A DNA stretch of 64,000 bases, taken from the NCBI RefSeq assembly GCF_002844235.1, contig NZ_PGTS01000002.1, forward strand, positions 806,001 to 870,000, given 5' to 3'. Positions within the stretch are counted from its first letter, which is position 1. Each line of letters begins with the position of its first letter. This DNA is from Thalassospira povalilytica. GTDB lineage: Bacteria; Pseudomonadota; Alphaproteobacteria; Rhodospirillales; Thalassospiraceae. Shown here piece by piece: positions 1-64,000 of this stretch. The notes beneath the pieces are model-generated. The model was not told the origin of the DNA, did not search any database, and saw nothing but the letters and a program-made list of their open reading frames with translations. Position numbers and translations under genes: made by a program.

Positions 1-296
1 GCGGTTTTCAGGCCGAAGGATGCGAGATGGATACCAATCATCCGATGATGACGATGATTGGCGATATCCATCAGGAAGTGACCGGAAACACGATTAAAAA
101 CTATGCCTCGACCGCGACCACGGATGCGCGTTTCTTCCAGATTTACGGCAATATCCCGGCCACCTGTTACGGGCCCAAAGCCGAACGGATTCACGGCATT
201 GATGAACGGGTTTCAATCGCATCGATGATGGAAGTCACCGAGGTCCTTGCGCTGTTCATTGCAGACTGGTGCGGTGTGCAAAAGCGTGATAGCTAA
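1..296 (+). CDS. M20 family deacylase (ArgE/DapE type), C-terminal fragment
   Basis: The reading frame is open from base 3 and runs to a TAA at 294-296, so the gene starts upstream of the window. The 98 visible residues match the C-terminal end of ArgE/DapE-type zinc amidohydrolases: a YGPKAERIHGIDERV stretch, which in this family carries the last metal-ligand histidine (IHGIDE), followed by a helix that closes the catalytic domain. Such enzymes remove an N-acyl group from amino acids or similar amines. A RidA gene follows 42 bases downstream on the same strand, so the two are probably co-transcribed. The substrate cannot be told from this fragment. Confidence 0.8.
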   Translation, partial: GFQAEGCEMDTNHPMMTMIGDIHQEVTGNTIKNYASTATTDARFFQIYGNIPATCYGPKAERIHGIDERVSIASMMEVTEVLALFIADWCGVQKRDS

Positions 297-338
297 ACCC
301 GAATAAATTATTCAATTTTGTCACCAAAGGAGAGCTTC

Positions 339-686
339 ATGAGCGTTCAACGTTTCCACACCGGCCCGCGTATGAGCCAGGCCGTTGTTCACGGCAACAC
401 CATCTATCTTGCAGGCCAGGTTGGCGATCCCAAAAGCGACGTGACCAACCAGACCAAAGAATGCCTGGCAAAGGTTGACGCACTTCTGGCCGAATGCGGT
501 TCGAGCAAGGAAAACATCCTGTCGACCACCATCTGGCTGGCTGACATGAAAGACTTCGCTGCCATGAACGAAATCTGGGATGCATGGGTACCGCAGGGCC
601 ACACCCCGGCACGTGCATGCGGCGAGGCAAAGCTTGCCACCCCGGAATACCTTGTCGAATTCATCGTGGTTGCGGCAAAACCGTAA
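339..686 (+). CDS. RidA family enamine/imine deaminase
   Basis: A 115-residue protein of the YjgF/YER057c/UK114 family. These trimeric cytosolic enzymes hydrolyse reactive enamine/imine intermediates released by PLP enzymes to keto acids and ammonia. Visible family features are the GNTIYLAGQVG strand, the TIWLADMKDFAAMN segment and the HTPARAC segment, where the family's substrate-binding Arg lies. The length is typical. I chose the ATG at 339 because AAAGGAG lies 6 bases upstream; a TTG start at 318 would add seven residues with no better ribosome site. It probably works with the M20 deacylase just upstream. A second RidA lies at 11628. A strong terminator follows. Confidence 0.9.
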   Translation: MSVQRFHTGPRMSQAVVHGNTIYLAGQVGDPKSDVTNQTKECLAKVDALLAECGSSKENILSTTIWLADMKDFAAMNEIWDAWVPQGHTPARACGEAKLATPEYLVEFIVVAAKP

Positions 687-704
687 TCGGATCGATCCGA
701 ACAC

Positions 705-739
705 AAAAGCCCGGCATATCCCCATATGCCGGGCTTTTT
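705..739. terminator. Bidirectional rho-independent terminator
   Basis: Near-perfect hairpin with arms AAAAGCCCGGCATAT and ATATGCCGGGCTTTT around a four-base loop, with a T-run on the plus side and an A-run on the other. It sits between the convergent RidA gene (plus) and the hydrolase-OsmC gene (minus) and can serve both. Confidence 0.85.
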
Positions 740-756
740 GTTTGGGATGCCTCGGG

Positions 757-1989
757 TCAGGCCCCGTGTTCCCGGGTCACAATCACGGAACTGGCTTCTA
801 GTGTCCGGTGGACCGGGCATTTATCCGCGATTTCAAGCAGCCGCTTGCGCACGTCATCGGTAAAATCACCATGCAGGGTGATCAGGCGTTCAAACCGGTC
901 AATCTTGCCCGACTTGCCGATTTTTTCCGACGCACATTCCGCGCAATCATCCGCGTGAATTTTCTGATGGCGGATTTCAACCCGGATGCCATCAACCGGT
1001 ATTTGTTTGTGATCGGCATACATGCGAAGCGTCATGACCGTGCAGGCCCCAAGCCCAGCCGCAAGAAAATCATAGGGTGACGGACCGCTGTCAAACCCGC
1101 CGACATTTTCCGGCTCATCGGCAATCATGCGATGGTGCCCGGCAATGACCATTGACTGGAATTTGCCAAGACCGGTTTCGCGCACCACCACGCCTTCGGC
1201 CGGTTCCGGAATGTCTTCCACGGCTTTTGGAATATAACGCGTCGCCCATGCGGCAATCACCGTTGCCACATATTGGGCATCATCGGGATTGCGCAGCAAA
1301 TGGTCCGCATCATCAAGGGAGACAAAGCTTTTGGGATGTTTGGCCGCATCATAAATCCGCCCGGCATTTTCAATCCCCACCGTCTGATCCATCGGTGCAT
1401 GCAACACCAGCAACGCCTTGTGCAGCCTGGCCACCGATTTTTCGATGCTGTGATTGCGCAGATCATCGACAAATTGCCGCTTGATCACAAAGGGACGCCC
1501 GCCAAGCGATACTTCCGCCTGCCCGTCGCGGTCGATATCGGCAAGGTAATCGTCAAAATTATGGGTGACATGTTCGACATCGGCCGGGGCACCGATGGTG
1601 GCAATTGCCGTTGCCTCGGGCACGCTATCGGCCACGGCAAGAACCGCCGCCCCGCCCAGCGAATGGCCGATCAAAAGTTTGGGCGCGGCAAATTCATGAC
1701 GCATGAAATCCGCCGCGCGTCGCAGGTCTTCAAGGTTCGACGTAAAATTGGTCGATGAAAAATCCCCACCCGATCCACCAAGCCCGGTAAAATCAAATCG
1801 CAAAACGCCGATCCCCTGCAAGGTCAGGGACTGGGCAATTTTGCGCGCCGCAGTCAAATCCTTGCTGCAGGTAAAGCAATGGGCAAACAGCGCATAGGCC
1901 CGCACCGGCCCGACCGGCAAATCCAGCCTTGCGGCCAGTTGCGCGCCATGGGCACCTTCGAATGTCAGTTTGATGGGCTTGACCGGCAT
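757..1989 (-). CDS. Bifunctional alpha/beta hydrolase / OsmC family protein
   Basis: A 410-residue fusion. The N-terminal half (about 1-255) is a serine hydrolase: nucleophile elbow GHSLGG with Ser110, a likely acid at Asp201 and His230 in DADHLL. The C-terminal half (about 265-405) is an OsmC/Ohr domain with the two redox cysteines Cys316 (LGACTVMT) and Cys391 (CPVHRTLE), as in thiol-dependent organic hydroperoxide reductases. The fusion is known in many proteobacteria; its natural substrate is unclear, perhaps an acylated or peroxidised lipid fragment. The frame is open further upstream, but the ATG at 1989 has GGAGA seven bases before it and begins the conserved MPVKPIKLTFEG start. Longer versions would run into the divergent GNAT gene. 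Confidence 0.88.
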   Translation of the reverse strand: MPVKPIKLTFEGAHGAQLAARLDLPVGPVRAYALFAHCFTCSKDLTAARKIAQSLTLQGIGVLRFDFTGLGGSGGDFSSTNFTSNLEDLRRAADFMRHEFAAPKLLIGHSLGGAAVLAVADSVPEATAIATIGAPADVEHVTHNFDDYLADIDRDGQAEVSLGGRPFVIKRQFVDDLRNHSIEKSVARLHKALLVLHAPMDQTVGIENAGRIYDAAKHPKSFVSLDDADHLLRNPDDAQYVATVIAAWATRYIPKAVEDIPEPAEGVVVRETGLGKFQSMVIAGHHRMIADEPENVGGFDSGPSPYDFLAAGLGACTVMTLRMYADHKQIPVDGIRVEIRHQKIHADDCAECASEKIGKSGKIDRFERLITLHGDFTDDVRKRLLEIADKCPVHRTLEASSVIVTREHGA

Positions 1990-2089
1990 GGATGTCTCCG
2001 TGTCTGCAAACCGAAAAACGGCTTTGATTACATGGAATTCACGGTAAAGTTTCGAACGTCTTTTTCCACCATAACAAGCGCCCCACATC

Positions 2090-2602
2090 ATGACCATTCT
2101 TGAAACACCGCGCACCATCCTGCGCGAAGCCAACCATGACGATGCCCCGTTCATCCTGCAACTACTGAACGAACCGGGCTGGATCCGGTTCATCGGCGAT
2201 CGCAATATCCATGATCTAGCCGCTGCGCGCGATTACATCGATCTGCGCTTTCGCGAGAATTATGAAAAGCTGGGATTTGGAATGTGTGTTGCCGTTGAAA
2301 AGACCACCCGAAACCCGATTGGCCTGATCGGTTTTGTCAAACGCGAAACCCTTGATGCGCCCGATATCGGCTATGCCGTGACCGAGGCCCACCAAGGCAA
2401 GGGATATGCCTATGAAGTTTGTTCTGCCCTGCTTGATCATGGCTGGAACGTCTATGGCTTTGACAAGGTTTACGGGTATTGCCTGCCTGACAACGGCCCA
2501 TCCATTCACATGCTGGAAAAGCTTGGCCTGACATTCCTGCGTGATCAGGATGTCAATCTGTCGGGCGAGATGTGCCGACTTTATATGGCAATCCGCCCAT
2601 AG
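2090..2602 (+). CDS. GNAT N-acetyltransferase, RimJ/RimL type
   Basis: A 170-residue acetyltransferase of the family that uses acetyl-CoA to acetylate protein N-termini or small amines. It opens with LETPRTILREA, the usual first strand of RimJ/RimL-like GNATs. It contains an IGLIGFVKRE core strand, an EAHQGKGYAYE acetyl-CoA pyrophosphate loop (Q/RxxGxG/A type) around residues 98-108, and a final DNGPSIHMLEKLGL segment. Acceptor not predictable. It diverges from the hydrolase-OsmC gene and ends at a strong terminator. Confidence 0.88.
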   Translation: MTILETPRTILREANHDDAPFILQLLNEPGWIRFIGDRNIHDLAAARDYIDLRFRENYEKLGFGMCVAVEKTTRNPIGLIGFVKRETLDAPDIGYAVTEAHQGKGYAYEVCSALLDHGWNVYGFDKVYGYCLPDNGPSIHMLEKLGLTFLRDQDVNLSGEMCRLYMAIRP

Positions 2603-2610
2603 GCCCAAAA

Positions 2611-2643
2611 GAAAACCCCGCATCGATGACTGCGGGGTTTTCC
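2611..2643. terminator. Bidirectional rho-independent terminator
   Basis: Stem GAAAACCCCGCA / TGCGGGGTTTTC with an eight-base loop, located between the convergent GNAT and thioesterase genes. Confidence 0.8.
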
Positions 2644-2646
2644 ATT

Positions 2647-3144
2647 TTACTTGCGGCGAATGCCGATTTTGCGTCCGACCCCGGACGGGATCGGAAGTTC
2701 GGCATGGGCTTCGCGGATCCGGTTAAGGGTCGTCATGATATCATCGGGAAACGGGGCCGACCGGCGTTCCGCCATATTGATATGCATGGTGATGATTTCG
2801 TTGGTCGAGGCCAGCCAGCCTTCGGTGCCATGGCGCATTTCATGATACATGTGAATGCGTTTCTGATCGCAATCAAGCACCCTTGTATAGATGACGAACG
2901 GGTCATCCTGATGAATTTCCCGATCATAGGTCACATGCATTTCAAGCCCGAAAGTCGACCCGCCGCGCCGTTCGGGATAGGTATATCCCATCCCCACCGC
3001 ATCAAGAAATGCCATCGATCCCAGATCAAAGGCAACGACGTAATAGCCGACATTCATATGCCCGTTGAAATCAATCCATTCCGGTTTGATTTTGCCACGA
3101 AACGCTTCGAGCGGTTCCGGGGCGAACAGATCGGCACTGATCAT
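2647..3144 (-). CDS. Hot-dog fold acyl-CoA thioesterase family protein
   Basis: A 165-residue 4HBT-type thioesterase. The active-site motif DFNGHMNVGYY (around residues 24-34) has the Asp and the GHxN of 4-hydroxybenzoyl-CoA-type enzymes, and the IHMYHEMRH strand is typical of single hot-dog subunits. It should hydrolyse an acyl-CoA in the cytosol. Related domains occur as betainyl-CoA thioesterases beside carnitine dehydrogenases, but nothing here proves that substrate. Its ATG overlaps the stop of the cyclodeaminase gene upstream by four bases (ATGA), so translation is coupled and the two enzymes probably share a pathway. Confidence 0.82.
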   Translation of the reverse strand: MISADLFAPEPLEAFRGKIKPEWIDFNGHMNVGYYVVAFDLGSMAFLDAVGMGYTYPERRGGSTFGLEMHVTYDREIHQDDPFVIYTRVLDCDQKRIHMYHEMRHGTEGWLASTNEIITMHINMAERRSAPFPDDIMTTLNRIREAHAELPIPSGVGRKIGIRRK

Positions 3145-4082
3145 TTTTCGACCGCCTTTACCACGGCGACCGCGGCAAAGAAATCTTCAAGCGAATGACC
3201 GACCGATTTGAAAACCGTGCATTCCCCGTCGCTTTGACGTCCGGAAACGTCCCCACGGGTCAGACCGAACAGATCACCCAGGATATCGGTTTTGGCGATC
3301 GCACCACTATTGATCGCCTGAACCACATCGCCGCCTTCGGCACTGGCCCCTTCGAAGCTGTCGACAAAGATCCGGCATTTTGCCATCACGCCATCATCGG
3401 TTTCGCGCATGGTTGGTTTGAAGGCACCGACCAGATCAACATGGGTGCCGTCGCGCAGCCAATCACCGCGCACAAGCGGTTCGGTCGAAAGGGTGGCGCA
3501 TGAAATCAGGTCTGCGGACTTACAGGCCGTTTCAAGATCATCAGTACCCGACGCATTGAAGCCAAGTTCGGCAATTTCCGCGGCAAGCTTTGTCGCCTTA
3601 TCGGCATTGCGGTTCCAGATCGTGACATTTTTGATCGGGCGCACCGATGCATGGGCCTTGATCAATTGCGGGGCCATCGCACCCGATCCGACCATGACCA
3701 TGTCAGTCGCATCCTTGCGCGCCAGATAATCCGCCGCCAGGGCCGATGCCGCGGCCGTGCGGCGCGTGGTCAGTTTGGTACCATCAATCACGGCGGATGG
3801 CTGACCGGTTACCGCATCCAGAAGAACATAGGTTCCCGAAACCGCCGGAAGATTGCGCGCCGAATTCCCCGGCACCACGGCGGCGATTTTCACCCCCGCG
3901 GCCCCGTCCTTTTGCCAGGCCGGCATGATCAGGAAAGTCGCATCATCCTCGTTGCTGCGTTCCATGTTGAAATGGCTGCGCAGCGGGGCTTCGCACCCTT
4001 GGGCAAATCCGTTGCGCAGGGCTTCGACCAGGTCCCGGGGCGATACAAATTTGTCGATATCTTCAGCAGTGATGAAACGCAT
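3141..4082 (-). CDS. Ornithine cyclodeaminase / mu-crystallin family protein
   Basis: A 313-residue NAD(P)-dependent protein. Family features are Lys65 (GVKIAAVVPGN), the Arg pair in TKLTTRRTAAASALA (about 104-118), the Rossmann loop GSGAMA (about 132-137) and Asp216 in HVDLVGAF, the position of the catalytic Asp. The family includes ornithine cyclodeaminase, alanine dehydrogenase and ketimine reductases, and sequence reading cannot separate them. It is first in a two-gene minus-strand operon with a thioesterase, which argues against simple ornithine to proline conversion. About 130 non-coding bases separate it from the hydrolase gene upstream. Confidence 0.85.
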   Translation of the reverse strand: MRFITAEDIDKFVSPRDLVEALRNGFAQGCEAPLRSHFNMERSNEDDATFLIMPAWQKDGAAGVKIAAVVPGNSARNLPAVSGTYVLLDAVTGQPSAVIDGTKLTTRRTAAASALAADYLARKDATDMVMVGSGAMAPQLIKAHASVRPIKNVTIWNRNADKATKLAAEIAELGFNASGTDDLETACKSADLISCATLSTEPLVRGDWLRDGTHVDLVGAFKPTMRETDDGVMAKCRIFVDSFEGASAEGGDVVQAINSGAIAKTDILGDLFGLTRGDVSGRQSDGECTVFKSVGHSLEDFFAAVAVVKAVEK

Positions 4083-4209
4083 GTGCCTTCCTGTAGAATT
4101 ATTTTTGATTTCAGTTTGGTAGCGGACGTTTTTTATACCACGTCAGGACCGCCCCGTCACAGGACGAGCACCGGTTTTTTATGCTGTTTTTTATGGAAAT
4201 TGCCGTCGT

Positions 4210-5076
4210 TTAGGGCAGAAGAAACCGCTTGAGATGCCCAAACAGTGACCCCGTGCCCAAAAAGACTTCTTCAAGCACGGTAAAGTGGTTTGCCCCCCAT
4301 GCCTTATAGACCGGGACCTTGTGCCCGGCGCTACCACAATAGGCGCCATAGGCATCACTTTGACGGACGAATTCCGGGCTTTCATTACCGCCGACAATCA
4401 CCATCATCCGCACATCCACCGGCACCGCATCAAGCATCGGCGAGTTATCGGCCGCAGACGCCGCATCAAGCCGGATATCCTCATTCAGCGTCGTATGACG
4501 GATCGGTTCGAGATCAAACACACCCGATATCGGAACAACGGCGGAAAATGGTGCCGGATCGCCAAGCGTTTCTTCCCAGTCATGGGTGGCAAGACGGGCC
4601 ACAATTTGACCGCCCGCCGAATGGCCGGAAATCGAAATGCGGTCGCGATCACCGTTAAAGTCTTCGATATGGCGATAGATATAATCAATACAGCGCACGG
4701 CTTCGTCGGTGATATCAGCCACCGTTACATCCGGGCACAGATCATAATTCGGGCAAATCACGGTAAACCCGGCCGCCACCAGATCACGGGCGACAAAGGC
4801 GTAATCCTTTTTGTCCTGGCTGCGCCAATATCCGCCATGGAAAAACACATGAACCGGTGCCCCCGGTTCCGATGCCATGAAAACATCCATGGTTTCCTTG
4901 GGACCGTCGCCAAAGCGGACATCGATCTTGCCGCCAAGCTGGGCACGCGTTTCATCGGACAGTTTCACAAACCGTTCGAAATGGGTCATGAATTCCGGCA
5001 CGGTTTCGCGCGGATTATATTGCCATTCAAGTTCAGCAGATGTGAAACCACCCCAAGCCATCGGCACCTCGGACAT
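4210..5076 (-). CDS. Alpha/beta hydrolase, kynurenine formamidase-like
   Basis: A serine hydrolase with the HGGYW oxyanion motif (residues 80-84), nucleophile GHSAGG (Ser153) and a C-terminal GANHF histidine (His264). This layout matches arylformamidase/kynurenine formamidase-like carboxylesterases, which hydrolyse N-formylkynurenine in tryptophan breakdown. No other kynurenine-pathway gene is in view, so it may be a generic esterase or amidase. The frame is open upstream to 5184, adding 36 basic residues that look unlike the family; I prefer the start at 5076 (MSEVPMAWGG), although neither start has a strong ribosome site. Confidence 0.8.
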   Translation of the reverse strand: MSEVPMAWGGFTSAELEWQYNPRETVPEFMTHFERFVKLSDETRAQLGGKIDVRFGDGPKETMDVFMASEPGAPVHVFFHGGYWRSQDKKDYAFVARDLVAAGFTVICPNYDLCPDVTVADITDEAVRCIDYIYRHIEDFNGDRDRISISGHSAGGQIVARLATHDWEETLGDPAPFSAVVPISGVFDLEPIRHTTLNEDIRLDAASAADNSPMLDAVPVDVRMMVIVGGNESPEFVRQSDAYGAYCGSAGHKVPVYKAWGANHFTVLEEVFLGTGSLFGHLKRFLLP

Positions 5077-5259
5077 TGCGGGACTGAACGTCACAGGATT
5101 TGACGTCCTGTTTCGATCTTTCTTCAATTTTACCCTGTTTGCAATCACTTCGGATAAGGGATGCGTATTTTTACGCGTTTTCATACCCGGCGATTGATTG
5201 GTCGGGACCGGAATGCGAAACTGCTGGAAACAATTTTTATATCAACCGGATAGCACCCC

Positions 5260-5751
5260 ATGTCCCTGCCCCGTTCCTGCCCGTTTCCGTCCACGGATAC
5301 CGACCGCACCCGTATCTGGGAAATGCTGGTTTTGCGTGATATTGCGGCCTTTGTCGCCGCCGACTGGTCAATGGTTGCGGATGATTTCAAGGCAGACGGG
5401 TTTTACGCGATTGATGCCTGCAAATCCGATAATCCCGATGACTGGAAAATGATGTTTCCCGATCTTGGTGCCTATCGCGATGAATGGCTGCGCCAGGCCG
5501 TCGAAGCCCAAAAGATCGACTTTGCCGAGGACCTGTTTGACGGGGTATTTCGCGCCACCAGACTTGAAAAAATCGACATCACCGGCAACCGGGCACTGGT
5601 GCGCAAACATTTTAACGGGCGCATCAAAAAAGCAGACGGCACAGAAGACCGTCTGCTTTGGAAAACCCATTATTACTGCGAAAAGCAGCCGGATGGAAAA
5701 TGGCTGATTACCGGGTTTACCGGCTATCTGCCCAACCATGACCCGGCGTAA
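5260..5751 (+). CDS. NTF2/SnoaL-like protein
   Basis: A 163-residue cytosolic protein without signal peptide or membrane segment. Its helix-rich N-terminal half (IWEMLVLRDIAAFVAADWSMVADDF) followed by strands such as TRLEKIDITGNRALVRKHFNG and LLWKTHYYC fits the NTF2-like cone fold. Proteins of this fold are often isomerases, hydratases or ligand binders. No catalytic assignment is possible. It stands alone on the plus strand between two minus-strand genes. Confidence 0.6.
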   Translation: MSLPRSCPFPSTDTDRTRIWEMLVLRDIAAFVAADWSMVADDFKADGFYAIDACKSDNPDDWKMMFPDLGAYRDEWLRQAVEAQKIDFAEDLFDGVFRATRLEKIDITGNRALVRKHFNGRIKKADGTEDRLLWKTHYYCEKQPDGKWLITGFTGYLPNHDPA

Positions 5752-5783
5752 ATCCCGGGTTCATCCAACACATTTTCGTTTGA

Positions 5784-6854
5784 TTACAGAACCTTGCCGC
5801 GCGCTTCCACATCGACGGTTTGGATCGCATCACCGCGCACCAGATGCACCTGATCAAGCATATTGCTGACCACGCAGACATGGTTGGGGATGATTTCAAT
5901 CCGTTCGCCAATTTCAAACGGGGTCAGACCCGCGTCAAAATGCAAAATGCCGTGTTCTTCGGAGAGCCCGACCACAGCAACATCGGGATGACCAACGACA
6001 TAGCCATACCCGTCAAGTCCCAGAAGATCAGATGTCAGAACCTTGGACCCGGCATCAATGATCGCGCGGCCCGGGGCCGGAAGCGACACGATTTCGGTCA
6101 AAACACGAAGCGCACAATCATCTTCCGCACACACACCACGCGCCATCAGCGACCGGTCATTATAGATATAGGTTCCGATACGGTATTCGGTGATATTGGC
6201 GACCTCGTGGGCCTTCCACATGTCCGGAGTTCCGCCGGAACTTCTGATCGGGCAGTCAATGCCGACCGCCGCAAGCTTGGTCATCGCATCCCCAAAGAAT
6301 GCCGCAACCTTGTCACCACCCCCGGCCGCCGGATAGGTCATCAGACCAGCAAAGGATATGCCCGGAAGGGTCTTGATCTTTTGCGCAAGCTCCAGGGCCG
6401 CCTGCGGGGTCTGAACGCCGCAGCGCCCACCACCGGTATCGCATTCAATCAGGATTTCAAGCGGCTTGGCACTATCGGCAAAGGCACGCGACAGACCATT
6501 GATCACCGGGAGGTTATCGGCCACCACGCGAAGGGTTTTGACCCGGTCAAACAAAGCCCGCAGACGGGCAAGTTTGCGATCCCCCAACACGTTATAGGTC
6601 AGAAGAATGTCATCCATGCCAGCATCGGCCATGACTTCGGCCTCGCCGATTTTCTGACAGGTAATCCCCTTGGCCCCGGCATCAAGTTGCTGTTTGGCAA
6701 AGGCCGGAAGTTTGTGGGTTTTGATATGGGGGCGCAGCGCAATCCCATGCTTGTCGCAATAGGCCTGATAGGCATCGATATTCCGATCGACCGTATCAAG
6801 ATTGACCACCGCACAAGGCGTATCAAGTTCGGGATATTGCGGTGAACGGGTCAT
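5784..6854 (-). CDS. DSD1-family PLP enzyme (D-threonine aldolase / D-serine or D-glucosaminate dehydratase-like)
   Basis: A 356-residue fold-type III PLP enzyme: alanine-racemase-like barrel with the PLP lysine in RPHIKTHK (Lys45), then a D-serine-dehydratase-like C-terminal domain. His325 and Cys327 (NHVCVV) match the zinc/metal ligands of eukaryotic-type D-serine dehydratase. The family covers D-threonine aldolases, D-serine dehydratases and, from memory, the Pseudomonas D-glucosaminate dehydratase. It is last in a minus operon behind an M81 hydrolase and a TRAP importer. The divergent operon encodes RidA and a KDG-kinase-like enzyme, which favours the dehydratase reading: amino-sugar acid to 2-keto-3-deoxy acid plus ammonia. 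The substrate remains an inference. Confidence 0.85.
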   Translation of the reverse strand: MTRSPQYPELDTPCAVVNLDTVDRNIDAYQAYCDKHGIALRPHIKTHKLPAFAKQQLDAGAKGITCQKIGEAEVMADAGMDDILLTYNVLGDRKLARLRALFDRVKTLRVVADNLPVINGLSRAFADSAKPLEILIECDTGGGRCGVQTPQAALELAQKIKTLPGISFAGLMTYPAAGGGDKVAAFFGDAMTKLAAVGIDCPIRSSGGTPDMWKAHEVANITEYRIGTYIYNDRSLMARGVCAEDDCALRVLTEIVSLPAPGRAIIDAGSKVLTSDLLGLDGYGYVVGHPDVAVVGLSEEHGILHFDAGLTPFEIGERIEIIPNHVCVVSNMLDQVHLVRGDAIQTVDVEARGKVL

Positions 6855-6910
6855 GAAAAACGTCCTTTGATATTCGGTGGTGACGCGAAGGGTGCAGTGG
6901 CAATCGACAA

Positions 6911-8380
6911 TCAGCCTGCCTTTTGGGCAAACGGATCATCGACAATCGGCCAAAGCGGACGTTTGACATGACGGTATCCGTTGGTTTTCGGATCCGACGG
7001 ATAAGGACCATGCACATCGATATAGATGATCTCGCCCGCGATCTTGGCGAAGGCATCGTAGAAGTGATTGGTCGATTTGATAAACAGATATTTTTTTGAT
7101 TTCGGATCGATGCCCATGTTGGAAAACAGGCTGGGATCGAAACTTTGCGACCGGTTGGTGTTCAAGATGACCTCACCCCCGCCCGGAAGTTCAATCACCG
7201 CGCAATCGCCAAGCGGCACGATGCTTTGGCCGAAATACTGCCAGGCATCGCGTTCAAGCTTTTTGACCACCACCTCGGCATCAATGGGTGCGCCCGCATG
7301 GGCCCCGGTTTTCCCGCCAAAGCGCAGCGGCAATGTCGCGCCCTCACCAGCCGAGAAACAGGTCTTTACCGCCATCGGATCCCAAAGGGTGCCAAAGGCA
7401 TAATCGGAAAGCCCGCGTTCCATCACCGCACGCAGCAAAATCGTGCTGTCGCCCGGAACCCCGCCACCCGGATTATCCCAGACATCGGTCAGAACAATCG
7501 GCTGTGCATCGGATGCCAATGCCTGATCAAGGGCGGCTTCGGGTTTGAGGAATGTCGGGCGGGTGGCCCCACGGAAACCAAACAACTCAACCCCCAGGTC
7601 TCGTGCTATCTGTGTGGCTTCCGCAGGGTTATTGTTGGTGGTGACAACGACCTTGGCCCCAAGATCGGGAACGTCACCAGCCATAAATCCGTGAATGAAC
7701 GATATCGACAGGATATCGCCCGTGCCTTCCATATCCTTTGCCCGGTCGATAAAGGACCGCATCGGTTCGCGCGATGTCGGCAGAACTTCGATCATGTGGC
7801 AATCAAACACCGCCTTGGTCGGGGTGATTTCACCGCGCAAGGTGCGCAGGACAAGATCAACAACCGCCCGGCCGGTTTCGACAAAATCGGTATGGGGGAA
7901 TTCCTTGAACGCCACGATAATGTCGGCATTGTCGACCCGAAGTGCTGTCAAATGACTATGCGGATCGAAACTGGTGCCGATCACGACATCCGGACCGACC
8001 AGATCGCGAATGCGCGAAATCAGGTCACCTTCGCAATCAAGATAATCCTGCGCCACCATTGCCCCGTGCAGGCCAAGGATCACGCCATCCACCGGCATGG
8101 CCGCGCGCAACTGACCAAGAACCTCGTCACGGAGCTGTTCATACGTCTCGCGGCTGACCAACCCGCCCGGTTCGGCCCAGGTTGCGGTTCCTTCGATCAG
8201 TTCCCAGCCTTCCTTGGCAGCGCGAAGACGGCCTTCGGTAAAGACGGCACTGCACAGCGTCGGTGTGACCGGATGTTGGCCGGGAGGTGCGTAAAAGCTT
8301 TCCTGAAAATCGGAAAAATCAGTTCTTAAAGGGGAAAATGTATTGGTCTCGGTTGCAATCGAGGCGCAAAAAATCCGCAT
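6911..8380 (-). CDS. M81 family metallopeptidase (MlrC-like)
   Basis: A 489-residue protein. The start MRIFCASIATETNTFSP, the GLHGAMVAQD segment and TSFDPHSHLT are hallmarks of M81/MlrC proteins, zinc amidohydrolases named after the microcystin-degrading MlrC. The histidines and acids in GLHGA, DPHSH and the ETNTF motif are the expected metal-site residues. A TTG ten codons upstream is also open; the ATG at 8380 gives the family-typical N-terminus. Between the TRAP genes and the DSD1 enzyme, it probably hydrolyses an amide or related bond in the imported compound before the PLP enzyme acts. A microcystin role is not implied. Confidence 0.87.
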   Translation of the reverse strand: MRIFCASIATETNTFSPLRTDFSDFQESFYAPPGQHPVTPTLCSAVFTEGRLRAAKEGWELIEGTATWAEPGGLVSRETYEQLRDEVLGQLRAAMPVDGVILGLHGAMVAQDYLDCEGDLISRIRDLVGPDVVIGTSFDPHSHLTALRVDNADIIVAFKEFPHTDFVETGRAVVDLVLRTLRGEITPTKAVFDCHMIEVLPTSREPMRSFIDRAKDMEGTGDILSISFIHGFMAGDVPDLGAKVVVTTNNNPAEATQIARDLGVELFGFRGATRPTFLKPEAALDQALASDAQPIVLTDVWDNPGGGVPGDSTILLRAVMERGLSDYAFGTLWDPMAVKTCFSAGEGATLPLRFGGKTGAHAGAPIDAEVVVKKLERDAWQYFGQSIVPLGDCAVIELPGGGEVILNTNRSQSFDPSLFSNMGIDPKSKKYLFIKSTNHFYDAFAKIAGEIIYIDVHGPYPSDPKTNGYRHVKRPLWPIVDDPFAQKAG

Positions 8381-8425
8381 GGCCCGTGCCTTTGTTATTG
8401 GTCTTATCAAATTGGAAAATGGAAT

Positions 8426-8453
8426 CCGAAGGGGCAGAACCCTGCCCCTTCGG
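8426..8453 (-). terminator. Intra-operon hairpin after the TRAP binding-protein gene
   Basis: Perfect 12-base stem CCGAAGGGGCAG / CTGCCCCTTCGG with a four-base loop, between dctP (ends 8467) and the M81 gene (starts 8380). On the minus transcript it is followed only by a weak T-rich stretch, so it may be a partial terminator or an RNA-stabilising end that keeps binding-protein transcript above the downstream enzymes. Confidence 0.6.
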
Positions 8454-8466
8454 CAGATGGAACGGC

Positions 8467-9522
8467 TTATTCCATGTAACGGCTGGCGTTGGCCTTATCG
8501 ACTTCCTGCTGGAACAGGTTCAGAAGCTTGACGCCTTCGTCACCGAGGCTTTCCTGAACGTGTTTGACCACGACCGGCTGGGTTGCTTCTTTGAACTTTT
8601 CACGGTCTTCAGCCGACAGTGCGGTGATTTCCATTTTGTCCTTAAGACCGGCAAGGCCACGATCAGATGCCTCGATCACGCGCGAAACACCACGGCTTGC
8701 AACGACGCAAGACTGCGCAGCGTAACGAATGATTTTCTGCTGATCGGCGGTCAGGCCATCCCAGAAGGTTTTCGACAGCATCATGGTGTAAGGCGAGAAC
8801 AGGTGGTTGGTCAGCGTCAGGTAGCCCTGGACTTCGTTGAACTTGGCAAAGGTCACGGTCGGAACCGGGTTCATCTGACCATCGATCACACCGGTCTGAA
8901 GGCCGGCATAAACTTCACCCCAGGCCATCGGGTATGCTTCTGCACCGAGCGCCTGCATGATTTTCTGATGCGAAGGCAGCGACATGGTACGGATACGGAT
9001 GCCTTTGAAATCTTCAAGCGTCGCGATGGAATGCTTGGAGTTGGTCACAGCAAAGAACCCGCCGGTATCGGGGAAGCCAAGAACCTTGACGTCACCAAGG
9101 GTGCCTTCGATATCCGATGCAAGTGCCGAACCGAACGGACCGTCAAACACATCATAGGTCGATGCGTTGCTGTCGAACGCGAATGCAAGGTTCAGAACAT
9201 CAATGCGCGGATAATAGGATGCCAGCGCACCGGTCGAGGTCAGCGTCGCCTGAATCAGGTCATCGCGCACCATCTGAACATGTTCGGCAGCCGAACCAAG
9301 CTGGTTGGACGGATAGACTTCGACCTTGATTTCGCCATTGGTGTCAGCTTCGACAATATTGGCAAAAACCGCGGTGCAGGCATGGGCCGGGTTTTCAAAC
9401 GGGTCGGCCTTGTTGTCATGCGCGAATTTCAGAACCTTGGTTTCGGCAAACGCCATCGAGGTGCTGCCCATCAGCATCGCAGTGGCCAGGGCAGCAGCGC
9501 CCAAACGCTTTACGGTTTTCAT
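8467..9522 (-). CDS. dctP: TRAP transporter substrate-binding protein (DctP family)
   Basis: A 351-residue periplasmic receptor. Signal peptide MKTVKRLGAAALATAMLMGS...AFA with cleavage about residue 26. The mature part shows the DctP pattern: KFAHDNKADPFENPAH at the start, a GIRIRTMSLPSHQKIMQALGAEAYPMAWGEVY central motif (the Arg of this strand usually binds the ligand carboxylate) and QTGVIDGQMNPV. The start at 9522 has AAGGAGAGG seven bases upstream; an open extension to 9612 would spoil the signal peptide. It delivers a carboxylate to the DctQM permease encoded just upstream. Ligand inferred from context: a sugar acid or amino-sugar acid. Confidence 0.92.
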   Translation of the reverse strand: MKTVKRLGAAALATAMLMGSTSMAFAETKVLKFAHDNKADPFENPAHACTAVFANIVEADTNGEIKVEVYPSNQLGSAAEHVQMVRDDLIQATLTSTGALASYYPRIDVLNLAFAFDSNASTYDVFDGPFGSALASDIEGTLGDVKVLGFPDTGGFFAVTNSKHSIATLEDFKGIRIRTMSLPSHQKIMQALGAEAYPMAWGEVYAGLQTGVIDGQMNPVPTVTFAKFNEVQGYLTLTNHLFSPYTMMLSKTFWDGLTADQQKIIRYAAQSCVVASRGVSRVIEASDRGLAGLKDKMEITALSAEDREKFKEATQPVVVKHVQESLGDEGVKLLNLFQQEVDKANASRYME

Positions 9523-9621
9523 TCTTACCTCTCCTTGATGTAACGACTTTATGGTGTCCGGCATCTTGTTTTGGTGCGCGCCCCGGCCCGGACTGACCGG
9601 GGCTGTCTTCAACCCGCTGGC

Positions 9622-10902
9622 CTAGCGGAAGCCAAGCAGTCGCGGTATCGCGAGTGCCAGATCCGACCAGAAGGCAAACAGGAACAACACGCCCAACTCG
9701 GCCAGAAGGAACGGCCAAAGCTGTGCAGCAATTTTTTCAAGCTTTTCACCCGTCACTGATGACAGCACGAACAGACAGGCCCCGACGGGCGGCGTCATCA
9801 GCGAGATATTGAGCGCAAGGACAAAGATGATCCCGGCATGGATCGGGTCCATCCCGATCTGAAGGGTCAGCGGAACCAGAACCGGCGCCAGAATGATCAG
9901 GATGGCATTGATATCCATCACCATGCCGATCATCAAAAGCAGGCCGACAATCATGAAGATCACGATATAGGGGTTTTCCGAAACGCCCAGAACAAGGCTT
10001 GCGACTTCTTGCGGAATGCGGTTGAAACTCAGCCACCAGCCAAGGATCGACGCAAAGGCAATGATCACAAAGATCACCCCGGTCACACGTGCGGTGCGCA
10101 CCAGCATCTTGAAGAAATCCGCAAAGCTGAGCGCGCGATAGATGAACACCCCGATAAACAGCGCATAGCCGACGGCAACCGATGCCGCCTCGGTCGGTGT
10201 GACAACCCCGCCAAGAATGCCGCCAAGAATGATCAGCGGCATGATCAGGGCCGTAATCGATGATTTGAAAATCTGCCAGATTTCCAGAAGTGTCGCCCGG
10301 CGTTCATTTTTCGGCAGGTTCTTGGCACGTGCAGTCACGGCAATCACGGTCATGCAGATCAGACAGATCATCAGACCGGGCAGGATCCCGGCGGCAAACA
10401 GACCACCGATCGAAATCCCCATCAGCGACCCATAAACCACCATCAAACCCGACGGCGGAATGGTCGGGCCGATGATTGATCCGGCCGCAGTAACCGCACA
10501 GGCATAGTCGCGGCGATATCCGCGTTCAACCATCGCAGGCACAAGCGTCTTGCCAAAGGCCGCCGCATCGGCGGTCGCCGCCCCGGTCAGACCGGCAAAG
10601 AAGACCGATGCCAGCATGTTGGTATGGGCAAGACCGCCGCGCATATGCCCGACAAGAGCCTGGGCGAATTTGACCAGACGGCTGGTAATGCCGATATGGT
10701 TCATGATTTCGCCAGCCAGAATAAAGAACGGCATGGCAAGGAACGGGAATACGTTCAGACCGTTAAATACCTTGCTTGGGCCTTGGGACAGGAACATCCC
10801 CCCGCCCATGTCAAACAGGCCGACAACACCCGCCACACCAAGGGCAAAGCCGATCGGCATGCCCAGAACCATCAGAACAACAAAGATAATGGCGACGATC
10901 AT
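9622..10902 (-). CDS. dctM: TRAP transporter large permease (DctM family)
   Basis: A 426-residue inner-membrane protein of about 12 hydrophobic segments, the usual length and layout for the DctM transport subunit that moves substrate with sodium. Motifs include GEIMNHIGITSRLVKFAQALVGH, a TAAGSIIGPTIPPSG stretch near residue 150 and LMTPPVGACLFVLSSV near residue 375, both typical of the family. Its ATG overlaps the dctQ stop by four bases (ATGA), so the membrane subunits are translated together. The binding-protein gene follows after about 100 bases. Confidence 0.93.
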   Translation of the reverse strand: MIVAIIFVVLMVLGMPIGFALGVAGVVGLFDMGGGMFLSQGPSKVFNGLNVFPFLAMPFFILAGEIMNHIGITSRLVKFAQALVGHMRGGLAHTNMLASVFFAGLTGAATADAAAFGKTLVPAMVERGYRRDYACAVTAAGSIIGPTIPPSGLMVVYGSLMGISIGGLFAAGILPGLMICLICMTVIAVTARAKNLPKNERRATLLEIWQIFKSSITALIMPLIILGGILGGVVTPTEAASVAVGYALFIGVFIYRALSFADFFKMLVRTARVTGVIFVIIAFASILGWWLSFNRIPQEVASLVLGVSENPYIVIFMIVGLLLMIGMVMDINAILIILAPVLVPLTLQIGMDPIHAGIIFVLALNISLMTPPVGACLFVLSSVTGEKLEKIAAQLWPFLLAELGVLFLFAFWSDLALAIPRLLGFR

Positions 10903-11420
10903 TCTGCGCCCTCCGCAAGATCAACCGGGATGAAACGGCCCTGATCACGCAAGGCAACAAGAAGAAGCTGGATGGCCGCCAGAAGTGCCGAAACCGGCAC
11001 TGCGGCATAGGGAAGTGCCAGCGACATGCCGAAAATCATCGCCTGTCGGCGCATGCCGCCTTCGGCAAAACCAAATCCGTAGATCGCCAGATACAGGAAG
11101 GCTGCAAGCGCAATCAGATCGACAAGAAACAGGATGGTGCGCTGGATCGGCATTGGCAGGCTCAAGACAAACATCCCGATGCCGATATGTTCGCGGCGCG
11201 CAATCCCGGCCGAAATCGCCAGAAGTGCCGCCCAGATCATCAGATAACGGGCAAGTTCTTCGGGCCATGGCAATTGCCAATGGAAAATGTATCGGTCAAT
11301 AACCCCAAGCCATACATCAAGAACCAGAACCAGCATCAGAACCGCGATCACGCGTTCGACACCCCAGTTCAGGCCACGGCTTAACATTGCTGCAATGGTT
11401 TCAACACGGCGTAATGCCAT
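10899..11420 (-). CDS. dctQ: TRAP transporter small permease (DctQ family)
   Basis: A 173-residue protein with four predicted membrane helices and the DctQ motif RYIFHWQLPWPEELARYLMIWAALL in the second helix region. It partners the DctM subunit and is first in the minus operon. I chose the ATG at 11420: GGAGAG lies about ten bases upstream, whereas the in-frame TTG at 11429 sits too close to that site. About 200 bases upstream is the start of the divergent RidA operon, and the region between holds palindromes likely to control both. Confidence 0.9.
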   Translation of the reverse strand: MALRRVETIAAMLSRGLNWGVERVIAVLMLVLVLDVWLGVIDRYIFHWQLPWPEELARYLMIWAALLAISAGIARREHIGIGMFVLSLPMPIQRTILFLVDLIALAAFLYLAIYGFGFAEGGMRRQAMIFGMSLALPYAAVPVSALLAAIQLLLVALRDQGRFIPVDLAEGAE

Positions 11421-11450
11421 CTTCGCCAAACTCTCCGCTGATGAATCTTT

Positions 11451-11570
11451 TGTGTATTTTTTCTACATATTGAGTATCATTTTGTAGCTTGTCTACACAT
11501 TTTTGATATTAAAAGCACAATTTTTCGGCTATTGACCGAAATTTGAAACTGATTTAGGTAGTTAAACTAC
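11451..11570. promoter_or_regulatory. Divergent control region with TGTAG/CTACA palindromes (candidate RpiR operators)
   Basis: AT-rich intergenic DNA between dctQ (minus) and ridA (plus). Visible symmetric elements: TGTAG-N5-CTACA at 11483-11497; GTAGTT-A-AACTAC at 11558-11570; and a degenerate copy, TGTGTA...CTACAT, at about 11451-11468. The repeated TGTAG/CTACA half-site suggests one dimeric or tetrameric regulator binding both promoters. The RpiR protein encoded in the plus operon is the obvious candidate. Confidence 0.55.
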
Positions 11571-11627
11571 ATTTTAAACAGGATATTGTTTTTACAACGA
11601 TCCATCAGCCAAAGCAGGGAGTTTTCA

Positions 11628-12017
11628 ATGGCGATCAAACATTATGGCAATGAACGCAGCGGTGCCGGCGGACAGAAATTGCCGTTTTCACCCGCAGTTC
11701 GCGCAGGCGACTACGTCTATATTTCCGGTCAGGTCGCAATGAAGGAAAATGGTGAAATCGCCTATGGCGGTATCGAAGACCAGACCCGTCTGACCATGGA
11801 AAACGTCAAGGCCGCACTGGCATTGGCCGATTGCACGCTTGATGATGTCTTCAAGATCAATGTCTGGCTGGCTGATACCCGCGATTTCTGGACCTTTAAC
11901 CGCGTTTATGCCGAATTCTTCCCGGGTGAGCGTCCTGCACGTTCCACGGTACAGTCCCAGATGATGGTTGACGCAAAGATTGAAATTGAAGCTATCGCCT
12001 ACAAACCGGAAAAGTGA
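11628..12017 (+). CDS. RidA family enamine/imine deaminase
   Basis: A 129-residue YjgF/YER057c/UK114 protein, the second in the window and clearly diverged from the one at 339. It shows VYISGQVAMKENGE, a KINVWLADTRDFWTFNRVYAEFF segment and ERPARSTVQ with the conserved Arg. Start at 11628 with CAGGGAG upstream; an open extension to 11586 lacks a ribosome site. It is first in an operon with an RpiR regulator and a KDG-kinase-like gene and faces the DSD1/M81/TRAP operon. That suggests it clears the enamine/imine released by the DSD1 enzyme and so directly feeds the kinase step. Confidence 0.92.
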   Translation: MAIKHYGNERSGAGGQKLPFSPAVRAGDYVYISGQVAMKENGEIAYGGIEDQTRLTMENVKAALALADCTLDDVFKINVWLADTRDFWTFNRVYAEFFPGERPARSTVQSQMMVDAKIEIEAIAYKPEK

Positions 12018-12028
12018 TATTTCCCAAA

Positions 12029-12050
12029 GGGGTGCCAATTTTGGCACCCC
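12029..12050 (+). terminator. Hairpin between ridA and the RpiR gene
   Basis: Perfect stem GGGGTGCCAA / TTGGCACCCC with almost no loop, not followed by a T-run. It could weaken read-through so that RidA is made in excess over the regulator, or stabilise the ridA message. Confidence 0.45.
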
Positions 12051-12084
12051 TGCCCGACCTTTGAAACAGAACCGGACAAGACCC

Positions 12085-12969
12085 ATGCAACCGACGGCCG
12101 ACATTATCAGTTTGCTGCGTAACCAGTCGGGTGACTTCCCCAACCGGGAACAGCTGGTTGCCAATTATGTCAGCGAGAATCTGGAAGCGGTTACCACGAT
12201 TGCCCTTTCCGATCTTGCCAACAATGTTGGCGTCAGCGAACCGACGGTCATTCGTTTTTGCCGGACACTTGGTTGTGACGGGTTCCGTGATTTCAAAATG
12301 CGTCTGGCGCAGAACCTTGCGGTCAGTATGCAGTATCTGACATCCGAAGACATTTCGGATGACACAACAGATGCAGACGTTCTTTCAAGTCACGTTCTGG
12401 GCGTTATCATCGACAATTTGCGTCTTCTGCGCGAACAGATTTCATCAAGCCAGGTCGATCAGGCTGCCGATATTCTGGTCAAGGCCCGCCAGATTGCATT
12501 TTTCGGCGTCGGGGGTGGTTCGACCACCGTGGCATTTGATGCCGCAAACCGTTTTTTCCGCCTGGGCATTCCGGCACAATCGCAAAGTGACGGCTATTTG
12601 CAACGCATGCTGTCGTCAACTTTGGGACCGGACGATGTGGTTTTTGCCATCTCGACCAGCGGTCGTCCGACCGAGCTGATCCATTCCGCCGCCATCGCCC
12701 GGCAATATGGTGCCAAGGTCATCTCGTTGACCAATCCTGACAGCCCGCTTGCTGCGGAAAGCGACCTTGTCATCGGGATCGAAATGCCTGAAAACCCCGA
12801 TATCTATAAACCCACGGCAACGCGCCATGCGTTTCTGGCCACCATCGATGTCATTGCCACCGCTGTTGCGCGCCGCATGCCAGATCAGGCAAAAGAAAAG
12901 CTGCGCCGTATCAGATCGTCCCTTCTGACGGTCAATCTGCCGACCGGGCGCCAGCCCATCGGGGACTAG
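12085..12969 (+). CDS. MurR/RpiR family transcriptional regulator
   Basis: A 294-residue regulator. The N-terminal helix-turn-helix domain (about 1-80) contains TTIALSDLANNVGVSEPTVIRFCRTLGCDGFRDFKMRLAQ, the typical RpiR recognition region. The SIS domain (about 125-260) carries FFGVGGGSTTVAFDAANRFFRLG and FAISTSGRPTEL, the sugar-phosphate-binding loops. Such proteins sense phosphorylated sugars, which fits a neighbour kinase whose product would be a phosphorylated keto-deoxy sugar acid. Open frame extends upstream to 11968 inside ridA, but 12085 gives the family N-terminus. Probable targets are the palindromes at 11451-11570. Confidence 0.92.
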   Translation: MQPTADIISLLRNQSGDFPNREQLVANYVSENLEAVTTIALSDLANNVGVSEPTVIRFCRTLGCDGFRDFKMRLAQNLAVSMQYLTSEDISDDTTDADVLSSHVLGVIIDNLRLLREQISSSQVDQAADILVKARQIAFFGVGGGSTTVAFDAANRFFRLGIPAQSQSDGYLQRMLSSTLGPDDVVFAISTSGRPTELIHSAAIARQYGAKVISLTNPDSPLAAESDLVIGIEMPENPDIYKPTATRHAFLATIDVIATAVARRMPDQAKEKLRRIRSSLLTVNLPTGRQPIGD

Positions 12970-13011
12970 GCGCGCCCACCAAATTTATCTGCCCCGCACA
13001 AAGGTTACCCC

Positions 13012-13962
13012 ATGCCCCAGATCGCATTTATCGGTGAATGTATGCTTGAACTTTCCGGGGCACAGCCCGGGTCTGTTTTCGGCGCTGCAAAGCTTGGCTT
13101 TGCCGGGGATACGTTGAATGCCGCGACCTATATGGCGCGCACCAGCCGCCTTCTTGATCCGGCACAATCGGGGACGGCTGCCTATATCACGGCACTTGGT
13201 CGCGATGCCTATAGCAATGCGATGATTGCGGCCTGGCAGGCCGATGGCATTGCGACCGATCTGGTCCGCCAGGTCGACGGCGCCCTGCCCGGTCTTTACA
13301 CCATCCAGACCGATGCGACCGGCGAACGAAGCTTTTCCTATTGGCGCGATCAGGCCGCCGCCAAACAGGTTCTGGCGGGCGGACATGACCAGACCATCAA
13401 AAATGCTTTTGCGCGCTTTGACGGGCTTTATCTGTCGGGGATCAGTCTTGCGATCCTGTCGCCTGCTGACCGCCAGAACATGATCAGGCTTGTCGCCGAA
13501 TATGCGAACCAGGGTGGTAAGGTTTACTTTGATACCAACCATCGCCCGCGCCTTTGGCCTGATGCCAAAACCGCAATCGAAATCTATCAGGCGATTGCGC
13601 CATATTGTGACACGGTACTTCCGACCTTTGACGATGACGCCGCCCTTTTCGGGGATATATCCGCGCAACAGACGGGCCAAAGATGGCTTGATGCCGGTCT
13701 GCGCGAAGTTGTGGTCAAATCGGGCGGTGCCCCGACCTATTGGTGCAATCGTGACGGACAGTCGGGCTTTGTTTCCCCGCCCGTGATCACCGACATTGTC
13801 GATACAACATCGGCCGGTGATTCCTTTAACGGGGCGTTTCTGGCAGCACGGTCACACGGCAACAGCATCGAAGACGCCATTGCCGTCGCCCAAAAGGTCG
13901 CAGGAAGGGTGATTTGCCGCCACGGGGCGCTGGTTGATATCAGTGATCTGAAATTCGGCTAA
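13012..13962 (+). CDS. kdgK: PfkB-family sugar kinase, 2-keto-3-deoxygluconate kinase-like
   Basis: A 316-residue ribokinase-fold enzyme. N-terminal IAFIGECMLELS is the KdgK-type substrate strand. Near the C-terminus DTTSAGDSFNGAFL contains the anion hole and catalytic base Asp270. RPRLWPDAKTAIE and GGKVYFDTNHRPRLW also match 2-keto-3-deoxygluconate kinases, which use ATP to make 2-keto-3-deoxy-6-phosphogluconate for aldolase cleavage to pyruvate and glyceraldehyde-3-phosphate. It is third in the operon with ridA and rpiR. The symbol reflects closest resemblance; the true sugar acid may differ. It converges with tamB with only 12 bases between stops and no terminator visible. Confidence 0.82.
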   Translation: MPQIAFIGECMLELSGAQPGSVFGAAKLGFAGDTLNAATYMARTSRLLDPAQSGTAAYITALGRDAYSNAMIAAWQADGIATDLVRQVDGALPGLYTIQTDATGERSFSYWRDQAAAKQVLAGGHDQTIKNAFARFDGLYLSGISLAILSPADRQNMIRLVAEYANQGGKVYFDTNHRPRLWPDAKTAIEIYQAIAPYCDTVLPTFDDDAALFGDISAQQTGQRWLDAGLREVVVKSGGAPTYWCNRDGQSGFVSPPVITDIVDTTSAGDSFNGAFLAARSHGNSIEDAIAVAQKVAGRVICRHGALVDISDLKFG

Positions 13963-13974
13963 GTTCGCCCCGAC

Positions 13975-16900
13975 CTAGTAATCCAGCCGGTACTGAACAC
14001 CTGCCTTGCTGTCGATTTCAGTGGTTTCGCTGGTCACGCTGATATTTGGCGTGACTTCGATTTCGACTTCAACCCCGCTTGATCCCGGTGTTGATCCGGC
14101 CTTGGTGCCGACATAGACGCCCTTGGTCAGGTATTTGCCGACCTTGACCTCGGGCCCGTTTTCACCGCCACCGACCTGAAGCACATCAGCACCGATAAAG
14201 CGCCGGACACTTCCGACCACATCAAGTCCACTGCCCCCGCCTGAAAGCTCGTTCACCGCACTGGCCAGCTGCACGGCTTCAACAGCACTCAGGCTGCCCT
14301 GGGATTTGCCAAACAGGACCTGGGACAGAATTTCATCTTCGGGCAAGGACGGCACCGACGTCAGAACCAGTTCAGGATCGCTTGACGGGCCCTGGAACCC
14401 GGCGGTGACCTCCAGATCGGCCGTGGTATAGACGCCTTTGATATCAAGCATCGGATCGGGTGGTGATCCCCCGGCAAAGGTGATTTTGGAATCCTTGATG
14501 ACGAATGTCTTGCCGATGATGTCAAGCTGCCCGCGCAAGGCGGACAATTGACCGACAATGCTGGGATCATCGGTGGTGCCCGAAATTTCAAGGCGCCCGC
14601 CCCATTCGGAATCAAGCCCCTTGCCGCGCACAAACAAGCGACCGGGAATATCAACGGTCACGTCAAGGTTACCGGAAAATCCATTATCCTTTTCAGCCGC
14701 CTTACGGGCTTCTTCCTTTTCTTCCTCGTCAGGCAGATTGGCGACTTCGATTGTCGGAACCGATTCCGGCAGCGCGAGCGACAAATCCACCTCGCCACGC
14801 TGAACGGTAACCGTGCTTTCGATATCGGCACTTTCCTGATTGCCGGTGACCTTGGTGTCAACATCGGCCCAGAATTGCAGTTCATCGACCCGCGACAGGG
14901 CGAAATTGCGCAAGGTGGCGGTTACGTCATAGGCCGCCTCGCCGCCATCCTTCACCGTCAGGTCAACCGATGCATCAAGTTTGCCGTTGCCGCCATCGGT
15001 TGCGGTGATTGACGGGATCGAAAGCCCGTTCTGATCAAACTCGCCCGCAAGCGTAACCTGTTCAAGGATCGTGCCATAAACAAGGTTCTCGTAATGCCCG
15101 TCAGACAGGCCGAGATTGCCTTTCCAGCCGATATCATCAAGTGTTCCGACAACATCAAGTTCCAGATTGATCGTGCCCGATACCTGATGATCCGGCGCCG
15201 GTACATAGGGCCAGAATTCGGCAATTTCGCCATTCATCCGCACACTTGCCGATACCGGTGCGGCAAGATCGGGACTGAAATTCTGCGCAAGGACCGAAAC
15301 CGCAAGCGGGACTGTCCCCTGTGCCGACAGGATTTTGACATCGCGATTGCCAAGATTGGCCGTCCCGTTAAGGATCCCCTTGGCAAGATCAAGGTTAAGA
15401 ACCATTTCGAACGGCTCCATATCCTTGACCGTGTTTGCGGTAATGCCACTGATCCGGCCTTTGACCGCAGCCACGGGCAAAGTGCCCTTGGTCTCGCGCA
15501 AGTTGGCCGACAGATTTGCAACACCGCTTAGCCCGTCATACCCGGCAATACGGCCCCATGGCCCCAGATCGACATCATCAAGCGAAAGGTCACCGGCAAT
15601 CGATTTCTGACCTGCTTCCTGCGCAACCGTTGCCACCAGATGACCGGACCCGACGGTTACATCAGCATCCAGGTTTTGCTGACCGTTCGCTGCCATGACA
15701 AATTGCAACGGACGGCGCAGTTTGATGGTCTGATCGCTAAGCGCGAAGTCGAACTTGTCCGCGACCACACGGATATCATCCCCCAACCCGATATTGGCAG
15801 CCAAATCCGCCGACATCGGAACATTGCCCTGATAAAATCCGGTCGTGTTCATCGTGACGTCAAAGGCATCCAGCCCACCCATAATCCCGACGGTAACGTC
15901 ATCAATGGCGATGGGTGAAAAGACGATATCCTTGCCATCAATATCGGCCTTGATATCGGGCTGGGCAAAGGCATCACGGATTGTCGCGGCAATATTCACA
16001 TTCTCGATCATTGCCGGATTGCCATCGGGCTGCTGATCAATACGCAATCCTTTGGCCAAGGCCGACAGCGTGACGGTTTGACGCCCGTCTTCCGGCACAA
16101 AGCCGATATCGCCGCTGATCGTTCCATTGGCAAATGGCCCCCCGAAATCGCCAAGCATTTCGGCATCAAGCTTGGTTAGCTCAAGACTGCCCCGCATCGG
16201 GACGGCATACCCCGGCAGAACAAGTTCACCGCCCAGATCCAGAAATTCACCGCGCAACAGAATGTCGCTGATCAACAGATCATTTTCCGGCAGGCGCACA
16301 TTCGCCGCGATGTCATAGGCATGCTTGCCCAGATTGAACGAACCGCTATTGCGCAGCGCCAATACTGCCTGATCCGACCATGACATGCGGCTCGATAACA
16401 CCACATTATCAATGCGTTGTCCGCCGGCTTTGACATTTGGCACCCGCAGGTCAATCTGACCAGGCGGGGCGGCAATATCCCCGTCCAGACGCACTGAAAG
16501 CTTTGCCGGTGCAATCGTCACCCCGATATCGGGTGGCACCGTGCCCGGCGCGACATCAAGATCGGCCGTAACGGCAAGACGTTCAAATTCGTTTGTGATG
16601 TCGACTTTGATCGGCCCATTAATCGTTGCGGCATTCACCGCATCCAGATCAACCATCAGATCAAGGTTGGGCAGAAGCGCAACCTTGCCCGAAATCGTGG
16701 GGGACGGGCCGACAATCCGGTCAAGATCGGAAATCCCGAACGTGGTTTGCGTGCCCGAAACCGTCACATCACTTTTCAGACCGTCCTGTTCCGACCAGCT
16801 CAGATTATCAAGCGTAACCTTCCCCTGCCCGCCAAGATCAAGACCGGAAATCGGCGCAAAGATCGACAGATCGGCAACATCACCGACCAGCTTGGCGCCG

Positions 16901-18411
16901 TTAAGCGAAAATGTGTCATCAATTTCAGCAGAACCGTTGACCGCCATTTGCGGCGCAGTCAGCACCAGTTTGCCGACCGATATCCTCGAAAAATCCGGGT
17001 TGACCAGCGCATTGAGCGAAAGTTCCTGATCCGCACCCAAAAATGCGCCAAGATCGCTGTCCTGCCAGACGGTGCCCGACGTCGATGCATCAAGGTTTGC
17101 CGCAACCGGCCCGTCCCCATCAGATGCCGGCATATTGGCGCGCACTTGCATGCGTGCGATCGTCGAAACCGGTGTTGCAACATCCTGACCATCAATCGCA
17201 ACGACAAGACCGGGCATGGCAAGATCGCCATTGGCCTCGACCGACAGTGCAACCTGCCCCCAGCGTACCGCATCATCAAGCAGCCCGGACAAGGCCGGAT
17301 CAATATCACCATCCAGCCGTGCGGCAATCAGATTTTCGGCCAAATCAAGATGTGCACTTGCCGACAGATCAAGCACATCTGCCATCGCCACCGTGATGCG
17401 ATCAAGGGCAAGTTTTTGATCATCCGCATTGAATGCCCCGCCAATGCCAAGGGCAATATCCCCCCTTAGCGGTTCGGGCAAATCACCGGAAATACGGTCA
17501 AATGTCTGAACCCCGCCATCCAGCGAAAAGGCCAGAACATCGGATGACAATTGCACACCAACATCGCTGGCCAGCGCCGCATAACCGTCTGCGGTCAGTT
17601 CAAGTTTGCCGTTCCAGTCATCGGCCGGACCATCCCCGGCAAGCTTGATGCGTACATCGGGTGCAATATCGGGCGTCACCCCCGCAAGGGTCATGACCAC
17701 ACCTTCGCGGCCCAGTTCCCCGTCAATTCTGGCCGACAGTCGCTGTTTGGGACCATCAAAATCAAGATCGACATCAAGCTGATCGCTGCCACCATCAAGT
17801 GGCTGCAAATTCAGCGCAGCTGTCGCCGAAAGATTGGTGCCGATCGCGCCATTGGCCTTAAGGCTGTATAAAAATCCCTTGCCCGAAACCGGATCAACCA
17901 GCGCAATTTCGCGAAGATCAATCGCATCAACCGACACAGCAAGCGGCAAACTGAACCCGCCACCGTCATCTGGGGCTTCGTCATCGGGGGTATCGGGAAG
18001 ACTGCCATCAGGGAGCACGATGCTGGCGGTTTGCAAACCGACGTGATTGATTTGCAATTTCCCGCCCAAAAGGGCCAGTGGCGACCAGTCAAAATCGACC
18101 TGGTCAAGATCCAGGTGAAAGCCGTCTGCCGGGCGTTCCATTCGCAAGCCATCAAGTGTCAGCCCGGTCCACAAGCTGCCCTCAATCCGGCCAAGCTCAA
18201 ATGAACTGTCGGTCGCAGCCGAAACCGTTTCATTGATCATCGGCGTCAATGCGCGCAATACCGGTCCGGTCCCGGCAATCCCGACAACAGCAGCCACGGC
18301 AAGGACGGTACCACCAACACCAAACGCACCGTAACGCGCCCATTTCAGGGCTGGTGTACGGCGTTCATGTTCATGCGGCTTATTCTCTGACGGAAGTTCA
18401 GACCTGGTCAA
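13975..18411 (-). CDS. tamB: TamB, translocation and assembly module subunit (AsmA-like, DUF490)
   Basis: A 1478-residue envelope protein. A single N-terminal membrane helix (about 24-46) anchors it in the inner membrane. A very long series of beta repeats rich in Asp-Leu-Asp and Gly-Xaa-Leu patterns follows, as expected for the lipid-groove beta-taco of AsmA-like proteins. The conserved C-terminal TamB domain contains LSGTTDDPSIVGQL-like strands, PELVLTSVPSLPEDEILSQVLFG and a terminal YRLDY. Together with TamA it spans the periplasm in outer-membrane protein assembly or phospholipid traffic. Its ATG overlaps the tamA stop by four bases. Confidence 0.93.
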   Translation of the reverse strand: MTRSELPSENKPHEHERRTPALKWARYGAFGVGGTVLAVAAVVGIAGTGPVLRALTPMINETVSAATDSSFELGRIEGSLWTGLTLDGLRMERPADGFHLDLDQVDFDWSPLALLGGKLQINHVGLQTASIVLPDGSLPDTPDDEAPDDGGGFSLPLAVSVDAIDLREIALVDPVSGKGFLYSLKANGAIGTNLSATAALNLQPLDGGSDQLDVDLDFDGPKQRLSARIDGELGREGVVMTLAGVTPDIAPDVRIKLAGDGPADDWNGKLELTADGYAALASDVGVQLSSDVLAFSLDGGVQTFDRISGDLPEPLRGDIALGIGGAFNADDQKLALDRITVAMADVLDLSASAHLDLAENLIAARLDGDIDPALSGLLDDAVRWGQVALSVEANGDLAMPGLVVAIDGQDVATPVSTIARMQVRANMPASDGDGPVAANLDASTSGTVWQDSDLGAFLGADQELSLNALVNPDFSRISVGKLVLTAPQMAVNGSAEIDDTFSLNGAKLVGDVADLSIFAPISGLDLGGQGKVTLDNLSWSEQDGLKSDVTVSGTQTTFGISDLDRIVGPSPTISGKVALLPNLDLMVDLDAVNAATINGPIKVDITNEFERLAVTADLDVAPGTVPPDIGVTIAPAKLSVRLDGDIAAPPGQIDLRVPNVKAGGQRIDNVVLSSRMSWSDQAVLALRNSGSFNLGKHAYDIAANVRLPENDLLISDILLRGEFLDLGGELVLPGYAVPMRGSLELTKLDAEMLGDFGGPFANGTISGDIGFVPEDGRQTVTLSALAKGLRIDQQPDGNPAMIENVNIAATIRDAFAQPDIKADIDGKDIVFSPIAIDDVTVGIMGGLDAFDVTMNTTGFYQGNVPMSADLAANIGLGDDIRVVADKFDFALSDQTIKLRRPLQFVMAANGQQNLDADVTVGSGHLVATVAQEAGQKSIAGDLSLDDVDLGPWGRIAGYDGLSGVANLSANLRETKGTLPVAAVKGRISGITANTVKDMEPFEMVLNLDLAKGILNGTANLGNRDVKILSAQGTVPLAVSVLAQNFSPDLAAPVSASVRMNGEIAEFWPYVPAPDHQVSGTINLELDVVGTLDDIGWKGNLGLSDGHYENLVYGTILEQVTLAGEFDQNGLSIPSITATDGGNGKLDASVDLTVKDGGEAAYDVTATLRNFALSRVDELQFWADVDTKVTGNQESADIESTVTVQRGEVDLSLALPESVPTIEVANLPDEEEKEEARKAAEKDNGFSGNLDVTVDIPGRLFVRGKGLDSEWGGRLEISGTTDDPSIVGQLSALRGQLDIIGKTFVIKDSKITFAGGSPPDPMLDIKGVYTTADLEVTAGFQGPSSDPELVLTSVPSLPEDEILSQVLFGKSQGSLSAVEAVQLASAVNELSGGGSGLDVVGSVRRFIGADVLQVGGGENGPEVKVGKYLTKGVYVGTKAGSTPGSSGVEVEIEVTPNISVTSETTEIDSKAGVQYRLDY

Positions 18412-20486
18412 AATGCCTGCCCCAGACTGATATAGAATTGATAGTCATCATCGACGTTTTCACGCTTATCAAGTGGCACGGCAACGTCAAAGCGCAATGG
18501 CCCGACGGCGGTGTAATACCGGAAACCGAGACCGGCCGCCCATAACAGGGAAATGTCTTCGGGTTCGCTGCGTGCATAGACATTGCCGCCCTCGACAAAC
18601 GGCACAACGCCGAAACTTTCGGTGACCCGGGCACGGAATTCAAAACCGAGTTCAAGAACCGAACGCCCGCCAAGCGGATCATGATCATCATCAAGGGGGC
18701 CGACTTTCTGATATTCATAACCACGGATCGACCCGCCGCCACCGGAATAATAGCGTTTGTTCGATGGCAAATTGCCGCGTTCCTCACCAATGATTGTCCC
18801 GGTCCGCGCCCGTGCGGCCAAAACATAATCCCCGTCATCATCAATCGAAAGATATTGCGACCCGGACAGCGACACCGATGTGAAATTGGTATCATGGTCG
18901 GTCAGCCCCATATAGGGCGACACATTGATTTCAAACCGCGTTCCGCGCGTGGGATCAAGCGGATTGTCCGTATTGTCATGGCGCAGGATACCGCGCAAAC
19001 CGGCAAGGTAGAATTCCTCGTTCGGGGAATCCGACCCGGTCAGGTCGGAATATTCCGCCGTCACGCCAAGGGTCGTCGACCAGTTTTCACCAAGTGGACG
19101 TTCGACACCGACAAAACTGTCAACCGTTGCCCCCTGATAGGCATCGGTATCGTTGTTTTTTGCATTCGCCTCGGCCACCAGGGCCTGTTTGCGTTGCAGG
19201 AATTGCGGCTTTTTGAATTCCGCACTTAGACCCTGTTCAAGGCTTGAGGCATCGGCGCCAAGCCGCAACCTTTCACCGGCACCGAATAGGTTTCGATGCT
19301 CCCAGAATGCGTTGGCGCCCGGACCATCCGCGGTCGAAAAATCAACGCCGCCGCCGATTGACCGCATTTTGCGTTCGACCACATTGATTTCGACGGGGAT
19401 CTCGCCGCTTTCGCCCACCGGGCCTGCGACCTTGACGATCACACTGTCAAACAGGTTGGTCTGCGCCAGATCGCGCCGCGTTTCGCGCACCCGTTCAGGA
19501 CTGTATTGCTCGCCGGCCCGCCAACTGCGATATCCCGCGATGAAATCCTGATCGACCTCGTCGGCACCATTGACCGTAACCGCGCCGAAATTGGCCTTTG
19601 GCCCGGTTTCAAAGGCATATTTGATCGAAATGGTTTTCTGTGCGGTATCGGCCATTACCGTGCGCTTGGTCGCCTTGACCAGCGGATAGCCCTGATCACG
19701 CAGGATATCGACACCGAATTGTTCACCAAGAATGATCGGTTCTGCAGTGGCGCGCTGACCGATTTGCAGGCGGGTTCTTTCAAGTTCGGCATCGGTTGCC
19801 GGGCGTTCGACGACTTCGTCCGGGCGCACAATCACCAGGTCAACCGACGCAATCAGATATGGCGCACCGGTATCGATCATATAGGTCAGAACAAGCGGTG
19901 TGGGTGCGCCATCGCCATTCTCACCATTATTACCGTTATCACCGTTTGCACCATTGTCGCGGTGATCAGCTTCATCAACCGTGTCTTGCGACGCGGTGCC
20001 ATTCACCGTGTCATTTGCGGTGACATCGTCATTTTCATTATTCTCGCTGCCCGCCGGATTGCCGTTTTCTTCGACGGGCGCGTCATCACCGGTTTTTTCG
20101 GTGATCTCGAACGTGATCTGGCCGTCATAGAATCCGTTGGATCGCAGAACCGCCTGGAACCGTTCAACATCATCTTCGGCCCGGCGTTGCAGTCCGGCAC
20201 GCGATGCGGTCGGGCGTGACTGCAACCGGCGCGCGGTACTGACCGCGTTCAATGCCTCGATCAGCTGTTCTTCATGATCGTCAATGCCGGTCAGTTCCAC
20301 CTCATAGGGGATGGTGGTGCGCAGATCAGCCGGGGCTTGTGATTCGCCATTGCCAAACCCGAAATCCAGCCCGCCAATTCCTTCGTCAGATGAGCACGCA
20401 GCCAGCATCGTTCCCGCCATCAATAGCGGAACGATCGCAGCAGATCGCCCATATGATCCAAATTTGCGGCGGATGCGGCTTGTCAA
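18408..20486 (-). CDS. tamA: TamA, Omp85-family outer-membrane assembly protein
   Basis: A 692-residue Omp85 protein: POTRA repeats in the first half, then a C-terminal 16-strand barrel with the family RGYEYQKVGPLDDDHDPLGG and GGGSIRGYE (lid-lock type) motifs, ending in Phe (SLGQAF) as outer-membrane barrels do. Two oddities: the N-terminus ends in a lipobox-like LLMAGTMLAAC (Cys31), unusual for TamA, and residues about 133-195 are an Asp/Asn/Gly/Glu-rich low-complexity insert within the POTRA region. The only good start is TTG at 20486, preceded by AAGGGA; the next Met is at residue 24, inside the signal. Co-transcribed with tamB. Confidence 0.9.
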   Translation of the reverse strand: MTSRIRRKFGSYGRSAAIVPLLMAGTMLAACSSDEGIGGLDFGFGNGESQAPADLRTTIPYEVELTGIDDHEEQLIEALNAVSTARRLQSRPTASRAGLQRRAEDDVERFQAVLRSNGFYDGQITFEITEKTGDDAPVEENGNPAGSENNENDDVTANDTVNGTASQDTVDEADHRDNGANGDNGNNGENGDGAPTPLVLTYMIDTGAPYLIASVDLVIVRPDEVVERPATDAELERTRLQIGQRATAEPIILGEQFGVDILRDQGYPLVKATKRTVMADTAQKTISIKYAFETGPKANFGAVTVNGADEVDQDFIAGYRSWRAGEQYSPERVRETRRDLAQTNLFDSVIVKVAGPVGESGEIPVEINVVERKMRSIGGGVDFSTADGPGANAFWEHRNLFGAGERLRLGADASSLEQGLSAEFKKPQFLQRKQALVAEANAKNNDTDAYQGATVDSFVGVERPLGENWSTTLGVTAEYSDLTGSDSPNEEFYLAGLRGILRHDNTDNPLDPTRGTRFEINVSPYMGLTDHDTNFTSVSLSGSQYLSIDDDGDYVLAARARTGTIIGEERGNLPSNKRYYSGGGGSIRGYEYQKVGPLDDDHDPLGGRSVLELGFEFRARVTESFGVVPFVEGGNVYARSEPEDISLLWAAGLGFRYYTAVGPLRFDVAVPLDKRENVDDDYQFYISLGQAF

Positions 20487-20787
20487 ACGTCATATCCCTT
20501 GTGCTTTGTGTCCGGTCAGGTGACGCCAGTTAACATCGTTTGGCGTTCTTTTATACCCTTTGATCCCATCAGGGATTGTTGCAAACAGAATTGTTGTTAT
20601 TTTCAAAACAGCGAACTGAAAACACCATATTTTCATTCATCTTACAGGTCGAGTGTCACCAGTGCCACTTCCCATGAAAAAATGGCATGGCTGTGAACAA
20701 TATTCGCACTTGTGAGCTTTTTGGTTTGAGCGTACCGGGAGTTGCGCGCAACATATGCATCACATCCAATCGCAGGAGGTCCGTCTC
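20487..20787. other. Intergenic region between divergent tamA and the GNAT-RimK gene
   Basis: About 300 AT-richer bases with no convincing gene. It must hold both promoters. The only structure I can point to is a short imperfect inverted repeat, CCATG...CATGG, at 20672-20690. Confidence 0.5.
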
Positions 20788-22758
20788 GTGGCTTCGACCC
20801 AGACCAATACCGTCATTATTCGCAACGCAGTACGTGCCGACCTTGATGGGCTTTGCGCCCTTGAGAACGCCAATTTTCAAAGCGACCTGATTTCGCGCGC
20901 CTCTTTTTCGCGCTTCTTGCGTCAGGCATCTGCGCGTCTGCTTGTTGCGGATGCCGGCGATGCCGACAAACCGGCCATTGTCGGATACGGATTGCTGCTG
21001 TTGCGGGCCAATGCGGTCGTCGCCCGGATTTATTCGCTTGCGATTTCACAGGAATGGCGCGGCAAAGGTCTTGGCACACAGCTTCTGGCGGGGCTTGAGA
21101 ATCTGGCAATGGATGCCGGTTGCCATCGTATGCGCCTTGAAGTGCGGGTTCAAAACGACACCGCGCGCAATCTGTATGAGCGCCACGGCTATCAGAAGGT
21201 CGCCGATCTTCCGGGCTATTACGAAGATGGCGGTGATGGCATTCGCCTTGAACATGCGCTCTATGACGGTCAGACCGATGTTACCCCGGCGGTTGCCACC
21301 GGTGCGCCGCTGATCCTTGTTGATCGCCTGTCCGATCAGCGTTTTGCTGTTTCGGGTGCGCGCGTCATGCGGGTGCGCGACTATCTTGCGCTTGATCACG
21401 GGGTGCGCAACCGCCGTGTGATCAACCTGTGCCAATCCTATGAATATCTGTCGCGCGGCTATTATTGCAGTCTTCTGGCTGCTGCGCGTGCCGAACGTGT
21501 CATTCCCGAGGCCGATGTGCTTCTCGACCTTAACTGGAAACGTCTTCAGAAAACCGCGCGTTCGGAACTCAGCCCGCAGATCATTGATGCGCTGGCAAAA
21601 TCGGGCCATGGCCCGGAACAGGCACCGGACCATATTGATGTCTATTTCGGACGCACCGCCGACAAACGGTTCCGCCAGATCGCCGAACGGGCGTTTGACC
21701 AGTTCCGCTGCCCGATCCTGCGCCTGCATCTGAACAAGCAGGACCGCAAGATTTTGCGCGAAATCGAAGCCCCGTCCCTGGGTCAGCTTGATGACAGCAA
21801 CCTTGCCGAATTTGAAGCAGCCCTTCGCGCCTATTTGCGCGGACGTGTGCGCAAGCAGGGCAACGTCACCCCACCGACCGCCCTGGTCGCGATCCTGCAT
21901 GACCCGGACGAAGTTTTGCCGCCGTCAGACAAGGAAGCATTGGCAAACTTTGTTCAGGCCGCATCCGATCTTGGCGCCAAGGCCGAACTGATCACGGCCA
22001 AGGATTTCCATCATCTTTCGGAATTTGATGCCCTTTTGATCCGCGAAACAACGGCCCTTGATCACCACACCTATCGCTTTGCCAAACGCGCGGTAAAGGA
22101 AGGCATTCCGGTGATTGATGATCCGGACTCGATGTTGCGTTGTACCAACAAGGTCTATCTGGCCGAGTTGCTGCGCACCCATCGTATCCCTGCCCCGAAA
22201 AGTGCGATTTTTGACAAGCGCCGCATTGCCGAAATCGGTCAGCAATTCAGCTTCCCGTCGGTTCTTAAAGTGCCGGATGGCTGCTTCTCGCGCGGGGTGC
22301 GCAAGGTGAAATCCCCCGAACACCTTAATGAAGTCGCGACCGAGATGTTCAAGAACTCGGAACTTCTGGTCATTCAGGAATATGTCGAAACGACATTTGA
22401 CTGGCGTATCGGTGTTTTGGGCGGCGAGCCGATCTTTGCCAGCCGCTATTTCATGGCGCCGGGCCATTGGCAGATCGTCAAACATGAAGATGATGGCAAA
22501 AGTTTCGAGGAAGGCGGGTTTGAAACCGTGGCCGTCGAAGACGCGCCTGCCGATATCGTTGCAACCGCCCTTGCCGCGGCCCGCCTGATGGGCGATGGCC
22601 TTTATGGTGTGGATGTCAAGGAAACCCCGCATGGCCCGATGGTGATCGAGGTTAATGACAACCCCAATGTCGATGCCGGGGTCGAGGACGTGGTTCTGGG
22701 CATGGAGCTATATCGCCGCATCATTGCGCATCTTCTGGGCAAGATTGCCCGCCCCTGA
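20788..22758 (+). CDS. GNAT acetyltransferase fused to RimK-like ATP-grasp ligase
   Basis: A 656-residue three-part protein. Residues about 8-160 form a GNAT domain with the acetyl-CoA loop QEWRGKGLGTQLL and NLYERHGYQKV. The middle (about 170-320) resembles the RimK-like ATP-grasp N-terminal domain, with RDYLALDHGVRNRRVINLCQ and SRGYYCSLLAAARAERVIP. The C-terminal third is ATP-grasp: FPSVLKVPDGCFSRGV, LLVIQEYVETTFDWRIGVL and the metal-binding GVDVKE and VIEVNDNPN motifs. RimK relatives ligate an amino acid to a carboxylate, as in glutamate tailing. GTG at 20788 follows AGGAGG with eight-base spacing and is preferred over ATG 20755. It converges with a GNAT-C39 peptidase. Confidence 0.88.
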   Translation: MASTQTNTVIIRNAVRADLDGLCALENANFQSDLISRASFSRFLRQASARLLVADAGDADKPAIVGYGLLLLRANAVVARIYSLAISQEWRGKGLGTQLLAGLENLAMDAGCHRMRLEVRVQNDTARNLYERHGYQKVADLPGYYEDGGDGIRLEHALYDGQTDVTPAVATGAPLILVDRLSDQRFAVSGARVMRVRDYLALDHGVRNRRVINLCQSYEYLSRGYYCSLLAAARAERVIPEADVLLDLNWKRLQKTARSELSPQIIDALAKSGHGPEQAPDHIDVYFGRTADKRFRQIAERAFDQFRCPILRLHLNKQDRKILREIEAPSLGQLDDSNLAEFEAALRAYLRGRVRKQGNVTPPTALVAILHDPDEVLPPSDKEALANFVQAASDLGAKAELITAKDFHHLSEFDALLIRETTALDHHTYRFAKRAVKEGIPVIDDPDSMLRCTNKVYLAELLRTHRIPAPKSAIFDKRRIAEIGQQFSFPSVLKVPDGCFSRGVRKVKSPEHLNEVATEMFKNSELLVIQEYVETTFDWRIGVLGGEPIFASRYFMAPGHWQIVKHEDDGKSFEEGGFETVAVEDAPADIVATALAAARLMGDGLYGVDVKETPHGPMVIEVNDNPNVDAGVEDVVLGMELYRRIIAHLLGKIARP

Positions 22759-22774
22759 ATTCTCAATCGCACAA

Positions 22775-22805
22775 TAAAAAAGGCCGGGTTTACCCGGCCT
22801 TTTTG
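22775..22805. terminator. Bidirectional terminator overlapping the 3' end of the C39 gene
   Basis: Stem AAAAAGGCCGGGT / ACCCGGCCTTTTT with a two-base loop, between the convergent ligase and peptidase genes. The last codons and stop of the minus-strand peptidase gene (22790) lie inside the stem. Confidence 0.85.
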
Positions 22806-23956
22806 TCTATGAAGACGGCGGCTTGCAGTTTGTCACGCCCGTATCTTGCCATCAGATCAAACTCGTTGCGCAGGATCGGCACCGACAAACAATCACTGCC
22901 ATTAAACGGTTCGTGATCATCGCCGATATCGGGATCACTCACATAGACAAACCGGTCATCAAAGCCCGACACCACGACCCAATGCGGGATCTTGTCACCG
23001 TAAATGCGGTACTGGCTGATCAGGACCAGCGCCATCTTGCCCTGTTTGGCGCGTTCTTCGATTTCGGCCACGCCAAACGGTCCGGTCGTCACCGCAATGC
23101 CGGCATCCTGGGCCTGACGAGCAAAATCATAATGCACCAGTTCGACCACTTCGCGGTTTTTGGGTTTGCGCACCGTATCAACAAAAAGCGGCCCGTCGCG
23201 ACTGCTTAGCACCTCGGCACCAAATCCGCGACGATTGGCCGCCAATGCCAGTCCCAGCGGACCACATCCGCCATGACCCGATGTCATGAACACGGTGGTT
23301 GCTTCGCGCCACAGGGCAATTTCCAGATTGCGATCAAGTTCAAGTGACGGATCAAGCGCATTCATCGCCATCATCAGGGCCGCCGGGCCGCAGGTAAATG
23401 GCAATGTCTGGTGATAGAAATGAATGGGGGATGGCAGACGCAAGGCATTGGGCACCAATACCTTTTCCATGCGCAACGCGTCGGAATGATCGGGGTAATA
23501 ATCCGGATAAAGCGCAAATTCGCGGTAACCCGCCGCATGAAACAGCGAAATGGCGCGATCATTTTTCTGACTGACTTCCAGACGCAGGATCGGCGCGCCG
23601 AAATCAAGGCTGAGTTCTTCGGCCCGGATGATCAATTGCTGCCCGATCCCCTGCCCGCGCCATTGCGGCGATACCGCCAGGGAATAAAGACGGGCAAGCG
23701 CGACATTGCGCCGGAAAATCACCAGCGCATAGCCAACCACGCCATCATCGGTGCAGGCAACGCACAGACGCGCGGTTTCGCTTCCGACAAAGCGTTTGAA
23801 TGCGCGCCGGTTCAGCCGGTCAATTTCAAAGGATTGATCTTCAATTTCGCACAGCGCATCAATGTCGCCAGGCACGGCCAACCGGATATCAATTTTGGCC
23901 TTTTCACGCGTATTCAAAGTCACACCCACAGCAGAAAATCTGACACACGGTATCAT
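22790..23956 (-). CDS. GNAT acetyltransferase fused to C39-like cysteine peptidase
   Basis: A 388-residue two-domain protein. Residues about 22-165 are a GNAT domain (SPQWRGQGIGQQLI acetyl-CoA loop, FHAAGY) very similar in layout to that of the convergent ligase. Residues about 178-385 are a C39-like papain-fold peptidase: Gln183 (oxyanion), Cys189 in TCGPAALMMAM, His325 in PHWVVVSG and Asp341 in SDPD form the expected catalytic set. There is no signal peptide, membrane segment or ABC domain, so it is a stand-alone cytosolic enzyme. Likely partner of the ATP-grasp ligase in making, trimming or reversing a peptide modification. ATG at 23956 has AGGA close upstream. Confidence 0.86.
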   Translation of the reverse strand: MIPCVRFSAVGVTLNTREKAKIDIRLAVPGDIDALCEIEDQSFEIDRLNRRAFKRFVGSETARLCVACTDDGVVGYALVIFRRNVALARLYSLAVSPQWRGQGIGQQLIIRAEELSLDFGAPILRLEVSQKNDRAISLFHAAGYREFALYPDYYPDHSDALRMEKVLVPNALRLPSPIHFYHQTLPFTCGPAALMMAMNALDPSLELDRNLEIALWREATTVFMTSGHGGCGPLGLALAANRRGFGAEVLSSRDGPLFVDTVRKPKNREVVELVHYDFARQAQDAGIAVTTGPFGVAEIEERAKQGKMALVLISQYRIYGDKIPHWVVVSGFDDRFVYVSDPDIGDDHEPFNGSDCLSVPILRNEFDLMARYGRDKLQAAVFIDKKAG

Positions 23957-24079
23957 ACCGTCCTGTCATATCGACATGATTTGCAAAAATGCGATAGTGC
24001 AATTTTGGCAGGCGTGCCGCGCATTTATGCGATGGGGACCGTTCCCATCTCACAAATTTCAATAAACGGACAGCCGCAC

Positions 24080-24493
24080 TTAGGCGCGCGCAGCAATGCG
24101 CGGCAATAGCGGCGACATGTCATAACCGGCATCAGATGCCGATTTGATAATGTCCTGAACCGGCAGATTTCCGGCATTGGCCAGCGACCACAGGATCGTG
24201 CAACGCGTGCCGGTCCGGCAATAGGCAAAGATCGGCTTTTCCGCCGCGGCAAGATTGGCGGCAAATGCGTCGGCATCGGCGTCCGAGACATTGCCACTTG
24301 CGACCGGCTGGAAAATTGCCTTGATGCCGGCGGCTTCGGCCTTGGCGGCAATCTCGGCAAAGGATGGCTGGCCCGGGTCTTCATTATCCGGGCGGTTACA
24401 GATGATGGTCTTGTAACCGGCCTTGGCAATCTCGTCGATCGCATCAAGTGGCAATTGCGGGGATACCGTCAGGTCGTCGCTCAGGCGTTTCAT
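24080..24493 (-). CDS. TIGR01244-type sulfurtransferase / beta-lactamase hydrolase-like phosphatase-fold protein
   Basis: A 137-residue DUF442 protein with a cysteine phosphatase-like fold. The loop YCRTGTRC places Cys92 and Arg97 in the C-x4-R arrangement of this family, which occurs fused to persulfide dioxygenases and is linked to sulfide or persulfide handling; activity of stand-alone members is not firmly known. The start MKRLSDDLTVSPQL matches the family's N-terminus. It lies 162 bases downstream of a DUF2892 gene on the same strand, and an FNR box lies upstream of that pair. Confidence 0.85.
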   Translation of the reverse strand: MKRLSDDLTVSPQLPLDAIDEIAKAGYKTIICNRPDNEDPGQPSFAEIAAKAEAAGIKAIFQPVASGNVSDADADAFAANLAAAEKPIFAYCRTGTRCTILWSLANAGNLPVQDIIKSASDAGYDMSPLLPRIAARA

Positions 24494-24655
24494 TTTTCTG
24501 TTCCGTTATGTCTTGCCGATGGCGTACCGCAATCTGCCCGTCAAAACGGACATGTGCAGAACACCTTAACTGATACGGATGCCACTATAGCGCGGTCGTT
24601 GCAACCGCTTGAACAGAAAATTGTCATGTGCAGACGACTGACAGCAACCCGCACG

Positions 24656-24880
24656 TTATTTCGAAAGCGGACAGGTCCGAACACCCAGCAACAGATAAAG
24701 CGGGCAAAACCGGAAGGCCGCCGTCAATAACATGACAATCCCGGCTGCAACCATTACCCAGCCGAATGTCCCATAGGCCACCATCCCCTGTTCGGGTGTT
24801 GCCATAATCAGCGGCAAGGCAATCAGAAACGCACCGACACAGGCACGCAATACACGATCAATCATCCCGACATTTGCCAT
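24656..24880 (-). CDS. DUF2892 (YgaP transmembrane-like) protein
   Basis: A 74-residue inner-membrane protein. NVGMIDRVLRACVGAFLI is the characteristic DUF2892 opening, followed by two hydrophobic helices and a CPLYLLLGVRTCPLS end with two cysteines. The same module is the membrane part of the YgaP rhodanese, so a sulfur-transfer role with the downstream sulfurtransferase is plausible. The start at 24880 has a strong AAGGAGG. An excellent TATAAT at 24920-24925 and an FNR box centred at 24952 lie upstream, pointing to oxygen-responsive expression. Confidence 0.85.
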   Translation of the reverse strand: MANVGMIDRVLRACVGAFLIALPLIMATPEQGMVAYGTFGWVMVAAGIVMLLTAAFRFCPLYLLLGVRTCPLSK

Positions 24881-24919
24881 GACATCCTCCTTGGGCCGTC
24901 GCTGTAAGATCACACAAGC

Positions 24920-24959
24920 ATTATATCATTATGTATTGATTTACATTGATAATGATCAA
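24920..24959 (-). promoter_or_regulatory. Predicted FNR/CRP-family class II promoter
   Basis: TTGAT-AATG-ATCAA at 24946-24959 is a perfect FNR/Anr consensus. On the minus strand a perfect TATAAT lies at 24925-24920, which would put transcription start near 24912 and the FNR box centre about 40-41 bases upstream, the class II activation distance. It drives the DUF2892 gene and perhaps the sulfurtransferase gene. The box is also about 113 bases upstream of the divergent TenA-like gene. Confidence 0.7.
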
Positions 24960-25065
24960 TTGGCGGCCAATTCGAAGACATGTGATTTGGATTATTGCCC
25001 TTGTATGAGCGGCATGTAAAAAGGGGAAAAATCAAAACACATCAAAACACATCAGGAACCGTGCC

Positions 25066-25806
25066 GTGACGATCGATATCCCCCAGCCTGCTGCGGCTTC
25101 ATCCGCCCCGGATTATCCCGAATGGAAGCACGCCACCCCGGACGGCAGATTTTCAGATTGGCTCAAGGCATCGGTTGCTGAAAACTGGCATCGCGTCACG
25201 CATCATCCCTTCACGGATGCCTGGGGTCAGGCGGCAATCCCCAAACGCAATCTTGAAAACTATCTTATTCAGGATCATCGCTTTATCGACCGGTTTGTTG
25301 CCCTTCTGGCTGCTGCGGTGTCGCGCGCCCCGACATTGAAGGACCGCATTCCCGGCTGCCAGTTTCTGGCTCTTCTGACCGGGGCTGAAAACACCTATTT
25401 CGAGCGATGCTTTGTCGCACTTGGCGTTACCGATGAGGCCCGCGCAACACAGCCCGACTGGTCTGCCACCAGCGATTTCAAACAATTGATGGCCGATGCC
25501 GCCAACGGCACCAGCTATGCCGATATGCTGGCCGTACTTGCCGTGGCCGAAGGCACCTATCTTGGCTGGGCCGACCGGGTCAACCGGTCCCTGACAGAGC
25601 GCCCCAAGGATTTCTGGTATGCCGAATGGCTTGATCTTCATGTCGGTGCGTATTTCGAAAGTGTGGTTGGCTATCTGAATGATCAGCTTGATCAGGTTGG
25701 CCCCACCCTGTCGGCATCGGAACGCAACGCCTGCCTTTCGTTCTTTGCGCGGGCAACGGAACTTGAAGTCCGGTTCTTTGACACCGCGTGGGGATCAGCG
25801 CAATGA
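25066..25806 (+). CDS. TenA family protein (thiaminase II / aminopyrimidine aminohydrolase-like)
   Basis: A 246-residue all-helical protein. It shows the TenA pattern: WHRVTHHPFTDAWGQAAIPKRNLENYLIQDHRFIDRF near the N-terminus, a GAENTYFERC central helix and ATELEVRFFDTAW near the C-terminus, where the family's catalytic Glu lies. I do not see the central active-site Cys of classical thiaminase II TenA, so it may belong to the Cys-less TenA group. The role is probably pyrimidine salvage for thiamine, uncertain without other thi genes. GTG start at 25066, weak ribosome site. It overlaps the following GNAT gene by four bases. Confidence 0.85.
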   Translation: MTIDIPQPAAASSAPDYPEWKHATPDGRFSDWLKASVAENWHRVTHHPFTDAWGQAAIPKRNLENYLIQDHRFIDRFVALLAAAVSRAPTLKDRIPGCQFLALLTGAENTYFERCFVALGVTDEARATQPDWSATSDFKQLMADAANGTSYADMLAVLAVAEGTYLGWADRVNRSLTERPKDFWYAEWLDLHVGAYFESVVGYLNDQLDQVGPTLSASERNACLSFFARATELEVRFFDTAWGSAQ

Positions 25807-26294
25807 TCACCATTCGCCGGTTTCGCGACGAAGATGCCGCGATAATGACCGACATATATGCCCGTGCGGTCGCCGAACTCGGCCCGAAATCATATGGCCC
25901 GGAACAGGTAGCGATCTGGGCCAGCCTGCAACCAAACCCCGACCAGTTCAAAAAACTGATGACCGACGGGCGTTACTGCCTGGTCGCCGTTGATCAGAAT
26001 GATCGTGCGGTTGCCTTTGGCGATGTTGAACCCGATGGCCATATCGGATTTTTATATGCCAGCCCCGATGTGGCGGGAACCGGGGTGGTTGCCAGCCTTT
26101 ATGGTGAACTTGAAAACGCCGCCAATGCGCAAAATATCGGCAAGCTCTATTCCGAGGCCAGCGAACTTGCCAAATCCTTCCTGCTTAAACAGGGATTTTC
26201 CGTGGTCGAGCGGCGCGACTTTGAAATCAATGGCGTTCCGATCCACAATTATGCCGTTGAAAAGCGCCTGCGCAAACCGGGCCAACCCGCATAA
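25803..26294 (+). CDS. GNAT N-acetyltransferase
   Basis: A 163-residue small-molecule or protein acetyltransferase. ITIRRFRDEDAAIMTDIYARAV is the usual GNAT N-terminus, and DGHIGFLYASPDVAGTGVVASLYGELENAA holds the acetyl-CoA loop, followed by SFLLKQGFSVVERRDF and a C-terminal YAVEKRL strand. Its ATG overlaps the TGA of the TenA-like gene (ATGA), so the two are translationally coupled; the acceptor could be a product of the TenA-like enzyme. The longer open frame from 25788 is not needed. Confidence 0.88.
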   Translation: MITIRRFRDEDAAIMTDIYARAVAELGPKSYGPEQVAIWASLQPNPDQFKKLMTDGRYCLVAVDQNDRAVAFGDVEPDGHIGFLYASPDVAGTGVVASLYGELENAANAQNIGKLYSEASELAKSFLLKQGFSVVERRDFEINGVPIHNYAVEKRLRKPGQPA

Positions 26295-26330
26295 AAAAGG
26301 CTGCCAACGGTCCAACGCTGGCAGCCTTTT
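26295..26330. terminator. Bidirectional rho-independent terminator
   Basis: Stem AAAAGGCTGCCA / TGGCAGCCTTTT with a loop of about 13 bases, between the GNAT gene (plus) and pcaB (minus). Confidence 0.8.
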
Positions 26331-26349
26331 GAATTTGAGCCCGGTTTGA

Positions 26350-27687
26350 TCAGTCCCGCAATCCGCGTTTGGCTGTCCCCAAAACACGATCGATGAACAA
26401 ATCCGCCTGACCGACATAGTTTGCAGGATCACCGACCTGTGCCCAGTTTACCGGCGCGTCGGTCAATTTGGGCAATTCATCAAACAGGTTCGACCCGTTT
26501 GCCGATGATTTGGCAATGGCATCCTTGACCAGCTTGTCCGCGGCATCACGCCCGATATGGTCGGCAAGGGCAAAGGTCGCGGCTTCTGCCAGCATCGCCC
26601 CGCGCGACAATTGAAGGTTTTCGGCCATGCGCCCGGTATTGATTTTAAGGTCCGGCACCATATCAACCGCCTGCGCCAATGCCGTTCCCGCCGCCATAAT
26701 GATCTGCGGCAAGGTCAGCCATTCCAGAAGCCAGCTTGACCCGCAACGTTCATGATCATGAAGCTGTGACTGGCTGAAGACGCCAAGTTGCCCGGCATTG
26801 AAGCGTGCCAGTGTCACAAGCATTTCGGCCTGCACCGGGTTGGATTTATGCGGCATGGTGGATGACCCACCGCCCTTGCCCGGCTGGACTTCGGCGATTT
26901 CCGATTGCGCCAGCAAAACAAGATCCTGACCCATTTTGCCAAGCGCGCCAGTTAACGCTGTTAACTGACTTGCGAAATCCACCAGAACATCACGCTGCGC
27001 ATGCCAGGGCATGTCTGATGCCGGAAGATCAAGTTCTTCGGCCAGGTTGCTTTCGACATCGGCAGCCTTTGCCCCGATCGATGCCAGCGTTCCCGCCGCC
27101 CCGCCAAACGACAGCCGTAACAAATCCGCCGCCAAGCTGTCGATCCGCCGGTCGATCCTCACCAGCGGTGCCAGCCAACCGGCTGCCTTCAGGCCGAATG
27201 TTGTCGGAACAGCCTGTTGTGAACGGGTGCGCCCGATCATCACGGTCTTGCGATGCGTATCGGCATGGGCCGCAAGCGATCTGGCCAGTTTGCGAATGCG
27301 CCGACGGATGATGCCGATTGCATCGCGCAACCGCAATACCAGTGCGGTATCAACCACATCCTGACTGGTGGCACCGAAATGGGCGAACCGGGCATCTTCA
27401 CCGCCAATCTCGGCCTTTAATGCCTTGACCAGGGCCGGGACCGGCACACCGGCACTTGCCGTTCCCGCCGCCAAAGACGCCGGGTCCGGATTGAAATCGC
27501 GGCAAACTTCGGCAATCCGTGCGGCACTTTCCCCTGGAATGACGCCTGCGCGGGCTTCTGCTGCGGCAAGGGCAGATTCAAACAGCAACATCGAGGCAAT
27601 CTGTGCCCGGTCATCAAACAGGGCCGCAATTTCCGGATCGGAAAACAGCCCGCCAAGCAGGGCCGAGTCAAAAGGCGAAATCGTCAT
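26350..27687 (-). CDS. pcaB: 3-carboxy-cis,cis-muconate cycloisomerase
   Basis: A 445-residue member of the fumarase/adenylosuccinate lyase superfamily. The signature SSTMPHKSNP is at residues 275-284, with FGATSQDVVDTA near 104-115 and TRSQQAVPTTFGLKAA near 154-169, the three active-site regions. PcaB converts 3-carboxymuconate from protocatechuate 3,4-dioxygenase into 4-carboxymuconolactone. The length and pca neighbours support this over adenylosuccinate lyase. It is the last pca gene on the minus strand, separated from pcaF by about 150 bases that hold a terminator, so it probably also has its own promoter. Confidence 0.93.
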   Translation of the reverse strand: MTISPFDSALLGGLFSDPEIAALFDDRAQIASMLLFESALAAAEARAGVIPGESAARIAEVCRDFNPDPASLAAGTASAGVPVPALVKALKAEIGGEDARFAHFGATSQDVVDTALVLRLRDAIGIIRRRIRKLARSLAAHADTHRKTVMIGRTRSQQAVPTTFGLKAAGWLAPLVRIDRRIDSLAADLLRLSFGGAAGTLASIGAKAADVESNLAEELDLPASDMPWHAQRDVLVDFASQLTALTGALGKMGQDLVLLAQSEIAEVQPGKGGGSSTMPHKSNPVQAEMLVTLARFNAGQLGVFSQSQLHDHERCGSSWLLEWLTLPQIIMAAGTALAQAVDMVPDLKINTGRMAENLQLSRGAMLAEAATFALADHIGRDAADKLVKDAIAKSSANGSNLFDELPKLTDAPVNWAQVGDPANYVGQADLFIDRVLGTAKRGLRD

Positions 27688-27760
27688 CAGGTCAAATCCA
27701 CCATGGTAATCAGGTGCGAATTCATAGTGTCGCGCTGTGCAACGGGTTGGTCAACAACGC

Positions 27761-27806
27761 AAAAAGAAGCCCCTGCCCGTTCAGAAACATCTGAGCGCAC
27801 AGGGGC
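27761..27806 (-). terminator. Rho-independent terminator after pcaF
   Basis: On the minus transcript GCCCCTG pairs with CAGGGGC, with a second inner stem CGxTCAGA / TCTGAACG, followed by TTCTTTTT. It should end the pcaF transcript and separate it from pcaB. Confidence 0.75.
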
Positions 27807-27839
27807 GTCTTTCAACTCATGGGCAAATCGTTCCCGGGA

Positions 27840-29045
27840 TCAGACTGCTTCAAGCGCAATCGCAATCCCCTGACCGACACCAATGCACATGGTCGCCAGT
27901 GCGTATTTGCCACCCGTGCGTTTCAGCTGAAGGGCCGCCGTACCGGCAATACGTGCACCCGACATGCCCAACGGATGACCAAGGGCAATCGCCCCGCCAT
28001 TCGGGTTCACACGCGCGTCATCATCGGCAATGCCAAGATCACGAAGGGTCGCAAGACCCTGGGATGCGAATGCCTCGTTCAGTTCGATGACATCAAGCTG
28101 ATCAGTGGTCCAGCCCAGACGTGCCAGAAGCTTTTTAGAGGCCGGTGCCGGGCCAAAACCCATGATACGGGGCGCAACACCCGCCGTCGCACCACCGACA
28201 ACCTTGGCAATCGGTTTCAGGCCATATTTCTTGACCGCGGCTTCGGATGCCACGATCAGGGCAGCCGCCCCGTCATTGACGCCCGATGCGTTACCCGCGG
28301 TTACCGAACCGCCTTCGCGGAACGGGGTCGGCAATTTGGCAAGGGTTTCAACCGTGGTACCCGCACGCGGATGTTCATCGGTATCAACCACAACCAGATC
28401 GCCTTTGCGCTGGGGAATGGTCACCGGGGTGATTTCCTGGGCAAGGGTTCCGTTCTGCTGGGCAGCAACGGCCTTTTCCTGTGAACGCACGGCAAAGGCA
28501 TCCTGATCCCCGCGCGAAATGTTGAAATCTTCGGCAACGTTTTCACCGGTTTCGGGCATGGAATCCACGCCGTACTGCTTTTTCATCACCGGATTGACGA
28601 ACCGCCAGCCAATGGTGGTGTCATAGATTTCCGCATTGCGCGAAAACGCCGACGTTGCCTTGGGCATCACGAACGGTGCGCGTGACATGCTTTCAACGCC
28701 ACCGGCAATCATCAGGTCAGCTTCGCCCGCCTTGATCGCGCGTGCAGCAATGATGATCGCATCCATGCCCGAACCGCACAAACGGTTGACCGTGGTTCCG
28801 GTCACGGTTTCGGGCAATCCGGCCAGAAGCGATGACATGCGTGCAACGTTGCGGTTGTCTTCACCTGCCTGGTTGGCACAGCCAAAGACCACATCGTCAA
28901 CCGCACCAAAATCAAGATCGGGATTGCGTTCAACCAGTGCCTTGAGCGGCACCGCGCCAAGATCGTCGGCACGTACCTGTGACAGACTGCCACCAAAGCG
29001 GCCAATCGGGGTACGGATGTAATCGCAAATATATGCGTCAGCCAT
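27840..29045 (-). CDS. pcaF: 3-oxoadipyl-CoA thiolase
   Basis: A 401-residue thiolase. Catalytic residues in place: Cys90 in NRLCGSGMDAI, His357 in GGAIALGHPLGMSGAR and Cys387 in CIGVGQG. It splits 3-oxoadipyl-CoA into succinyl-CoA and acetyl-CoA, the last step of the beta-ketoadipate pathway. Position directly after pcaIJ and the opening YICDYIRTPIGRFGGSLS, typical of PcaF, favour this over a general acetyl-CoA acetyltransferase. The pcaJ stop lies 23 bases upstream. Confidence 0.94.
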   Translation of the reverse strand: MADAYICDYIRTPIGRFGGSLSQVRADDLGAVPLKALVERNPDLDFGAVDDVVFGCANQAGEDNRNVARMSSLLAGLPETVTGTTVNRLCGSGMDAIIIAARAIKAGEADLMIAGGVESMSRAPFVMPKATSAFSRNAEIYDTTIGWRFVNPVMKKQYGVDSMPETGENVAEDFNISRGDQDAFAVRSQEKAVAAQQNGTLAQEITPVTIPQRKGDLVVVDTDEHPRAGTTVETLAKLPTPFREGGSVTAGNASGVNDGAAALIVASEAAVKKYGLKPIAKVVGGATAGVAPRIMGFGPAPASKKLLARLGWTTDQLDVIELNEAFASQGLATLRDLGIADDDARVNPNGGAIALGHPLGMSGARIAGTAALQLKRTGGKYALATMCIGVGQGIAIALEAV

Positions 29046-29068
29046 TTCTAAGATCCTTGTTATTACTC

Positions 29069-29842
29069 TTACTGCTGACCCGCATGGGCCTTGGCGGTAC
29101 GAGCATGCAGTTCACGAAGAACCTGCAATTCTTTCTCGGACGGGATCGCAGTTTCGGCGACTTCGTCGGCAAACTCAACATCCCAACCGGTATTTTCGAT
29201 GATTTCTTCGCGGGTTACGCCCGGATGGATCGACGTCACGATGAACTGTTTGCCGACCGGATGCGGTTCCATGATGCAAAGATCGGTAATCAGACGCGAC
29301 GGGCCTTTGGTATCCACACCATAGGACGCGCGGTCATCACCGCCCTTGCCATGACCAAGCGACGTCACAAAATCGATCTTTTCAACAAAGCCGCGTTTGC
29401 TTTGTTTCATCACCAGGAAAACTTCACCACAGCTGGTTGCGATTTCCGGCGCACCGCCACCGCCCGGAAGACGGACTTTGGGGTTGTCGTAATCACCAAT
29501 CACGGTGGTGTTGATGTTGCCATATTTATCAAGCTGGGCCGCACCAAGGAAACCAACCGAAATCTTGCCGCCCTGAAGCCAGTAGCGGAACATTTCGGGC
29601 ACCGGAACCGTGTTCACAGCAGTTTCACACAGTTCGCCATCACCGATCGACAGCGGCAGAACGTCGGGCTTGGTGCCAATCGTGCCACTTTCATAAATCA
29701 GGGTGATGTCAGGTGCATGGGTCAGACGGGCCAGGTTACAGGCCGCAGACGGCATACCGATACCAACAAAGCACACATCGTCGTTTTTAAGCGCGCGTGC
29801 GGCGGATACCGTCATCATTTCAGTCGGGGTATATTCAACCAT
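29069..29842 (-). CDS. pcaJ: 3-oxoadipate CoA-transferase subunit B
   Basis: A 257-residue CoA-transferase beta subunit. The catalytic Glu is Glu51 in YESGTIG, and the GIGMPSAACNLARLTHAPD opening is typical of PcaJ/CatJ. With PcaI it transfers CoA from succinyl-CoA to 3-oxoadipate. Fourteen bases separate it from pcaI upstream and 23 from pcaF downstream, so the three are one operon segment. Confidence 0.93.
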   Translation of the reverse strand: MVEYTPTEMMTVSAARALKNDDVCFVGIGMPSAACNLARLTHAPDITLIYESGTIGTKPDVLPLSIGDGELCETAVNTVPVPEMFRYWLQGGKISVGFLGAAQLDKYGNINTTVIGDYDNPKVRLPGGGGAPEIATSCGEVFLVMKQSKRGFVEKIDFVTSLGHGKGGDDRASYGVDTKGPSRLITDLCIMEPHPVGKQFIVTSIHPGVTREEIIENTGWDVEFADEVAETAIPSEKELQVLRELHARTAKAHAGQQ

Positions 29843-29856
29843 GATCTTTTCTCCGC

Positions 29857-30711
29857 TTAGCCTTTGTTTGCTTCACGCTTGGCCGCGAAATCTTCGGGAC
29901 CGCCATTCATGACATGTTCTTCGATCCAGGCCAGGAAAGCCTCCCGGTCGCGGGCAATCGGATCCCATGCCTTGTAAAACGCGTTGTCGCGCTTGTAGTA
30001 CCCCTGTGCATAGGACGGATGCGCCCCGCCCGGGATTTCAACAATCGCGGTAACCGCCCAGTTCGGCAGCATCACAGCGTTTGACGAGATATCGCCGAAA
30101 TCATCGACGATCTCTTCGACCGTCACGATGGATTTCTTGGCAGCCAGAACGGCTTCTTTTTGCACACCAACGATGCCTTCAAACAGGACATCGCCCTTTT
30201 TGTTGGCTTTCTGGGCGTGAACAACCGTCACATCCGGTCGGATCGACGGAACCGCGGCCAGGCTTTCGCCGGTGAACGGGCATTTGATGAACTTGATGTT
30301 CGGGTTCACGCGCGGCAGTTCCGCACCACGATATCCCTTGAACACCGCACAGGGCAGACCGGCCGCACCGGCGTCATAGGCATTGGCCATCGCCGCGTGG
30401 GAATGTTCTTCGATCTCAAGCTTGTGCGGCCAGCTTTCCTGAACCGCTTCGCGCAGACGATGCAGCGAACCAACACCCGGGTTACCGCCCCAGGAGAAGA
30501 TCAGTTTTTTGGCACAGCCGGCACCGATCAGCTGATCATAGATCATATCGGGCGTCATGCGGATCAGGGTCAGATCCTTGATCCCCTGACGGATGATCTC
30601 GTGCCCGGCAGCATGCGGGATAAGATGGGTGAAGCCTTCCATCGAAATGGTGTCGCCATCCTTAACGCAGGACGCGACAGCCTCTTTAAGCGACATGAAA
30701 CGTGCAACCAC
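29857..30711 (-). CDS. pcaI: 3-oxoadipate CoA-transferase subunit A
   Basis: A 284-residue CoA-transferase alpha subunit. It opens with SLKEAVASCVKDGDTISMEGFTHLIPHAAGHEI, the CoA-binding glycine-rich region, and contains FKGYRGAELPRVNPN and CPFTGESLAAVPSIRPDVTVVHAQ. The length fits the longer PcaI/CatI type rather than the roughly 230-residue type. It forms the heterotetramer with PcaJ. The upstream gap to pcaG (142 bases) holds several hairpins. Confidence 0.93.
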   Translation of the reverse strand: MVARFMSLKEAVASCVKDGDTISMEGFTHLIPHAAGHEIIRQGIKDLTLIRMTPDMIYDQLIGAGCAKKLIFSWGGNPGVGSLHRLREAVQESWPHKLEIEEHSHAAMANAYDAGAAGLPCAVFKGYRGAELPRVNPNIKFIKCPFTGESLAAVPSIRPDVTVVHAQKANKKGDVLFEGIVGVQKEAVLAAKKSIVTVEEIVDDFGDISSNAVMLPNWAVTAIVEIPGGAHPSYAQGYYKRDNAFYKAWDPIARDREAFLAWIEEHVMNGGPEDFAAKREANKG

Positions 30712-30757
30712 GGTAAAACTCCTGTGGTATCAAACCAAAACAGAACAAAACAAATTC

Positions 30758-30841
30758 GGGGCAACTGCCCCGCATCATGCGGGAAATCGGATCGATGGCT
30801 GCGACCGCCGGCTTTCCCCAAAGCAGCGGACGCAGCCATCG
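30758..30841 (-). promoter_or_regulatory. Structured intercistronic region between pcaG and pcaI
   Basis: A 49-base hairpin with perfect 11-base outer arms CGATGGCTGCG (30793-30803) and CGCAGCCATCG (30831-30841) plus inner paired steps. Downstream on the transcript lie CCCGCAT/ATGCGGG (30769-30783) and GGGGCA/TGCCCC (30758-30771), which share bases and so exclude each other; the latter is followed by a T-rich stretch. Looks like a processing or attenuation site. Confidence 0.55.
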
Positions 30842-30853
30842 GACCAGATCGGC

Positions 30854-31441
30854 CTACACGTCGAAGAACACGGTTTCCGCGTCCCCCTGCATGTGGATGT
30901 CGATCCGGTATTCGATCCCGCTTGGGGTTTCGACACGCTTGGCGATCAAGGTGTCGCGACGATCTGCCGGAACCGATTGCAGGACGGTGTCCGTGGCATT
31001 CAGCTCAGCTTCGTCGTCGAAGTAAAAACGGGTAAAGGCGTGAACAAGCATGCCGCGCATAAACACGATCACATTGACAAACGGGGCCTGGGCATCGGCA
31101 ACGACGCCCGGCTTGACCGTATCAAACCAGAAACGGTTTTTGGCATCCGTGCCCGTGCCGCACCGGCCAAGGCCACGGAAACCGGCATCAGCAACATCGA
31201 CCGGCTTTTCGCTGTAAACGCCATCGGCATCGGCCTGCCAGATTTCGATCATCGCGTCATTGACCGGATTGCCTTCGGCATCGAACACAGTGCCGGTGAT
31301 GCGGATATGTTCACCCTTGGCATCCGGACCGGCAACAACCGGGTCGGCGATATCGGTAAAATCATAGCCATACTGACCTGCTGTCAGGCCATAGGCGAAA
31401 TACGGACCAACCGTCTGTGAAGGGGTTTCACCATATGCCAT
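30854..31441 (-). CDS. pcaG: Protocatechuate 3,4-dioxygenase alpha subunit
   Basis: A 195-residue intradiol dioxygenase alpha subunit. TPSQTVGPYFAYGLT is the PcaG opening, and GNPVNDAMIEIWQADADGVY, FRGLGRCGTGTDAKNRFWFDTVKPG and FVNVIVFMRGMLVHAFTRFYF follow the family pattern. As expected for the alpha chain it lacks the His-x-His iron ligands of PcaH. It ends the first block of the pca operon; its start is three bases after the pcaH stop, so the subunits are made together. Confidence 0.95.
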   Translation of the reverse strand: MAYGETPSQTVGPYFAYGLTAGQYGYDFTDIADPVVAGPDAKGEHIRITGTVFDAEGNPVNDAMIEIWQADADGVYSEKPVDVADAGFRGLGRCGTGTDAKNRFWFDTVKPGVVADAQAPFVNVIVFMRGMLVHAFTRFYFDDEAELNATDTVLQSVPADRRDTLIAKRVETPSGIEYRIDIHMQGDAETVFFDV

Positions 31442-31444
31442 GAC

Positions 31445-32146
31445 TTAATTCTCCATCGGGGTGCCGTTGCGTCCGCGCAGGACAATGTCAAACTGATAAC
31501 CCAGCGCAAAGCTTTCCTCGGTCTTGTCGATCGAGAATTTGGCAATCAGACGTTCGCGTGCGACCGGGTCTTCGGTGCCCAGGAAAATCGGATCAAGTTC
31601 AAGCAGCGGATCACCCGGGAAATACATCTGGGTTACAAGGCGGGTGGCAAAGCCCGGACCAAACAGCGACAGGTGAATATGGTTCGGACGCCAGGCATTG
31701 AAATGGTTGCCCCACGGATAGGCCCCCGGCTTGATGGTATAGAATTTGTAATTTCCGTTTTCATCGGTCATGCAGCGTCCCGAACCGCGGAAATTCGGAT
31801 CAAGCGGCGCTTCGTGCTGATCAACCTTGTGCACGTAACGGCCTGCCGCGTTCGCCTGCCAGATTTCGACAAGAATGTTCGGCTGCGGGCGACCATCGGT
31901 ATCCATGACACGGCCATGCACCACAATGCGTTCACCAAGCGGTTCGCCGTTGGTGATCCCGTTTTTGGTCAGATCGAAATCAAGTGCACGCACACTGGCC
32001 GGGGCAAAACGCGGCCCGGTGCCTTCGGTCAGGCCGGACTTGATCGCCAGCGGCGGGCGCGACGGGCCACGCAGAATGGTGGATTTGTAGCCCGGAGCAA
32101 TGAACGGGGCGTGGGATCCCCAGTCACGCGGTTTGAAAACGGACAT
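31445..32146 (-). CDS. pcaH: Protocatechuate 3,4-dioxygenase beta subunit
   Basis: A 233-residue catalytic subunit. The non-haem Fe(III) ligands are visible: Tyr in AGRYVHK, Tyr in GAYPWGN, and both His in RPNHIHLSLFG. The enzyme opens the ring of protocatechuate between the two hydroxyls, using O2, to give 3-carboxy-cis,cis-muconate. Five bases after pcaC and three before pcaG. Confidence 0.96.
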   Translation of the reverse strand: MSVFKPRDWGSHAPFIAPGYKSTILRGPSRPPLAIKSGLTEGTGPRFAPASVRALDFDLTKNGITNGEPLGERIVVHGRVMDTDGRPQPNILVEIWQANAAGRYVHKVDQHEAPLDPNFRGSGRCMTDENGNYKFYTIKPGAYPWGNHFNAWRPNHIHLSLFGPGFATRLVTQMYFPGDPLLELDPIFLGTEDPVARERLIAKFSIDKTEESFALGYQFDIVLRGRNGTPMEN

Positions 32147-32151
32147 TTAAC

Positions 32152-32544
32152 TTACTCTCCCTTGGATGCCGCGTCGATCTCGGCATAGGCTTGTTTGGCG
32201 ATGCGGAATGCCGTATTGGCGGCGGGAACGCCGGCATAGACCGCAACATGCATCAGGGTTTCACGGATATCATCGCGTGTCGCCCCGGTATTCAGGGTCG
32301 CCCGGATATGCATGGCGAGTTCTTCTTCGTGACCAAGCCCTGCAAGAAGGGCGATGGTAACGATGGACCGTTCGCGTTTGGTGAATGTGTCGCTGGTCCA
32401 GACACCATTCCAGACATTTTCAGTGATATAGCGCTGAAAACCTTCATCAATTTCGGTGATGTTTTTTGACGCACGATCCACATGCGCATCGCCCAGAACG
32501 GAACGGCGGGTTTTCATGCCAATGTCATACCGGCTCTCAGACAA
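32152..32544 (-). CDS. pcaC: 4-carboxymuconolactone decarboxylase
   Basis: A 130-residue AhpD-like-fold decarboxylase that turns 4-carboxymuconolactone into 3-oxoadipate enol-lactone. Motifs: MKTRRSVLGDAHVDRA, FQRYITENVWNGVWT, RSIVTIALLAGLGHEEELAMHIRATLNTGAT and ETLMHVAVYAGVPAANTAFRIA, all typical of PcaC. It overlaps the end of pcaD by eight bases. Here PcaC and PcaD are separate, not the fused PcaL form. Confidence 0.95.
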   Translation of the reverse strand: MSESRYDIGMKTRRSVLGDAHVDRASKNITEIDEGFQRYITENVWNGVWTSDTFTKRERSIVTIALLAGLGHEEELAMHIRATLNTGATRDDIRETLMHVAVYAGVPAANTAFRIAKQAYAEIDAASKGE

Positions 32545-33337
32545 GGTTCTTCTCCTTGGTAAATCGGTCGATCAACCGGGTCAGCAATTCCGGGGTTTCG
32601 ATGCAGGGCAAATGCCCGACCCCGTCAATCAATTCAAATTCGGCATTCGGGATCATGGTCGCCATTTCGCGCACCACATCGGGCGGTGTCGCCAGGTCAT
32701 CCGATCCACAGATACATAAGGTCGGAACCGCAATTTTGCCCGCCGCTTCGCGCAAATCACCATCGCGCAGCGCCACACAGGTGCCGATATAGCCGGCCTC
32801 TGTCGTGCGCACGAGCATGTCGCGATACATCGCGGTTTCAAGCGGACGGTCCTTGCGGAACGTCGGCGACAACCAGCGTTCCATGATCGCATCGCCCAGA
32901 ACATCAATCCCGTCGGCCTTGATGGCTTCGATCCGGGTATTCCAGCCGTTATAATCACCAAGCTTGGGGGCGGTATCACAAAGGATCAGGCCGCGCACGC
33001 GTTCGGGCTGCAATTGCGTGACTTTCTGGGCAATCAGTCCGCCAACCGACAGACCGCAAATAATCACCTTGCCAAGACCAAGATGATCAAGCAGCCCTAT
33101 CAGGTCATTGGCATGCAGCGCGATGTCATATGGCGCATCACCGATGCCTGACAATCCATGGCCGCGCTTGTCATAGGTCACAATATTGAAGCGGTCAGAC
33201 AGTGCCGCAACAACATCATCCCAGATGCGCAGATCGGTCCCAAGCGAGTTCGAAAACACCAGCACAGGCGCGTCTTTCGGCCCGGACTGGCTATAATGGA
33301 TATGTGTCCCGTTGATCGGGGCGACTTGTAGACTCAT
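32537..33337 (-). CDS. pcaD: 3-oxoadipate enol-lactonase
   Basis: A 266-residue alpha/beta hydrolase with nucleophile Ser97 in CGLSVGG, Asp in CGSDDLATP (about 214) and His242 in GVGHLPCIE. It hydrolyses 3-oxoadipate enol-lactone to 3-oxoadipate. It is first in the pcaDCHG(IJF) operon and divergent from pcaQ, the classical Rhizobiales-style arrangement. The ATG at 33337 gives the family N-terminus; an open extension to 33367 is not supported by a ribosome site. Confidence 0.94.
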   Translation of the reverse strand: MSLQVAPINGTHIHYSQSGPKDAPVLVFSNSLGTDLRIWDDVVAALSDRFNIVTYDKRGHGLSGIGDAPYDIALHANDLIGLLDHLGLGKVIICGLSVGGLIAQKVTQLQPERVRGLILCDTAPKLGDYNGWNTRIEAIKADGIDVLGDAIMERWLSPTFRKDRPLETAMYRDMLVRTTEAGYIGTCVALRDGDLREAAGKIAVPTLCICGSDDLATPPDVVREMATMIPNAEFELIDGVGHLPCIETPELLTRLIDRFTKEKNLV

Positions 33338-33383
33338 GTCGTTTCCACCCTGCTTATTTGCGCACAATTTCGCAGATGGTTTT

Positions 33384-33434
33384 GGTTATGTAAAATGATG
33401 AATTGCGTATTTTGCATAACTATATAATTATGCA
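33384..33434. promoter_or_regulatory. Candidate PcaQ-binding site in the pcaD-pcaQ intergenic region
   Basis: Perfect inverted repeat TGCATAA, eight bases, TTATGCA at 33413-33434, with the ATAA-N8-TTA(T/A) layout of the known PcaQ box (ATAACC-N4-GGTTAA as I recall it). A GGTTAT half-site lies at 33384-33389, closer to pcaD. LysR regulators typically bind such paired sites between divergent genes. Confidence 0.65.
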
Positions 33435-33480
33435 TTGTGTTCTGATTACTTTATTCTACAACGACGCGACGTAGGCACAC

Positions 33481-34422
33481 ATGCTTGATCAACGCATTAA
33501 ATTCCGTCATCTGACCTGTTTTCTGGAAGTCGCGCGTCAGCGCAGCGTTGTCAAGGCCGCCGACACCCTGTCCATCACCCAGCCCGCCGTTTCCAAGACC
33601 ATCCGCGAACTTGAAGAACATCTTGATGCGCGGCTGTTTGACCGATCCAAACGCGGCGTGACCCTGACCGATTTCGGCAAGGTTTTCCTGCGATATGCCG
33701 GGGCCAGCGTCACCGCCCTTCGCCAGGGTGTCGACAGCATCAGCCAGGTCCGCATGCAGGGCGGTCTTTCGATCAATCTTGGTGTATTGCCGACCGTTGC
33801 CGCCAGCGTCATGCCCAATGCCATCCGCCGGTTCAAATCCCTTAGTCCCGACACAACGGTCAAGGTGGTTGCCGGTCCGAACGTGATGCTGATGGGGCAA
33901 TTGCGCGTTGGTGAGCTTGATCTTGTGGTCGGGCGGCTGGCCGAACCCGATCAAATGTCGGGCCTGTCATTCATACATTTATATTCGGAACATATTTCGC
34001 TGGTGGCGCGTCCGGGGCATCCGTTGCTGACCGATGAAAATCCCGACATTACGCGTATCCGCGAATTCACCGTTCTGGTGCCGCCCAAACATGCGATCAT
34101 TCATCCGACGGTCGACAAAATGCTGATTGCCCACGGCATCGGCGCCCTTCCCGACCGGATCGAAACGGTTTCAACATCGTTCGGGCGTGCCTTTACGCGC
34201 GAGACCGATGCGATCTGGATCATCTCGAACGGGGCTGTTGCATCTGACATCGCCGAGGGCCATCTTGTTGAATTACCGATAGATACCAGTGACACTTTTG
34301 GACCCGTCGGGTTGACGACCCGGATTGACTCGCCGATTTCACCGCCTGTCGAGATGCTGATCAATGCTGTGCGCGAAGAAGCGGCACTGCATCACGCAAC
34401 CCATTCAGGCCTTAATACATAA
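33481..34422 (+). CDS. pcaQ: LysR-type activator of the pca operon
   Basis: A 313-residue LysR regulator. The N-terminal winged HTH (about 5-65) reads RHLTCFLEVARQRSVVKAADTLSITQPAVSKTIRELEEHLDARLFDRS. The rest is the effector domain; the start MLDQRIKFRHLTCFLEVARQ matches PcaQ proteins, which sense beta-carboxymuconate in related bacteria. It diverges from pcaD with an inverted repeat between, and another similar site overlaps its own stop, ahead of the TRAP genes. Confidence 0.93.
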   Translation: MLDQRIKFRHLTCFLEVARQRSVVKAADTLSITQPAVSKTIRELEEHLDARLFDRSKRGVTLTDFGKVFLRYAGASVTALRQGVDSISQVRMQGGLSINLGVLPTVAASVMPNAIRRFKSLSPDTTVKVVAGPNVMLMGQLRVGELDLVVGRLAEPDQMSGLSFIHLYSEHISLVARPGHPLLTDENPDITRIREFTVLVPPKHAIIHPTVDKMLIAHGIGALPDRIETVSTSFGRAFTRETDAIWIISNGAVASDIAEGHLVELPIDTSDTFGPVGLTTRIDSPISPPVEMLINAVREEAALHHATHSGLNT

Positions 34423-34466
34423 TCGTTTGGTTATGCAAATGTGCGGACATATCATTATACATAACC
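34419..34466 (+). promoter_or_regulatory. Second candidate PcaQ site, upstream of the TRAP operon
   Basis: ATAA-TCGTTTGG-TTAT at 34419-34434 differs from the PcaQ box ATAACC-N4-GGTTAA mainly at the fifth and last positions and has the same spacing as the pcaD site. An ATAACC half-site lies at 34461-34466. It overlaps the pcaQ stop codon and lies about 215 bases ahead of the TRAP binding-protein start. Confidence 0.55.
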
Positions 34467-34649
34467 ATCACGTGCCCATTAGATTGGTTCCAATTCGGTA
34501 TGGCAGAATTGCACCAAACGCAGGCCATTCCAAAAATAATAATAAAAACAACAACCAAGTATCTTGGAAAACTTCGCACGCTAGATGCGCATCATGGCTG
34601 AAACGTTTGTCGGCGTCATGACCGCGACAAGACGTTCAAAGGAGGAAGA

Positions 34650-35681
34650 ATGAAACACATCACCAAATTGCTTGCGGGTGCAGCTGTTGCGACCATGGTG
34701 TCGTTCGGCGCACACGCACAGGAAGTCACGCTTACGATCCACCATTTCCTGGGTCCGAAGGCACCGGCACAGTCCAAAATGATTGAGCCGTGGGCAAAGA
34801 AAATCGAAGAAGAATCAAACGGCCGTATCAAGTTTGAAATCTTCCCGTCCATGTCGCTTGGCGGCAACCCGCCGGAATTGTACCGTCAGGTTCGTGACGG
34901 CGTTGCAGACATCGTCTGGACGCTTCCGGGTTACACCCCGGGCGTATTCCCGCGCATCGAAGTTTTCGAACTGCCGGGCGTGCATCTTGGTGACGCGCGC
35001 GCAACCAACCTTGCGATGTGGGATCTTAAGGACGAATTCGCCGAAGACCTTAAAGACATCCACCCGCTGGCGGTTCACGTCCATGCCGGTCAGGCCATCC
35101 ATCTGACGGAAAAGGAAGTCCGCACTGTTGATGACGTCAAAGGTCTGAAACTGCGTACCCCGACCCGTACCGGTTCCTGGGTTATTGAATCCTGGGGCGC
35201 AGAGCCGGTTGGCATGCCGGTCCCGGCCCTGCCGCAGGCACTGTCGCTTGGCGTGGTCGATGGCGGTCTGGTTCCGTTCGAAGTTGTTCCGCCGCTTAAA
35301 CTGGCTGAACTGATTTCCTATTCTGTTGAAGGCGAAGGCGTGAATTCGCGCTTTGGCACCTCGACCTTCCTGTTTGCAATGAACAAAGATCGTTACGAAA
35401 GCCTTCCGGATGATCTCAAGGAAATCATCGATCGCAACTCCGGCCGCGACTTCGCAGCCGAAATTGGCGATGTCTTCAACAATGTTGAAGAAGTCGGCAA
35501 GAAAATGATCAACGAAGGCAAGGGTCAGGTTGTCAAACTGACCGCCGCTGAAAAAGCGACCTTCGATGATGCCGCTGCCTCGGTCGTTGATCGCTGGATC
35601 GAAGAATCCAAGTCCAACGGCATCGACGGCGCGAAACTCGTCGAAGACGCAAAAGCAGCCGTTCTGGCCCATACCAAGTAA
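34650..35681 (+). CDS. dctP: TRAP transporter substrate-binding protein (DctP family), probable aromatic-acid receptor
   Basis: A 343-residue periplasmic receptor with signal peptide MKHITKLLAGAAVATMVSFG and cleavage after AHA about residue 23. The mature protein has the DctP layout: LTIHHFLGPKAPAQSKMIEPWAKKIEEE, then GLKLRTPTRTGSWVIESWGAEPVGMPV containing the carboxylate-binding Arg, and LSLGVVDGGLVPFE. An excellent AAAGGAGG precedes the ATG. The position right after pcaQ and a PcaQ-type site upstream suggest protocatechuate, 4-hydroxybenzoate or a similar acid as ligand. Confidence 0.92.
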   Translation: MKHITKLLAGAAVATMVSFGAHAQEVTLTIHHFLGPKAPAQSKMIEPWAKKIEEESNGRIKFEIFPSMSLGGNPPELYRQVRDGVADIVWTLPGYTPGVFPRIEVFELPGVHLGDARATNLAMWDLKDEFAEDLKDIHPLAVHVHAGQAIHLTEKEVRTVDDVKGLKLRTPTRTGSWVIESWGAEPVGMPVPALPQALSLGVVDGGLVPFEVVPPLKLAELISYSVEGEGVNSRFGTSTFLFAMNKDRYESLPDDLKEIIDRNSGRDFAAEIGDVFNNVEEVGKKMINEGKGQVVKLTAAEKATFDDAAASVVDRWIEESKSNGIDGAKLVEDAKAAVLAHTK

Positions 35682-35709
35682 CGATATCAAGTTACTGGAA
35701 AATCTTGTG

Positions 35710-35746
35710 GGGTCACGTATCATACCGATGCGTGACCCTGTTTTTC
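35710..35746 (+). terminator. Hairpin with T-run between dctP and dctQ
   Basis: Stem GGGTCACG / CGTGACCC with a 13-base loop, followed by TGTTTTT. A terminator-like element inside the operon that would let receptor transcript outnumber permease transcript. Confidence 0.7.
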
Positions 35747-35777
35747 CCGCTAGATTGCCCTCTAGATTGTAAGACAT

Positions 35778-36275
35778 ATGAAAAACGTGCTCTACAAGGC
35801 TGCATCATGGTTCGCCGTTATCGGTGGCCTGCTTGCCCTGCTGATTGCCGTTGTAACGATTGTCAACGTTACCGCCTTTGGTCTGGACAAGATCGCCCGG
35901 CTGTTTGACGCCAACTTTCCGGCCATCATCGGCTATGAAGATTTCGTCAGCATGATTGTCAGCTCGGCTGCCCTGATGTTCTTCCCCTACTGCCAGGCAC
36001 ATCGCGGTCACGTTGCCGTTGATGTGTTCATCAAAATGTTCCCGGACGGGTTTGCCCGCGTAATTGACGTGGTTTCAAGCATTCTCATGACCGGACTGGC
36101 GCTGTTCCTTGGTTATATGATGGTCAATGGCCTGATCGAGGTTCGTGGCGACAATACCCTTTCGGCAATTCTTGGCTGGACCATCTGGCCGTTCTATGTC
36201 CCGGGCATCATTTCGATGTTCCTGTGGGCGGCCATTGCCGGAAGTCAGATTTTCGAAAGAGAGGCCGATGTCTGA
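35778..36275 (+). CDS. dctQ: TRAP transporter small permease (DctQ family)
   Basis: A 165-residue four-helix membrane protein: helices near 12-32, 50-70, 95-115 and 135-155 as judged from hydrophobic runs such as FAVIGGLLALLIAVVTIVNV. It is the scaffold partner of DctM in a sodium-coupled carboxylate importer. It overlaps dctM by eight bases. No strong ribosome site is visible before its ATG, so it may depend on read-through of the hairpin upstream. Confidence 0.88.
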   Translation: MKNVLYKAASWFAVIGGLLALLIAVVTIVNVTAFGLDKIARLFDANFPAIIGYEDFVSMIVSSAALMFFPYCQAHRGHVAVDVFIKMFPDGFARVIDVVSSILMTGLALFLGYMMVNGLIEVRGDNTLSAILGWTIWPFYVPGIISMFLWAAIAGSQIFEREADV

Positions 36276-37656
36276 GCGCGAATTGATCGGCCTTGGTGGC
36301 CTTGCTGTTCTCTTTTTCGTTCTGGCTTTGCGTGTTCCCGTCGGCCTTGCCATGGTTGGCGTTGGCATTGGCGGCAACTATGTGCTGAGCCTGTTTTTCC
36401 CGTTCCTGCGTTTCGACCCCTATCTTCAGCAGTTCAAATCGCTGCTGTACGGGATTGTGTCGAACTATGAATTGTCGGTCGTTCCGCTGTTTGTTCTGAT
36501 GGGATATCTGGCAAGTCAGGCCAATCTGTCACGCGACCTGTTCCAGGGGGTGAATGCCATTCTGGGCCGGTTCCGTGGTGGTGTTGCCATGGCAGCCATT
36601 GGTGCCTGTGCCGGCTTTGGTGCGGTATGCGGATCATCGCTTGCCACCGCATCGACCATGGGCAAGGTTGCCCTTCCGGAACTTGATCGTCTGAAATATT
36701 CGCCGCGGCTGGCAACCGGTACGCTGGCAGCTGGCGGAACGCTTGGCATTCTGATCCCGCCATCGGTCGCATTGGTGATTTATGCCGTCACGGTCGAAGC
36801 ATCGATCATTCAGATGTTCCAGGCCGCGATCATTCCGGGTTTGATTGCCGTTGTGTTCTTTATGGCCGTGATCGCTATTCAGGTCCGCCTGAACCCGTCG
36901 CTGGCCCCGAAACCCGAACCGATGCCGCCCGCCGAACGCAAGGAAGCGTTGCTGCGTCTGATCCCGGTAATGGTGATTTTCGGATCCATCATTCTGGGTC
37001 TTGGTGCCGGTCTGTTCACGCCGACCCCGGCCGCCGGTGTGGGTGTGTTCGCGATCCTGGTTTACGGCGCCTATATGCGCTGGAAAGGCAAAGGCGGCCT
37101 GTCATGGGAAGGCCTGCGCCAATCGCTTAAGGATACGGCGATCACGTCTTCGATGATTTTCTTCATCCTGCTGGGTGCGGAAATCCTCAAGGGCTTTTTC
37201 AGCCGTGCCAACCTTCCGGCCTATATGGCAGAAGCAGCCGCAACCAGTGGTCTTGACCCGTGGCTGATCATGGTTCTGATGCTGATGGCGCTGATCTTGC
37301 TTGGCTGCTTTATGGAAAGTCTTTCCATGATCGTGGTTGTGATCCCGTTCTTCTGGCCTGCCCTTGTTGATATCAATGGTGGCGACTGGGCAACGGCGGC
37401 GACCGCGGCCTATGGCATGGGGACCGAGGACCTTAAAATCTGGTTCGGTATTCTCGCACTCATTGTCGTGGAGCTGGGGTTGATAACCCCGCCGGTCGGA
37501 CTGAACGTCTTTATCATCAACGCGCTGGCCAAGGGTGTCCCGATGAGCCAGACCTTCCGCGGGGTGATGCCGTTCTTCGGGGCCGAGATCATTCGTATTC
37601 TGCTTTTGATCTTTGTGCCGGTCCTGACATTGTTCGTCCCCTCGATACTGGGCTGA
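36268..37656 (+). CDS. dctM: TRAP transporter large permease (DctM family)
   Basis: A 462-residue membrane protein of about 12 helices, slightly longer than the DctM in the first TRAP operon. Family stretches: GASSLATAST-like CGSSLATASTMGKVALPEL, LAAGGTLGILIPPSVALVIYAV and LGLITPPVGLNVFIINALAKGV. The start at 36268 gives the usual N-terminus and overlaps dctQ; the open frame upstream to 36145 runs inside dctQ. A clear terminator follows, ending the pcaQ-associated transporter operon. Confidence 0.93.
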   Translation: MSERELIGLGGLAVLFFVLALRVPVGLAMVGVGIGGNYVLSLFFPFLRFDPYLQQFKSLLYGIVSNYELSVVPLFVLMGYLASQANLSRDLFQGVNAILGRFRGGVAMAAIGACAGFGAVCGSSLATASTMGKVALPELDRLKYSPRLATGTLAAGGTLGILIPPSVALVIYAVTVEASIIQMFQAAIIPGLIAVVFFMAVIAIQVRLNPSLAPKPEPMPPAERKEALLRLIPVMVIFGSIILGLGAGLFTPTPAAGVGVFAILVYGAYMRWKGKGGLSWEGLRQSLKDTAITSSMIFFILLGAEILKGFFSRANLPAYMAEAAATSGLDPWLIMVLMLMALILLGCFMESLSMIVVVIPFFWPALVDINGGDWATAATAAYGMGTEDLKIWFGILALIVVELGLITPPVGLNVFIINALAKGVPMSQTFRGVMPFFGAEIIRILLLIFVPVLTLFVPSILG

Positions 37657-37678
37657 TAGCCGAAACAAAGCTGATCAT

Positions 37679-37714
37679 AAAAGCCCGTCACTCCCCTGTG
37701 ACGGGCTTTTCTTT
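37679..37714 (+). terminator. Rho-independent terminator after the TRAP operon
   Basis: Stem AAAAGCCCGTCAC / GTGACGGGCTTTT with a six-base loop and T-rich tail. Confidence 0.85.
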
Positions 37715-37805
37715 TGGGTATTTTGGTCCCTTTTGGTCCTGTCTGAAACCGGATAGACTTCATCCAAGCCCGATCAAACCCGTCTGGAACTCCATCAGGA
37801 TCCCC

Positions 37806-38789
37806 ATGCGCAACAGCATTCCGATTTACAAACTGTATGGCGAACGCGACGCCCATCGCGCACAATCGCCAATCGACGCGTTTGACCGGGATGTGTCCGA
37901 TGGTTTCGCCGATGATTTTCCCGATGGCGCGGAAACCAGCGAACAGCAACCGATCACCGAACCGGAATTCTTTCACCTTGAAAGCATCCCGGAACGATCG
38001 CGTCTGCATGATTTGCACATCAAGCCGCACCGTCATACCAACCTGTTTCAGTTGCTTTACATCACCCGGGGCACAGCCGAAATCAGCTTTGATGACCAGA
38101 ACCTGACCATGCAGGCCGGGCAGCTGATTACTGTCCCGCCGGGCACGGTGCATGGTTTCAAATTCAGTGATGATATTGATGGCTGGGTCATTTCCCTGAC
38201 CGATAATCATCTTCAGGAAATTCTGGCCCCGGCCCCCAAATTGCTCGCCCGGCTTGATCAGGCGATCTGTGTTGATACCAATCTTGACCCCGATCAGAGC
38301 CAGCCATCCGGGCCGGTTGATTTCCTGATTTCACAGTTGGCGCGCGAATATTACAGCCACAATACCGGGCGTCTGTTTGCGCTTCGTCATATTCTGGGAT
38401 TGCTGTTGCTTGATGTCGGGCGGATCGCGCCACAAGGTGATCCGGCCCATCTGTCGCGTCAAGAACAGAAAACCGCGAAATTTCGCAAATTCCAGATGCT
38501 GGTTGAACGGTTTTACAAACATCACAAACCGCTTGAATTCTATGCCCGCGAAATCGGCGTCACGACCACCCAGCTCAACCGCATTGCCAAGGATATCTAT
38601 GGCATGACCGCAAGCGAGGTCTTGCAAAACCGCCTGATGCTGGAGGCCAAGCGCACCCTGATCTATACCGACATCGCGGTTCAACAAATCGCCGGCGAAC
38701 TCGGCTTTCGCGATGCCGGATATTTTTCCCGTTTCTTTGCCAAAAAGGCCGGCATGCCGCCAGCCAGGTTCCGGGCCGATCACAGATAA
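37806..38789 (+). CDS. pobR: AraC-family regulator, PobR-like
   Basis: A 327-residue regulator. The N-terminus NSIPIYKLYGE and the cupin-like effector domain (LHDLHIKPHRHTNLFQLLYITRG, VPPGTVHGF) resemble AraC-type PobR/HpaA activators that sense 4-hydroxy-aromatic acids. The C-terminal double HTH (about 225-325) includes PLEFYAREIGVTTTQLNRIAKDIYG and IAGELGFRDAGYFSRFFAKKAGMPPARFR. ATG at 37806 is preferred to an open upstream extension. It lies between the aromatic TRAP operon and an ABC importer, about 20 kb from pobA, its likely target. The symbol rests on resemblance only. Confidence 0.75.
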   Translation: MRNSIPIYKLYGERDAHRAQSPIDAFDRDVSDGFADDFPDGAETSEQQPITEPEFFHLESIPERSRLHDLHIKPHRHTNLFQLLYITRGTAEISFDDQNLTMQAGQLITVPPGTVHGFKFSDDIDGWVISLTDNHLQEILAPAPKLLARLDQAICVDTNLDPDQSQPSGPVDFLISQLAREYYSHNTGRLFALRHILGLLLLDVGRIAPQGDPAHLSRQEQKTAKFRKFQMLVERFYKHHKPLEFYAREIGVTTTQLNRIAKDIYGMTASEVLQNRLMLEAKRTLIYTDIAVQQIAGELGFRDAGYFSRFFAKKAGMPPARFRADHR

Positions 38790-38790
38790 A

Positions 38791-38825
38791 AAAAGCCGGA
38801 CAATCGTTACAATTGCCCGGCTTTT
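38791..38825. terminator. Bidirectional rho-independent terminator
   Basis: Stem AAAAGCCGG-CAAT / ATTG-CCCGGCTTTT with one bulge, between the convergent AraC gene and the ABC permease gene. Confidence 0.75.
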
Positions 38826-38843
38826 CTGTGTTTTGTGAAGAAC

Positions 38844-39662
38844 CTAGCGCCAGCCAAGCAACCAGCGATCCAGCCGCCCCAGCAGCCAGGATACGCACAA
38901 TCCCAGCAGCGACAAAACCACCACACCGGCAATCAGCTGATCGGTTTGGTACAGGTTGCCTGCCGCAAGAATAAGTGCACCAATCCCGTATTGTGCCCCG
39001 ATCATCTCGGCTGCGATCAGAAGGATAATCGCGATCGAGGATGAAATACGGAAACCCGACAGGATGGTTGGCAATGCGCCAGGCAGGATGATCTTGCGGA
39101 TCACCGACCACATCGGCATGTCAAAGCTTTGCCCCATGCGGATCAGGTTACGCTGGACGTTATCGACCCCGCCAAAGGTGTTGATCACGGTCGGGAAAAA
39201 CACGCCAAAGGCAATGGTGGCAAATTTTGACGGCTCGCCAATGCCAAACCAAATGATAAACAGCGGCAAAAGCGCGATTTTCGGGATCGGGAACAGGGCG
39301 GACACCAATGCCACACCGGGCGAACGCGCCCAGGTAAACATGCCGACCATAAACCCGACGATCAGGCCCGCAACCGTCCCCATCACCCAGCCGCCCACAA
39401 GACGCTGAAGCGATGCCGCCAGATGGCGCCAAAGATCACCCGACACAATCAATTGCCAAAGTGCCTGGGCCACCGCGACCGGGCTTGGCATTGCCAGTTC
39501 GGAAATAAATCCGGTGCTTGATCCCAATTGCCAAAGGGCAATCACCACCACAAAGCTTGCCCATGCGGCAACCGGATTGGCCTTGGGATTAAAGCCGGTG
39601 GCACGAAAACGGACCTTGTTATCAGCGCCATCAGAAGTGCTGTTTGCGACCTCATGCGACAT
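38844..39662 (-). CDS. ABC transporter permease (SsuC/TauC type)
   Basis: A 272-residue inner-membrane permease with about six helices. The EAA-loop region is RMGQSFDMPMWSVIRKIILPGALPTILSGFRIS, typical of nitrate/sulfonate/taurine/aromatic ABC importers. ATG at 39662 has AAGGAG seven bases upstream and overlaps the ATPase gene end by 11 bases; the longer open frame to 39695 is inside the ATPase gene. The substrate is unknown; the NMT1-type binding protein and adjacent aromatic regulators allow sulfonates, thiamine precursors or aromatic acids. Confidence 0.9.
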   Translation of the reverse strand: MSHEVANSTSDGADNKVRFRATGFNPKANPVAAWASFVVVIALWQLGSSTGFISELAMPSPVAVAQALWQLIVSGDLWRHLAASLQRLVGGWVMGTVAGLIVGFMVGMFTWARSPGVALVSALFPIPKIALLPLFIIWFGIGEPSKFATIAFGVFFPTVINTFGGVDNVQRNLIRMGQSFDMPMWSVIRKIILPGALPTILSGFRISSSIAIILLIAAEMIGAQYGIGALILAAGNLYQTDQLIAGVVVLSLLGLCVSWLLGRLDRWLLGWR

Positions 39663-40425
39663 TTTCAAGCTCCTTGTCCGCGGCAACCGCCTCATCCCGG
39701 ATCAGGTTCCAAAGGGCCTGTTCATGGGCAACCAGTTCGGCCATACCCTCAGTGCGATCACTGATCGGGATATCGATGCTGTGGATTTCCTTGATCGTGC
39801 CCGGACGACGGCGCAGCGCCACCACCCGATGGGCCAGACGCACCGCCTCGTTCAGATTGTGGGTAACATAGACCGCGGTCATGCCGGTGCGCGCAAACAG
39901 ATCAGAAAATTCATCAAGCAACAGAATGCGGGTCTGCGCATCAAGGGCCGATAACGGTTCATCCATCAACAGCACCGCCGGGCGCACCGCAAGGGCACGG
40001 GCAATGCCGACGCGTTGCTTCATGCCACCAGACAGCTGTTTGGGATAGGCATCGCGGAAATCCGACAGATTGGTTTGCGCCAGAACTTCTTCGATCCGGG
40101 CATCCCGTTCGGCTTTGGACAATGGATGGTCTTCAAGCACCAGACTGATATTGCCCGCAACCGTACGCCAGGGCAGCAATGCAAAATCCTGAAACACATA
40201 TGTCAGCGGGTTAAGGCACCCGTCGGGTTTGGCCTGATCATCAATCAGGACGTCACCGGAACTGGGTTTGAGCATCCCGCCAATGATCGACAAAAGCGTT
40301 GATTTCCCGCAGCCCGAAGGCCCGATCAGGGCAACAACCTCGCCCGGTTCAATCGTCAGATCAATGTCGCGCAATGCTTCGACCTGATCATAGCGATGGC
40401 TGACATTTTTGATGGTAAGCCGCAT
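39652..40425 (-). CDS. ABC transporter ATP-binding protein (SsuB/TauB type)
   Basis: A 257-residue ATPase. Walker A GPSGCGKST at residues 35-43, Q-loop in YVFQDFALLPWRTV, signature LSGGMKQRVGIARAL, Walker B VLLMDEPLSALD and the switch His in VYVTHNLNEAV. It powers the permease encoded downstream. ATG at 40425 has AAAGAG upstream; a TTG two codons earlier is less likely. Confidence 0.93.
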   Translation of the reverse strand: MRLTIKNVSHRYDQVEALRDIDLTIEPGEVVALIGPSGCGKSTLLSIIGGMLKPSSGDVLIDDQAKPDGCLNPLTYVFQDFALLPWRTVAGNISLVLEDHPLSKAERDARIEEVLAQTNLSDFRDAYPKQLSGGMKQRVGIARALAVRPAVLLMDEPLSALDAQTRILLLDEFSDLFARTGMTAVYVTHNLNEAVRLAHRVVALRRRPGTIKEIHSIDIPISDRTEGMAELVAHEQALWNLIRDEAVAADKELENVA

Positions 40426-40536
40426 GGCCAACTCTTTGGATAATTAACATTCGTGGTGGCAGTTCGGGAAGACAGGCGTCCCAAAGACAACCGGGCCGAA
40501 CGCAACAGTTTCGGCCCGGTTTGAAATCACATCCGC

Positions 40537-41613
40537 TTACTGGCCAAGCGGCGCGATGAAGCTGGTATCGATGAAGGTATCGGGATCGGCACTTTCGGAA
40601 ACATAGCCGCGCTCCTGATACCATTTGACCTGTGCCTTGACGTCTTCGACATCAAGCTTGCCTTCCTCGGTGATAAACATCGCGCCATTGCGGATTTTCG
40701 GATAGGCCTTCTCGGCCGGGTCATCGGCATAGACATATTTGTGAACGATTTCGAGGATTTCGTTCGTGGTATCGCTTTCAATCAACTTGCCATCCGCATC
40801 GGTCGCCAGAAGACCCGCACGGTAATCAGCCACACCTTTCTGATAGGCGCGCACGAATTTTTCGACCACGTCACGGCGTTCTTCGACATTTTTGGTCGAC
40901 GTGAAAAGACCACCAACCTGATAAGGCACATAATCCTTCACCCAGCCGATGATATGGGCCGCACCGGCATTTGCCAGCGGCTTGGCGATGTGCGGTACGA
41001 TGATCATGCTGTCGACCTGCCCGCTTTTAAGCGCACCGATCATGTTCGGAACCGATTGCAGCGGCTTCAGCTCCATACTGTCGATATCAACGCCGGCCTT
41101 TTCCGCAACATTGCCGATCATGTAATGGAAGCTTGACCCAACCTGCGACAGGGCAAAGCTGTGCCCGCCCAGCTTGTCAACCGACGTCAAACCGGCTTCA
41201 TAGGCGGCATTGGATGCAAGGATCGCCGACCCGTCATAGCCCGGATCTTCATGAAGCTGTGCGCCAATCACCTTAAGCGCGCCTTTGCCCGCCAGGTTAA
41301 AGAACCCGCCGGTGAAGGCCGTAACGCCAAAATCGGCATCGCCCGATGCAATCGCAACGGCAACCGGCTGTGCAGCGCGGAAGAACGTGATTTCCGCATC
41401 AAGCCCCTCGTCCGCGAAATAGCCCTTTTCCTTGGCGATGAACAACGGCGAGCTTGAAACAAAGGTCAGTGCCGCAATGTTGATTTTCTCGGCCGCCTGC
41501 GCAGCCCCCTGCCCGAATGACACCGCGCCAAATGCAATGGCGCCAAGTGCGGTCGCCAGCATGGAACGACGGGTAATCGCGCCGATCCCCTTCACCAGAT
41601 CGTAAGAACGCAT
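40537..41613 (-). CDS. ABC transporter substrate-binding protein (NMT1/SsuA/TauA type)
   Basis: A 358-residue periplasmic receptor. The N-terminus (SYDLVKGIGAITRRSMLATALGAIAFGA) looks like a twin-arginine signal peptide (ITRRSML) cleaved after AQA near residue 40. The mature part follows the NMT1/OMP family: INIAALTFVSSSPLFIAKEKGYFADEGLDAEITFF and SGDADFGVTAFTGGFFNLAGKG. First gene of the three-gene importer operon, with GGAGG six bases before the ATG. About 110 bases separate it from the ATPase gene. Confidence 0.9.
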   Translation of the reverse strand: MRSYDLVKGIGAITRRSMLATALGAIAFGAVSFGQGAAQAAEKINIAALTFVSSSPLFIAKEKGYFADEGLDAEITFFRAAQPVAVAIASGDADFGVTAFTGGFFNLAGKGALKVIGAQLHEDPGYDGSAILASNAAYEAGLTSVDKLGGHSFALSQVGSSFHYMIGNVAEKAGVDIDSMELKPLQSVPNMIGALKSGQVDSMIIVPHIAKPLANAGAAHIIGWVKDYVPYQVGGLFTSTKNVEERRDVVEKFVRAYQKGVADYRAGLLATDADGKLIESDTTNEILEIVHKYVYADDPAEKAYPKIRNGAMFITEEGKLDVEDVKAQVKWYQERGYVSESADPDTFIDTSFIAPLGQ

Positions 41614-42045
41614 GTTTCCTCCTGTTGGTCGTCTTTTGGTTTGTTTGCCTCTTCTGATTTTTTGTTATCCGAAATGCCAACAAATTGCCAATGTTTGGCG
41701 CAAACCGCAACAAAAAGGGTCGAATTCACCCAACAACCCGCCATTCATGAAATGATATTTCATCATCACCTGATACAGGCGAGAAATCCCTGCGACCGCA
41801 TCCCCATATGCGGTTGAGAATGCTCGATACTTGCCAATCTCCCGTACCCTTGCTTTTTGCACTCGCCCCGATGGGTGCCCGCCTGTACGGGCGTGACGTA
41901 TCGGGTTAAGCCCCGCCCTTCGTGGCTCCTGGGAAGGCGCGGGCCTCTCACCACCAGCACCACAGGATCATCAGCACAAATTGCCAATTCCCGCCAAAGA
42001 AGCTAAAACCGCCCAACAGAACCGCATCGCATCACAAGGCCGATC
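41614..42045. other. Intergenic region between divergent ABC importer and flavoprotein genes
   Basis: About 430 bases without a convincing gene. Near the importer side are repeated GCCAA/TTGGC motifs (41675-41698) and a perfect palindrome TGAAAT-GAT-ATTTCA at 41748-41762, both possible operators. The flavoprotein side holds a GC-rich palindromic element (41861-41950) described separately. Confidence 0.5.
41861..41950. repeat. GC-rich palindromic intergenic element (REP-like)
   Basis: Contains GTGCCCGCC-TGTA-CGGGCGTGAC and further short GC-rich inverted pieces up to GGGAAGGCGCGGGC. Its translated form (VTPVQAGTH) recalls the PAQAG-type dispersed palindromic repeats of alphaproteobacteria. A single copy in this window, so repeat status is inferred. 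Confidence 0.4.
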
Positions 42046-43263
42046 ATGACCACAGCCAGCACCCCCGTAAAACCAGCCCCGAATGGCAAAACCGCCATGG
42101 TGATCGGTGCCGGTCCGGCTGGCCTGATGGCCGCAGAACGGTTTGCGGGTGACGGTTATGCGGTAACGATCTATGAAGGCATGCCAAGTGCCGGGCGCAA
42201 ATTCCTGATGGCGGGGAAATCAGGGCTTAACATCACCCATGGCGAGGATCTGGAAACCTTCCTGACCCGCTATGGCGCATCGCGCGCCCGCCTTGAACCG
42301 CATTTGCGCAAATTCGGCCCCGCCCAAATCCGCGACTGGTGCGCGGGGCTTGGTATTGAAACCTTTGTCGGCTCATCTGGCCGGGTCTTTCCGACCGCGA
42401 TGAAGGCAAGCCCGCTTTTGCGTGCCTGGTTGCGACGCCTTGATGGTTTGGGCTGCGTGATCCATTACCGCCATTATTGGACCGGCTGGAACGCTGCCGG
42501 TCAGGCGGTTTTCAAAACGCCCGATGGCGACGTGACGGCAGATGCCGATATCACCATCCTCGCCCTTGGTGGTGGAAGCTGGAAACGGTTGGGATCGGAC
42601 GGCAAATGGATGGAAATCCTGATGAATGCCGGGATCAAATGCAACCCGTTCAAACCGGCCAATTGCGGCTTTGACATCGACTGGACGGATCATCTGATCG
42701 ACAAATGTGCGGGATCACCGGTCAAGGCCGTGACGCTGACCTGCGGCCCCCAGACCGTGCGCGGCGAGTTCGTGATTTCCAAAACCGGGATTGAAGGCAG
42801 TGCGGTTTACGCCATATCCGCCACGCTTCGCGATCAATGGCTTGAAACCGGGGTCGGCACCCTCACCCTTGACCTCTGCCCCGACCGCACACTTGATGAC
42901 GTCACCCAACGCCTGTCAAAGCCACGCGGCAAAAACTCGCTTGGCAATCACCTGCGCAAGACACTCGGCCTTGACGCCACCAAAACAGCACTCATTTTCG
43001 AAGTCACCCCGCGCGAAACCCTGAACGAACCGGCCAAACTGGCCACCGCGATCAAGAACCTCCCCCTCAAAATCAAAAAGCCCCGCCCAATCGACGAGGC
43101 CATCAGCACCGCCGGCGGTGTCGCTTGGGAAGAACTCGATGACAACTTCCAACTCATCAAACGCCCCGGCACCTATTGCCTCGGCGAAATGATTGATTGG
43201 GAGGCACCTACAGGTGGGTATTTGTTGAGTGGGTGTTTTATGAAATTTAATGCAGCGGTATAA
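42046..43263 (+). CDS. TIGR03862-type NAD(P)/FAD-dependent flavoprotein (HI0933/BaiN-like)
   Basis: A 405-residue FAD protein. The dinucleotide-binding motif is MVIGAGPAGLMAAERFAGDGYAVTIYE (about 18-45), then AGRKFLMAGKSGLNITHGE, the HI0933-family hallmark, and near the C-terminus AISTAGGVAWEELDDNF and WEAPTGGYLLSGCF. Reaction unknown. The final codons from about 43195 switch to AT-richer choices unlike the rest of the gene. The last 17 bases overlap, tail to tail, the end of the foreign-looking gene on the other strand. Confidence 0.9.
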   Translation: MTTASTPVKPAPNGKTAMVIGAGPAGLMAAERFAGDGYAVTIYEGMPSAGRKFLMAGKSGLNITHGEDLETFLTRYGASRARLEPHLRKFGPAQIRDWCAGLGIETFVGSSGRVFPTAMKASPLLRAWLRRLDGLGCVIHYRHYWTGWNAAGQAVFKTPDGDVTADADITILALGGGSWKRLGSDGKWMEILMNAGIKCNPFKPANCGFDIDWTDHLIDKCAGSPVKAVTLTCGPQTVRGEFVISKTGIEGSAVYAISATLRDQWLETGVGTLTLDLCPDRTLDDVTQRLSKPRGKNSLGNHLRKTLGLDATKTALIFEVTPRETLNEPAKLATAIKNLPLKIKKPRPIDEAISTAGGVAWEELDDNFQLIKRPGTYCLGEMIDWEAPTGGYLLSGCFMKFNAAV

Positions 43264-44884
43264 AGCGAATGCAAACATTGTAACTCATCGATTGCATACT
43301 TCTTCGCTCTTCGCTGAATGACGCTTTACTGAAAAACGGAATATCGAAGAGACCATTGGCTCTAGGCCTATCCGCTATCCAATATTCCACTGTCCAGTCG
43401 TTCAAATTGTTATCAAAGGAGTTGCGAAGTTCGTCCGCCTGCTCTTGAGAATATTGGCTTCCAACATATTCAGCCATTTTCTCCCTTACTAACGGGTAAC
43501 ATTTTATGTTCCGTGCAGAATTTGAGCCTTGTTTGAAAAAGTGGCTCAACACACTGGATCTACGAGAGTTTTTCTTAACATGAATCAGTCTCTTATTCTG
43601 CAGGTCAAGCAAGTCACAAACTTCAAAACCTGAGTTTGGTACATCTGGAACTTTTATCATCACAGTATCGAATACCAAGTATCCCAATGCTTTGCCTACT
43701 GAACGGTTGTACTGCCCCTCAGATTCATATACTCCGTCTCCATTCTCTTGAAACTGCTTAGCAAGCGGTCGTGGTTTAGGAAAACCGTCCCATTCAGCAC
43801 ACGATTGTTCAAATGAATTGATGACAGTATCTCTAAAAGCTTGGTCAATCCTGTACCATTCTCCTTCGTTAAGCGCGTACAAACCGTCCCCATGAACTAA
43901 CGTACCCACTAAAGATTGTCGCGCAGACCAAGTCCGATCTGGGCGATCGGCTTCTTGAAAAGAAGCAATCACCTTGTGCTTTTTTAGGGTATCGGGGGTG
44001 ATCTCTTCGATTTTTTCACCTAGAGCGTTTAGATAATCAGTTAGATTAAGATCAGGAAAACCTCCTCGCAATCCGGGTCCCTGAAAACTATACATTACCG
44101 ACTCATCAGCCAAAGCGACTGGAAGACCAAATTCGAAGTCTTCGTGGCCTTCCTTAATTCGTTCCAATGCCAGCAAATCTAATTTATCAACCAAAGCCCG
44201 ATCTCTAATCGGCCGAATTACATCCAACGCTACAAAGCTAGTGTCTTTATAAAACTCCGATGTGAATAGGCCCAAAGCCTCACTTGCTAACTCTGGAAGA
44301 TTTTCAAGATCGAAATCACCTGTGATCTTGAGAGATTGCGCACCAAGCATAGTTTCTGCAGTGCTATCTTCCTGCGCATCTCCACCAACTCGTCGAACAA
44401 GATTAAGCGCTGCTTCTAACCCAAAAGAACTCAAATCTCTTTTAAAAGGCGACAGTTCTACACCCCGAATTGCATCACTCAAGTTTGCCCTTTCTATTTG
44501 TTGCAGCCTTTTGTCATCCAACGCATTAATTGCAGCACGTAAACCGAAGTCAGCTTCTAGTCGACGATCATTCAAATACATCCAGCCGAAAGCAAATGGA
44601 CAAGCAAAGATCCTTCTTTCTTTTCTGAACATCAGGATTGCGCTGGTGGACTTAGTTCCCACCTTGAAGGCTAAATCAAAGTGCCGTTCAAGCCTCCTGT
44701 ACCAAAGGGGGACTTGCTCATCGCCGGAAAATACAAACAAGCGCCCTCCATCCCCAAATTCCGGTAAGTTGTGAACGAACAACCCGCGTCGTCCGAGTTT
44801 TTCCCTAGCGCTATCGGTTAAAATTTCCTCGAAGTGCTCTTGGCCCTCTTTCGCCAAGTAAATTGTGAAAGTTACTTTCGCCAT
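43247..44884 (-). CDS. TIGR04141/DUF6119-type sporadically distributed protein, possible defence nuclease
   Basis: A 545-residue cytosolic protein with no membrane segment. It opens with AKVTFTIYLAKEG, has a WYRRLERHFDL/KSTSAILMF segment near 60-85, and, around residues 418-460, GFEVCDLLDLQNKRLIHVKK followed by a Ser-rich SVLSHFFKQGSNSA stretch. The E...CD...HVK spacing resembles a PD-(D/E)xK nuclease core, and the whole matches my memory of TIGR04141 proteins, found patchily and often near restriction or defence genes. Base composition and codons (many AAA, TTA, AGA, ATA) differ sharply from neighbours, a sign of transfer. ATG at 44884 follows GAGGTG. No methylase or partner is visible nearby. 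Confidence 0.7.
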   Translation of the reverse strand: MAKVTFTIYLAKEGQEHFEEILTDSAREKLGRRGLFVHNLPEFGDGGRLFVFSGDEQVPLWYRRLERHFDLAFKVGTKSTSAILMFRKERRIFACPFAFGWMYLNDRRLEADFGLRAAINALDDKRLQQIERANLSDAIRGVELSPFKRDLSSFGLEAALNLVRRVGGDAQEDSTAETMLGAQSLKITGDFDLENLPELASEALGLFTSEFYKDTSFVALDVIRPIRDRALVDKLDLLALERIKEGHEDFEFGLPVALADESVMYSFQGPGLRGGFPDLNLTDYLNALGEKIEEITPDTLKKHKVIASFQEADRPDRTWSARQSLVGTLVHGDGLYALNEGEWYRIDQAFRDTVINSFEQSCAEWDGFPKPRPLAKQFQENGDGVYESEGQYNRSVGKALGYLVFDTVMIKVPDVPNSGFEVCDLLDLQNKRLIHVKKNSRRSSVLSHFFKQGSNSARNIKCYPLVREKMAEYVGSQYSQEQADELRNSFDNNLNDWTVEYWIADRPRANGLFDIPFFSKASFSEERRSMQSMSYNVCIRFIPLH

Positions 44885-44959
44885 CACACACCTCAAAATT
44901 GAGATATAAGAAATATAACACCAATAGTTGAATTAACATTCAGTTATATTCAGTGTAAA

Positions 44960-44974
44960 CACTAACTATTAGTG
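44960..44974. repeat. Short inverted repeat at the edge of the AT-rich segment
   Basis: CACTAA-CTA-TTAGTG, overlapping the stop codon (44969-44971) of the small Cys-rich gene. It lies where AT-rich DNA gives way to typical host DNA. Confidence 0.4.
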
Positions 44975-45160
44975 ACAATGCACCGTCCCGGCCTTGCGAT
45001 CCATGTGGCAACACTGACCGGGCGGGGAGCTTTTGCGGCAGCCGCCGCCATGTTCGATCTGTTGATCAACGATTGTCGGTTCTGATCCGGCTTGTACTGG
45101 CGCGGGGTGTGCGCCAAGCGCAATCATTGCTGTGATGGCGAGCATCATTGCGGTTTTCAT
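44969..45160 (-). CDS. Small secreted Cys/His-rich protein
   Basis: A 63-residue protein. A signal peptide (KTAMMLAITAMIALG...VQA) is cleaved about residue 24. The 39-residue mature part has two clusters, GGGCRKSSPPGQCC and HMDRKAGTVHCH, with four Cys and several His, suggesting disulfides or metal binding in the periplasm. GGGAGG lies seven to nine bases before the ATG, strong support for a real gene. Function unknown. It directly borders the foreign-looking gene but has host-like codon usage. Confidence 0.7.
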   Translation of the reverse strand: MKTAMMLAITAMIALGAHPAPVQAGSEPTIVDQQIEHGGGCRKSSPPGQCCHMDRKAGTVHCH

Positions 45161-45245
45161 ATTCTGTCCTCCCTGTTCATTTCCTTGATGTTACGCCCCA
45201 ATGGCGCGGATCGAAACTACCCGGAAGTGCAGGCCTCAAAATATA

Positions 45246-45287
45246 GTTGACACAATCAACCATCTTCATGTAGTTGATATAGTCAAC
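45246..45287 (+). promoter_or_regulatory. Tandem MarR-type operators
   Basis: Two copies of GTTGA-N5-TCAAC, at 45246-45260 and 45273-45287, with centres 27 bases apart; each is followed by CA. They lie upstream of the MFS-MarR-SIP operon, and the encoded MarR protein is the likely ligand-released repressor. Confidence 0.65.
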
Positions 45288-45444
45288 CAATTAAGTTTGC
45301 GGATGCAGAAGCCTTTCGCCCCCATTCCCCGGCTTCTGTGTCCGCCCCGCACCCCTCGCGTGTCACCGAATTGCGCAGTGCTTTGTCGTCCGATCGGGAC
45401 GAGCCGTTCTGCGTTGCCACGAAGACTGAAAGTGAAATCGCCCC

Positions 45445-46836
45445 ATGAAGATTTCGACCACCATTTACCCGGATGGATTGCCAAGCCCGCGGGCCGGATT
45501 TGCCGCAATGGCGGTGTTGCTGACCATCATGATGGCCGTGCTTGACGGCACGATCATGAATGTCGCCCTTCCGATCATTGCGCAGGATCAGGGCGTTTCG
45601 CCCGCCCATGCCATCTGGGTTGTCACCGCCTATCAGCTGGCAATTGTTGTATCGTTATTGCCGTTGGCTGCCCTTGGCGAGGCCATCGGGTTTCGCAAGG
45701 TTTATCTGAGCGGTATTGTGATTTTCGGGATTGCATCATTCCTGTGTGCCATGGCCCCGAATATCGAGTTTCTGACTGCTGCGCGCGTGTTGCAGGGTCT
45801 TGGTGGTGCAGCATTGATGAGCATTAATGGTGCAGTCATGCGCCATATCTTTCCGCAGGCCAAGCTGGGCCGTGCCATTGGCTGGATCGCCATGACGGTA
45901 TCGGTGTCGGCCGCAGGCGGCCCGACCATCGCATCGGCCATTCTGGCGGTTGCAAGCTGGCATTGGCTGTTTTTGATCAATGTGCCGATTTCGATCCTGG
46001 CGATCATTGTCGGTTATTTCACCCTGCCCTTTAACGCGCCAAGCCGCACCCGGTTTGATTTCATCAGTGCGTTTTTGAATGTGCTGACCTTTGGCGGATT
46101 GATTTCGGCCCTTGGCAATGTCGGCACCGAAAGTGATCCGGCCCTGATTGGCGCGCAATTTGCCATGGCTGTCATTGCCGGTGCGTTTCTGGTGCGGCGT
46201 CAATTGTCCAAGGACCGGCCGATGTTGCCGCTTGATCTGTTGAAGCTGCCGGTTTTTGCCTGTTCCATCGGATCATCGATTTGCGGTTTCTGTGCGCAGA
46301 TGATTGCGTTCGTTACCCTGCCATTCTATTTCCATGACGTGCTGGGTTATAGCGCGACCGTCACCGGACTTTTGATGACGCCATGGCCGCTTGCCACTGC
46401 GGTTGCCGCCCCGGTTGCTGGACGGCTGGCCGATAAATATTCGCCGATCCGTCTGACCGGGCTTGGCATGATGGTGTTTGCGATCGGGCTATATGCCATT
46501 ACCTTTGTACCGGAAGGCGGGAGCTACGCCGGGATTATCGGCGCACTTGCTCTGTGCGGGGTCGGGTTCGGGCTGTTTCAGGCGCCCAATAATCGCCTGA
46601 TGCTGACATCGGCACCGCGTGATCGTTCCGGCGGGGCCAGTGGCATGTTATCGACCGCGCGCCTGACCGGGCAATCGGTGGGTGCGGCACTGGCCGCGAT
46701 CCTGATTGGCACCGGCGGCGGGTTTGAGCTTGATACCATCATGATGGTGGCAAGTGGTGCGGCCCTGGCATCGGCCCTGATTTGCGAAGGGCGTCGCCAT
46801 GCCCTTCGCACCGGCCTGATTGCCGCGAATGTGTGA
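45445..46836 (+). CDS. MFS drug exporter, DHA2 family (14 TM)
   Basis: A 463-residue inner-membrane antiporter with about 14 hydrophobic segments. TIMMAVLDGTIMNVALPIIAQD in the first helix is the DHA2 motif D1 (LDxTIVNVALP), GEAIGFRKVYL is motif A and VLQGLGGAALMS is motif B. DHA2 members such as SmvA/EmrB expel drugs, dyes or siderophores. The downstream MarR and siderophore-interacting protein genes make a siderophore or antibiotic exporter possible. Two operators precede it. Confidence 0.9.
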   Translation: MKISTTIYPDGLPSPRAGFAAMAVLLTIMMAVLDGTIMNVALPIIAQDQGVSPAHAIWVVTAYQLAIVVSLLPLAALGEAIGFRKVYLSGIVIFGIASFLCAMAPNIEFLTAARVLQGLGGAALMSINGAVMRHIFPQAKLGRAIGWIAMTVSVSAAGGPTIASAILAVASWHWLFLINVPISILAIIVGYFTLPFNAPSRTRFDFISAFLNVLTFGGLISALGNVGTESDPALIGAQFAMAVIAGAFLVRRQLSKDRPMLPLDLLKLPVFACSIGSSICGFCAQMIAFVTLPFYFHDVLGYSATVTGLLMTPWPLATAVAAPVAGRLADKYSPIRLTGLGMMVFAIGLYAITFVPEGGSYAGIIGALALCGVGFGLFQAPNNRLMLTSAPRDRSGGASGMLSTARLTGQSVGAALAAILIGTGGGFELDTIMMVASGAALASALICEGRRHALRTGLIAANV

Positions 46837-46852
46837 TAAAGCGAGAAAGATC

Positions 46853-47320
46853 ATGATCGAACAGGATCAGGCACAAGACCAGGCATCGGATAAGGCACAT
46901 GTCCCGGGTGAAACCCTGCATCGGCTTGTTCATGCCTATAAACGCAGCCTGATGAATGCGATGGTCGATGCCGATATGCCGATGCCGATTTCGCACAAAC
47001 GCGTGATGAAATGGATCATCCGCATTCCGGGCATCACCGCCCAGCAAATGGCCGAAAAATCCGGTCAGGACAAAGGCCGCATCACGCGGCTTTTGAAAGA
47101 ACTTGAAAATGACGGGCTGATTGAACGCCGCCCGCACCCGATCGATCGACGCAGCCAGACACTGCATTTGACAGCCGCAGGCGAGACCCGCATGGAAGCA
47201 TTCCGCACGGTCGAGCAAGATGTCAGAACCCGAATGACACGCGGTCTTACCCCCCAACAAATCAGGGATTTTGTCGAAATCGCCAATCTTATGGCTGATA
47301 ACCTTGATCCCTGCGGATAG
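46853..47320 (+). CDS. MarR family transcriptional regulator
   Basis: A 155-residue winged-helix regulator. The recognition region GITAQQMAEKSGQDKGRITRLLKELENDGLIERRPHPIDRRSQTLHLTAAG (about 63-113) contains the DNA-binding helix and the DRR wing tip of MarR proteins. Start at 46853 with GAGAAAG upstream, 16 bases after the MFS stop. It probably represses the operon by binding the paired GTTGA/TCAAC sites. Confidence 0.92.
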   Translation: MIEQDQAQDQASDKAHVPGETLHRLVHAYKRSLMNAMVDADMPMPISHKRVMKWIIRIPGITAQQMAEKSGQDKGRITRLLKELENDGLIERRPHPIDRRSQTLHLTAAGETRMEAFRTVEQDVRTRMTRGLTPQQIRDFVEIANLMADNLDPCG

Positions 47321-47367
47321 GACATGGTGCAAAAAACAAAACGCACCAAAGGACTTAGGAGTTTCTC

Positions 47368-48150
47368 ATGAACAGACCTGCCCCGCGCGATCTTGTCGTG
47401 ATCGCAAAAAAGCAAGTCACCCCCAATATGCTGCGTGTTACCCTTGGCGGTGACGGCATGGCAAGCTTTCCCGAAGATCAGGAAAGCGCCTATGTCAAAC
47501 TGATCTTTCCGATTGATGGCGATGACAAGGACCGGGTATTGCGCCGGACCTATACCGTGCGTCATGACCGCATGACCGATCAGGGCCGCGAGATCGATCT
47601 TGATTTCGTCATGCATGGCGATGGGTCAGATCACAATGACCATGGTGGCCCGGCATCGAACTGGGCGGTGAATTGCAAACCCGGCGATGTGATCACGGTC
47701 GGCGGCCCCGGCCCGAAAAAGCTGGTTGATCCGGATGCCGACTGGTTCCTGATTGTCGGGGATATGACCGCCCTTCCCGCGGTTTCGGTCAATCTCGAAA
47801 CGCTGGGGGCTGATGCACGTGGCTATGCGGTGATCGAAGTACGCTCGGAAGCCGATATTCAGCCCCTTGCCAAGCCCGACAACATCACCATCGAATGGGT
47901 GATCAATCCGCGTCCGGGCGAAGTCAGCAACGCCCTTGTCGATGTGGTCAAAAAGCTTCCCTGGGGCGATGGACGCCCGTCAGTCTGGGCGGCATGTGAA
48001 TTCACCGCGATGAAGGAATTGCGCAGCTACTTCCGCGAAGAACGCGGCCTTGGCAAGGATGATCTTTATATTTCAAGCTATTGGAAACTTGGCATGAATG
48101 AAGACAACCACAAGGTCATCAAATCCGAAGATGCCAAAACAGCGGCCTGA
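47368..48150 (+). CDS. Siderophore-interacting protein (ferric-siderophore reductase, ViuB family)
   Basis: A 260-residue FAD-dependent reductase. RRTYTVRHD (about 54-62) is the FAD-binding RxYTxR motif, DLDFVMHGDGSDHNDHGGPASNWA the flavin phosphate region, and ADWFLIVGDMTALPAVSVNLETL with VWAACEFTAMKELRSYFRE the NAD(P)H-binding half. It releases iron from imported ferric siderophores by reduction in the cytosol. Third in the MFS-MarR operon, 47 bases after marR, ending at a strong terminator. Confidence 0.9.
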   Translation: MNRPAPRDLVVIAKKQVTPNMLRVTLGGDGMASFPEDQESAYVKLIFPIDGDDKDRVLRRTYTVRHDRMTDQGREIDLDFVMHGDGSDHNDHGGPASNWAVNCKPGDVITVGGPGPKKLVDPDADWFLIVGDMTALPAVSVNLETLGADARGYAVIEVRSEADIQPLAKPDNITIEWVINPRPGEVSNALVDVVKKLPWGDGRPSVWAACEFTAMKELRSYFREERGLGKDDLYISSYWKLGMNEDNHKVIKSEDAKTAA

Positions 48151-48170
48151 TCGCCGCGATCCGACAGACA

Positions 48171-48212
48171 AAAAAAACGCCCCGGGAAACAAGGCCCGGG
48201 GCGTTTTTATTT
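48171..48212 (+). terminator. Rho-independent terminator
   Basis: Stem AAACGCCCCGGG / CCCGGGGCGTTT around an ACAAGG-type loop with a T-rich tail; also usable from the minus side through its A-run. Confidence 0.85.
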
Positions 48213-48232
48213 TCCTGCAATAACAGGACCGA

Positions 48233-48451
48233 TCACGGTGCCGGCGGCAGGTCTTCTTCAAGAATGACCAGATTAAGCGAATAGCTGACTTCGCCTTCGT
48301 CCTCGTCACGATGCACGACGCCGACGAACTCATCGCCAATACGCATCTCGATCGGATGGCCTTTTTTCTTCGGCGCATCAATCGCGATCTGGTTATTGTC
48401 AAAGGTGCGGCGCAGATAATCGGTAACGCGCGCGATTTCGGTCGGTGTCAT
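48233..48451 (-). CDS. DUF3126 family protein
   Basis: A 72-residue protein conserved in alphaproteobacteria. It shows the family's N-terminus EIARVTDYLRRTFDN, a central VGVVHRDEDEGEVSYSLNLVILEEDL and little else. Cytosolic, no known function. No neighbour on the same strand is close enough for an operon. Confidence 0.85.
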   Translation of the reverse strand: MTPTEIARVTDYLRRTFDNNQIAIDAPKKKGHPIEMRIGDEFVGVVHRDEDEGEVSYSLNLVILEEDLPPAP

Positions 48452-48638
48452 AGGACTTGCCCCTTGTTCTTTCCAATCGGCTTTAATCTCTCAGATCACA
48501 GGATATCGCATAGACGCCTTGGCGTCTGCCCCATTTCCTGTCTCTGTGCGTAAAACTGGTGCACTGTCCTTTCACAAACTGCCCCCGGAAATCAAGCCCG
48601 CAGCATCAAAAAACCGCGATTTGACCGATTTTCTCCAA

Positions 48639-48695
48639 ATGATATTGCGATGACGTTGCGATGATATTGCCGACGACATTGCAAATGACATTGCA
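48639..48695 (+). repeat. Five imperfect 11-12 bp tandem repeats
   Basis: Units resembling ATGAYRTTGCG start at 48639, 48650, 48661, 48673 and 48685. The period is about one helical turn. Located 30-90 bases before the glutathione transferase start, so it could be a phased binding array or simple slippage DNA. Confidence 0.55.
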
Positions 48696-48725
48696 TTCGC
48701 CCCCCGCACCGTTTAATCCGGTTAT

Positions 48726-49490
48726 ATGCCCGAAATTGATCACACCACCGACCTTATGCCGTCTGCTGACGGTCCGTCGATCCCGCCACGCGATGAAGCA
48801 TCGACCGGGAACGATACGGACCATGACGCCACCGCATCACCCGAACGCCCGATCCTTTACAGTTTCCGGCGCTGCCCCTATGCGATGCGGGCACGGATGT
48901 CGCTTCTGGCAGCGGAAATTGATGTTGAACTGCGCGAAGTGGTTCTGCGCGACAAGCCGCAAAGCATGATTGATGCATCGCCCAAGGCAACGGTGCCTGT
49001 CCTGATCCTTCCCGACGGGTCGGTGATTGATGAAAGCCTTGAAATCATGGTCTGGGCGCTTGCTGAAAACGATCCGCTCGATTGGCTAAGCCCCGAAAGC
49101 GGCACGCTTGAAGACATGCTGGCGCTGATTGCGCAAAATGACGGGCCGTTCAAGCATCATCTTGATCGTTACAAATACCATACCCGCTACGAGGATGCCG
49201 ATCCCGCCGAACATCGCCGGGATGCGGAAAAGATCCTTAATCGTCTGGACGGGCGGCTTGCGGTTGGCAAATACCTGTTCGGGTCACGCCCGGCCCTGGC
49301 CGATTTTGCCATTGCACCGTTTATCCGCCAGTTCGCCAATACCGACCCGGATGCGTTTGAGGCCATGCCGTTTGTGCATGTGCAACGCTGGCTGGATGAT
49401 TTTCTGGCCTCGTCCTTTTTTGAACGGGCCATGACCAAATATGATCAATGGCACGAAGGCGACAGCCCGGTCATTTTCAGGGCCGCCTGA
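48726..49490 (+). CDS. Glutathione S-transferase-like protein
   Basis: A 254-residue protein with an about 40-residue Asp/Pro-rich lead before the thioredoxin-like domain. CPYAMRARMSLLAAEIDVELREV carries the CPYA motif with Cys50, as in GrxA/omega-like GSTs, followed by the cis-Pro in KATVPVLILPDG. The helical C-terminal domain has the RPALADFAIAPFIRQF N-capping motif. It probably acts in glutathionyl transfer or reduction. The long N-terminus may mean a later start, but no better ATG with a ribosome site is visible. Confidence 0.85.
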   Translation: MPEIDHTTDLMPSADGPSIPPRDEASTGNDTDHDATASPERPILYSFRRCPYAMRARMSLLAAEIDVELREVVLRDKPQSMIDASPKATVPVLILPDGSVIDESLEIMVWALAENDPLDWLSPESGTLEDMLALIAQNDGPFKHHLDRYKYHTRYEDADPAEHRRDAEKILNRLDGRLAVGKYLFGSRPALADFAIAPFIRQFANTDPDAFEAMPFVHVQRWLDDFLASSFFERAMTKYDQWHEGDSPVIFRAA

Positions 49491-49578
49491 TCAAGCGCGC
49501 CCGGACTGAAGAACACTGGAAAACACCTGGAAACACCGAAAAACGCCGGGCAAAGGCAACCAAATCACCGATCACCCA

Positions 49579-49606
49579 AGGGTGGCAATCACGCCACCCT
49601 TTTTGT
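49579..49606 (+). terminator. Rho-independent terminator
   Basis: Stem AGGGTGGC / GCCACCCT around a five-base loop followed by TTTTTG, after the glutathione transferase gene and before the convergent AtuA-like operon end. Confidence 0.75.
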
Positions 49607-49640
49607 TTGTCGGCTGTTTGACCCGGCGGTGTTTGATGCC

Positions 49641-49958
49641 CTATGCCCCGGCCTTGTTGATCGGCAGCGACAGGATCAGGGAGCTTAGACATTTGCCATG
49701 CGGATCAAGTGCCAGCGACCTTGTCACTCCGCCGCCAAGCGCATCATGCATCACGAAATTAAGGGCCCCGATCTGTGGCAATTCATAGCGGATGACCTTA
49801 CCCGAAATCATTGTGCCAAAATGCGCGCGTACCCGTTCTGCCGTGACCTGATCGATCAGAAGCGGCCAGTCTTCGGGGTGATAGGCAATCACCGACACAT
49901 TGGAAATGTTGCCCTTGTCCCCGGTGCGCGAATGCGCAATATCGCGTAACTGCAACAT
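49641..49958 (-). CDS. AtuA C-terminal ferredoxin-like domain protein
   Basis: A 105-residue protein. LQLRDIAHSRTGDKGNISNVSVIAY and NFVMHDALGGGVTRSLALDPHGK are the hallmark stretches of the small domain that is normally fused to the C-terminus of AtuA-like (DUF1446) proteins. Here it is a separate gene starting in a TGATG overlap with the large AtuA gene, so both parts are made together and probably associate. Last gene of the TAXI-TRAP operon. Confidence 0.85.
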   Translation of the reverse strand: MLQLRDIAHSRTGDKGNISNVSVIAYHPEDWPLLIDQVTAERVRAHFGTMISGKVIRYELPQIGALNFVMHDALGGGVTRSLALDPHGKCLSSLILSLPINKAGA

Positions 49959-51295
49959 CAGACCTCCATCATTTCAAACTGCGTGCGCACCTGGTCTTCG
50001 GGCAGAAGCCCCGATACGATCGCAACGATTTCCCGTTTGGATTTGGTCACCCCGCCGCCACCGGCCGGCCCGTTAAGATACAGGCTTTCGACCTCCTCGC
50101 CGATCCGTGCGGCAGTGGCAAGGTCACGGGTTCGCACCACAAAACGCAGGCGCACTTCCGCCGGTTCTGATGGCCCTGATTTGACGTCCTGAAACACCGA
50201 ATTCACCCCGATCAGCTCCCCCCTGACTTCTTCATGCGCGATCCCGGCAAGCAAAAGCCGTTGATGCAGGATATCAAGGGCAAGACGCCCGCGGGCTTCG
50301 GCACCGGGACCAGCATATGAAATCTGACCTTCACCGACACAGGAATCGACATAGCCGATCGATACCTTGAGCGTGCCGGTACGCGCCGATCCGTCACCGC
50401 CGGCAATGGCAACCCGGTCCGGTCCGATTTCGGTAATCTCGACGTTGGAAAAATCGGCAACCACATCGGGCTGGATATAACGTTTCGGATCATGAACTTC
50501 GTAAAGAAGCTGTTCCTTGCAGGTTGCCGCCGTCACAAAACCGCCCGTATCGGCAAGCTTGGTAATGACAGCATTGCCGTCTTCGGCAACCTCGGCAATC
50601 GGGAAGCCCAGCCGGGCCAGATCCGGCACATCCTTGATCCCGGGATCGGCAAAATAGCCCCCGGTGATTTGCCCGCCACATTCCAGAAGATGACCAACAA
50701 GCGTCCCGCGTCCAAGCCGGGTCCAGTCATCCATCTGCCAGCCAAATTCAAATATCTGTGGTGCCAGAAACATCGCCGGATCGGCCGCACGACCGGTCAG
50801 AACCACATCCGCCCCCGCCGCCAGCGCATCAACAATGCCCCCGGCCCCGAGATAGGCATTGGCCGACACCACCTGTTTTTCAAAACCGGCCAGGGTGCAT
50901 CCGGCCTCATCAATGCGAAACTGATCGGGTGACAGGATATCAAGAACGTCATCGCCAACAACTGCCGCCACCTTCAAGCCCGAAAGGCCGAGTTCGCGCG
51001 CGATATCGACCGTGCGCCGTGCCGCGGCCACCGGGTTTGCCGCCCCCATATTGGAAATCACCCGGATCGCCTTTTTGTGGCAGATCGGCAGAACCGCGCG
51101 CATGCGCCGTTCAAGCAACGGATCAAAGCCGCCGTCGGGATCGTGCATTTTTGCCTGTTGCGCCAGCGCGATGGTCCGTTCAGCCAGGCATTCAAAAACC
51201 AGATAATCAATATTGCCACGCTCGGCCAGATCGACAGCCGGTTCGATGCGGTCGCCGGAAAAACCGGCACCGGTTCCGATGCGGATGGTCTTCAT
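49958..51295 (-). CDS. AtuA-like acyclic terpene utilisation family protein (DUF1446), large part
   Basis: A 445-residue protein. KTIRIGTGAGFSGDRIEPAVDLAERGNIDYLVFECLAERT is the DUF1446 start, and GGIVDALAAGADVVLTGRAADPAM and LLECGGQITGGYFADPG are family markers. AtuA was first seen in Pseudomonas citronellol/geraniol utilisation, but most relatives are uncharacterised and no atuC/atuF carboxylase is here. Co-transcription with a TAXI-TRAP importer suggests catabolism of the imported carboxylate. ATG at 51295 overlaps the permease stop by four bases; the frame open to 51394 lies inside the permease gene. Confidence 0.87.
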   Translation of the reverse strand: MKTIRIGTGAGFSGDRIEPAVDLAERGNIDYLVFECLAERTIALAQQAKMHDPDGGFDPLLERRMRAVLPICHKKAIRVISNMGAANPVAAARRTVDIARELGLSGLKVAAVVGDDVLDILSPDQFRIDEAGCTLAGFEKQVVSANAYLGAGGIVDALAAGADVVLTGRAADPAMFLAPQIFEFGWQMDDWTRLGRGTLVGHLLECGGQITGGYFADPGIKDVPDLARLGFPIAEVAEDGNAVITKLADTGGFVTAATCKEQLLYEVHDPKRYIQPDVVADFSNVEITEIGPDRVAIAGGDGSARTGTLKVSIGYVDSCVGEGQISYAGPGAEARGRLALDILHQRLLLAGIAHEEVRGELIGVNSVFQDVKSGPSEPAEVRLRFVVRTRDLATAARIGEEVESLYLNGPAGGGGVTKSKREIVAIVSGLLPEDQVRTQFEMMEV

Positions 51296-53160
51296 TGTCC
51301 ACCCTCCATCGCAGCACGACGGGCATCGCGCCCCCAAAACAGCAACCCGCCCAGCAGGCCCGCGGCAATCACCGGCGTCAGAAAGGCCGGCCACAACGCA
51401 ATGGCGATCACAATCACCAGCATGCCGCGATCAAGCCATACCCGCCCCAGTAACGGCTGCCCGCCCAGCAAGGCCGGGATCGCCACAACAAGAACAAGCC
51501 CGGACAAAATGGCGTTGGTCACCGCCATGACGCCACCGCCGCCGGTCATGCCCGGATACAGCAGCAACATGAACGGCACGACATAGGTCAGCGCGCCAAG
51601 ACGCACCGCCTCGAACGCGGCGGGAAGCCAGTTGGTCTGCGCGATCCCCGCCCCGACAAATACCGCGACACAGACCGGTGGCGTGATGACCGAAATGGTC
51701 GCGAAATAGAAGACAAACAGATGTGCGGTAAGCGGTTCGATCCCGACCGCCGTCATCGCCGGGGCCAAAACCGCTGCAACCAGCACATAGGCCGCCGTGG
51801 TCGGAAGCCCCATTCCCATGATCAGGCACACCAGACCAACAATCACCGCCACCAGAACCGTTGAATCACCGGCAATCGCAACGATCATGGAACTGAGCGT
51901 CACACCAATCCCGGTCATGTTGATCATGGAAACAAGGATTTGCGCACCCGCCAGCAAGACACCGATAATCACCATGCCCTTGCCGGCATCAATCACCCCG
52001 TCCAGAACCCGCTTTGCCATCTCGGCAACCGATATCTGCCCGGCCGATGTCAGGACAAAGGCCACCAGCAACGCTGCCATGCCATAAAATGCCGATGTCG
52101 CAACCGATCGGCCCATGAATATCCCGATGGCAAGACCACCAAGGGCAGCAATGATCGGCAACACCTTGCGCAGGGCAAGAATTTCGGACCATGCCGGAAG
52201 CTCGTCTTCGGGCACCAGGCTCAGATTGCGTCTGGTGGCGACGATATGAACGGTCACAAACACCGAAAGATAAAAAAGGATGGCCGGAATGATTGCCGCG
52301 ATCATGACATCGACATAGGCAATGCCAAGAATTTCGGCCATGACAAAGGCCGCCGCCCCCATGATCGGCGGGGCAATCTGCCCGCCGGTTGAGGCCACGG
52401 CCTCGACCGCGGCGGCAAGGGGTGCCGGATAGCCCAGACGACGCATCATCGGAATGGTGAAATTGCCGGTCGTCGCAACATTGGCCACCGCCGATCCGGA
52501 AATCATGCCAAACAGGCCGCTCGAAATAATCGCGATTTTCGCAGCGCCGCCTTTTTGCCGGCCGCCAAGACGCATCGCCAGATCCATAAAACTTTGCCCG
52601 CCACCGGTATGAAGCAACAAGGCGCCGAACAGGACAAAGGCGGCAATCACCGTGGCGGCAACCCCGGTCAGCATGCCCCAGATCCCGAGATCACCCAGGA
52701 AAATCGTCTCGGTAACGAATTCGACATCAAACCCGCGATGCCCGAGACTTCCGGGAATATATTTGCCCAGCAACGCATACAGCAGACCGGCAATCACAAG
52801 GGCGGGAAAAATTGCCCCGACCGCACGGCGACCGACTTCAAGAACGGTCACAACCAGCCCGACGGTCAGGGCCATATCAAGACGGGTCGCCCATGGCAGG
52901 GTCGTCATGATCTCGTCGTAGTTCACAACAATATAGGCACAGGCACCAACCGTGACCGCCGCAAGCACAAGATCAACAACCAATCCCGGCTTTCGCCAGC
53001 TTGTGTCTTTGCCCAGCGGATAAAGACACAACCCCAAACAGGTCACAAGTGCGAGGAAAACCGCCCTTTGAACAAGACTTTCAAACGGGCCCGTCGCCGC
53101 GGTGTAAAAGACAAAAATACCAACAAGCAACGCAAACCCGTCGCGGATGCGCACAGACAT
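51292..53160 (-). CDS. TRAP transporter fused permease (4TM/12TM, TAXI type)
   Basis: A 622-residue membrane protein with about 17-18 hydrophobic segments: the DctQ-like four helices fused in front of a DctM-like part, as usual for TAXI systems. Motifs include IFPALVIAGLLYALLGKYIPG, SGSAVANVATTGNFTIPMM and GGQIAPPIMGAAAFVMAE, all typical of the fused family. It pairs with the TAXI receptor encoded 29 bases upstream. Confidence 0.94.
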   Translation of the reverse strand: MSVRIRDGFALLVGIFVFYTAATGPFESLVQRAVFLALVTCLGLCLYPLGKDTSWRKPGLVVDLVLAAVTVGACAYIVVNYDEIMTTLPWATRLDMALTVGLVVTVLEVGRRAVGAIFPALVIAGLLYALLGKYIPGSLGHRGFDVEFVTETIFLGDLGIWGMLTGVAATVIAAFVLFGALLLHTGGGQSFMDLAMRLGGRQKGGAAKIAIISSGLFGMISGSAVANVATTGNFTIPMMRRLGYPAPLAAAVEAVASTGGQIAPPIMGAAAFVMAEILGIAYVDVMIAAIIPAILFYLSVFVTVHIVATRRNLSLVPEDELPAWSEILALRKVLPIIAALGGLAIGIFMGRSVATSAFYGMAALLVAFVLTSAGQISVAEMAKRVLDGVIDAGKGMVIIGVLLAGAQILVSMINMTGIGVTLSSMIVAIAGDSTVLVAVIVGLVCLIMGMGLPTTAAYVLVAAVLAPAMTAVGIEPLTAHLFVFYFATISVITPPVCVAVFVGAGIAQTNWLPAAFEAVRLGALTYVVPFMLLLYPGMTGGGGVMAVTNAILSGLVLVVAIPALLGGQPLLGRVWLDRGMLVIVIAIALWPAFLTPVIAAGLLGGLLFWGRDARRAAMEGGQ

Positions 53161-53189
53161 GGCGGTTTTCCCCCTGTTATTCTGGTTTC

Positions 53190-54161
53190 TTATTGTTTGG
53201 CCGGGTCAAGGTTCGCGGGGATGTCATATCCATTTTCGCGGAACCATTTCGCCGCACCCGGATGCAGGGGAATGGTGGCATATTGCAGCGTCAGCTTGGC
53301 AAGATCGACGCCCTTCACACTGGCCATTGCCGCGCCCTGCACTTCTTTGTCGGCCATGATGGCATCAACGATCTTATAGGCCGCGTCTTCGGACAGGCTT
53401 GCCGATGCACCGACACCGACGCCAAAGCTCCAGGTCGAATAGGCCGGAATGCCATCAGCCGCACCTTCGGGGATATCCACTACCGAAACGTCAGGCATTT
53501 TTTCGATCAGTGCCTGTTTTTGTGCATCGGTCAGGCTCAGCACCTTGATCGGAGTAAAGGTCGCGATATCAAGGGTAGAGCTGTCAAGCTTAAGACCCGC
53601 ACCGGATTTCACATATCCGCTTACACGGTTGTCCTTGATCATGTCGACAACATCGGTGGTCGATCCGCGTACATAATCCGATGACAGATCAAGTGCGGCA
53701 AACACCGCCTCGGTCGTGCTTTCGGTTGCCGATCCCTTGATACCCGGGTTGAAACGCTGTCCGGCCAGTTCGGCCAGGCTGTTGATGCCGGCATCTTCGC
53801 GCACGATAACGTTCTGCGGGGCGCCGGTATAAACCCAAAGCAGACCCAGATTTTCCATCGCCTTGCCGTCAAAACCCTTGCTGCCGGAATAGGCGTGCTG
53901 GGCGACGTTGGTGGTCACCAGACCAAGGTCGATCTGGTTGCGCTCGATACGGCGCAGGTTATCCATGGTCGCCCCGGTTTCGACAACCGATGCTTCGATA
54001 CCGTTATCGGCATCATTGATCAGCTTGGCGACAGAAACGAAATAACCGTAATGCGATGATGATGCCGACGTTGACCCGATCAGCAATTTGTCCTGTGCGA
54101 ATGCAGGTACGGAAAGACCAATGGCAAGCGCGCCCGCCAAGGCGAGTTTCGTGAATTTCAT
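53190..54161 (-). CDS. TAXI family TRAP transporter solute-binding protein
   Basis: A 323-residue periplasmic receptor with signal peptide KFTKLALAGALAIGLSVPAFA cut about residue 22. LLIGSTSASSSHYGYFVSVAKLIND, VETGATMDNLRRIERNQIDLGLVTTNVAQHAY and GQRFNPGIKGSATESTTEAVF fit the TAXI pattern. TAXI receptors in other bacteria bind glutamate, 2-oxoglutarate or similar acids; here the AtuA-like genes hint at a branched or unusual carboxylate. First gene of the minus operon, divergent from a LysR gene. Confidence 0.93.
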   Translation of the reverse strand: MKFTKLALAGALAIGLSVPAFAQDKLLIGSTSASSSHYGYFVSVAKLINDADNGIEASVVETGATMDNLRRIERNQIDLGLVTTNVAQHAYSGSKGFDGKAMENLGLLWVYTGAPQNVIVREDAGINSLAELAGQRFNPGIKGSATESTTEAVFAALDLSSDYVRGSTTDVVDMIKDNRVSGYVKSGAGLKLDSSTLDIATFTPIKVLSLTDAQKQALIEKMPDVSVVDIPEGAADGIPAYSTWSFGVGVGASASLSEDAAYKIVDAIMADKEVQGAAMASVKGVDLAKLTLQYATIPLHPGAAKWFRENGYDIPANLDPAKQ

Positions 54162-54201
54162 AATGTATTCCTCCCTATGCCTATAACGGCATGTTTGACG
54201 T

Positions 54202-54238
54202 TCCGTCGATTTGTTTTGACGTTGATTTTTTCGACGGA
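54202..54238. promoter_or_regulatory. Long-spaced inverted repeat between the TAXI operon and lysR
   Basis: Perfect eight-base arms TCCGTCGA (54202-54209) and TCGACGGA (54231-54238) separated by 21 bases, in the divergent promoter region. A candidate site for the LysR protein encoded next to it. Confidence 0.5.
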
Positions 54239-54297
54239 CCGAAAGTGTGGTTCAGTTTTTTTATTGCAGGAAGATCAAATAGTGAGATAATTGATGC

Positions 54298-55251
54298 ATG
54301 AAACGCATCAATCTTGATACGGACGAAATTCGATCATTCTGTCTTTTGGCAGAAACGGGCAGTTTTCGCAAAGCAGCTCAACGACTTGGAATTTCCGGAT
54401 CAACATTAAGCCGCCAGATCAGCCGCATCGAAGAACGCACGCAGGCCCGCCTGTTTGACCGTGACACGCGCAATGTTGCGCTGACCGATCAGGGCAAAAT
54501 GTTTCTCAGACTCGCCGAACGGATCCTGAACACCACGGATTCCGCACTGGCTGAATTTGACACCTATCTCAATACCCGGCGCGGCAAATTGACGATTGCC
54601 GGACTGCCATCGGTAACCGCCGGGCTGTTGCCGCCGCTGATTGCCGAATTCATGGATGCCCATCCCAATGTCGATGTTCAGCTTAATGACATGCTTTCGG
54701 AAGGTGTGCTGCGCGAAGTTGAAATGGGCCGTGCCGATATCGGCTTTACCGCCGATGTGGTCGAAGACAGCGACAATCTGTCTTTTCAACGCCTGCTGAG
54801 TGACAAGTTCATCGCTGTCGGGGCACCCGGAAGTTTTCTTCAGGAAGAACGCACATATAAGTGGGAAGAAATCCTGTCACAGCCGATGGTCGCCATGTCG
54901 CGTGAAACAAGTGTGCGCGCCGTCATTGATGCGGCCTGCACCCAAAACAGTTTCCTGTTTCGCCCGCGGTTTGAAGTTGCCCATCTGGCAACTGCGGGTG
55001 CGCTGGTGTCGCAAGGTCTGTGCATTACCGCCCTGCCATCGCTGACCTTGCCGGTTCTGGGGCGTTCACCGCTTATTTTCCGGCCGCTTGAAAGCCCGGT
55101 GCTGTTGCGCCAGATCGGCTTAATCTGGCGATCAGGGCGCACATTGCCACCCGCCGCCCAGGCCTTTCTGAACCTGGTGCGCAGCCGCAATCTCAAATCA
55201 CTTATCCCGCACTCAACCATTGAAAACAGCCTCGTCTCGCCAACATCTTGA
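54298..55251 (+). CDS. LysR family transcriptional regulator
   Basis: A 317-residue regulator. HTH (about 8-65): IRSFCLLAETGSFRKAAQRLGISGSTLSRQISRIEERTQARLFDRDTRNVALT. The effector domain starts about 90 (GKLTIAGLPSVTAGLLPPLIAEFMDAHPNV). It diverges from the TAXI-TRAP/AtuA operon, which it most likely controls; a long-spaced inverted repeat lies between them. The effector is unknown, presumably the transported acid or a catabolite. Confidence 0.92.
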   Translation: MKRINLDTDEIRSFCLLAETGSFRKAAQRLGISGSTLSRQISRIEERTQARLFDRDTRNVALTDQGKMFLRLAERILNTTDSALAEFDTYLNTRRGKLTIAGLPSVTAGLLPPLIAEFMDAHPNVDVQLNDMLSEGVLREVEMGRADIGFTADVVEDSDNLSFQRLLSDKFIAVGAPGSFLQEERTYKWEEILSQPMVAMSRETSVRAVIDAACTQNSFLFRPRFEVAHLATAGALVSQGLCITALPSLTLPVLGRSPLIFRPLESPVLLRQIGLIWRSGRTLPPAAQAFLNLVRSRNLKSLIPHSTIENSLVSPTS

Positions 55252-55443
55252 TGGGTGGCTTTGCATTGCCTGCGTCGTGGCGCACCTCTGCCGCGCAATG
55301 GCGCAATTTGCCTCGCCCAAGGCGCGATAATCTGTTTGCAATCTAAGGGATTATACTTCTGTTACCATTCACAGGCTGGTCATAGCGACCTTCGTGTGCT
55401 AGCAAGCCAAACATCACAACCCAACGCTTCAGGACCAGAATTT

Positions 55444-55980
55444 ATGGCCGATTATGATGTCAAGCCGCTGATCACGGCGGACGAAATTGCCACCCAGATC
55501 GACGCGCTTGCCGCCAAGATCAACGAGAGCTTCAAAGACACGGAAAAACTGATTGTTGTCGGACTGTTGCGGGGCTCTTTTGTTTTCATCGCTGATCTGG
55601 CCCGCAAACTGACCGTTCCGGTCGAAGTCGACTTCATGGTCGCATCATCTTATGGCGACTCTACGGAAAGTTCGCGCAATGTGCGCATCGTCAAGGATCT
55701 GGATGGCCAGATCCGTGGCAAGGATGTGCTTCTGGTCGAAGACATCATTGATACCGGCTATACGCTGTCGGAAGTTGTGCGGTTGCTTAAGACCCGCGAT
55801 CCGAACCGTCTGGAAATCTGCACGCTTCTGAACAAGCCGTCGCGCCGCGAAGTCGAAATCCCGATTGATTTCTGCGGCTTTGATATTCCTGACGAATTCG
55901 TGGTCGGTTATGGCATCGATTATGCCCAGAACAACCGCAACCTGCCCTATATCGGCACCGTGCATTTCCACGGCGAATAG
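55444..55980 (+). CDS. hpt: Hypoxanthine phosphoribosyltransferase
   Basis: A 178-residue purine salvage enzyme. The PRPP-binding loop [14 protein letters not shown] (about 97-110) is diagnostic, with [18 protein letters not shown] near the start for the pyrophosphate loop and [26 protein letters not shown] at the end. It makes IMP or GMP from hypoxanthine or guanine. The open frame extends to 55255, but ATG 55444 ([10 protein letters not shown]) fits the family length. Terminator follows. Confidence 0.94.
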
Positions 55981-56003
55981 GCCGGGACCCGATCAAAATT
56001 AAA

Positions 56004-56037
56004 ATGGCGGGAAGCTGATGCTATCCCGCCATTTTTG
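56004..56037. terminator. Bidirectional terminator overlapping a stop codon
   Basis: Stem AAATGGCGGGA / TCCCGCCATTT around a loop of about ten bases with a T-run. The stop codon of the minus-strand membrane protein gene (56021) lies inside it. Confidence 0.8.
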
Positions 56038-56512
56038 TATTGTGATTTTCATCTGACGGCGCCGTATCCACACGCCCCGGCGGACGATCAAAAACGCCCA
56101 GTGCTTCAAGATCGCCGACGATCTGTTCGAACCCGGTCTGCATGCGCGGCTTGTTGCCCTGTCCGGTGGCGTAACCGGTCACTGCGGAATGCACCAAAAG
56201 ATCAAACAGCATGTCGTCTTCGGATTTGCGCCCGGCTGCCATCTGCGCATCGGCATCGGGCTGATCAACCGCATCGCCCGGATCACGTTGCAGAATGATC
56301 GCAAGTGCAATCAATCCCAGTGTCACCAGCGTTCCACCCAATGCAGTGGCAGCAGCAATCGCACCAAACGATGCAGCAAGCGCCATATAGATAGCCGCAA
56401 GCAGAAAACCGGCCCCGATCAGTATCAGAATCGCGATGGCGGCAAAAGCCGCGCACTTGCGTGCCGCGGCTCTTGCCAGATCAGCCAGACTATCTGTCAG
56501 TTGATCAATCAT
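56021..56512 (-). CDS. Membrane protein of the phage-holin-superfamily/YqjE type
   Basis: A 163-residue protein with two long hydrophobic helices (about 22-45 and 55-75) and a polar, Asp-rich C-terminal tail of about 85 residues. This layout, and its position directly after a DUF883 gene with an ATGA overlap, match the YqjD-YqjE pair, often annotated as phage holin family although it is not phage-derived. Function unknown; DUF883/YqjD proteins bind ribosomes or membranes in stationary phase in E. coli. Confidence 0.75.
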   Translation of the reverse strand: MIDQLTDSLADLARAAARKCAAFAAIAILILIGAGFLLAAIYMALAASFGAIAAATALGGTLVTLGLIALAIILQRDPGDAVDQPDADAQMAAGRKSEDDMLFDLLVHSAVTGYATGQGNKPRMQTGFEQIVGDLEALGVFDRPPGRVDTAPSDENHNTKMAG

Positions 56513-56802
56513 TTCTGCAGCAGACGGCCAACAAGCAGGCCAACGCCAAAGGTCACGGCAACAGATGCCAGCGGGTTCTCGCGAACCTGATCCACGGCCA
56601 CACCGCGTGCGTGATCAAACTGCTCACGGGCCTGACCGGAAACTTCACGAATGCGTTCTGCAGCCGCCTGGGTTCTGGTCTGTGCCGCATCACCACCCAT
56701 TGCCTTAAGGGTCTTGGTGATTTCGGCCAGATCATTGCGCAGGGCATCAACATCGGCCTGAAGCTTTGCGGTATCTGCAGTCGTCTCGGTCTTGGTCGCC
56801 AT
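56509..56802 (-). CDS. DUF883 (YqjD/ElaB) family protein
   Basis: A 97-residue protein: a charged, helical, probably coiled-coil N-terminal part (KLQADVDALRNDLAEITKTLKAM), then a C-terminal membrane helix NPLASVAVTFGVGLLVGRLL with the usual glycine pattern. DUF883 proteins are C-tail-anchored inner-membrane proteins that in E. coli attach ribosomes in stationary phase. ATG at 56802 has AGGAG upstream. It overlaps the next gene by four bases. Confidence 0.87.
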   Translation of the reverse strand: MATKTETTADTAKLQADVDALRNDLAEITKTLKAMGGDAAQTRTQAAAERIREVSGQAREQFDHARGVAVDQVRENPLASVAVTFGVGLLVGRLLQK

Positions 56803-57023
56803 GGTTTTCTCCTGTTGTTTTGAAAACAGCAACACCCCCTAAACGCCCCCGCCCGGCTTTGGTTCCATCTTCAATTGTGATGTTTTAGTGGCACCGGGAT
56901 CCTGTCGACCCGGTCGATATCGATTGCCTTGATGTGCGTGCTGCCATCACAATTGCCATGGCAAAACGTCCTGAATGCGACCGCTTCTCAATCCATCATT
57001 CATGTAATTGAAAGCCTTAAACA

Positions 57024-58364
57024 ATGTTCAGAAGTTTCTTGCGTTCCTTCAAAGGTACTTTATGTGCAGCTTTGCTGACATTTTCCCTTCCGGTCTGCGC
57101 CCATGCAGCGGCAACAACCACCAGCTATCTGATGTGGCAATTGCCGGGCTCTGCGATCAGTTTTCCGGTCTATGTCTATCAGAATGACACACAGGTCGAT
57201 TATCTGTACGCCACAACCCAGCAAGCCTTCCTTGGCGACTATGCGCCGGGTGCTACGAATGCGAACTTCATCCTTTACTATCAGGATTCAAATGCGGCCT
57301 GGCACGGTTGTAACATGGTCCTGACAAACGGCCAGATCGCCACGACAACCACCTGCCCGGGGGCTGTGATCAACAAGCCGGTCGCAAATTCCAATGTCTA
57401 TACGCTGGCGATGGGGGCAATTGCCTGGCCCGCGATTGATCAGGCCCCGACAAACCCGACCACTGTCGATTACGCCAAACGCAAGATCACCTTCAAGAAC
57501 GATACCCAATACGCCCAGATCCGCATCGGCGAACATTGCACGGTTTCGGCCAACCCCGACAATTCCAACTGCGCCAACAACCTCAATCTTTATGAAATTG
57601 CCAAGGGGGAAAGTGCGACCTTTTATGTCGATGGGGATGGCACGACACCTGCCCAAACGCCGCTTGCCGGTCTGACATCCTATGGCTTTACCGTCACGGC
57701 CTATAAAAAGTCGGCAAGTGACGACTGGGTTGAAACCGGCGGATATGGCAAAGGCGAAACCCCCTATGCCACCAAGATCGAATTCACCCACAAGGCCGTC
57801 CCGATCAAAAACGGCGCCCCTTCCCCGGAAGGTTCGACCAATTTTGATATTTCGGCGGTCGACGGATACAACATTTCGGTTACCGGCTATCCGGCAAAGC
57901 CGACCTATTGCACCTATACCGTGCCGCCGGAAAATTCCAATATTCTCGGGGCTGGCAAATATGGCCCGGATATCTTTCTTGCCCGGATCAATGACAGTGA
58001 AAAGACCTGTCAAAGCAGCTCGCAATTGCCACAGGGCTATAACAAGGGCGATGCGCCCGTCAAATGGGACCTGACGGTCACCAGCAATGGCAAATACCAA
58101 GGCTGCATGAGCCCGTGCAGCTACGCCAAAGTCAATAATGACAGCAATCAGGATCTGTTTTGCTGTGCCGGGAAATACAAATCATCGAAAACCTGTGACC
58201 AAGCGACCGGTGTTATTGGCGCAAACAATTCGACCTATGTCACCAATCTGGCCCCGCCGGTCTCAACGCATGTCTATCGCTTTGCCTATGACGATGCGAT
58301 TGGTGATTTTGCCTGCCCGGCCCAGACCGATTTCATGATTATTTTCGGCACCGGGAACGATTGA
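57024..58364 (+). CDS. Secreted thaumatin-like domain protein
   Basis: A 446-residue exported protein. Signal peptide (SFKGTLCAALLTFSLPVCAHA) cut about residue 29. Residues about 30-145 form an extra N-terminal region. The rest carries thaumatin-family signatures in order: a TFKNDTQY opening strand, NFDISAVDGYNISV, GCMSPCS, DLFCCAG, and near the end YRFAYDDAIGDFAC, matching the plant YSYAYDD...FTC motif. About 12 mature cysteines would give six disulfides. Thaumatin-like proteins in plants and fungi bind or cleave beta-glucans; bacterial members are little studied. Single gene, with its own terminator. Confidence 0.65.
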   Translation: MFRSFLRSFKGTLCAALLTFSLPVCAHAAATTTSYLMWQLPGSAISFPVYVYQNDTQVDYLYATTQQAFLGDYAPGATNANFILYYQDSNAAWHGCNMVLTNGQIATTTTCPGAVINKPVANSNVYTLAMGAIAWPAIDQAPTNPTTVDYAKRKITFKNDTQYAQIRIGEHCTVSANPDNSNCANNLNLYEIAKGESATFYVDGDGTTPAQTPLAGLTSYGFTVTAYKKSASDDWVETGGYGKGETPYATKIEFTHKAVPIKNGAPSPEGSTNFDISAVDGYNISVTGYPAKPTYCTYTVPPENSNILGAGKYGPDIFLARINDSEKTCQSSSQLPQGYNKGDAPVKWDLTVTSNGKYQGCMSPCSYAKVNNDSNQDLFCCAGKYKSSKTCDQATGVIGANNSTYVTNLAPPVSTHVYRFAYDDAIGDFACPAQTDFMIIFGTGND

Positions 58365-58384
58365 TTACCAACTGCCCAAAAAAA

Positions 58385-58414
58385 GAACGGCCCGCGTGGG
58401 CTGCGGGCCGTTCC
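58385..58414 (+). terminator. Rho-independent terminator
   Basis: Stem GAACGGCCCGC / GCGGGCCGTTC with a seven-base loop after the thaumatin-like gene; the T-run is weak. Confidence 0.65.
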
Positions 58415-58492
58415 ATGTTCCTGTCGGAAATTTCTGGGCGGAAATGAAGAGTGGGTGCTCTTCGACGGGGGTGGGTATCCCCGTTACGTCAA

Positions 58493-59677
<1,185 letters not shown>

Positions 59678-59743
59678 TCACGGTTGTTGGTTTTTATTGG
59701 AATAAGAACCATTCCATTGCGGAAAGAATACGCCTGTTCGCAG

Positions 59744-59780
59744 TTGGACAGAATGGACAAACCGGGATAATGATTGGACA
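59744..59780 (-). promoter_or_regulatory. TGGACA direct repeats upstream of pobA (candidate PobR/AraC half-sites)
   Basis: TGGACA at 59745, 59754 and 59775, two with TTGGACA context. The 21-base spacing of the last two is typical of AraC-family half-sites. They lie 85-120 bases upstream of the pobA start. Confidence 0.45.
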
Positions 59781-59863
59781 AATCGAACACGTATCCACAT
59801 TTGGTTATGGATCGGGTTTGATCTGGTTTTGGCTCTTGCGGCCAAATCACCGCCTGGTCTGGT

Positions 59864-60901
59864 TCAGTTCAATTGCCCCGACGGCGCCTGATCCCCGCCA
59901 TCGGCCGTCCCGGGGGCTGTGACAAAATCGGATTTGCACAACGCCCATTCCTTGCAGATTTCCTGTCCGTCATCCGACATCATGAAGGTTTCATAGGCCT
60001 GCATCAGTTCCGCGCCGAACGGATGTTTGCGCGAAAACAGAATGAACATGTCATTGGTTGTAATGGTGTTGGTGGTGGCATAACGTGCGGCCACCTGTTC
60101 GCCCAAAAGCCCGGTCAGGTCGTGCCAGCCCACGGCTTCCTCTTCAAACAGGATATCGGCCCGGTCTGCATGCAGAAACCGCCAGGCGGATTCCGGGTTA
60201 TTTACAATGTCGGCTTCGATGCCAAGTCGTCTGAATTCCTGTTCATACCAGTAACTGGCAATCCCGACCGGACGCAGTCCAAGCCCGACAACATCACGCA
60301 ACGCGTTGATATCGATCCCCTCGGGGAAACGGGACTTTTTGTAAAATCCCTTTTGATGGGCCTGGGCAATCGGATAGCGCGGAATATGAAAGGCATCCCT
60401 GCGCTCGACTGTCCGAAGCCACGGAAATGTCGCGACATAGATGCCCTGGCGGGTTTGCTCATAGGCCCGTTGCCAGGGCACGAAAATGAACCGGACGTCA
60501 AATCCCATCGCATTGAAAATCGTCTGGAACCGTTTGGCGTGTTTGCCGAAATCAGGAAGTGTTTCACTGATCATCGGCGGCCATTCGCCCACCGCCACCC
60601 AGACCTCATATCCGGGTTTCAATTTGCCCGGACCGGTTTGCCGGGCATCACCGACACGGATCACGTCCCCTGCCCGGCTTCTGGCATCATCGCCAACATT
60701 GCCACCGGCATGGGGGTCAGTTTTGGTGTTGGTTTGGGTGTGGGTGTTGGCTTGGTTGTGGGTATTCTGGCCTTTTGCCGGCATAATGACCGATCCGGCA
60801 CGGGCGGTTGCCGCGACATCCAGGATGACCGCAACACATATGAACCCGATGACAACTGTTCTTTGCAACCATCGCACATGCGCTTCCCGATATAACCCCA
60901 T
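59864..60901 (-). CDS. Periplasmic amino-acid-type binding protein (SBP_bac_3-like)
   Basis: A 345-residue exported protein. An N-terminal hydrophobic segment (about 14-35, RTVVIGFICVAVILDVAATARA) is followed by a His/Thr/Asn-rich linker (NTHNQANTHTQTNTKTD) and then an SBP_bac_3-like domain: VWVAVGEWPPMISETLPDFGKHAKRFQTIFNAMGF, VPWQRAYEQTRQG, VGLGLRPVGIASYWYEQEF. No transporter permease is nearby, so it may be a sensor-like or orphan receptor. ATG at 60901 has GGAG six bases upstream; the frame open to 61195 lacks support. Confidence 0.78.
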   Translation of the reverse strand: MGLYREAHVRWLQRTVVIGFICVAVILDVAATARAGSVIMPAKGQNTHNQANTHTQTNTKTDPHAGGNVGDDARSRAGDVIRVGDARQTGPGKLKPGYEVWVAVGEWPPMISETLPDFGKHAKRFQTIFNAMGFDVRFIFVPWQRAYEQTRQGIYVATFPWLRTVERRDAFHIPRYPIAQAHQKGFYKKSRFPEGIDINALRDVVGLGLRPVGIASYWYEQEFRRLGIEADIVNNPESAWRFLHADRADILFEEEAVGWHDLTGLLGEQVAARYATTNTITTNDMFILFSRKHPFGAELMQAYETFMMSDDGQEICKEWALCKSDFVTAPGTADGGDQAPSGQLN

Positions 60902-61052
60902 AGGCATCTCCGGAAAATGTGACCGTGACAGGCGCTGTAAAAACCATTGATGGATCAATGCCATACCAACAATAGCATCATTTGGTGATATTGAAGAGGA
61001 AAATGCGCGTCCGCCCCCAAACCGGTATTGCGCACCCGACGCCATCGCATGT

Positions 61053-61083
61053 TTTTTGATCAAATTATCGCTGTGATCAAAAA
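61053..61083. promoter_or_regulatory. Inverted repeat upstream of the phosphoglycerate-glycoside genes
   Basis: Perfect ten-base arms TTTTTGATCA (61053-61062) and TGATCAAAAA (61074-61083) with an 11-base spacer, between divergent genes. It sits about 100 bases before the phosphatase start and could be an operator. Confidence 0.5.
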
Positions 61084-61185
61084 TTAACCTTCCCAAAGGT
61101 CGATCCGCCCCGATCACTGTGATAAGCTTCTGACCAAGAGACCAGTTTACGGTCTTGCACATGTCAAAAACCGCGACAGAACGGG

Positions 61186-62028
61186 ATGATGCCAAACAGC
61201 CGCGCCATCGCCATCTTTACCGACCTTGACGGCACATTGCTTGATCATGACACCTATGGCTGGGACGCCGCACGTCCGGCACTTGATCGCGTGAAACAGC
61301 TTGCCATCCCCCTGATCGCCGTATCCTCGAAAACACTTGCCGAACTTGAACATATCAATCAGCAATCCATGCTGTTTGACGGGCTGATTGGCGAAAATGG
61401 CGGCGTCATTTCCCTGAATGGCGAAATCGAACAGGCTGGCCCGTCATCCGAAACAATCGATGCTGCGCGCAATCAGATCCGCGATGCAGTTTCCGTCCCT
61501 GTTGGCAGTTTTCGGACCGTCTCGCCGGAAATCATTGCATCGGAAACCGGTCTTCCGCTTGACGATGCCATTCGCGCCGGTCAGCGCCATTGTTCCGACC
61601 CGCTGATCTGGCAAGCCAGCAAGCAGGATGTCACCACGGCGCGCGCCATTGCCGAAAAATGGTCACTGAAACTGGTCAAGGGTGGCCGTTTCCATACCTT
61701 GTGCGGCCCCTCGACCAAGGGCGAAGCCATGAAACGCATTCTGCAATGGCTTGCCCTGTCGCAAAGCGGCAAAAGCGAAACCTCCCCGCCCAAACGGTTC
61801 ACCACCATCGCGCTTGGGGATTCCCCCAATGACATCCCGATGCTGGCCGAGGCCGATTTTGCCATTCAGATTCCAACCAAACATGGCGCGCGGACATCGC
61901 CGCTGCTTGACCATGCCAATCTTCGGATCGCGCCCGCCCCCGGTCCTGCGGGCTGGAACGCTGCGATCAACGACCTTCTCGACCAGTTAACCAATACCAA
62001 TAAAAACAGCGAGGTACTTCATGGCTGA
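61186..62028 (+). CDS. Mannosyl-/glucosyl-3-phosphoglycerate phosphatase-like HAD hydrolase
   Basis: A 280-residue HAD-IIB phosphatase. Motif I FTDLDGTLLD (nucleophile Asp13, Asp15), motif II VSSKT, a Lys in KLVKGGRFH, and motif IV LGDSPNDIPML. GLIGENGGVIS and KGGRFHTL are typical of mannosyl-3-phosphoglycerate phosphatases. It removes the phosphate from the glycosyl-3-phosphoglycerate made by the next gene product. It overlaps that gene by eight bases. Two adjacent ATGs (61186, 61189) are possible starts. Confidence 0.85.
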   Translation: MMPNSRAIAIFTDLDGTLLDHDTYGWDAARPALDRVKQLAIPLIAVSSKTLAELEHINQQSMLFDGLIGENGGVISLNGEIEQAGPSSETIDAARNQIRDAVSVPVGSFRTVSPEIIASETGLPLDDAIRAGQRHCSDPLIWQASKQDVTTARAIAEKWSLKLVKGGRFHTLCGPSTKGEAMKRILQWLALSQSGKSETSPPKRFTTIALGDSPNDIPMLAEADFAIQIPTKHGARTSPLLDHANLRIAPAPGPAGWNAAINDLLDQLTNTNKNSEVLHG

Positions 62029-63253
62029 TTTCCATCAGGGTGGCCCGATCACAACCCTTCATCGCATTCTTGACCGCAACCCGGAAGAACTCGCCTATGA
62101 AATGACTGCCTTTGCCCGCCAAAGGCGCCAGACCCTGATTTTGCCGTGCCTTTATTCGGAACTTGAAACCCCGGCCATGACAACCATTGTCGATGGGCTC
62201 AAACAGGCGACCTATATCGATCAGATCGTCGTCGGTCTGGACCGCGCCAATGCGCAGCAATATCTTCATGCGCGCGAATTTTTCAAAGACCTGCCGCAGC
62301 ATGTGCGCATTTTGTGGAATGACGGGCCGCGCCTGCGCGGTGTTCATGACCGGCTTGATGAATTTGGTCTGGCCCGTTACGAACCCGGCAAGGGCCGCAA
62401 TGTCTGGTATTGCATGGGCTACACCCTGGCATCGGGGCGCAGTTCCGTGATCGGCATTCATGATTGCGACATTGCGACCTATACCCCCGATCTTCCGGCC
62501 AAGCTGATGTATCCGATCGCCAATCCGGCGTTCAATTTCGCCTTTGCCAAGGGATATTACGCCCGTGTTGCCAATGGCACCCTCAAGGGCCGGGTATGCC
62601 GCCTGTTTGTCACCCCGCTGATCCGGGCGTTGAAACAGGTGGTCGGCAAGACCGATTTCCTGAATTATCTCGATTGTTTCCGCTATTCCCTGTCCGGTGA
62701 AATGGCGATCCGCACCGATGTTGCCTATGGCCTGCGGGTTGCGTCCGATTGGGGGCTTGAAATTTCCATGCTTTCGGAAATGTATCGCAATCACACGGTC
62801 CATCGTCTGGCCCAGGTCGATATCGCCGATATCTATGACCACAAGCACCGCGAATTCGACCCGGCGCAAAAAGATGACGGCCTGTCGCGCATGGCGGGTG
62901 ACATCGCCAAATCCCTGTTCCGCAAACTGGCAACACAGGGGACGATTTTCTCGCACGAGACATTCCGCACCCTTAAGGCAACCTATTATCGCGCGGCACT
63001 CGACCTGATTGAGCAATACCGTGCCGATGCCCTGTTTAACGGCCTTAAAATCAATCGCGACGAAGAAGAAAAATGCGTCGAGGTCCTGTCGGAAGTCATC
63101 ATCAGTGCCGGTCAGCACTATCTCGACAACCCGCTTGAAAGCCCGTTCATCCCAAGCTGGCAGCGTGTTGAAAGTGCGATGGGTGACATTTTCGAACATC
63201 TTTCAAGTGCAGTTGAAGACGATCTGAACGACACCGAAATCGGCAAGGGTTAA
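62021..63253 (+). CDS. Glucosyl-3-phosphoglycerate synthase-like glycosyltransferase (GT81)
   Basis: A 410-residue GT-A glycosyltransferase. The nucleotide-sugar metal site is the DCD in GIHDCDIATY (Asp148-Asp150), preceded by LPCLYSELET, IVVGLDRANA and GRNVWYCMGY. Cytosolic. With the upstream phosphatase it should make glucosylglycerate (or mannosylglycerate), a compatible solute used under salt or nitrogen stress. Coupled to the phosphatase by an eight-base overlap. Confidence 0.87.
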   Translation: MADFHQGGPITTLHRILDRNPEELAYEMTAFARQRRQTLILPCLYSELETPAMTTIVDGLKQATYIDQIVVGLDRANAQQYLHAREFFKDLPQHVRILWNDGPRLRGVHDRLDEFGLARYEPGKGRNVWYCMGYTLASGRSSVIGIHDCDIATYTPDLPAKLMYPIANPAFNFAFAKGYYARVANGTLKGRVCRLFVTPLIRALKQVVGKTDFLNYLDCFRYSLSGEMAIRTDVAYGLRVASDWGLEISMLSEMYRNHTVHRLAQVDIADIYDHKHREFDPAQKDDGLSRMAGDIAKSLFRKLATQGTIFSHETFRTLKATYYRAALDLIEQYRADALFNGLKINRDEEEKCVEVLSEVIISAGQHYLDNPLESPFIPSWQRVESAMGDIFEHLSSAVEDDLNDTEIGKG

Positions 63254-63303
63254 GAGCGGGGCTTGATCCGGCACGCTGTTTCGAACGCGCTTGCGGTTCG
63301 CTG

Positions 63304-63798
63304 CTATTGCGTATGATCGGGGAATGGAAATATGGCCAGAAAGACCTGAAGAACGTCTTCCTGGCCTTTTCGTTCAAGAACCACCGGCAATAACAGCCGC
63401 ACCCCTTTGCGCCAGTCTTTTTGAAAGATCTGCAAATGATGGATTTGCGGCTTGCCTGTTTTGCGTGCCGCGGACAGGGCCGCATGCAATGCAGTTGAAA
63501 AATGGCAATCCACTTCACGGGCAAAGGCACCGCGCCAATCCTCGCCGGTCAGCGCAATGATGTTTTCACCTTCGAGCAAAATCTGAAAATCATCCTTGTC
63601 CGGGTGATATTCATAGATGCTGATATCATCAATCCATGGGGACAACGTATCCGGGGTAAAGTCGCAACGGGTCGGAATTCTGCGCCGTGCAGCAGCCCGG
63701 CCCCACAATGCCAAAAGCGCATGCGCCCCGGCCGGTGCATCCGCGCCAAGCCGATCCAGCGGCACTTCCTTGTCATGCGAACCACCAAGCCCGGCCAT
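63304..63798 (-). CDS. PAS-domain-like protein
   Basis: A 164-residue cytosolic protein. The pattern of a short helix lead (ALLALWGRAAARRRIPTRCDFTPDTLSPWIDDISIYEY), a FQILLEGENIIALTGEDWRG stretch and closing strands KGVRLLLPVVLERKGQEDVLQVFLAIFPF fits the PAS-like proteins common in Rhodospirillales. Ligand and function unknown. ATG at 63798 follows a second, similar short frame with a ten-base gap. Confidence 0.68.
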   Translation of the reverse strand: MAGLGGSHDKEVPLDRLGADAPAGAHALLALWGRAAARRRIPTRCDFTPDTLSPWIDDISIYEYHPDKDDFQILLEGENIIALTGEDWRGAFAREVDCHFSTALHAALSAARKTGKPQIHHLQIFQKDWRKGVRLLLPVVLERKGQEDVLQVFLAIFPFPDHTQ

Positions 63799-63808
63799 TG
63801 CGCATCCG

Positions 63809-64000
63809 TCAGATATAGTGCATCGGCTCGTAGGGGAAACGTGCGCCAAGCACCTGATAGATCGGGTCACCAAACTGGTCCATGGTTTGCGCCGGCAACA
63901 GGACACGCAACCAATGACGGTGTTTGGCATGATTTCCGGCCACATTCACATAATGGAAAGTCGGCCGCTTTTCGTACATTGTCTTTAGCAATGCCGCCAT
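63809..64000 (-). CDS. PAS-like protein, C-terminal fragment at window edge
   Basis: Sixty-three residues to a stop at 63809. The ATG at the very last bases of the window may be internal, so the true start may lie beyond. RPTFHYVNVAGNHAKHRHWLRVLLPAQT resembles the closing strands of the neighbouring PAS-like protein (the HHLQIFQKDWRKGVRLLLPVVLE region), so this may be a tandem paralogue. Confidence 0.55.
   Translation of the reverse strand: MAALLKTMYEKRPTFHYVNVAGNHAKHRHWLRVLLPAQTMDQFGDPIYQVLGARFPYEPMHYI

Follow-up and report, generated by a model that had tools for sequence, protein, structure and literature searches.

What could a predicted amino-acid ligase and a predicted peptidase do together when both carry an acetyltransferase domain? 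This question is raised by two genes of Thalassospira povalilytica in the window, that is, the whole 64,000-nucleotide stretch of DNA analysed here. According to the open reading frames and their Pfam matches, a plus-strand GNAT-RLAN-ATP-grasp gene and a minus-strand GNAT-DUF3335 gene are convergent, lying tail to tail. The initial annotation had proposed a writer and an eraser or maturase acting on one substrate, for instance a peptide tail or a small peptide metabolite. The features are collected in Table 1, where the residues of the ligase are counted from ATG 20755. GTG 20788 lies eight bases past an AGGAGG sequence and is probably the true start of the ligase, rather than ATG 20755. The stop codons of the two genes are 31 bases apart with a hairpin between them, which is likely a terminator common to both. 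A promoter scan gave hits no more numerous than in shuffled sequence.

Table 1. Features of the two convergent genes and their coordinates in the window
Feature	Position	Strand	Remarks
GNAT-RLAN-RimK/LysX-type ATP-grasp ligase ORF	20755..22758	+	667 aa from ATG 20755
Shine-Dalgarno-like AGGAGG	20774..20779	+	precedes GTG 20788; read from sequence
Ligase GNAT domain	20839..21234	+	residues 29-160 by RimI model; related to RimI/Ard1 N-alpha-acetyltransferases
RLAN domain PF14401	21376..21819	+	residues 208-355
ATP-grasp catalytic domain	22141..22725	+	residues 463-657
Hairpin GGCCGGG-TTTA-CCCGGCC, A and T runs flanking	22782..22804	.	read from sequence; not listed by the scan
GNAT-DUF3335 (C39/papain-like cysteine hydrolase) ORF	22790..23956	-	388 aa
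DUF3335 domain	22808..23422	-	residues 179-383; Q183, C189, H325, D341
Peptidase GNAT domain	23468..23866	-	residues 31-163; Phe at 139, Tyr in the majority of relatives

The window proteins pass the Pfam cut-offs of both the RLAN and the DUF3335 family. In the ligase, a GNAT domain (Acetyltransf_1, residues 54-146, E 2.2e-17) precedes the RLAN domain (125.8 bits, cut-off 25), which is joined to a RimK-type ATP-grasp domain (PF08443, residues 465-657, 34.1 bits, cut-off 21), and K505, E632 and N634 of the latter were invariant in 29 aligned sequences. A fold search with the structural model (mean pLDDT 91, pTM 0.56) placed LysX, ArgX, RimK and D-Ala-D-Ala ligases closest to the ATP-grasp part; searches with the RLAN and papain-like parts returned lists filled by GNAT or ATP-grasp matches. 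Although LysX/ArgX, of LysW-dependent lysine and arginine synthesis, provide the closest solved fold, the ligase differs from LysX in NCBIfam score (TIGR02144, 75.4 bits versus a cut-off of 275.6), and it differs from RimK in falling under the RimK cut-off as well (TIGR00768, 76.5 versus 143.4 bits) and in its RLAN and GNAT domains.

The second protein scored 271.6 bits against a cut-off of 25 for DUF3335 ('Peptidase_C39 like', PF11814) and also matched Peptidase_C39_2 (PF13529, 27.1 bits, cut-off 24), with a GNAT domain at residues 35-144 (E 7.7e-15). Among 22 DUF3335 sequences, Q183, C189 and H325 were invariant and D341 nearly so; we take these Gln, Cys, His and Asp to be the papain-like residues, with roles assigned from the papain fold, and DUF3335 is a predicted peptidase with intact catalytic residues. 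Its structural model had a mean pLDDT of 88 and a pTM of 0.77. Pfam matches and residue positions confirmed the initial description of a GNAT-ligase beside a GNAT-C39-like peptidase with intact Cys189, His325 and Asp341. None of four proteins matched PADLOC anti-phage defence models at E 0.01 or better. The fusion as such has precedent, as PMC10318531 describes DUF3335 members as often GNAT-fused, with reference to Iyer et al. 2009 (doi 10.1039/b917682a). No experimental function of RLAN or DUF3335 proteins turned up in the results of our searches of open-access literature.

The two GNAT domains of the window are alike beyond chance by sequence profile. A profile including both gave them 207 and 200 bits against 59 for the genome's next GNAT, and a profile built on 12 free GNATs found in other genomes, including neither window sequence, gave 174 and 167 bits; together with the tree, these scores bore out the claim that both genes carry similar GNATs, which form a common subfamily. 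On the tree, the ligase-fused GNAT falls with its Cohaesibacter counterpart (support 89/91, slightly below the tool's mark) rather than with the peptidase-fused GNAT of its own genus, so a recent duplication inside Thalassospira is unsupported. Besides Thalassospira and Cohaesibacter, GNAT-ligase fusions are found in Bacteroidota and Balneolota, which stand at other places on the trees; one origin for all of them is possible. Phages gave weak GNAT matches only, in 3 records.

Structurally, the peptidase GNAT matched Ard1 (VIA-align Z 23.2, rmsd 2.4, 150 aligned) and RimI (Z 22.9, rmsd 2.0, 147 aligned), so the fold is RimI-like, although both GNATs scored below the RimI cut-off (TIGR01575, 78.2 and 72.5 versus 86.4 bits). 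The Glu aligned with the catalytic Glu of RimI was retained in 92 of 92 GNATs, and the acetyl-CoA loop was mostly retained. The column of F139, which we take to be the position of the catalytic Tyr of RimI, has Tyr in 22 of 23 free and 14 of 14 ligase-fused GNATs, and Phe in 17 and Val in 1 of 55 peptidase-fused copies. Because the window's peptidase-fused copy is one of those with Phe, acetylation by it is doubtful on sequence grounds; calling this GNAT 'dead' would be weak, as the change concerns one position and is not specific to the window. It has also been considered that the GNATs are non-catalytic, acting as acetyl-CoA-dependent regulators or scaffolds that tie the ligase to metabolic state. 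The domain does occur on the ligase, on the peptidase or free, and the window peptidase has the Phe; nevertheless, the universal Glu, the largely kept acetyl-CoA loop and the Tyr of the free and ligase-fused copies make such a role improbable. We likewise found no support for the acetyl-CoA-sensing module of the initial annotation, and the replacement of GNAT by GCS2 in Planctomycetota (see below) suggests an N-acylating enzyme.

GNAT-ATP-grasp fusions also work with a peptidase in N-acetylglutaminylglutamine amide synthesis, and the locus could be a remote parallel making an N-acetyl-dipeptide osmolyte. Like the TIGR03103 synthetase, the window ligase has GNAT and ATP-grasp in one chain and in the same order, as suggested by the profile positions of TIGR03103, and a peptidase is adjacent. 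Moreover, the same GNAT subfamily was found in 8 RLAN-free genomes, and in all 8 it stood next to mdoG, a gene of osmoregulated glucans (4 of these mdoG genes were in the profile and 4 were not). However, the ligase scored only 18.6 bits, in its GNAT part, against the TIGR03103 cut-off of 569 and is not a member, no gene in the whole genome passed that cut-off, and among 155 ligase loci L206 alone had mdoG. We therefore regard an osmolyte pathway as unlikely. Because 8 RLAN-free genomes carry the GNAT with mdoG, the subfamily is not bound to peptide ligation everywhere.

The pairing of the two genes held up across genomes, and the rare co-occurrence that the initial annotation had named as refuting evidence was not seen. 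RLAN was found in 72, DUF3335 in 58 and both in 57 of 398 Pseudomonadota genomes (hypergeometric P about 1e-53, relatedness ignored), and in 55 of the 57 the two were less than 5 kb apart, in four orientations and 18 families, which rules out a chance neighbourhood. On a quick ligase tree, with locus L066 (no GNAT in view) left out, there were at least 11 arrangement changes. A GNAT was present in all 72 RLAN genomes and at 73 of their 75 ligase loci, as part of the peptidase, free-standing or ligase-fused. Locus members went into the profiles used for GNAT, C39, GCS2, mdoG and DUF2817, and these members match by construction. Of 75 ligase loci with GNAT, 19 were without DUF3335, and GCS2 was not found at any of the 75 Pseudomonadota loci. 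Thus the constant core in the sampled Pseudomonadota is GNAT plus ligase, and DUF3335 is dispensable; the proposed pair is adjacent far beyond chance, but the unit does not consist mainly of this pair. A few ligases had no cap enzyme in view: L186 and L202 among the 80 named loci (the best 80 of 584 by query likeness) and L240 on a Pseudomonas aeruginosa plasmid, with DUF3335 on a different contig in the L202 genome. The same was seen at L183, L201 and L220, but these lie close to contig ends.

Layouts were tandem, divergent or convergent, with genes overlapping or almost touching at many loci. C39 peptidases and ATP-grasp ligases are both found in ribosomal-peptide clusters, and the ligase could in principle modify, and the C39-like peptidase cut, a ribosomally made precursor. 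From a comparison that covered ORFs of at least 70 aa, we consider this very improbable, as the varied layouts offer no constant precursor slot and the genes so often overlap or almost touch.

In the genus of Pseudomonas koreensis, the ligase was found in 54 of 119 species, with GNAT on the same contig in 54 of 54; a gap of 243-263 bp separated the matched stretches of GNAT and ligase in 53 species, and one of 2166 bp in the remaining species. The DUF3335 search covered 8 of the 54 ligase loci, namely L250, which has DUF3335, and 7 whose GNAT frames are short; in these 7 species DUF3335 was not found in the fetched stretch. At the other 46 loci, the GNAT frames are 371-424 residues, long enough for a DUF3335 fusion. 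Compact versions of the unit occur in Pseudomonas and Azospirillum. In P. aeruginosa, the RLAN gene may, to judge from gene order, be PA1345, a guess not used as evidence. Table 1 of PMC12802237 gives PA1345 ('Hypothetical ATP-binding protein') a CpxR motif but no DAP-Seq peak.

A different version was observed in Planctomycetota, to which the second-phylum loci were assigned through L219 and L221. RLAN was found in 93 of 392 genomes, weak matches counted, and we analysed 40 of the 41 highest-scoring loci, skipping one at a contig edge. A C39_2 peptidase lies immediately upstream of the ligase at 32 of the 40 and a glutamate-cysteine-ligase-like GCS2 gene immediately downstream at 34, while GNAT-DUF3335 is present at 4. 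GCS2 and GNAT were never found together in the fetched stretches of the 40 loci, and two of them (L299 and L302, the latter identical to L221) had no cap enzyme in view. Since the Planctomycetota ligase usually has GCS2 and no GNAT, the two look, from sequence, to be alternatives for an N-acylating ('capping') step. On the ligase tree, the exchange can be explained by one change and is therefore a single event and not a recurrent pattern. The GCS2 family is best known for small-molecule gamma-glutamyl ligation. Pairing of the ligase with a papain-like hydrolase recurs in this phylum with a different C39 family.

Further neighbours bear on the nature of the substrate. DUF2817 (PF10994), which carries zinc-carboxypeptidase-like residues, recurred at loci with DUF3335: of 160 loci 22 had it, 15 in the phylum sample of 80 and 7 among the 80 named ones. 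In five named loci it lies immediately beside or overlaps GNAT-DUF3335. DUF155 (PF02582) was found with DUF3335 at 14 of 80 phylum-sample and 3 of 80 named loci, a count that omits two more matches near 35 bits; in the phylum sample, f38, f39 and f40 are the only families with either of them. The locus neighbours also include a GGDEF/EAL cluster of 16 members. At ligase loci without DUF3335, 118 neighbours (picked from 149 listed ORFs, at least 120 aa, within 2 kb) contained no family of more than 3 members among the 25 of 105 families listed. No recurring substrate-protein gene was seen among the compared ORFs of at least 70 aa, and none of the neighbours reveals what the product is.

An extra peptidase-like gene such as DUF2817 would fit a small peptide as well as a protein tail. 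In a protein-tail system like that of RimK, the ligase would extend a protein C-terminus, the peptidase and, where present, DUF2817 would trim it, and GNAT would act on the same target. The ATP-grasp domain is indeed near RimK and LysX/ArgX, enzymes of protein C-termini, the GNAT fold is closest to protein N-terminal acetyltransferases, and the carboxypeptidase-like DUF2817 would suit an eraser. According to PMC12239564, RimK-RimB (ribosomal S6 glutamylation) and RloABC likewise combine a RimK-group ATP-grasp ligase with a peptidase gene, and RimB takes the glutamates off again; their peptidases are retropepsin-like, whereas that of the window is papain-like. Considering that the ligase stays well under the RimK cut-off, that the loci lack a recurring substrate-protein gene in the compared size range and that the Planctomycetota partner belongs to a small-molecule ligation family, a protein tail is rather unlikely, though it keeps some weight. 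Between the two substrates named in the initial annotation, the small peptide fits better.

The two genes are found together, and next to each other, far more often than by chance, so one pathway or substrate for both is likely, as had been proposed. The reading that we prefer, at a probability of roughly 0.45, is a predicted cytosolic peptide-making unit that would yield an N-capped short peptide, with papain-like turnover or transpeptidation; we infer the reactions, the order of the steps and a small peptide, rather than a tail, as the product. A GNAT of the dedicated subfamily would N-acetylate an amino acid or short peptide at its alpha-amine. The RLAN-ATP-grasp enzyme would use ATP to activate a carboxylate and couple it to another amine, and the DUF3335 domain would hydrolyse or transpeptidate the product for turnover, editing or maturation. 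In Planctomycetota, the GCS2 gamma-glutamyl-type ligase would act in the GNAT's role, capping the substrate of the ligase. The cap would come before ligation, like GshA before GshB in glutathione synthesis, and the product may be glutathione- or N-acetyl-dipeptide-like.

The glutathione/phytochelatin route comprises GCS, the ATP-grasp enzyme GshB and the papain-like phytochelatin synthase. The Planctomycetota version likewise has GCS2, ATP-grasp and papain-like proteins, which is an analogy only, whereas the window locus differs in having GNAT, and GCS2 was not found at the 75 Pseudomonadota loci. More broadly, we tentatively suggest that an RLAN ligase may be served by one of two unrelated caps, the N-acetyltransferase in Pseudomonadota and Bacteroidota or the GCS2 ligase in Planctomycetota. 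It would also have one of two papain-like hydrolases, themselves distant relatives, and sometimes DUF2817, in a system that resembles the glutathione/phytochelatin route or makes an N-acetyl-peptide, its product being unnamed.

Three features emerged from this analysis, namely the constant GNAT-ligase link, the C39-RLAN-GCS2 version and the absence of DUF3335 from some species of one genus; they concern a unit that is widespread and almost unstudied. If the preferred reading is true, about one fifth of the sampled species in two large phyla (72/398 and 93/392, weak matches included) would make a capped peptide that has no name yet, and which enzymes make and which break it could be read from the gene partnership. 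The GNAT/GCS2 exchange would then predict that phyla differ in the cap, acetyl or gamma-glutamyl, of a related product.

The two genes of the window, in a host genome of 4.44 Mb in 20 contigs, converge tail to tail, with their stop codons separated by 31 bases and a hairpin in the gap. The start proposed for the ligase gene in the initial annotation, 20788, is likely right; it is a GTG preceded by AGGAGG. The nearest relative of this gene was found in Thalassospira profundimaris PR54-5, matching at 96% over residues 3–667 and at 99% over the ligase part. The pair is flanked on one side by the TamB and TamA genes, whose frames overlap by a few bases, and on the opposite side by a phosphatase-like gene, a YgaP-like membrane protein, TenA and a further GNAT.

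Features of the window and of the loci compared with it (L, locus; G, genome)
Feature	Location	Position	Strand	Remark
GNAT + RLAN + ATP-grasp protein	window	20755-22758	+	domains by Pfam
GNAT + DUF3335 protein	window	22790-23956	-	domains by Pfam
tamB and tamA	window	13975-20486	-	
GNAT	L249 (G402, Pseudomonas)	4469-5014		
GNAT-DUF3335, free GNAT and ligase	L131 (G348)	4719-8786		all at a single locus
Solitary RLAN-ATP-grasp gene	L240 (Pseudomonas aeruginosa plasmid)	6983-8572		
GNAT after mdoG	L239 (Methylobacterium bullatum plasmid)	4962-5450		4-base overlap
mdoG homologue	L206 (Inquilinus limosus)	2315-4036		~1.8 kb from GNAT-DUF3335 gene
DUF155 loci	L084-L105, L131, L134, L139, L174, L190, L193			

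Among 398 Pseudomonadota genomes, RLAN was detected in 72 and DUF3335 in 58, and 57 carried both; the sole DUF3335 genome without RLAN (G008) had a short DUF3335 frame without a GNAT. Co-occurrence of the pair, a check named in the initial annotation, was borne out. The two genes lay within 5 kb of each other in 55 of these 57 genomes, the remaining two having them on separate contigs (G193) or 2.1 Mb apart (G006). The 55 adjacent pairs were spread over 18 families. In tandem, DUF3335 preceded the ligase in 28 pairs and followed it in 5; another 18 pairs were divergent and 4 convergent, all 4 from the window's genus. A quick ligase tree called for at least 11 changes of arrangement. The RLAN and DUF3335 genes thus look functionally linked, because adjacency persists across changing layouts and shared descent alone would preserve a single arrangement. 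Three extra DUF3335 copies were remote from any RLAN, one in G274 and two in G197. The N-terminal parts of the remote DUF3335 genes (L140, L141 and L137; G274, two in G197, and G008) were unmatched by the dedicated GNAT subfamily of these loci (system GNAT) or matched at 20.7 bits only.

Of 75 ligase loci, 73 had the system GNAT, either as a free protein or joined to DUF3335 or to the ligase; of the other two, L066 had a GNAT-DUF3335 gene on another contig and L102 lay at a contig edge. Genome-wide, it occurred in all 72 RLAN genomes and in 8 genomes without RLAN. Across 119 species of the genus of Pseudomonas koreensis, the ligase was patchy (54 species), and the GNAT was found in those 54 plus one more (G402), while DUF3335 was absent from the fetched stretch in 7 of the 54 carrying GNAT and ligase. 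On the sample tree, the presence or absence of DUF3335 changed at least 8 times. Since the GNAT nearly always accompanies the ligase while DUF3335 may be present or missing, the core in Pseudomonadota is GNAT plus ligase, with the papain-like domain as a frequent but optional companion.

Some loci showed other compositions. The GNAT frame in G402 stops just past the domain, with neither ligase nor DUF3335 within 10 kb. Three genomes (G146, G062 and G058; loci L069, L071 and L073) had two ligase copies each, of which one was accompanied by GNAT-DUF3335 and the other by a free GNAT. The solitary plasmid ligase of P. aeruginosa lies near ggt and glutamate/aspartate transport genes; no GNAT or DUF3335 was found in the 15.5 kb around it, nor any system GNAT on the entire plasmid.

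The peptidase triad Cys189/His325/Asp341, initially described as intact, held up in an alignment of 22 GNAT-DUF3335 proteins, in which C189 and H325, together with Q183, were invariant and D341 nearly so. The ATP-grasp residues K505, E632 and N634 were invariant in 29 aligned ligases. The Glu aligned with the catalytic Glu of RimI was kept in 92/92 system GNATs. Its Tyr partner was present in 14/14 ligase-fused, 22/23 free and 37/55 peptidase-fused GNATs; the peptidase-fused GNAT of the window has Phe there.

In a 95-row tree, the 92 system GNATs separated from three other, long-branched GNATs of the window genome with support of 92/83, below the tool's star. The two window GNATs belong to one subfamily, but a sister grouping within Thalassospira was not supported: the ligase-fused GNATs of this genus clustered with a Cohaesibacter GNAT (89/91, slightly under the star), apart from the peptidase-fused ones. 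The GNAT-ligase fusion is also present in Bacteroidota and Balneolota, and the starred branches are compatible with what may be a single origin. Another such fusion (L157) lies on a contig binned as Thermoplasmatota, which is likely mis-binned because its ligase clusters with alphaproteobacterial ligases.

Among the named loci (the best 80 of 584 by likeness to the query), 72 had a GNAT of at least 60 bits. Below this mark were L183, L186, L197 (55.5 bits), L201, L202, L219, L220 and L221; the ligase was near a contig end in L183, L201 and L220, DUF3335 was on another contig in the L202 genome, and a C39_2 peptidase frame overlapped the ligase by 26 bases in L221.

RLAN was detected in 93 of 392 genomes of the Planctomycetota, the phylum of L221, some weak matches counted. 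At 40 strong RLAN loci (stretches up to 8 kb), a C39_2 peptidase of the L221 kind lay directly upstream of the ligase on the same strand, frequently overlapping it, in 32, and an enzyme of the GCS2 family (PF04107; the three proteins scanned gave E 1.1e-22 to 6e-28) directly downstream on the same strand in 34. GNAT-DUF3335 occurred at 4 of the 40, never together with GCS2 within these stretches, and two loci (L299 and L302) had neither GCS2 nor GNAT in the fetched stretches. GCS2 and the Planctomycetota-type C39 were absent from the 75 Pseudomonadota loci and from the named loci except L219 and L221. All 23 aligned C39 proteins matched PF13529 and kept Q12, C18, H177 and D195, and the C39 profile was related to that of DUF3335 (hhalign probability 96.7%, E 4.5e-10). 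On the ligase tree (FastTree), a single change accounted for the swap between GNAT and GCS2. The ligases of the four GNAT-DUF3335 loci nested among Pseudomonadota and Campylobacterota ligases (FastTree), so that these loci appear as if GNAT-DUF3335-ligase had been transferred as a whole cassette.

DUF2817 (PF10994) was found at 22 of 160 loci (15/80 phylum-sample, 7/80 named), including L139, where DUF3335 is present and the ligase absent; it adjoins or overlaps GNAT-DUF3335 in L193, L194, L200, L216 and L227. Its alignment (14 sequences) kept HGVEG, further on DxHTG, and LEFGT, motifs similar to those of M14-type zinc carboxypeptidases (His-x-x-Glu, His and Glu). DUF155 (PF02582; RMND1/Sif2-type) was found at 17 of 160 loci (14/80 and 3/80). 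Neither was seen near the window genes.

In all 8 RLAN-free GNAT genomes (L230–L237), which come from a single family within the window's class, the GNAT starts at the end of mdoG/opgG. The arrangement may reflect a second use of the GNAT or else point to an envelope or osmotic role.

The domain families of both window proteins are already named in Pfam. A classification paper (PMC10318531) states that DUF3335 members are often GNAT-fused and that the GNATs might serve as peptide ligases or in acetylation, crediting a 2009 comparative study for the fusion remark. Identities as RimK, LysX, RimI and NAGGN synthetase were ruled out by curated cut-offs, and because the window genes miss these cut-offs, we file the unit as a variant among amino-acid ligase gene clusters with peptidases.

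The GNAT fold was nearest to Ard1 and RimI (VIA-align Z 22.9–23.2, rmsd 1.5–2.4, 145–150 residues in the first five rows). For the ATP-grasp part, LysX, ArgX and RimK were closest, and D-Ala-D-Ala ligases also ranked near the top. Ard1 and RimI acetylate alpha-amines. That GCS2 occupies the place of the GNAT suggests a shared type of substrate, which each would N-acylate either ahead of the ligase step or following it. The papain-like partner, found in both versions yet dispensable, could act in turnover, editing or transpeptidation. The main rival is that the substrate is a protein instead of a small peptide; for a small peptide, the smallest product consistent with this scheme would be an N-capped di- or tripeptide.
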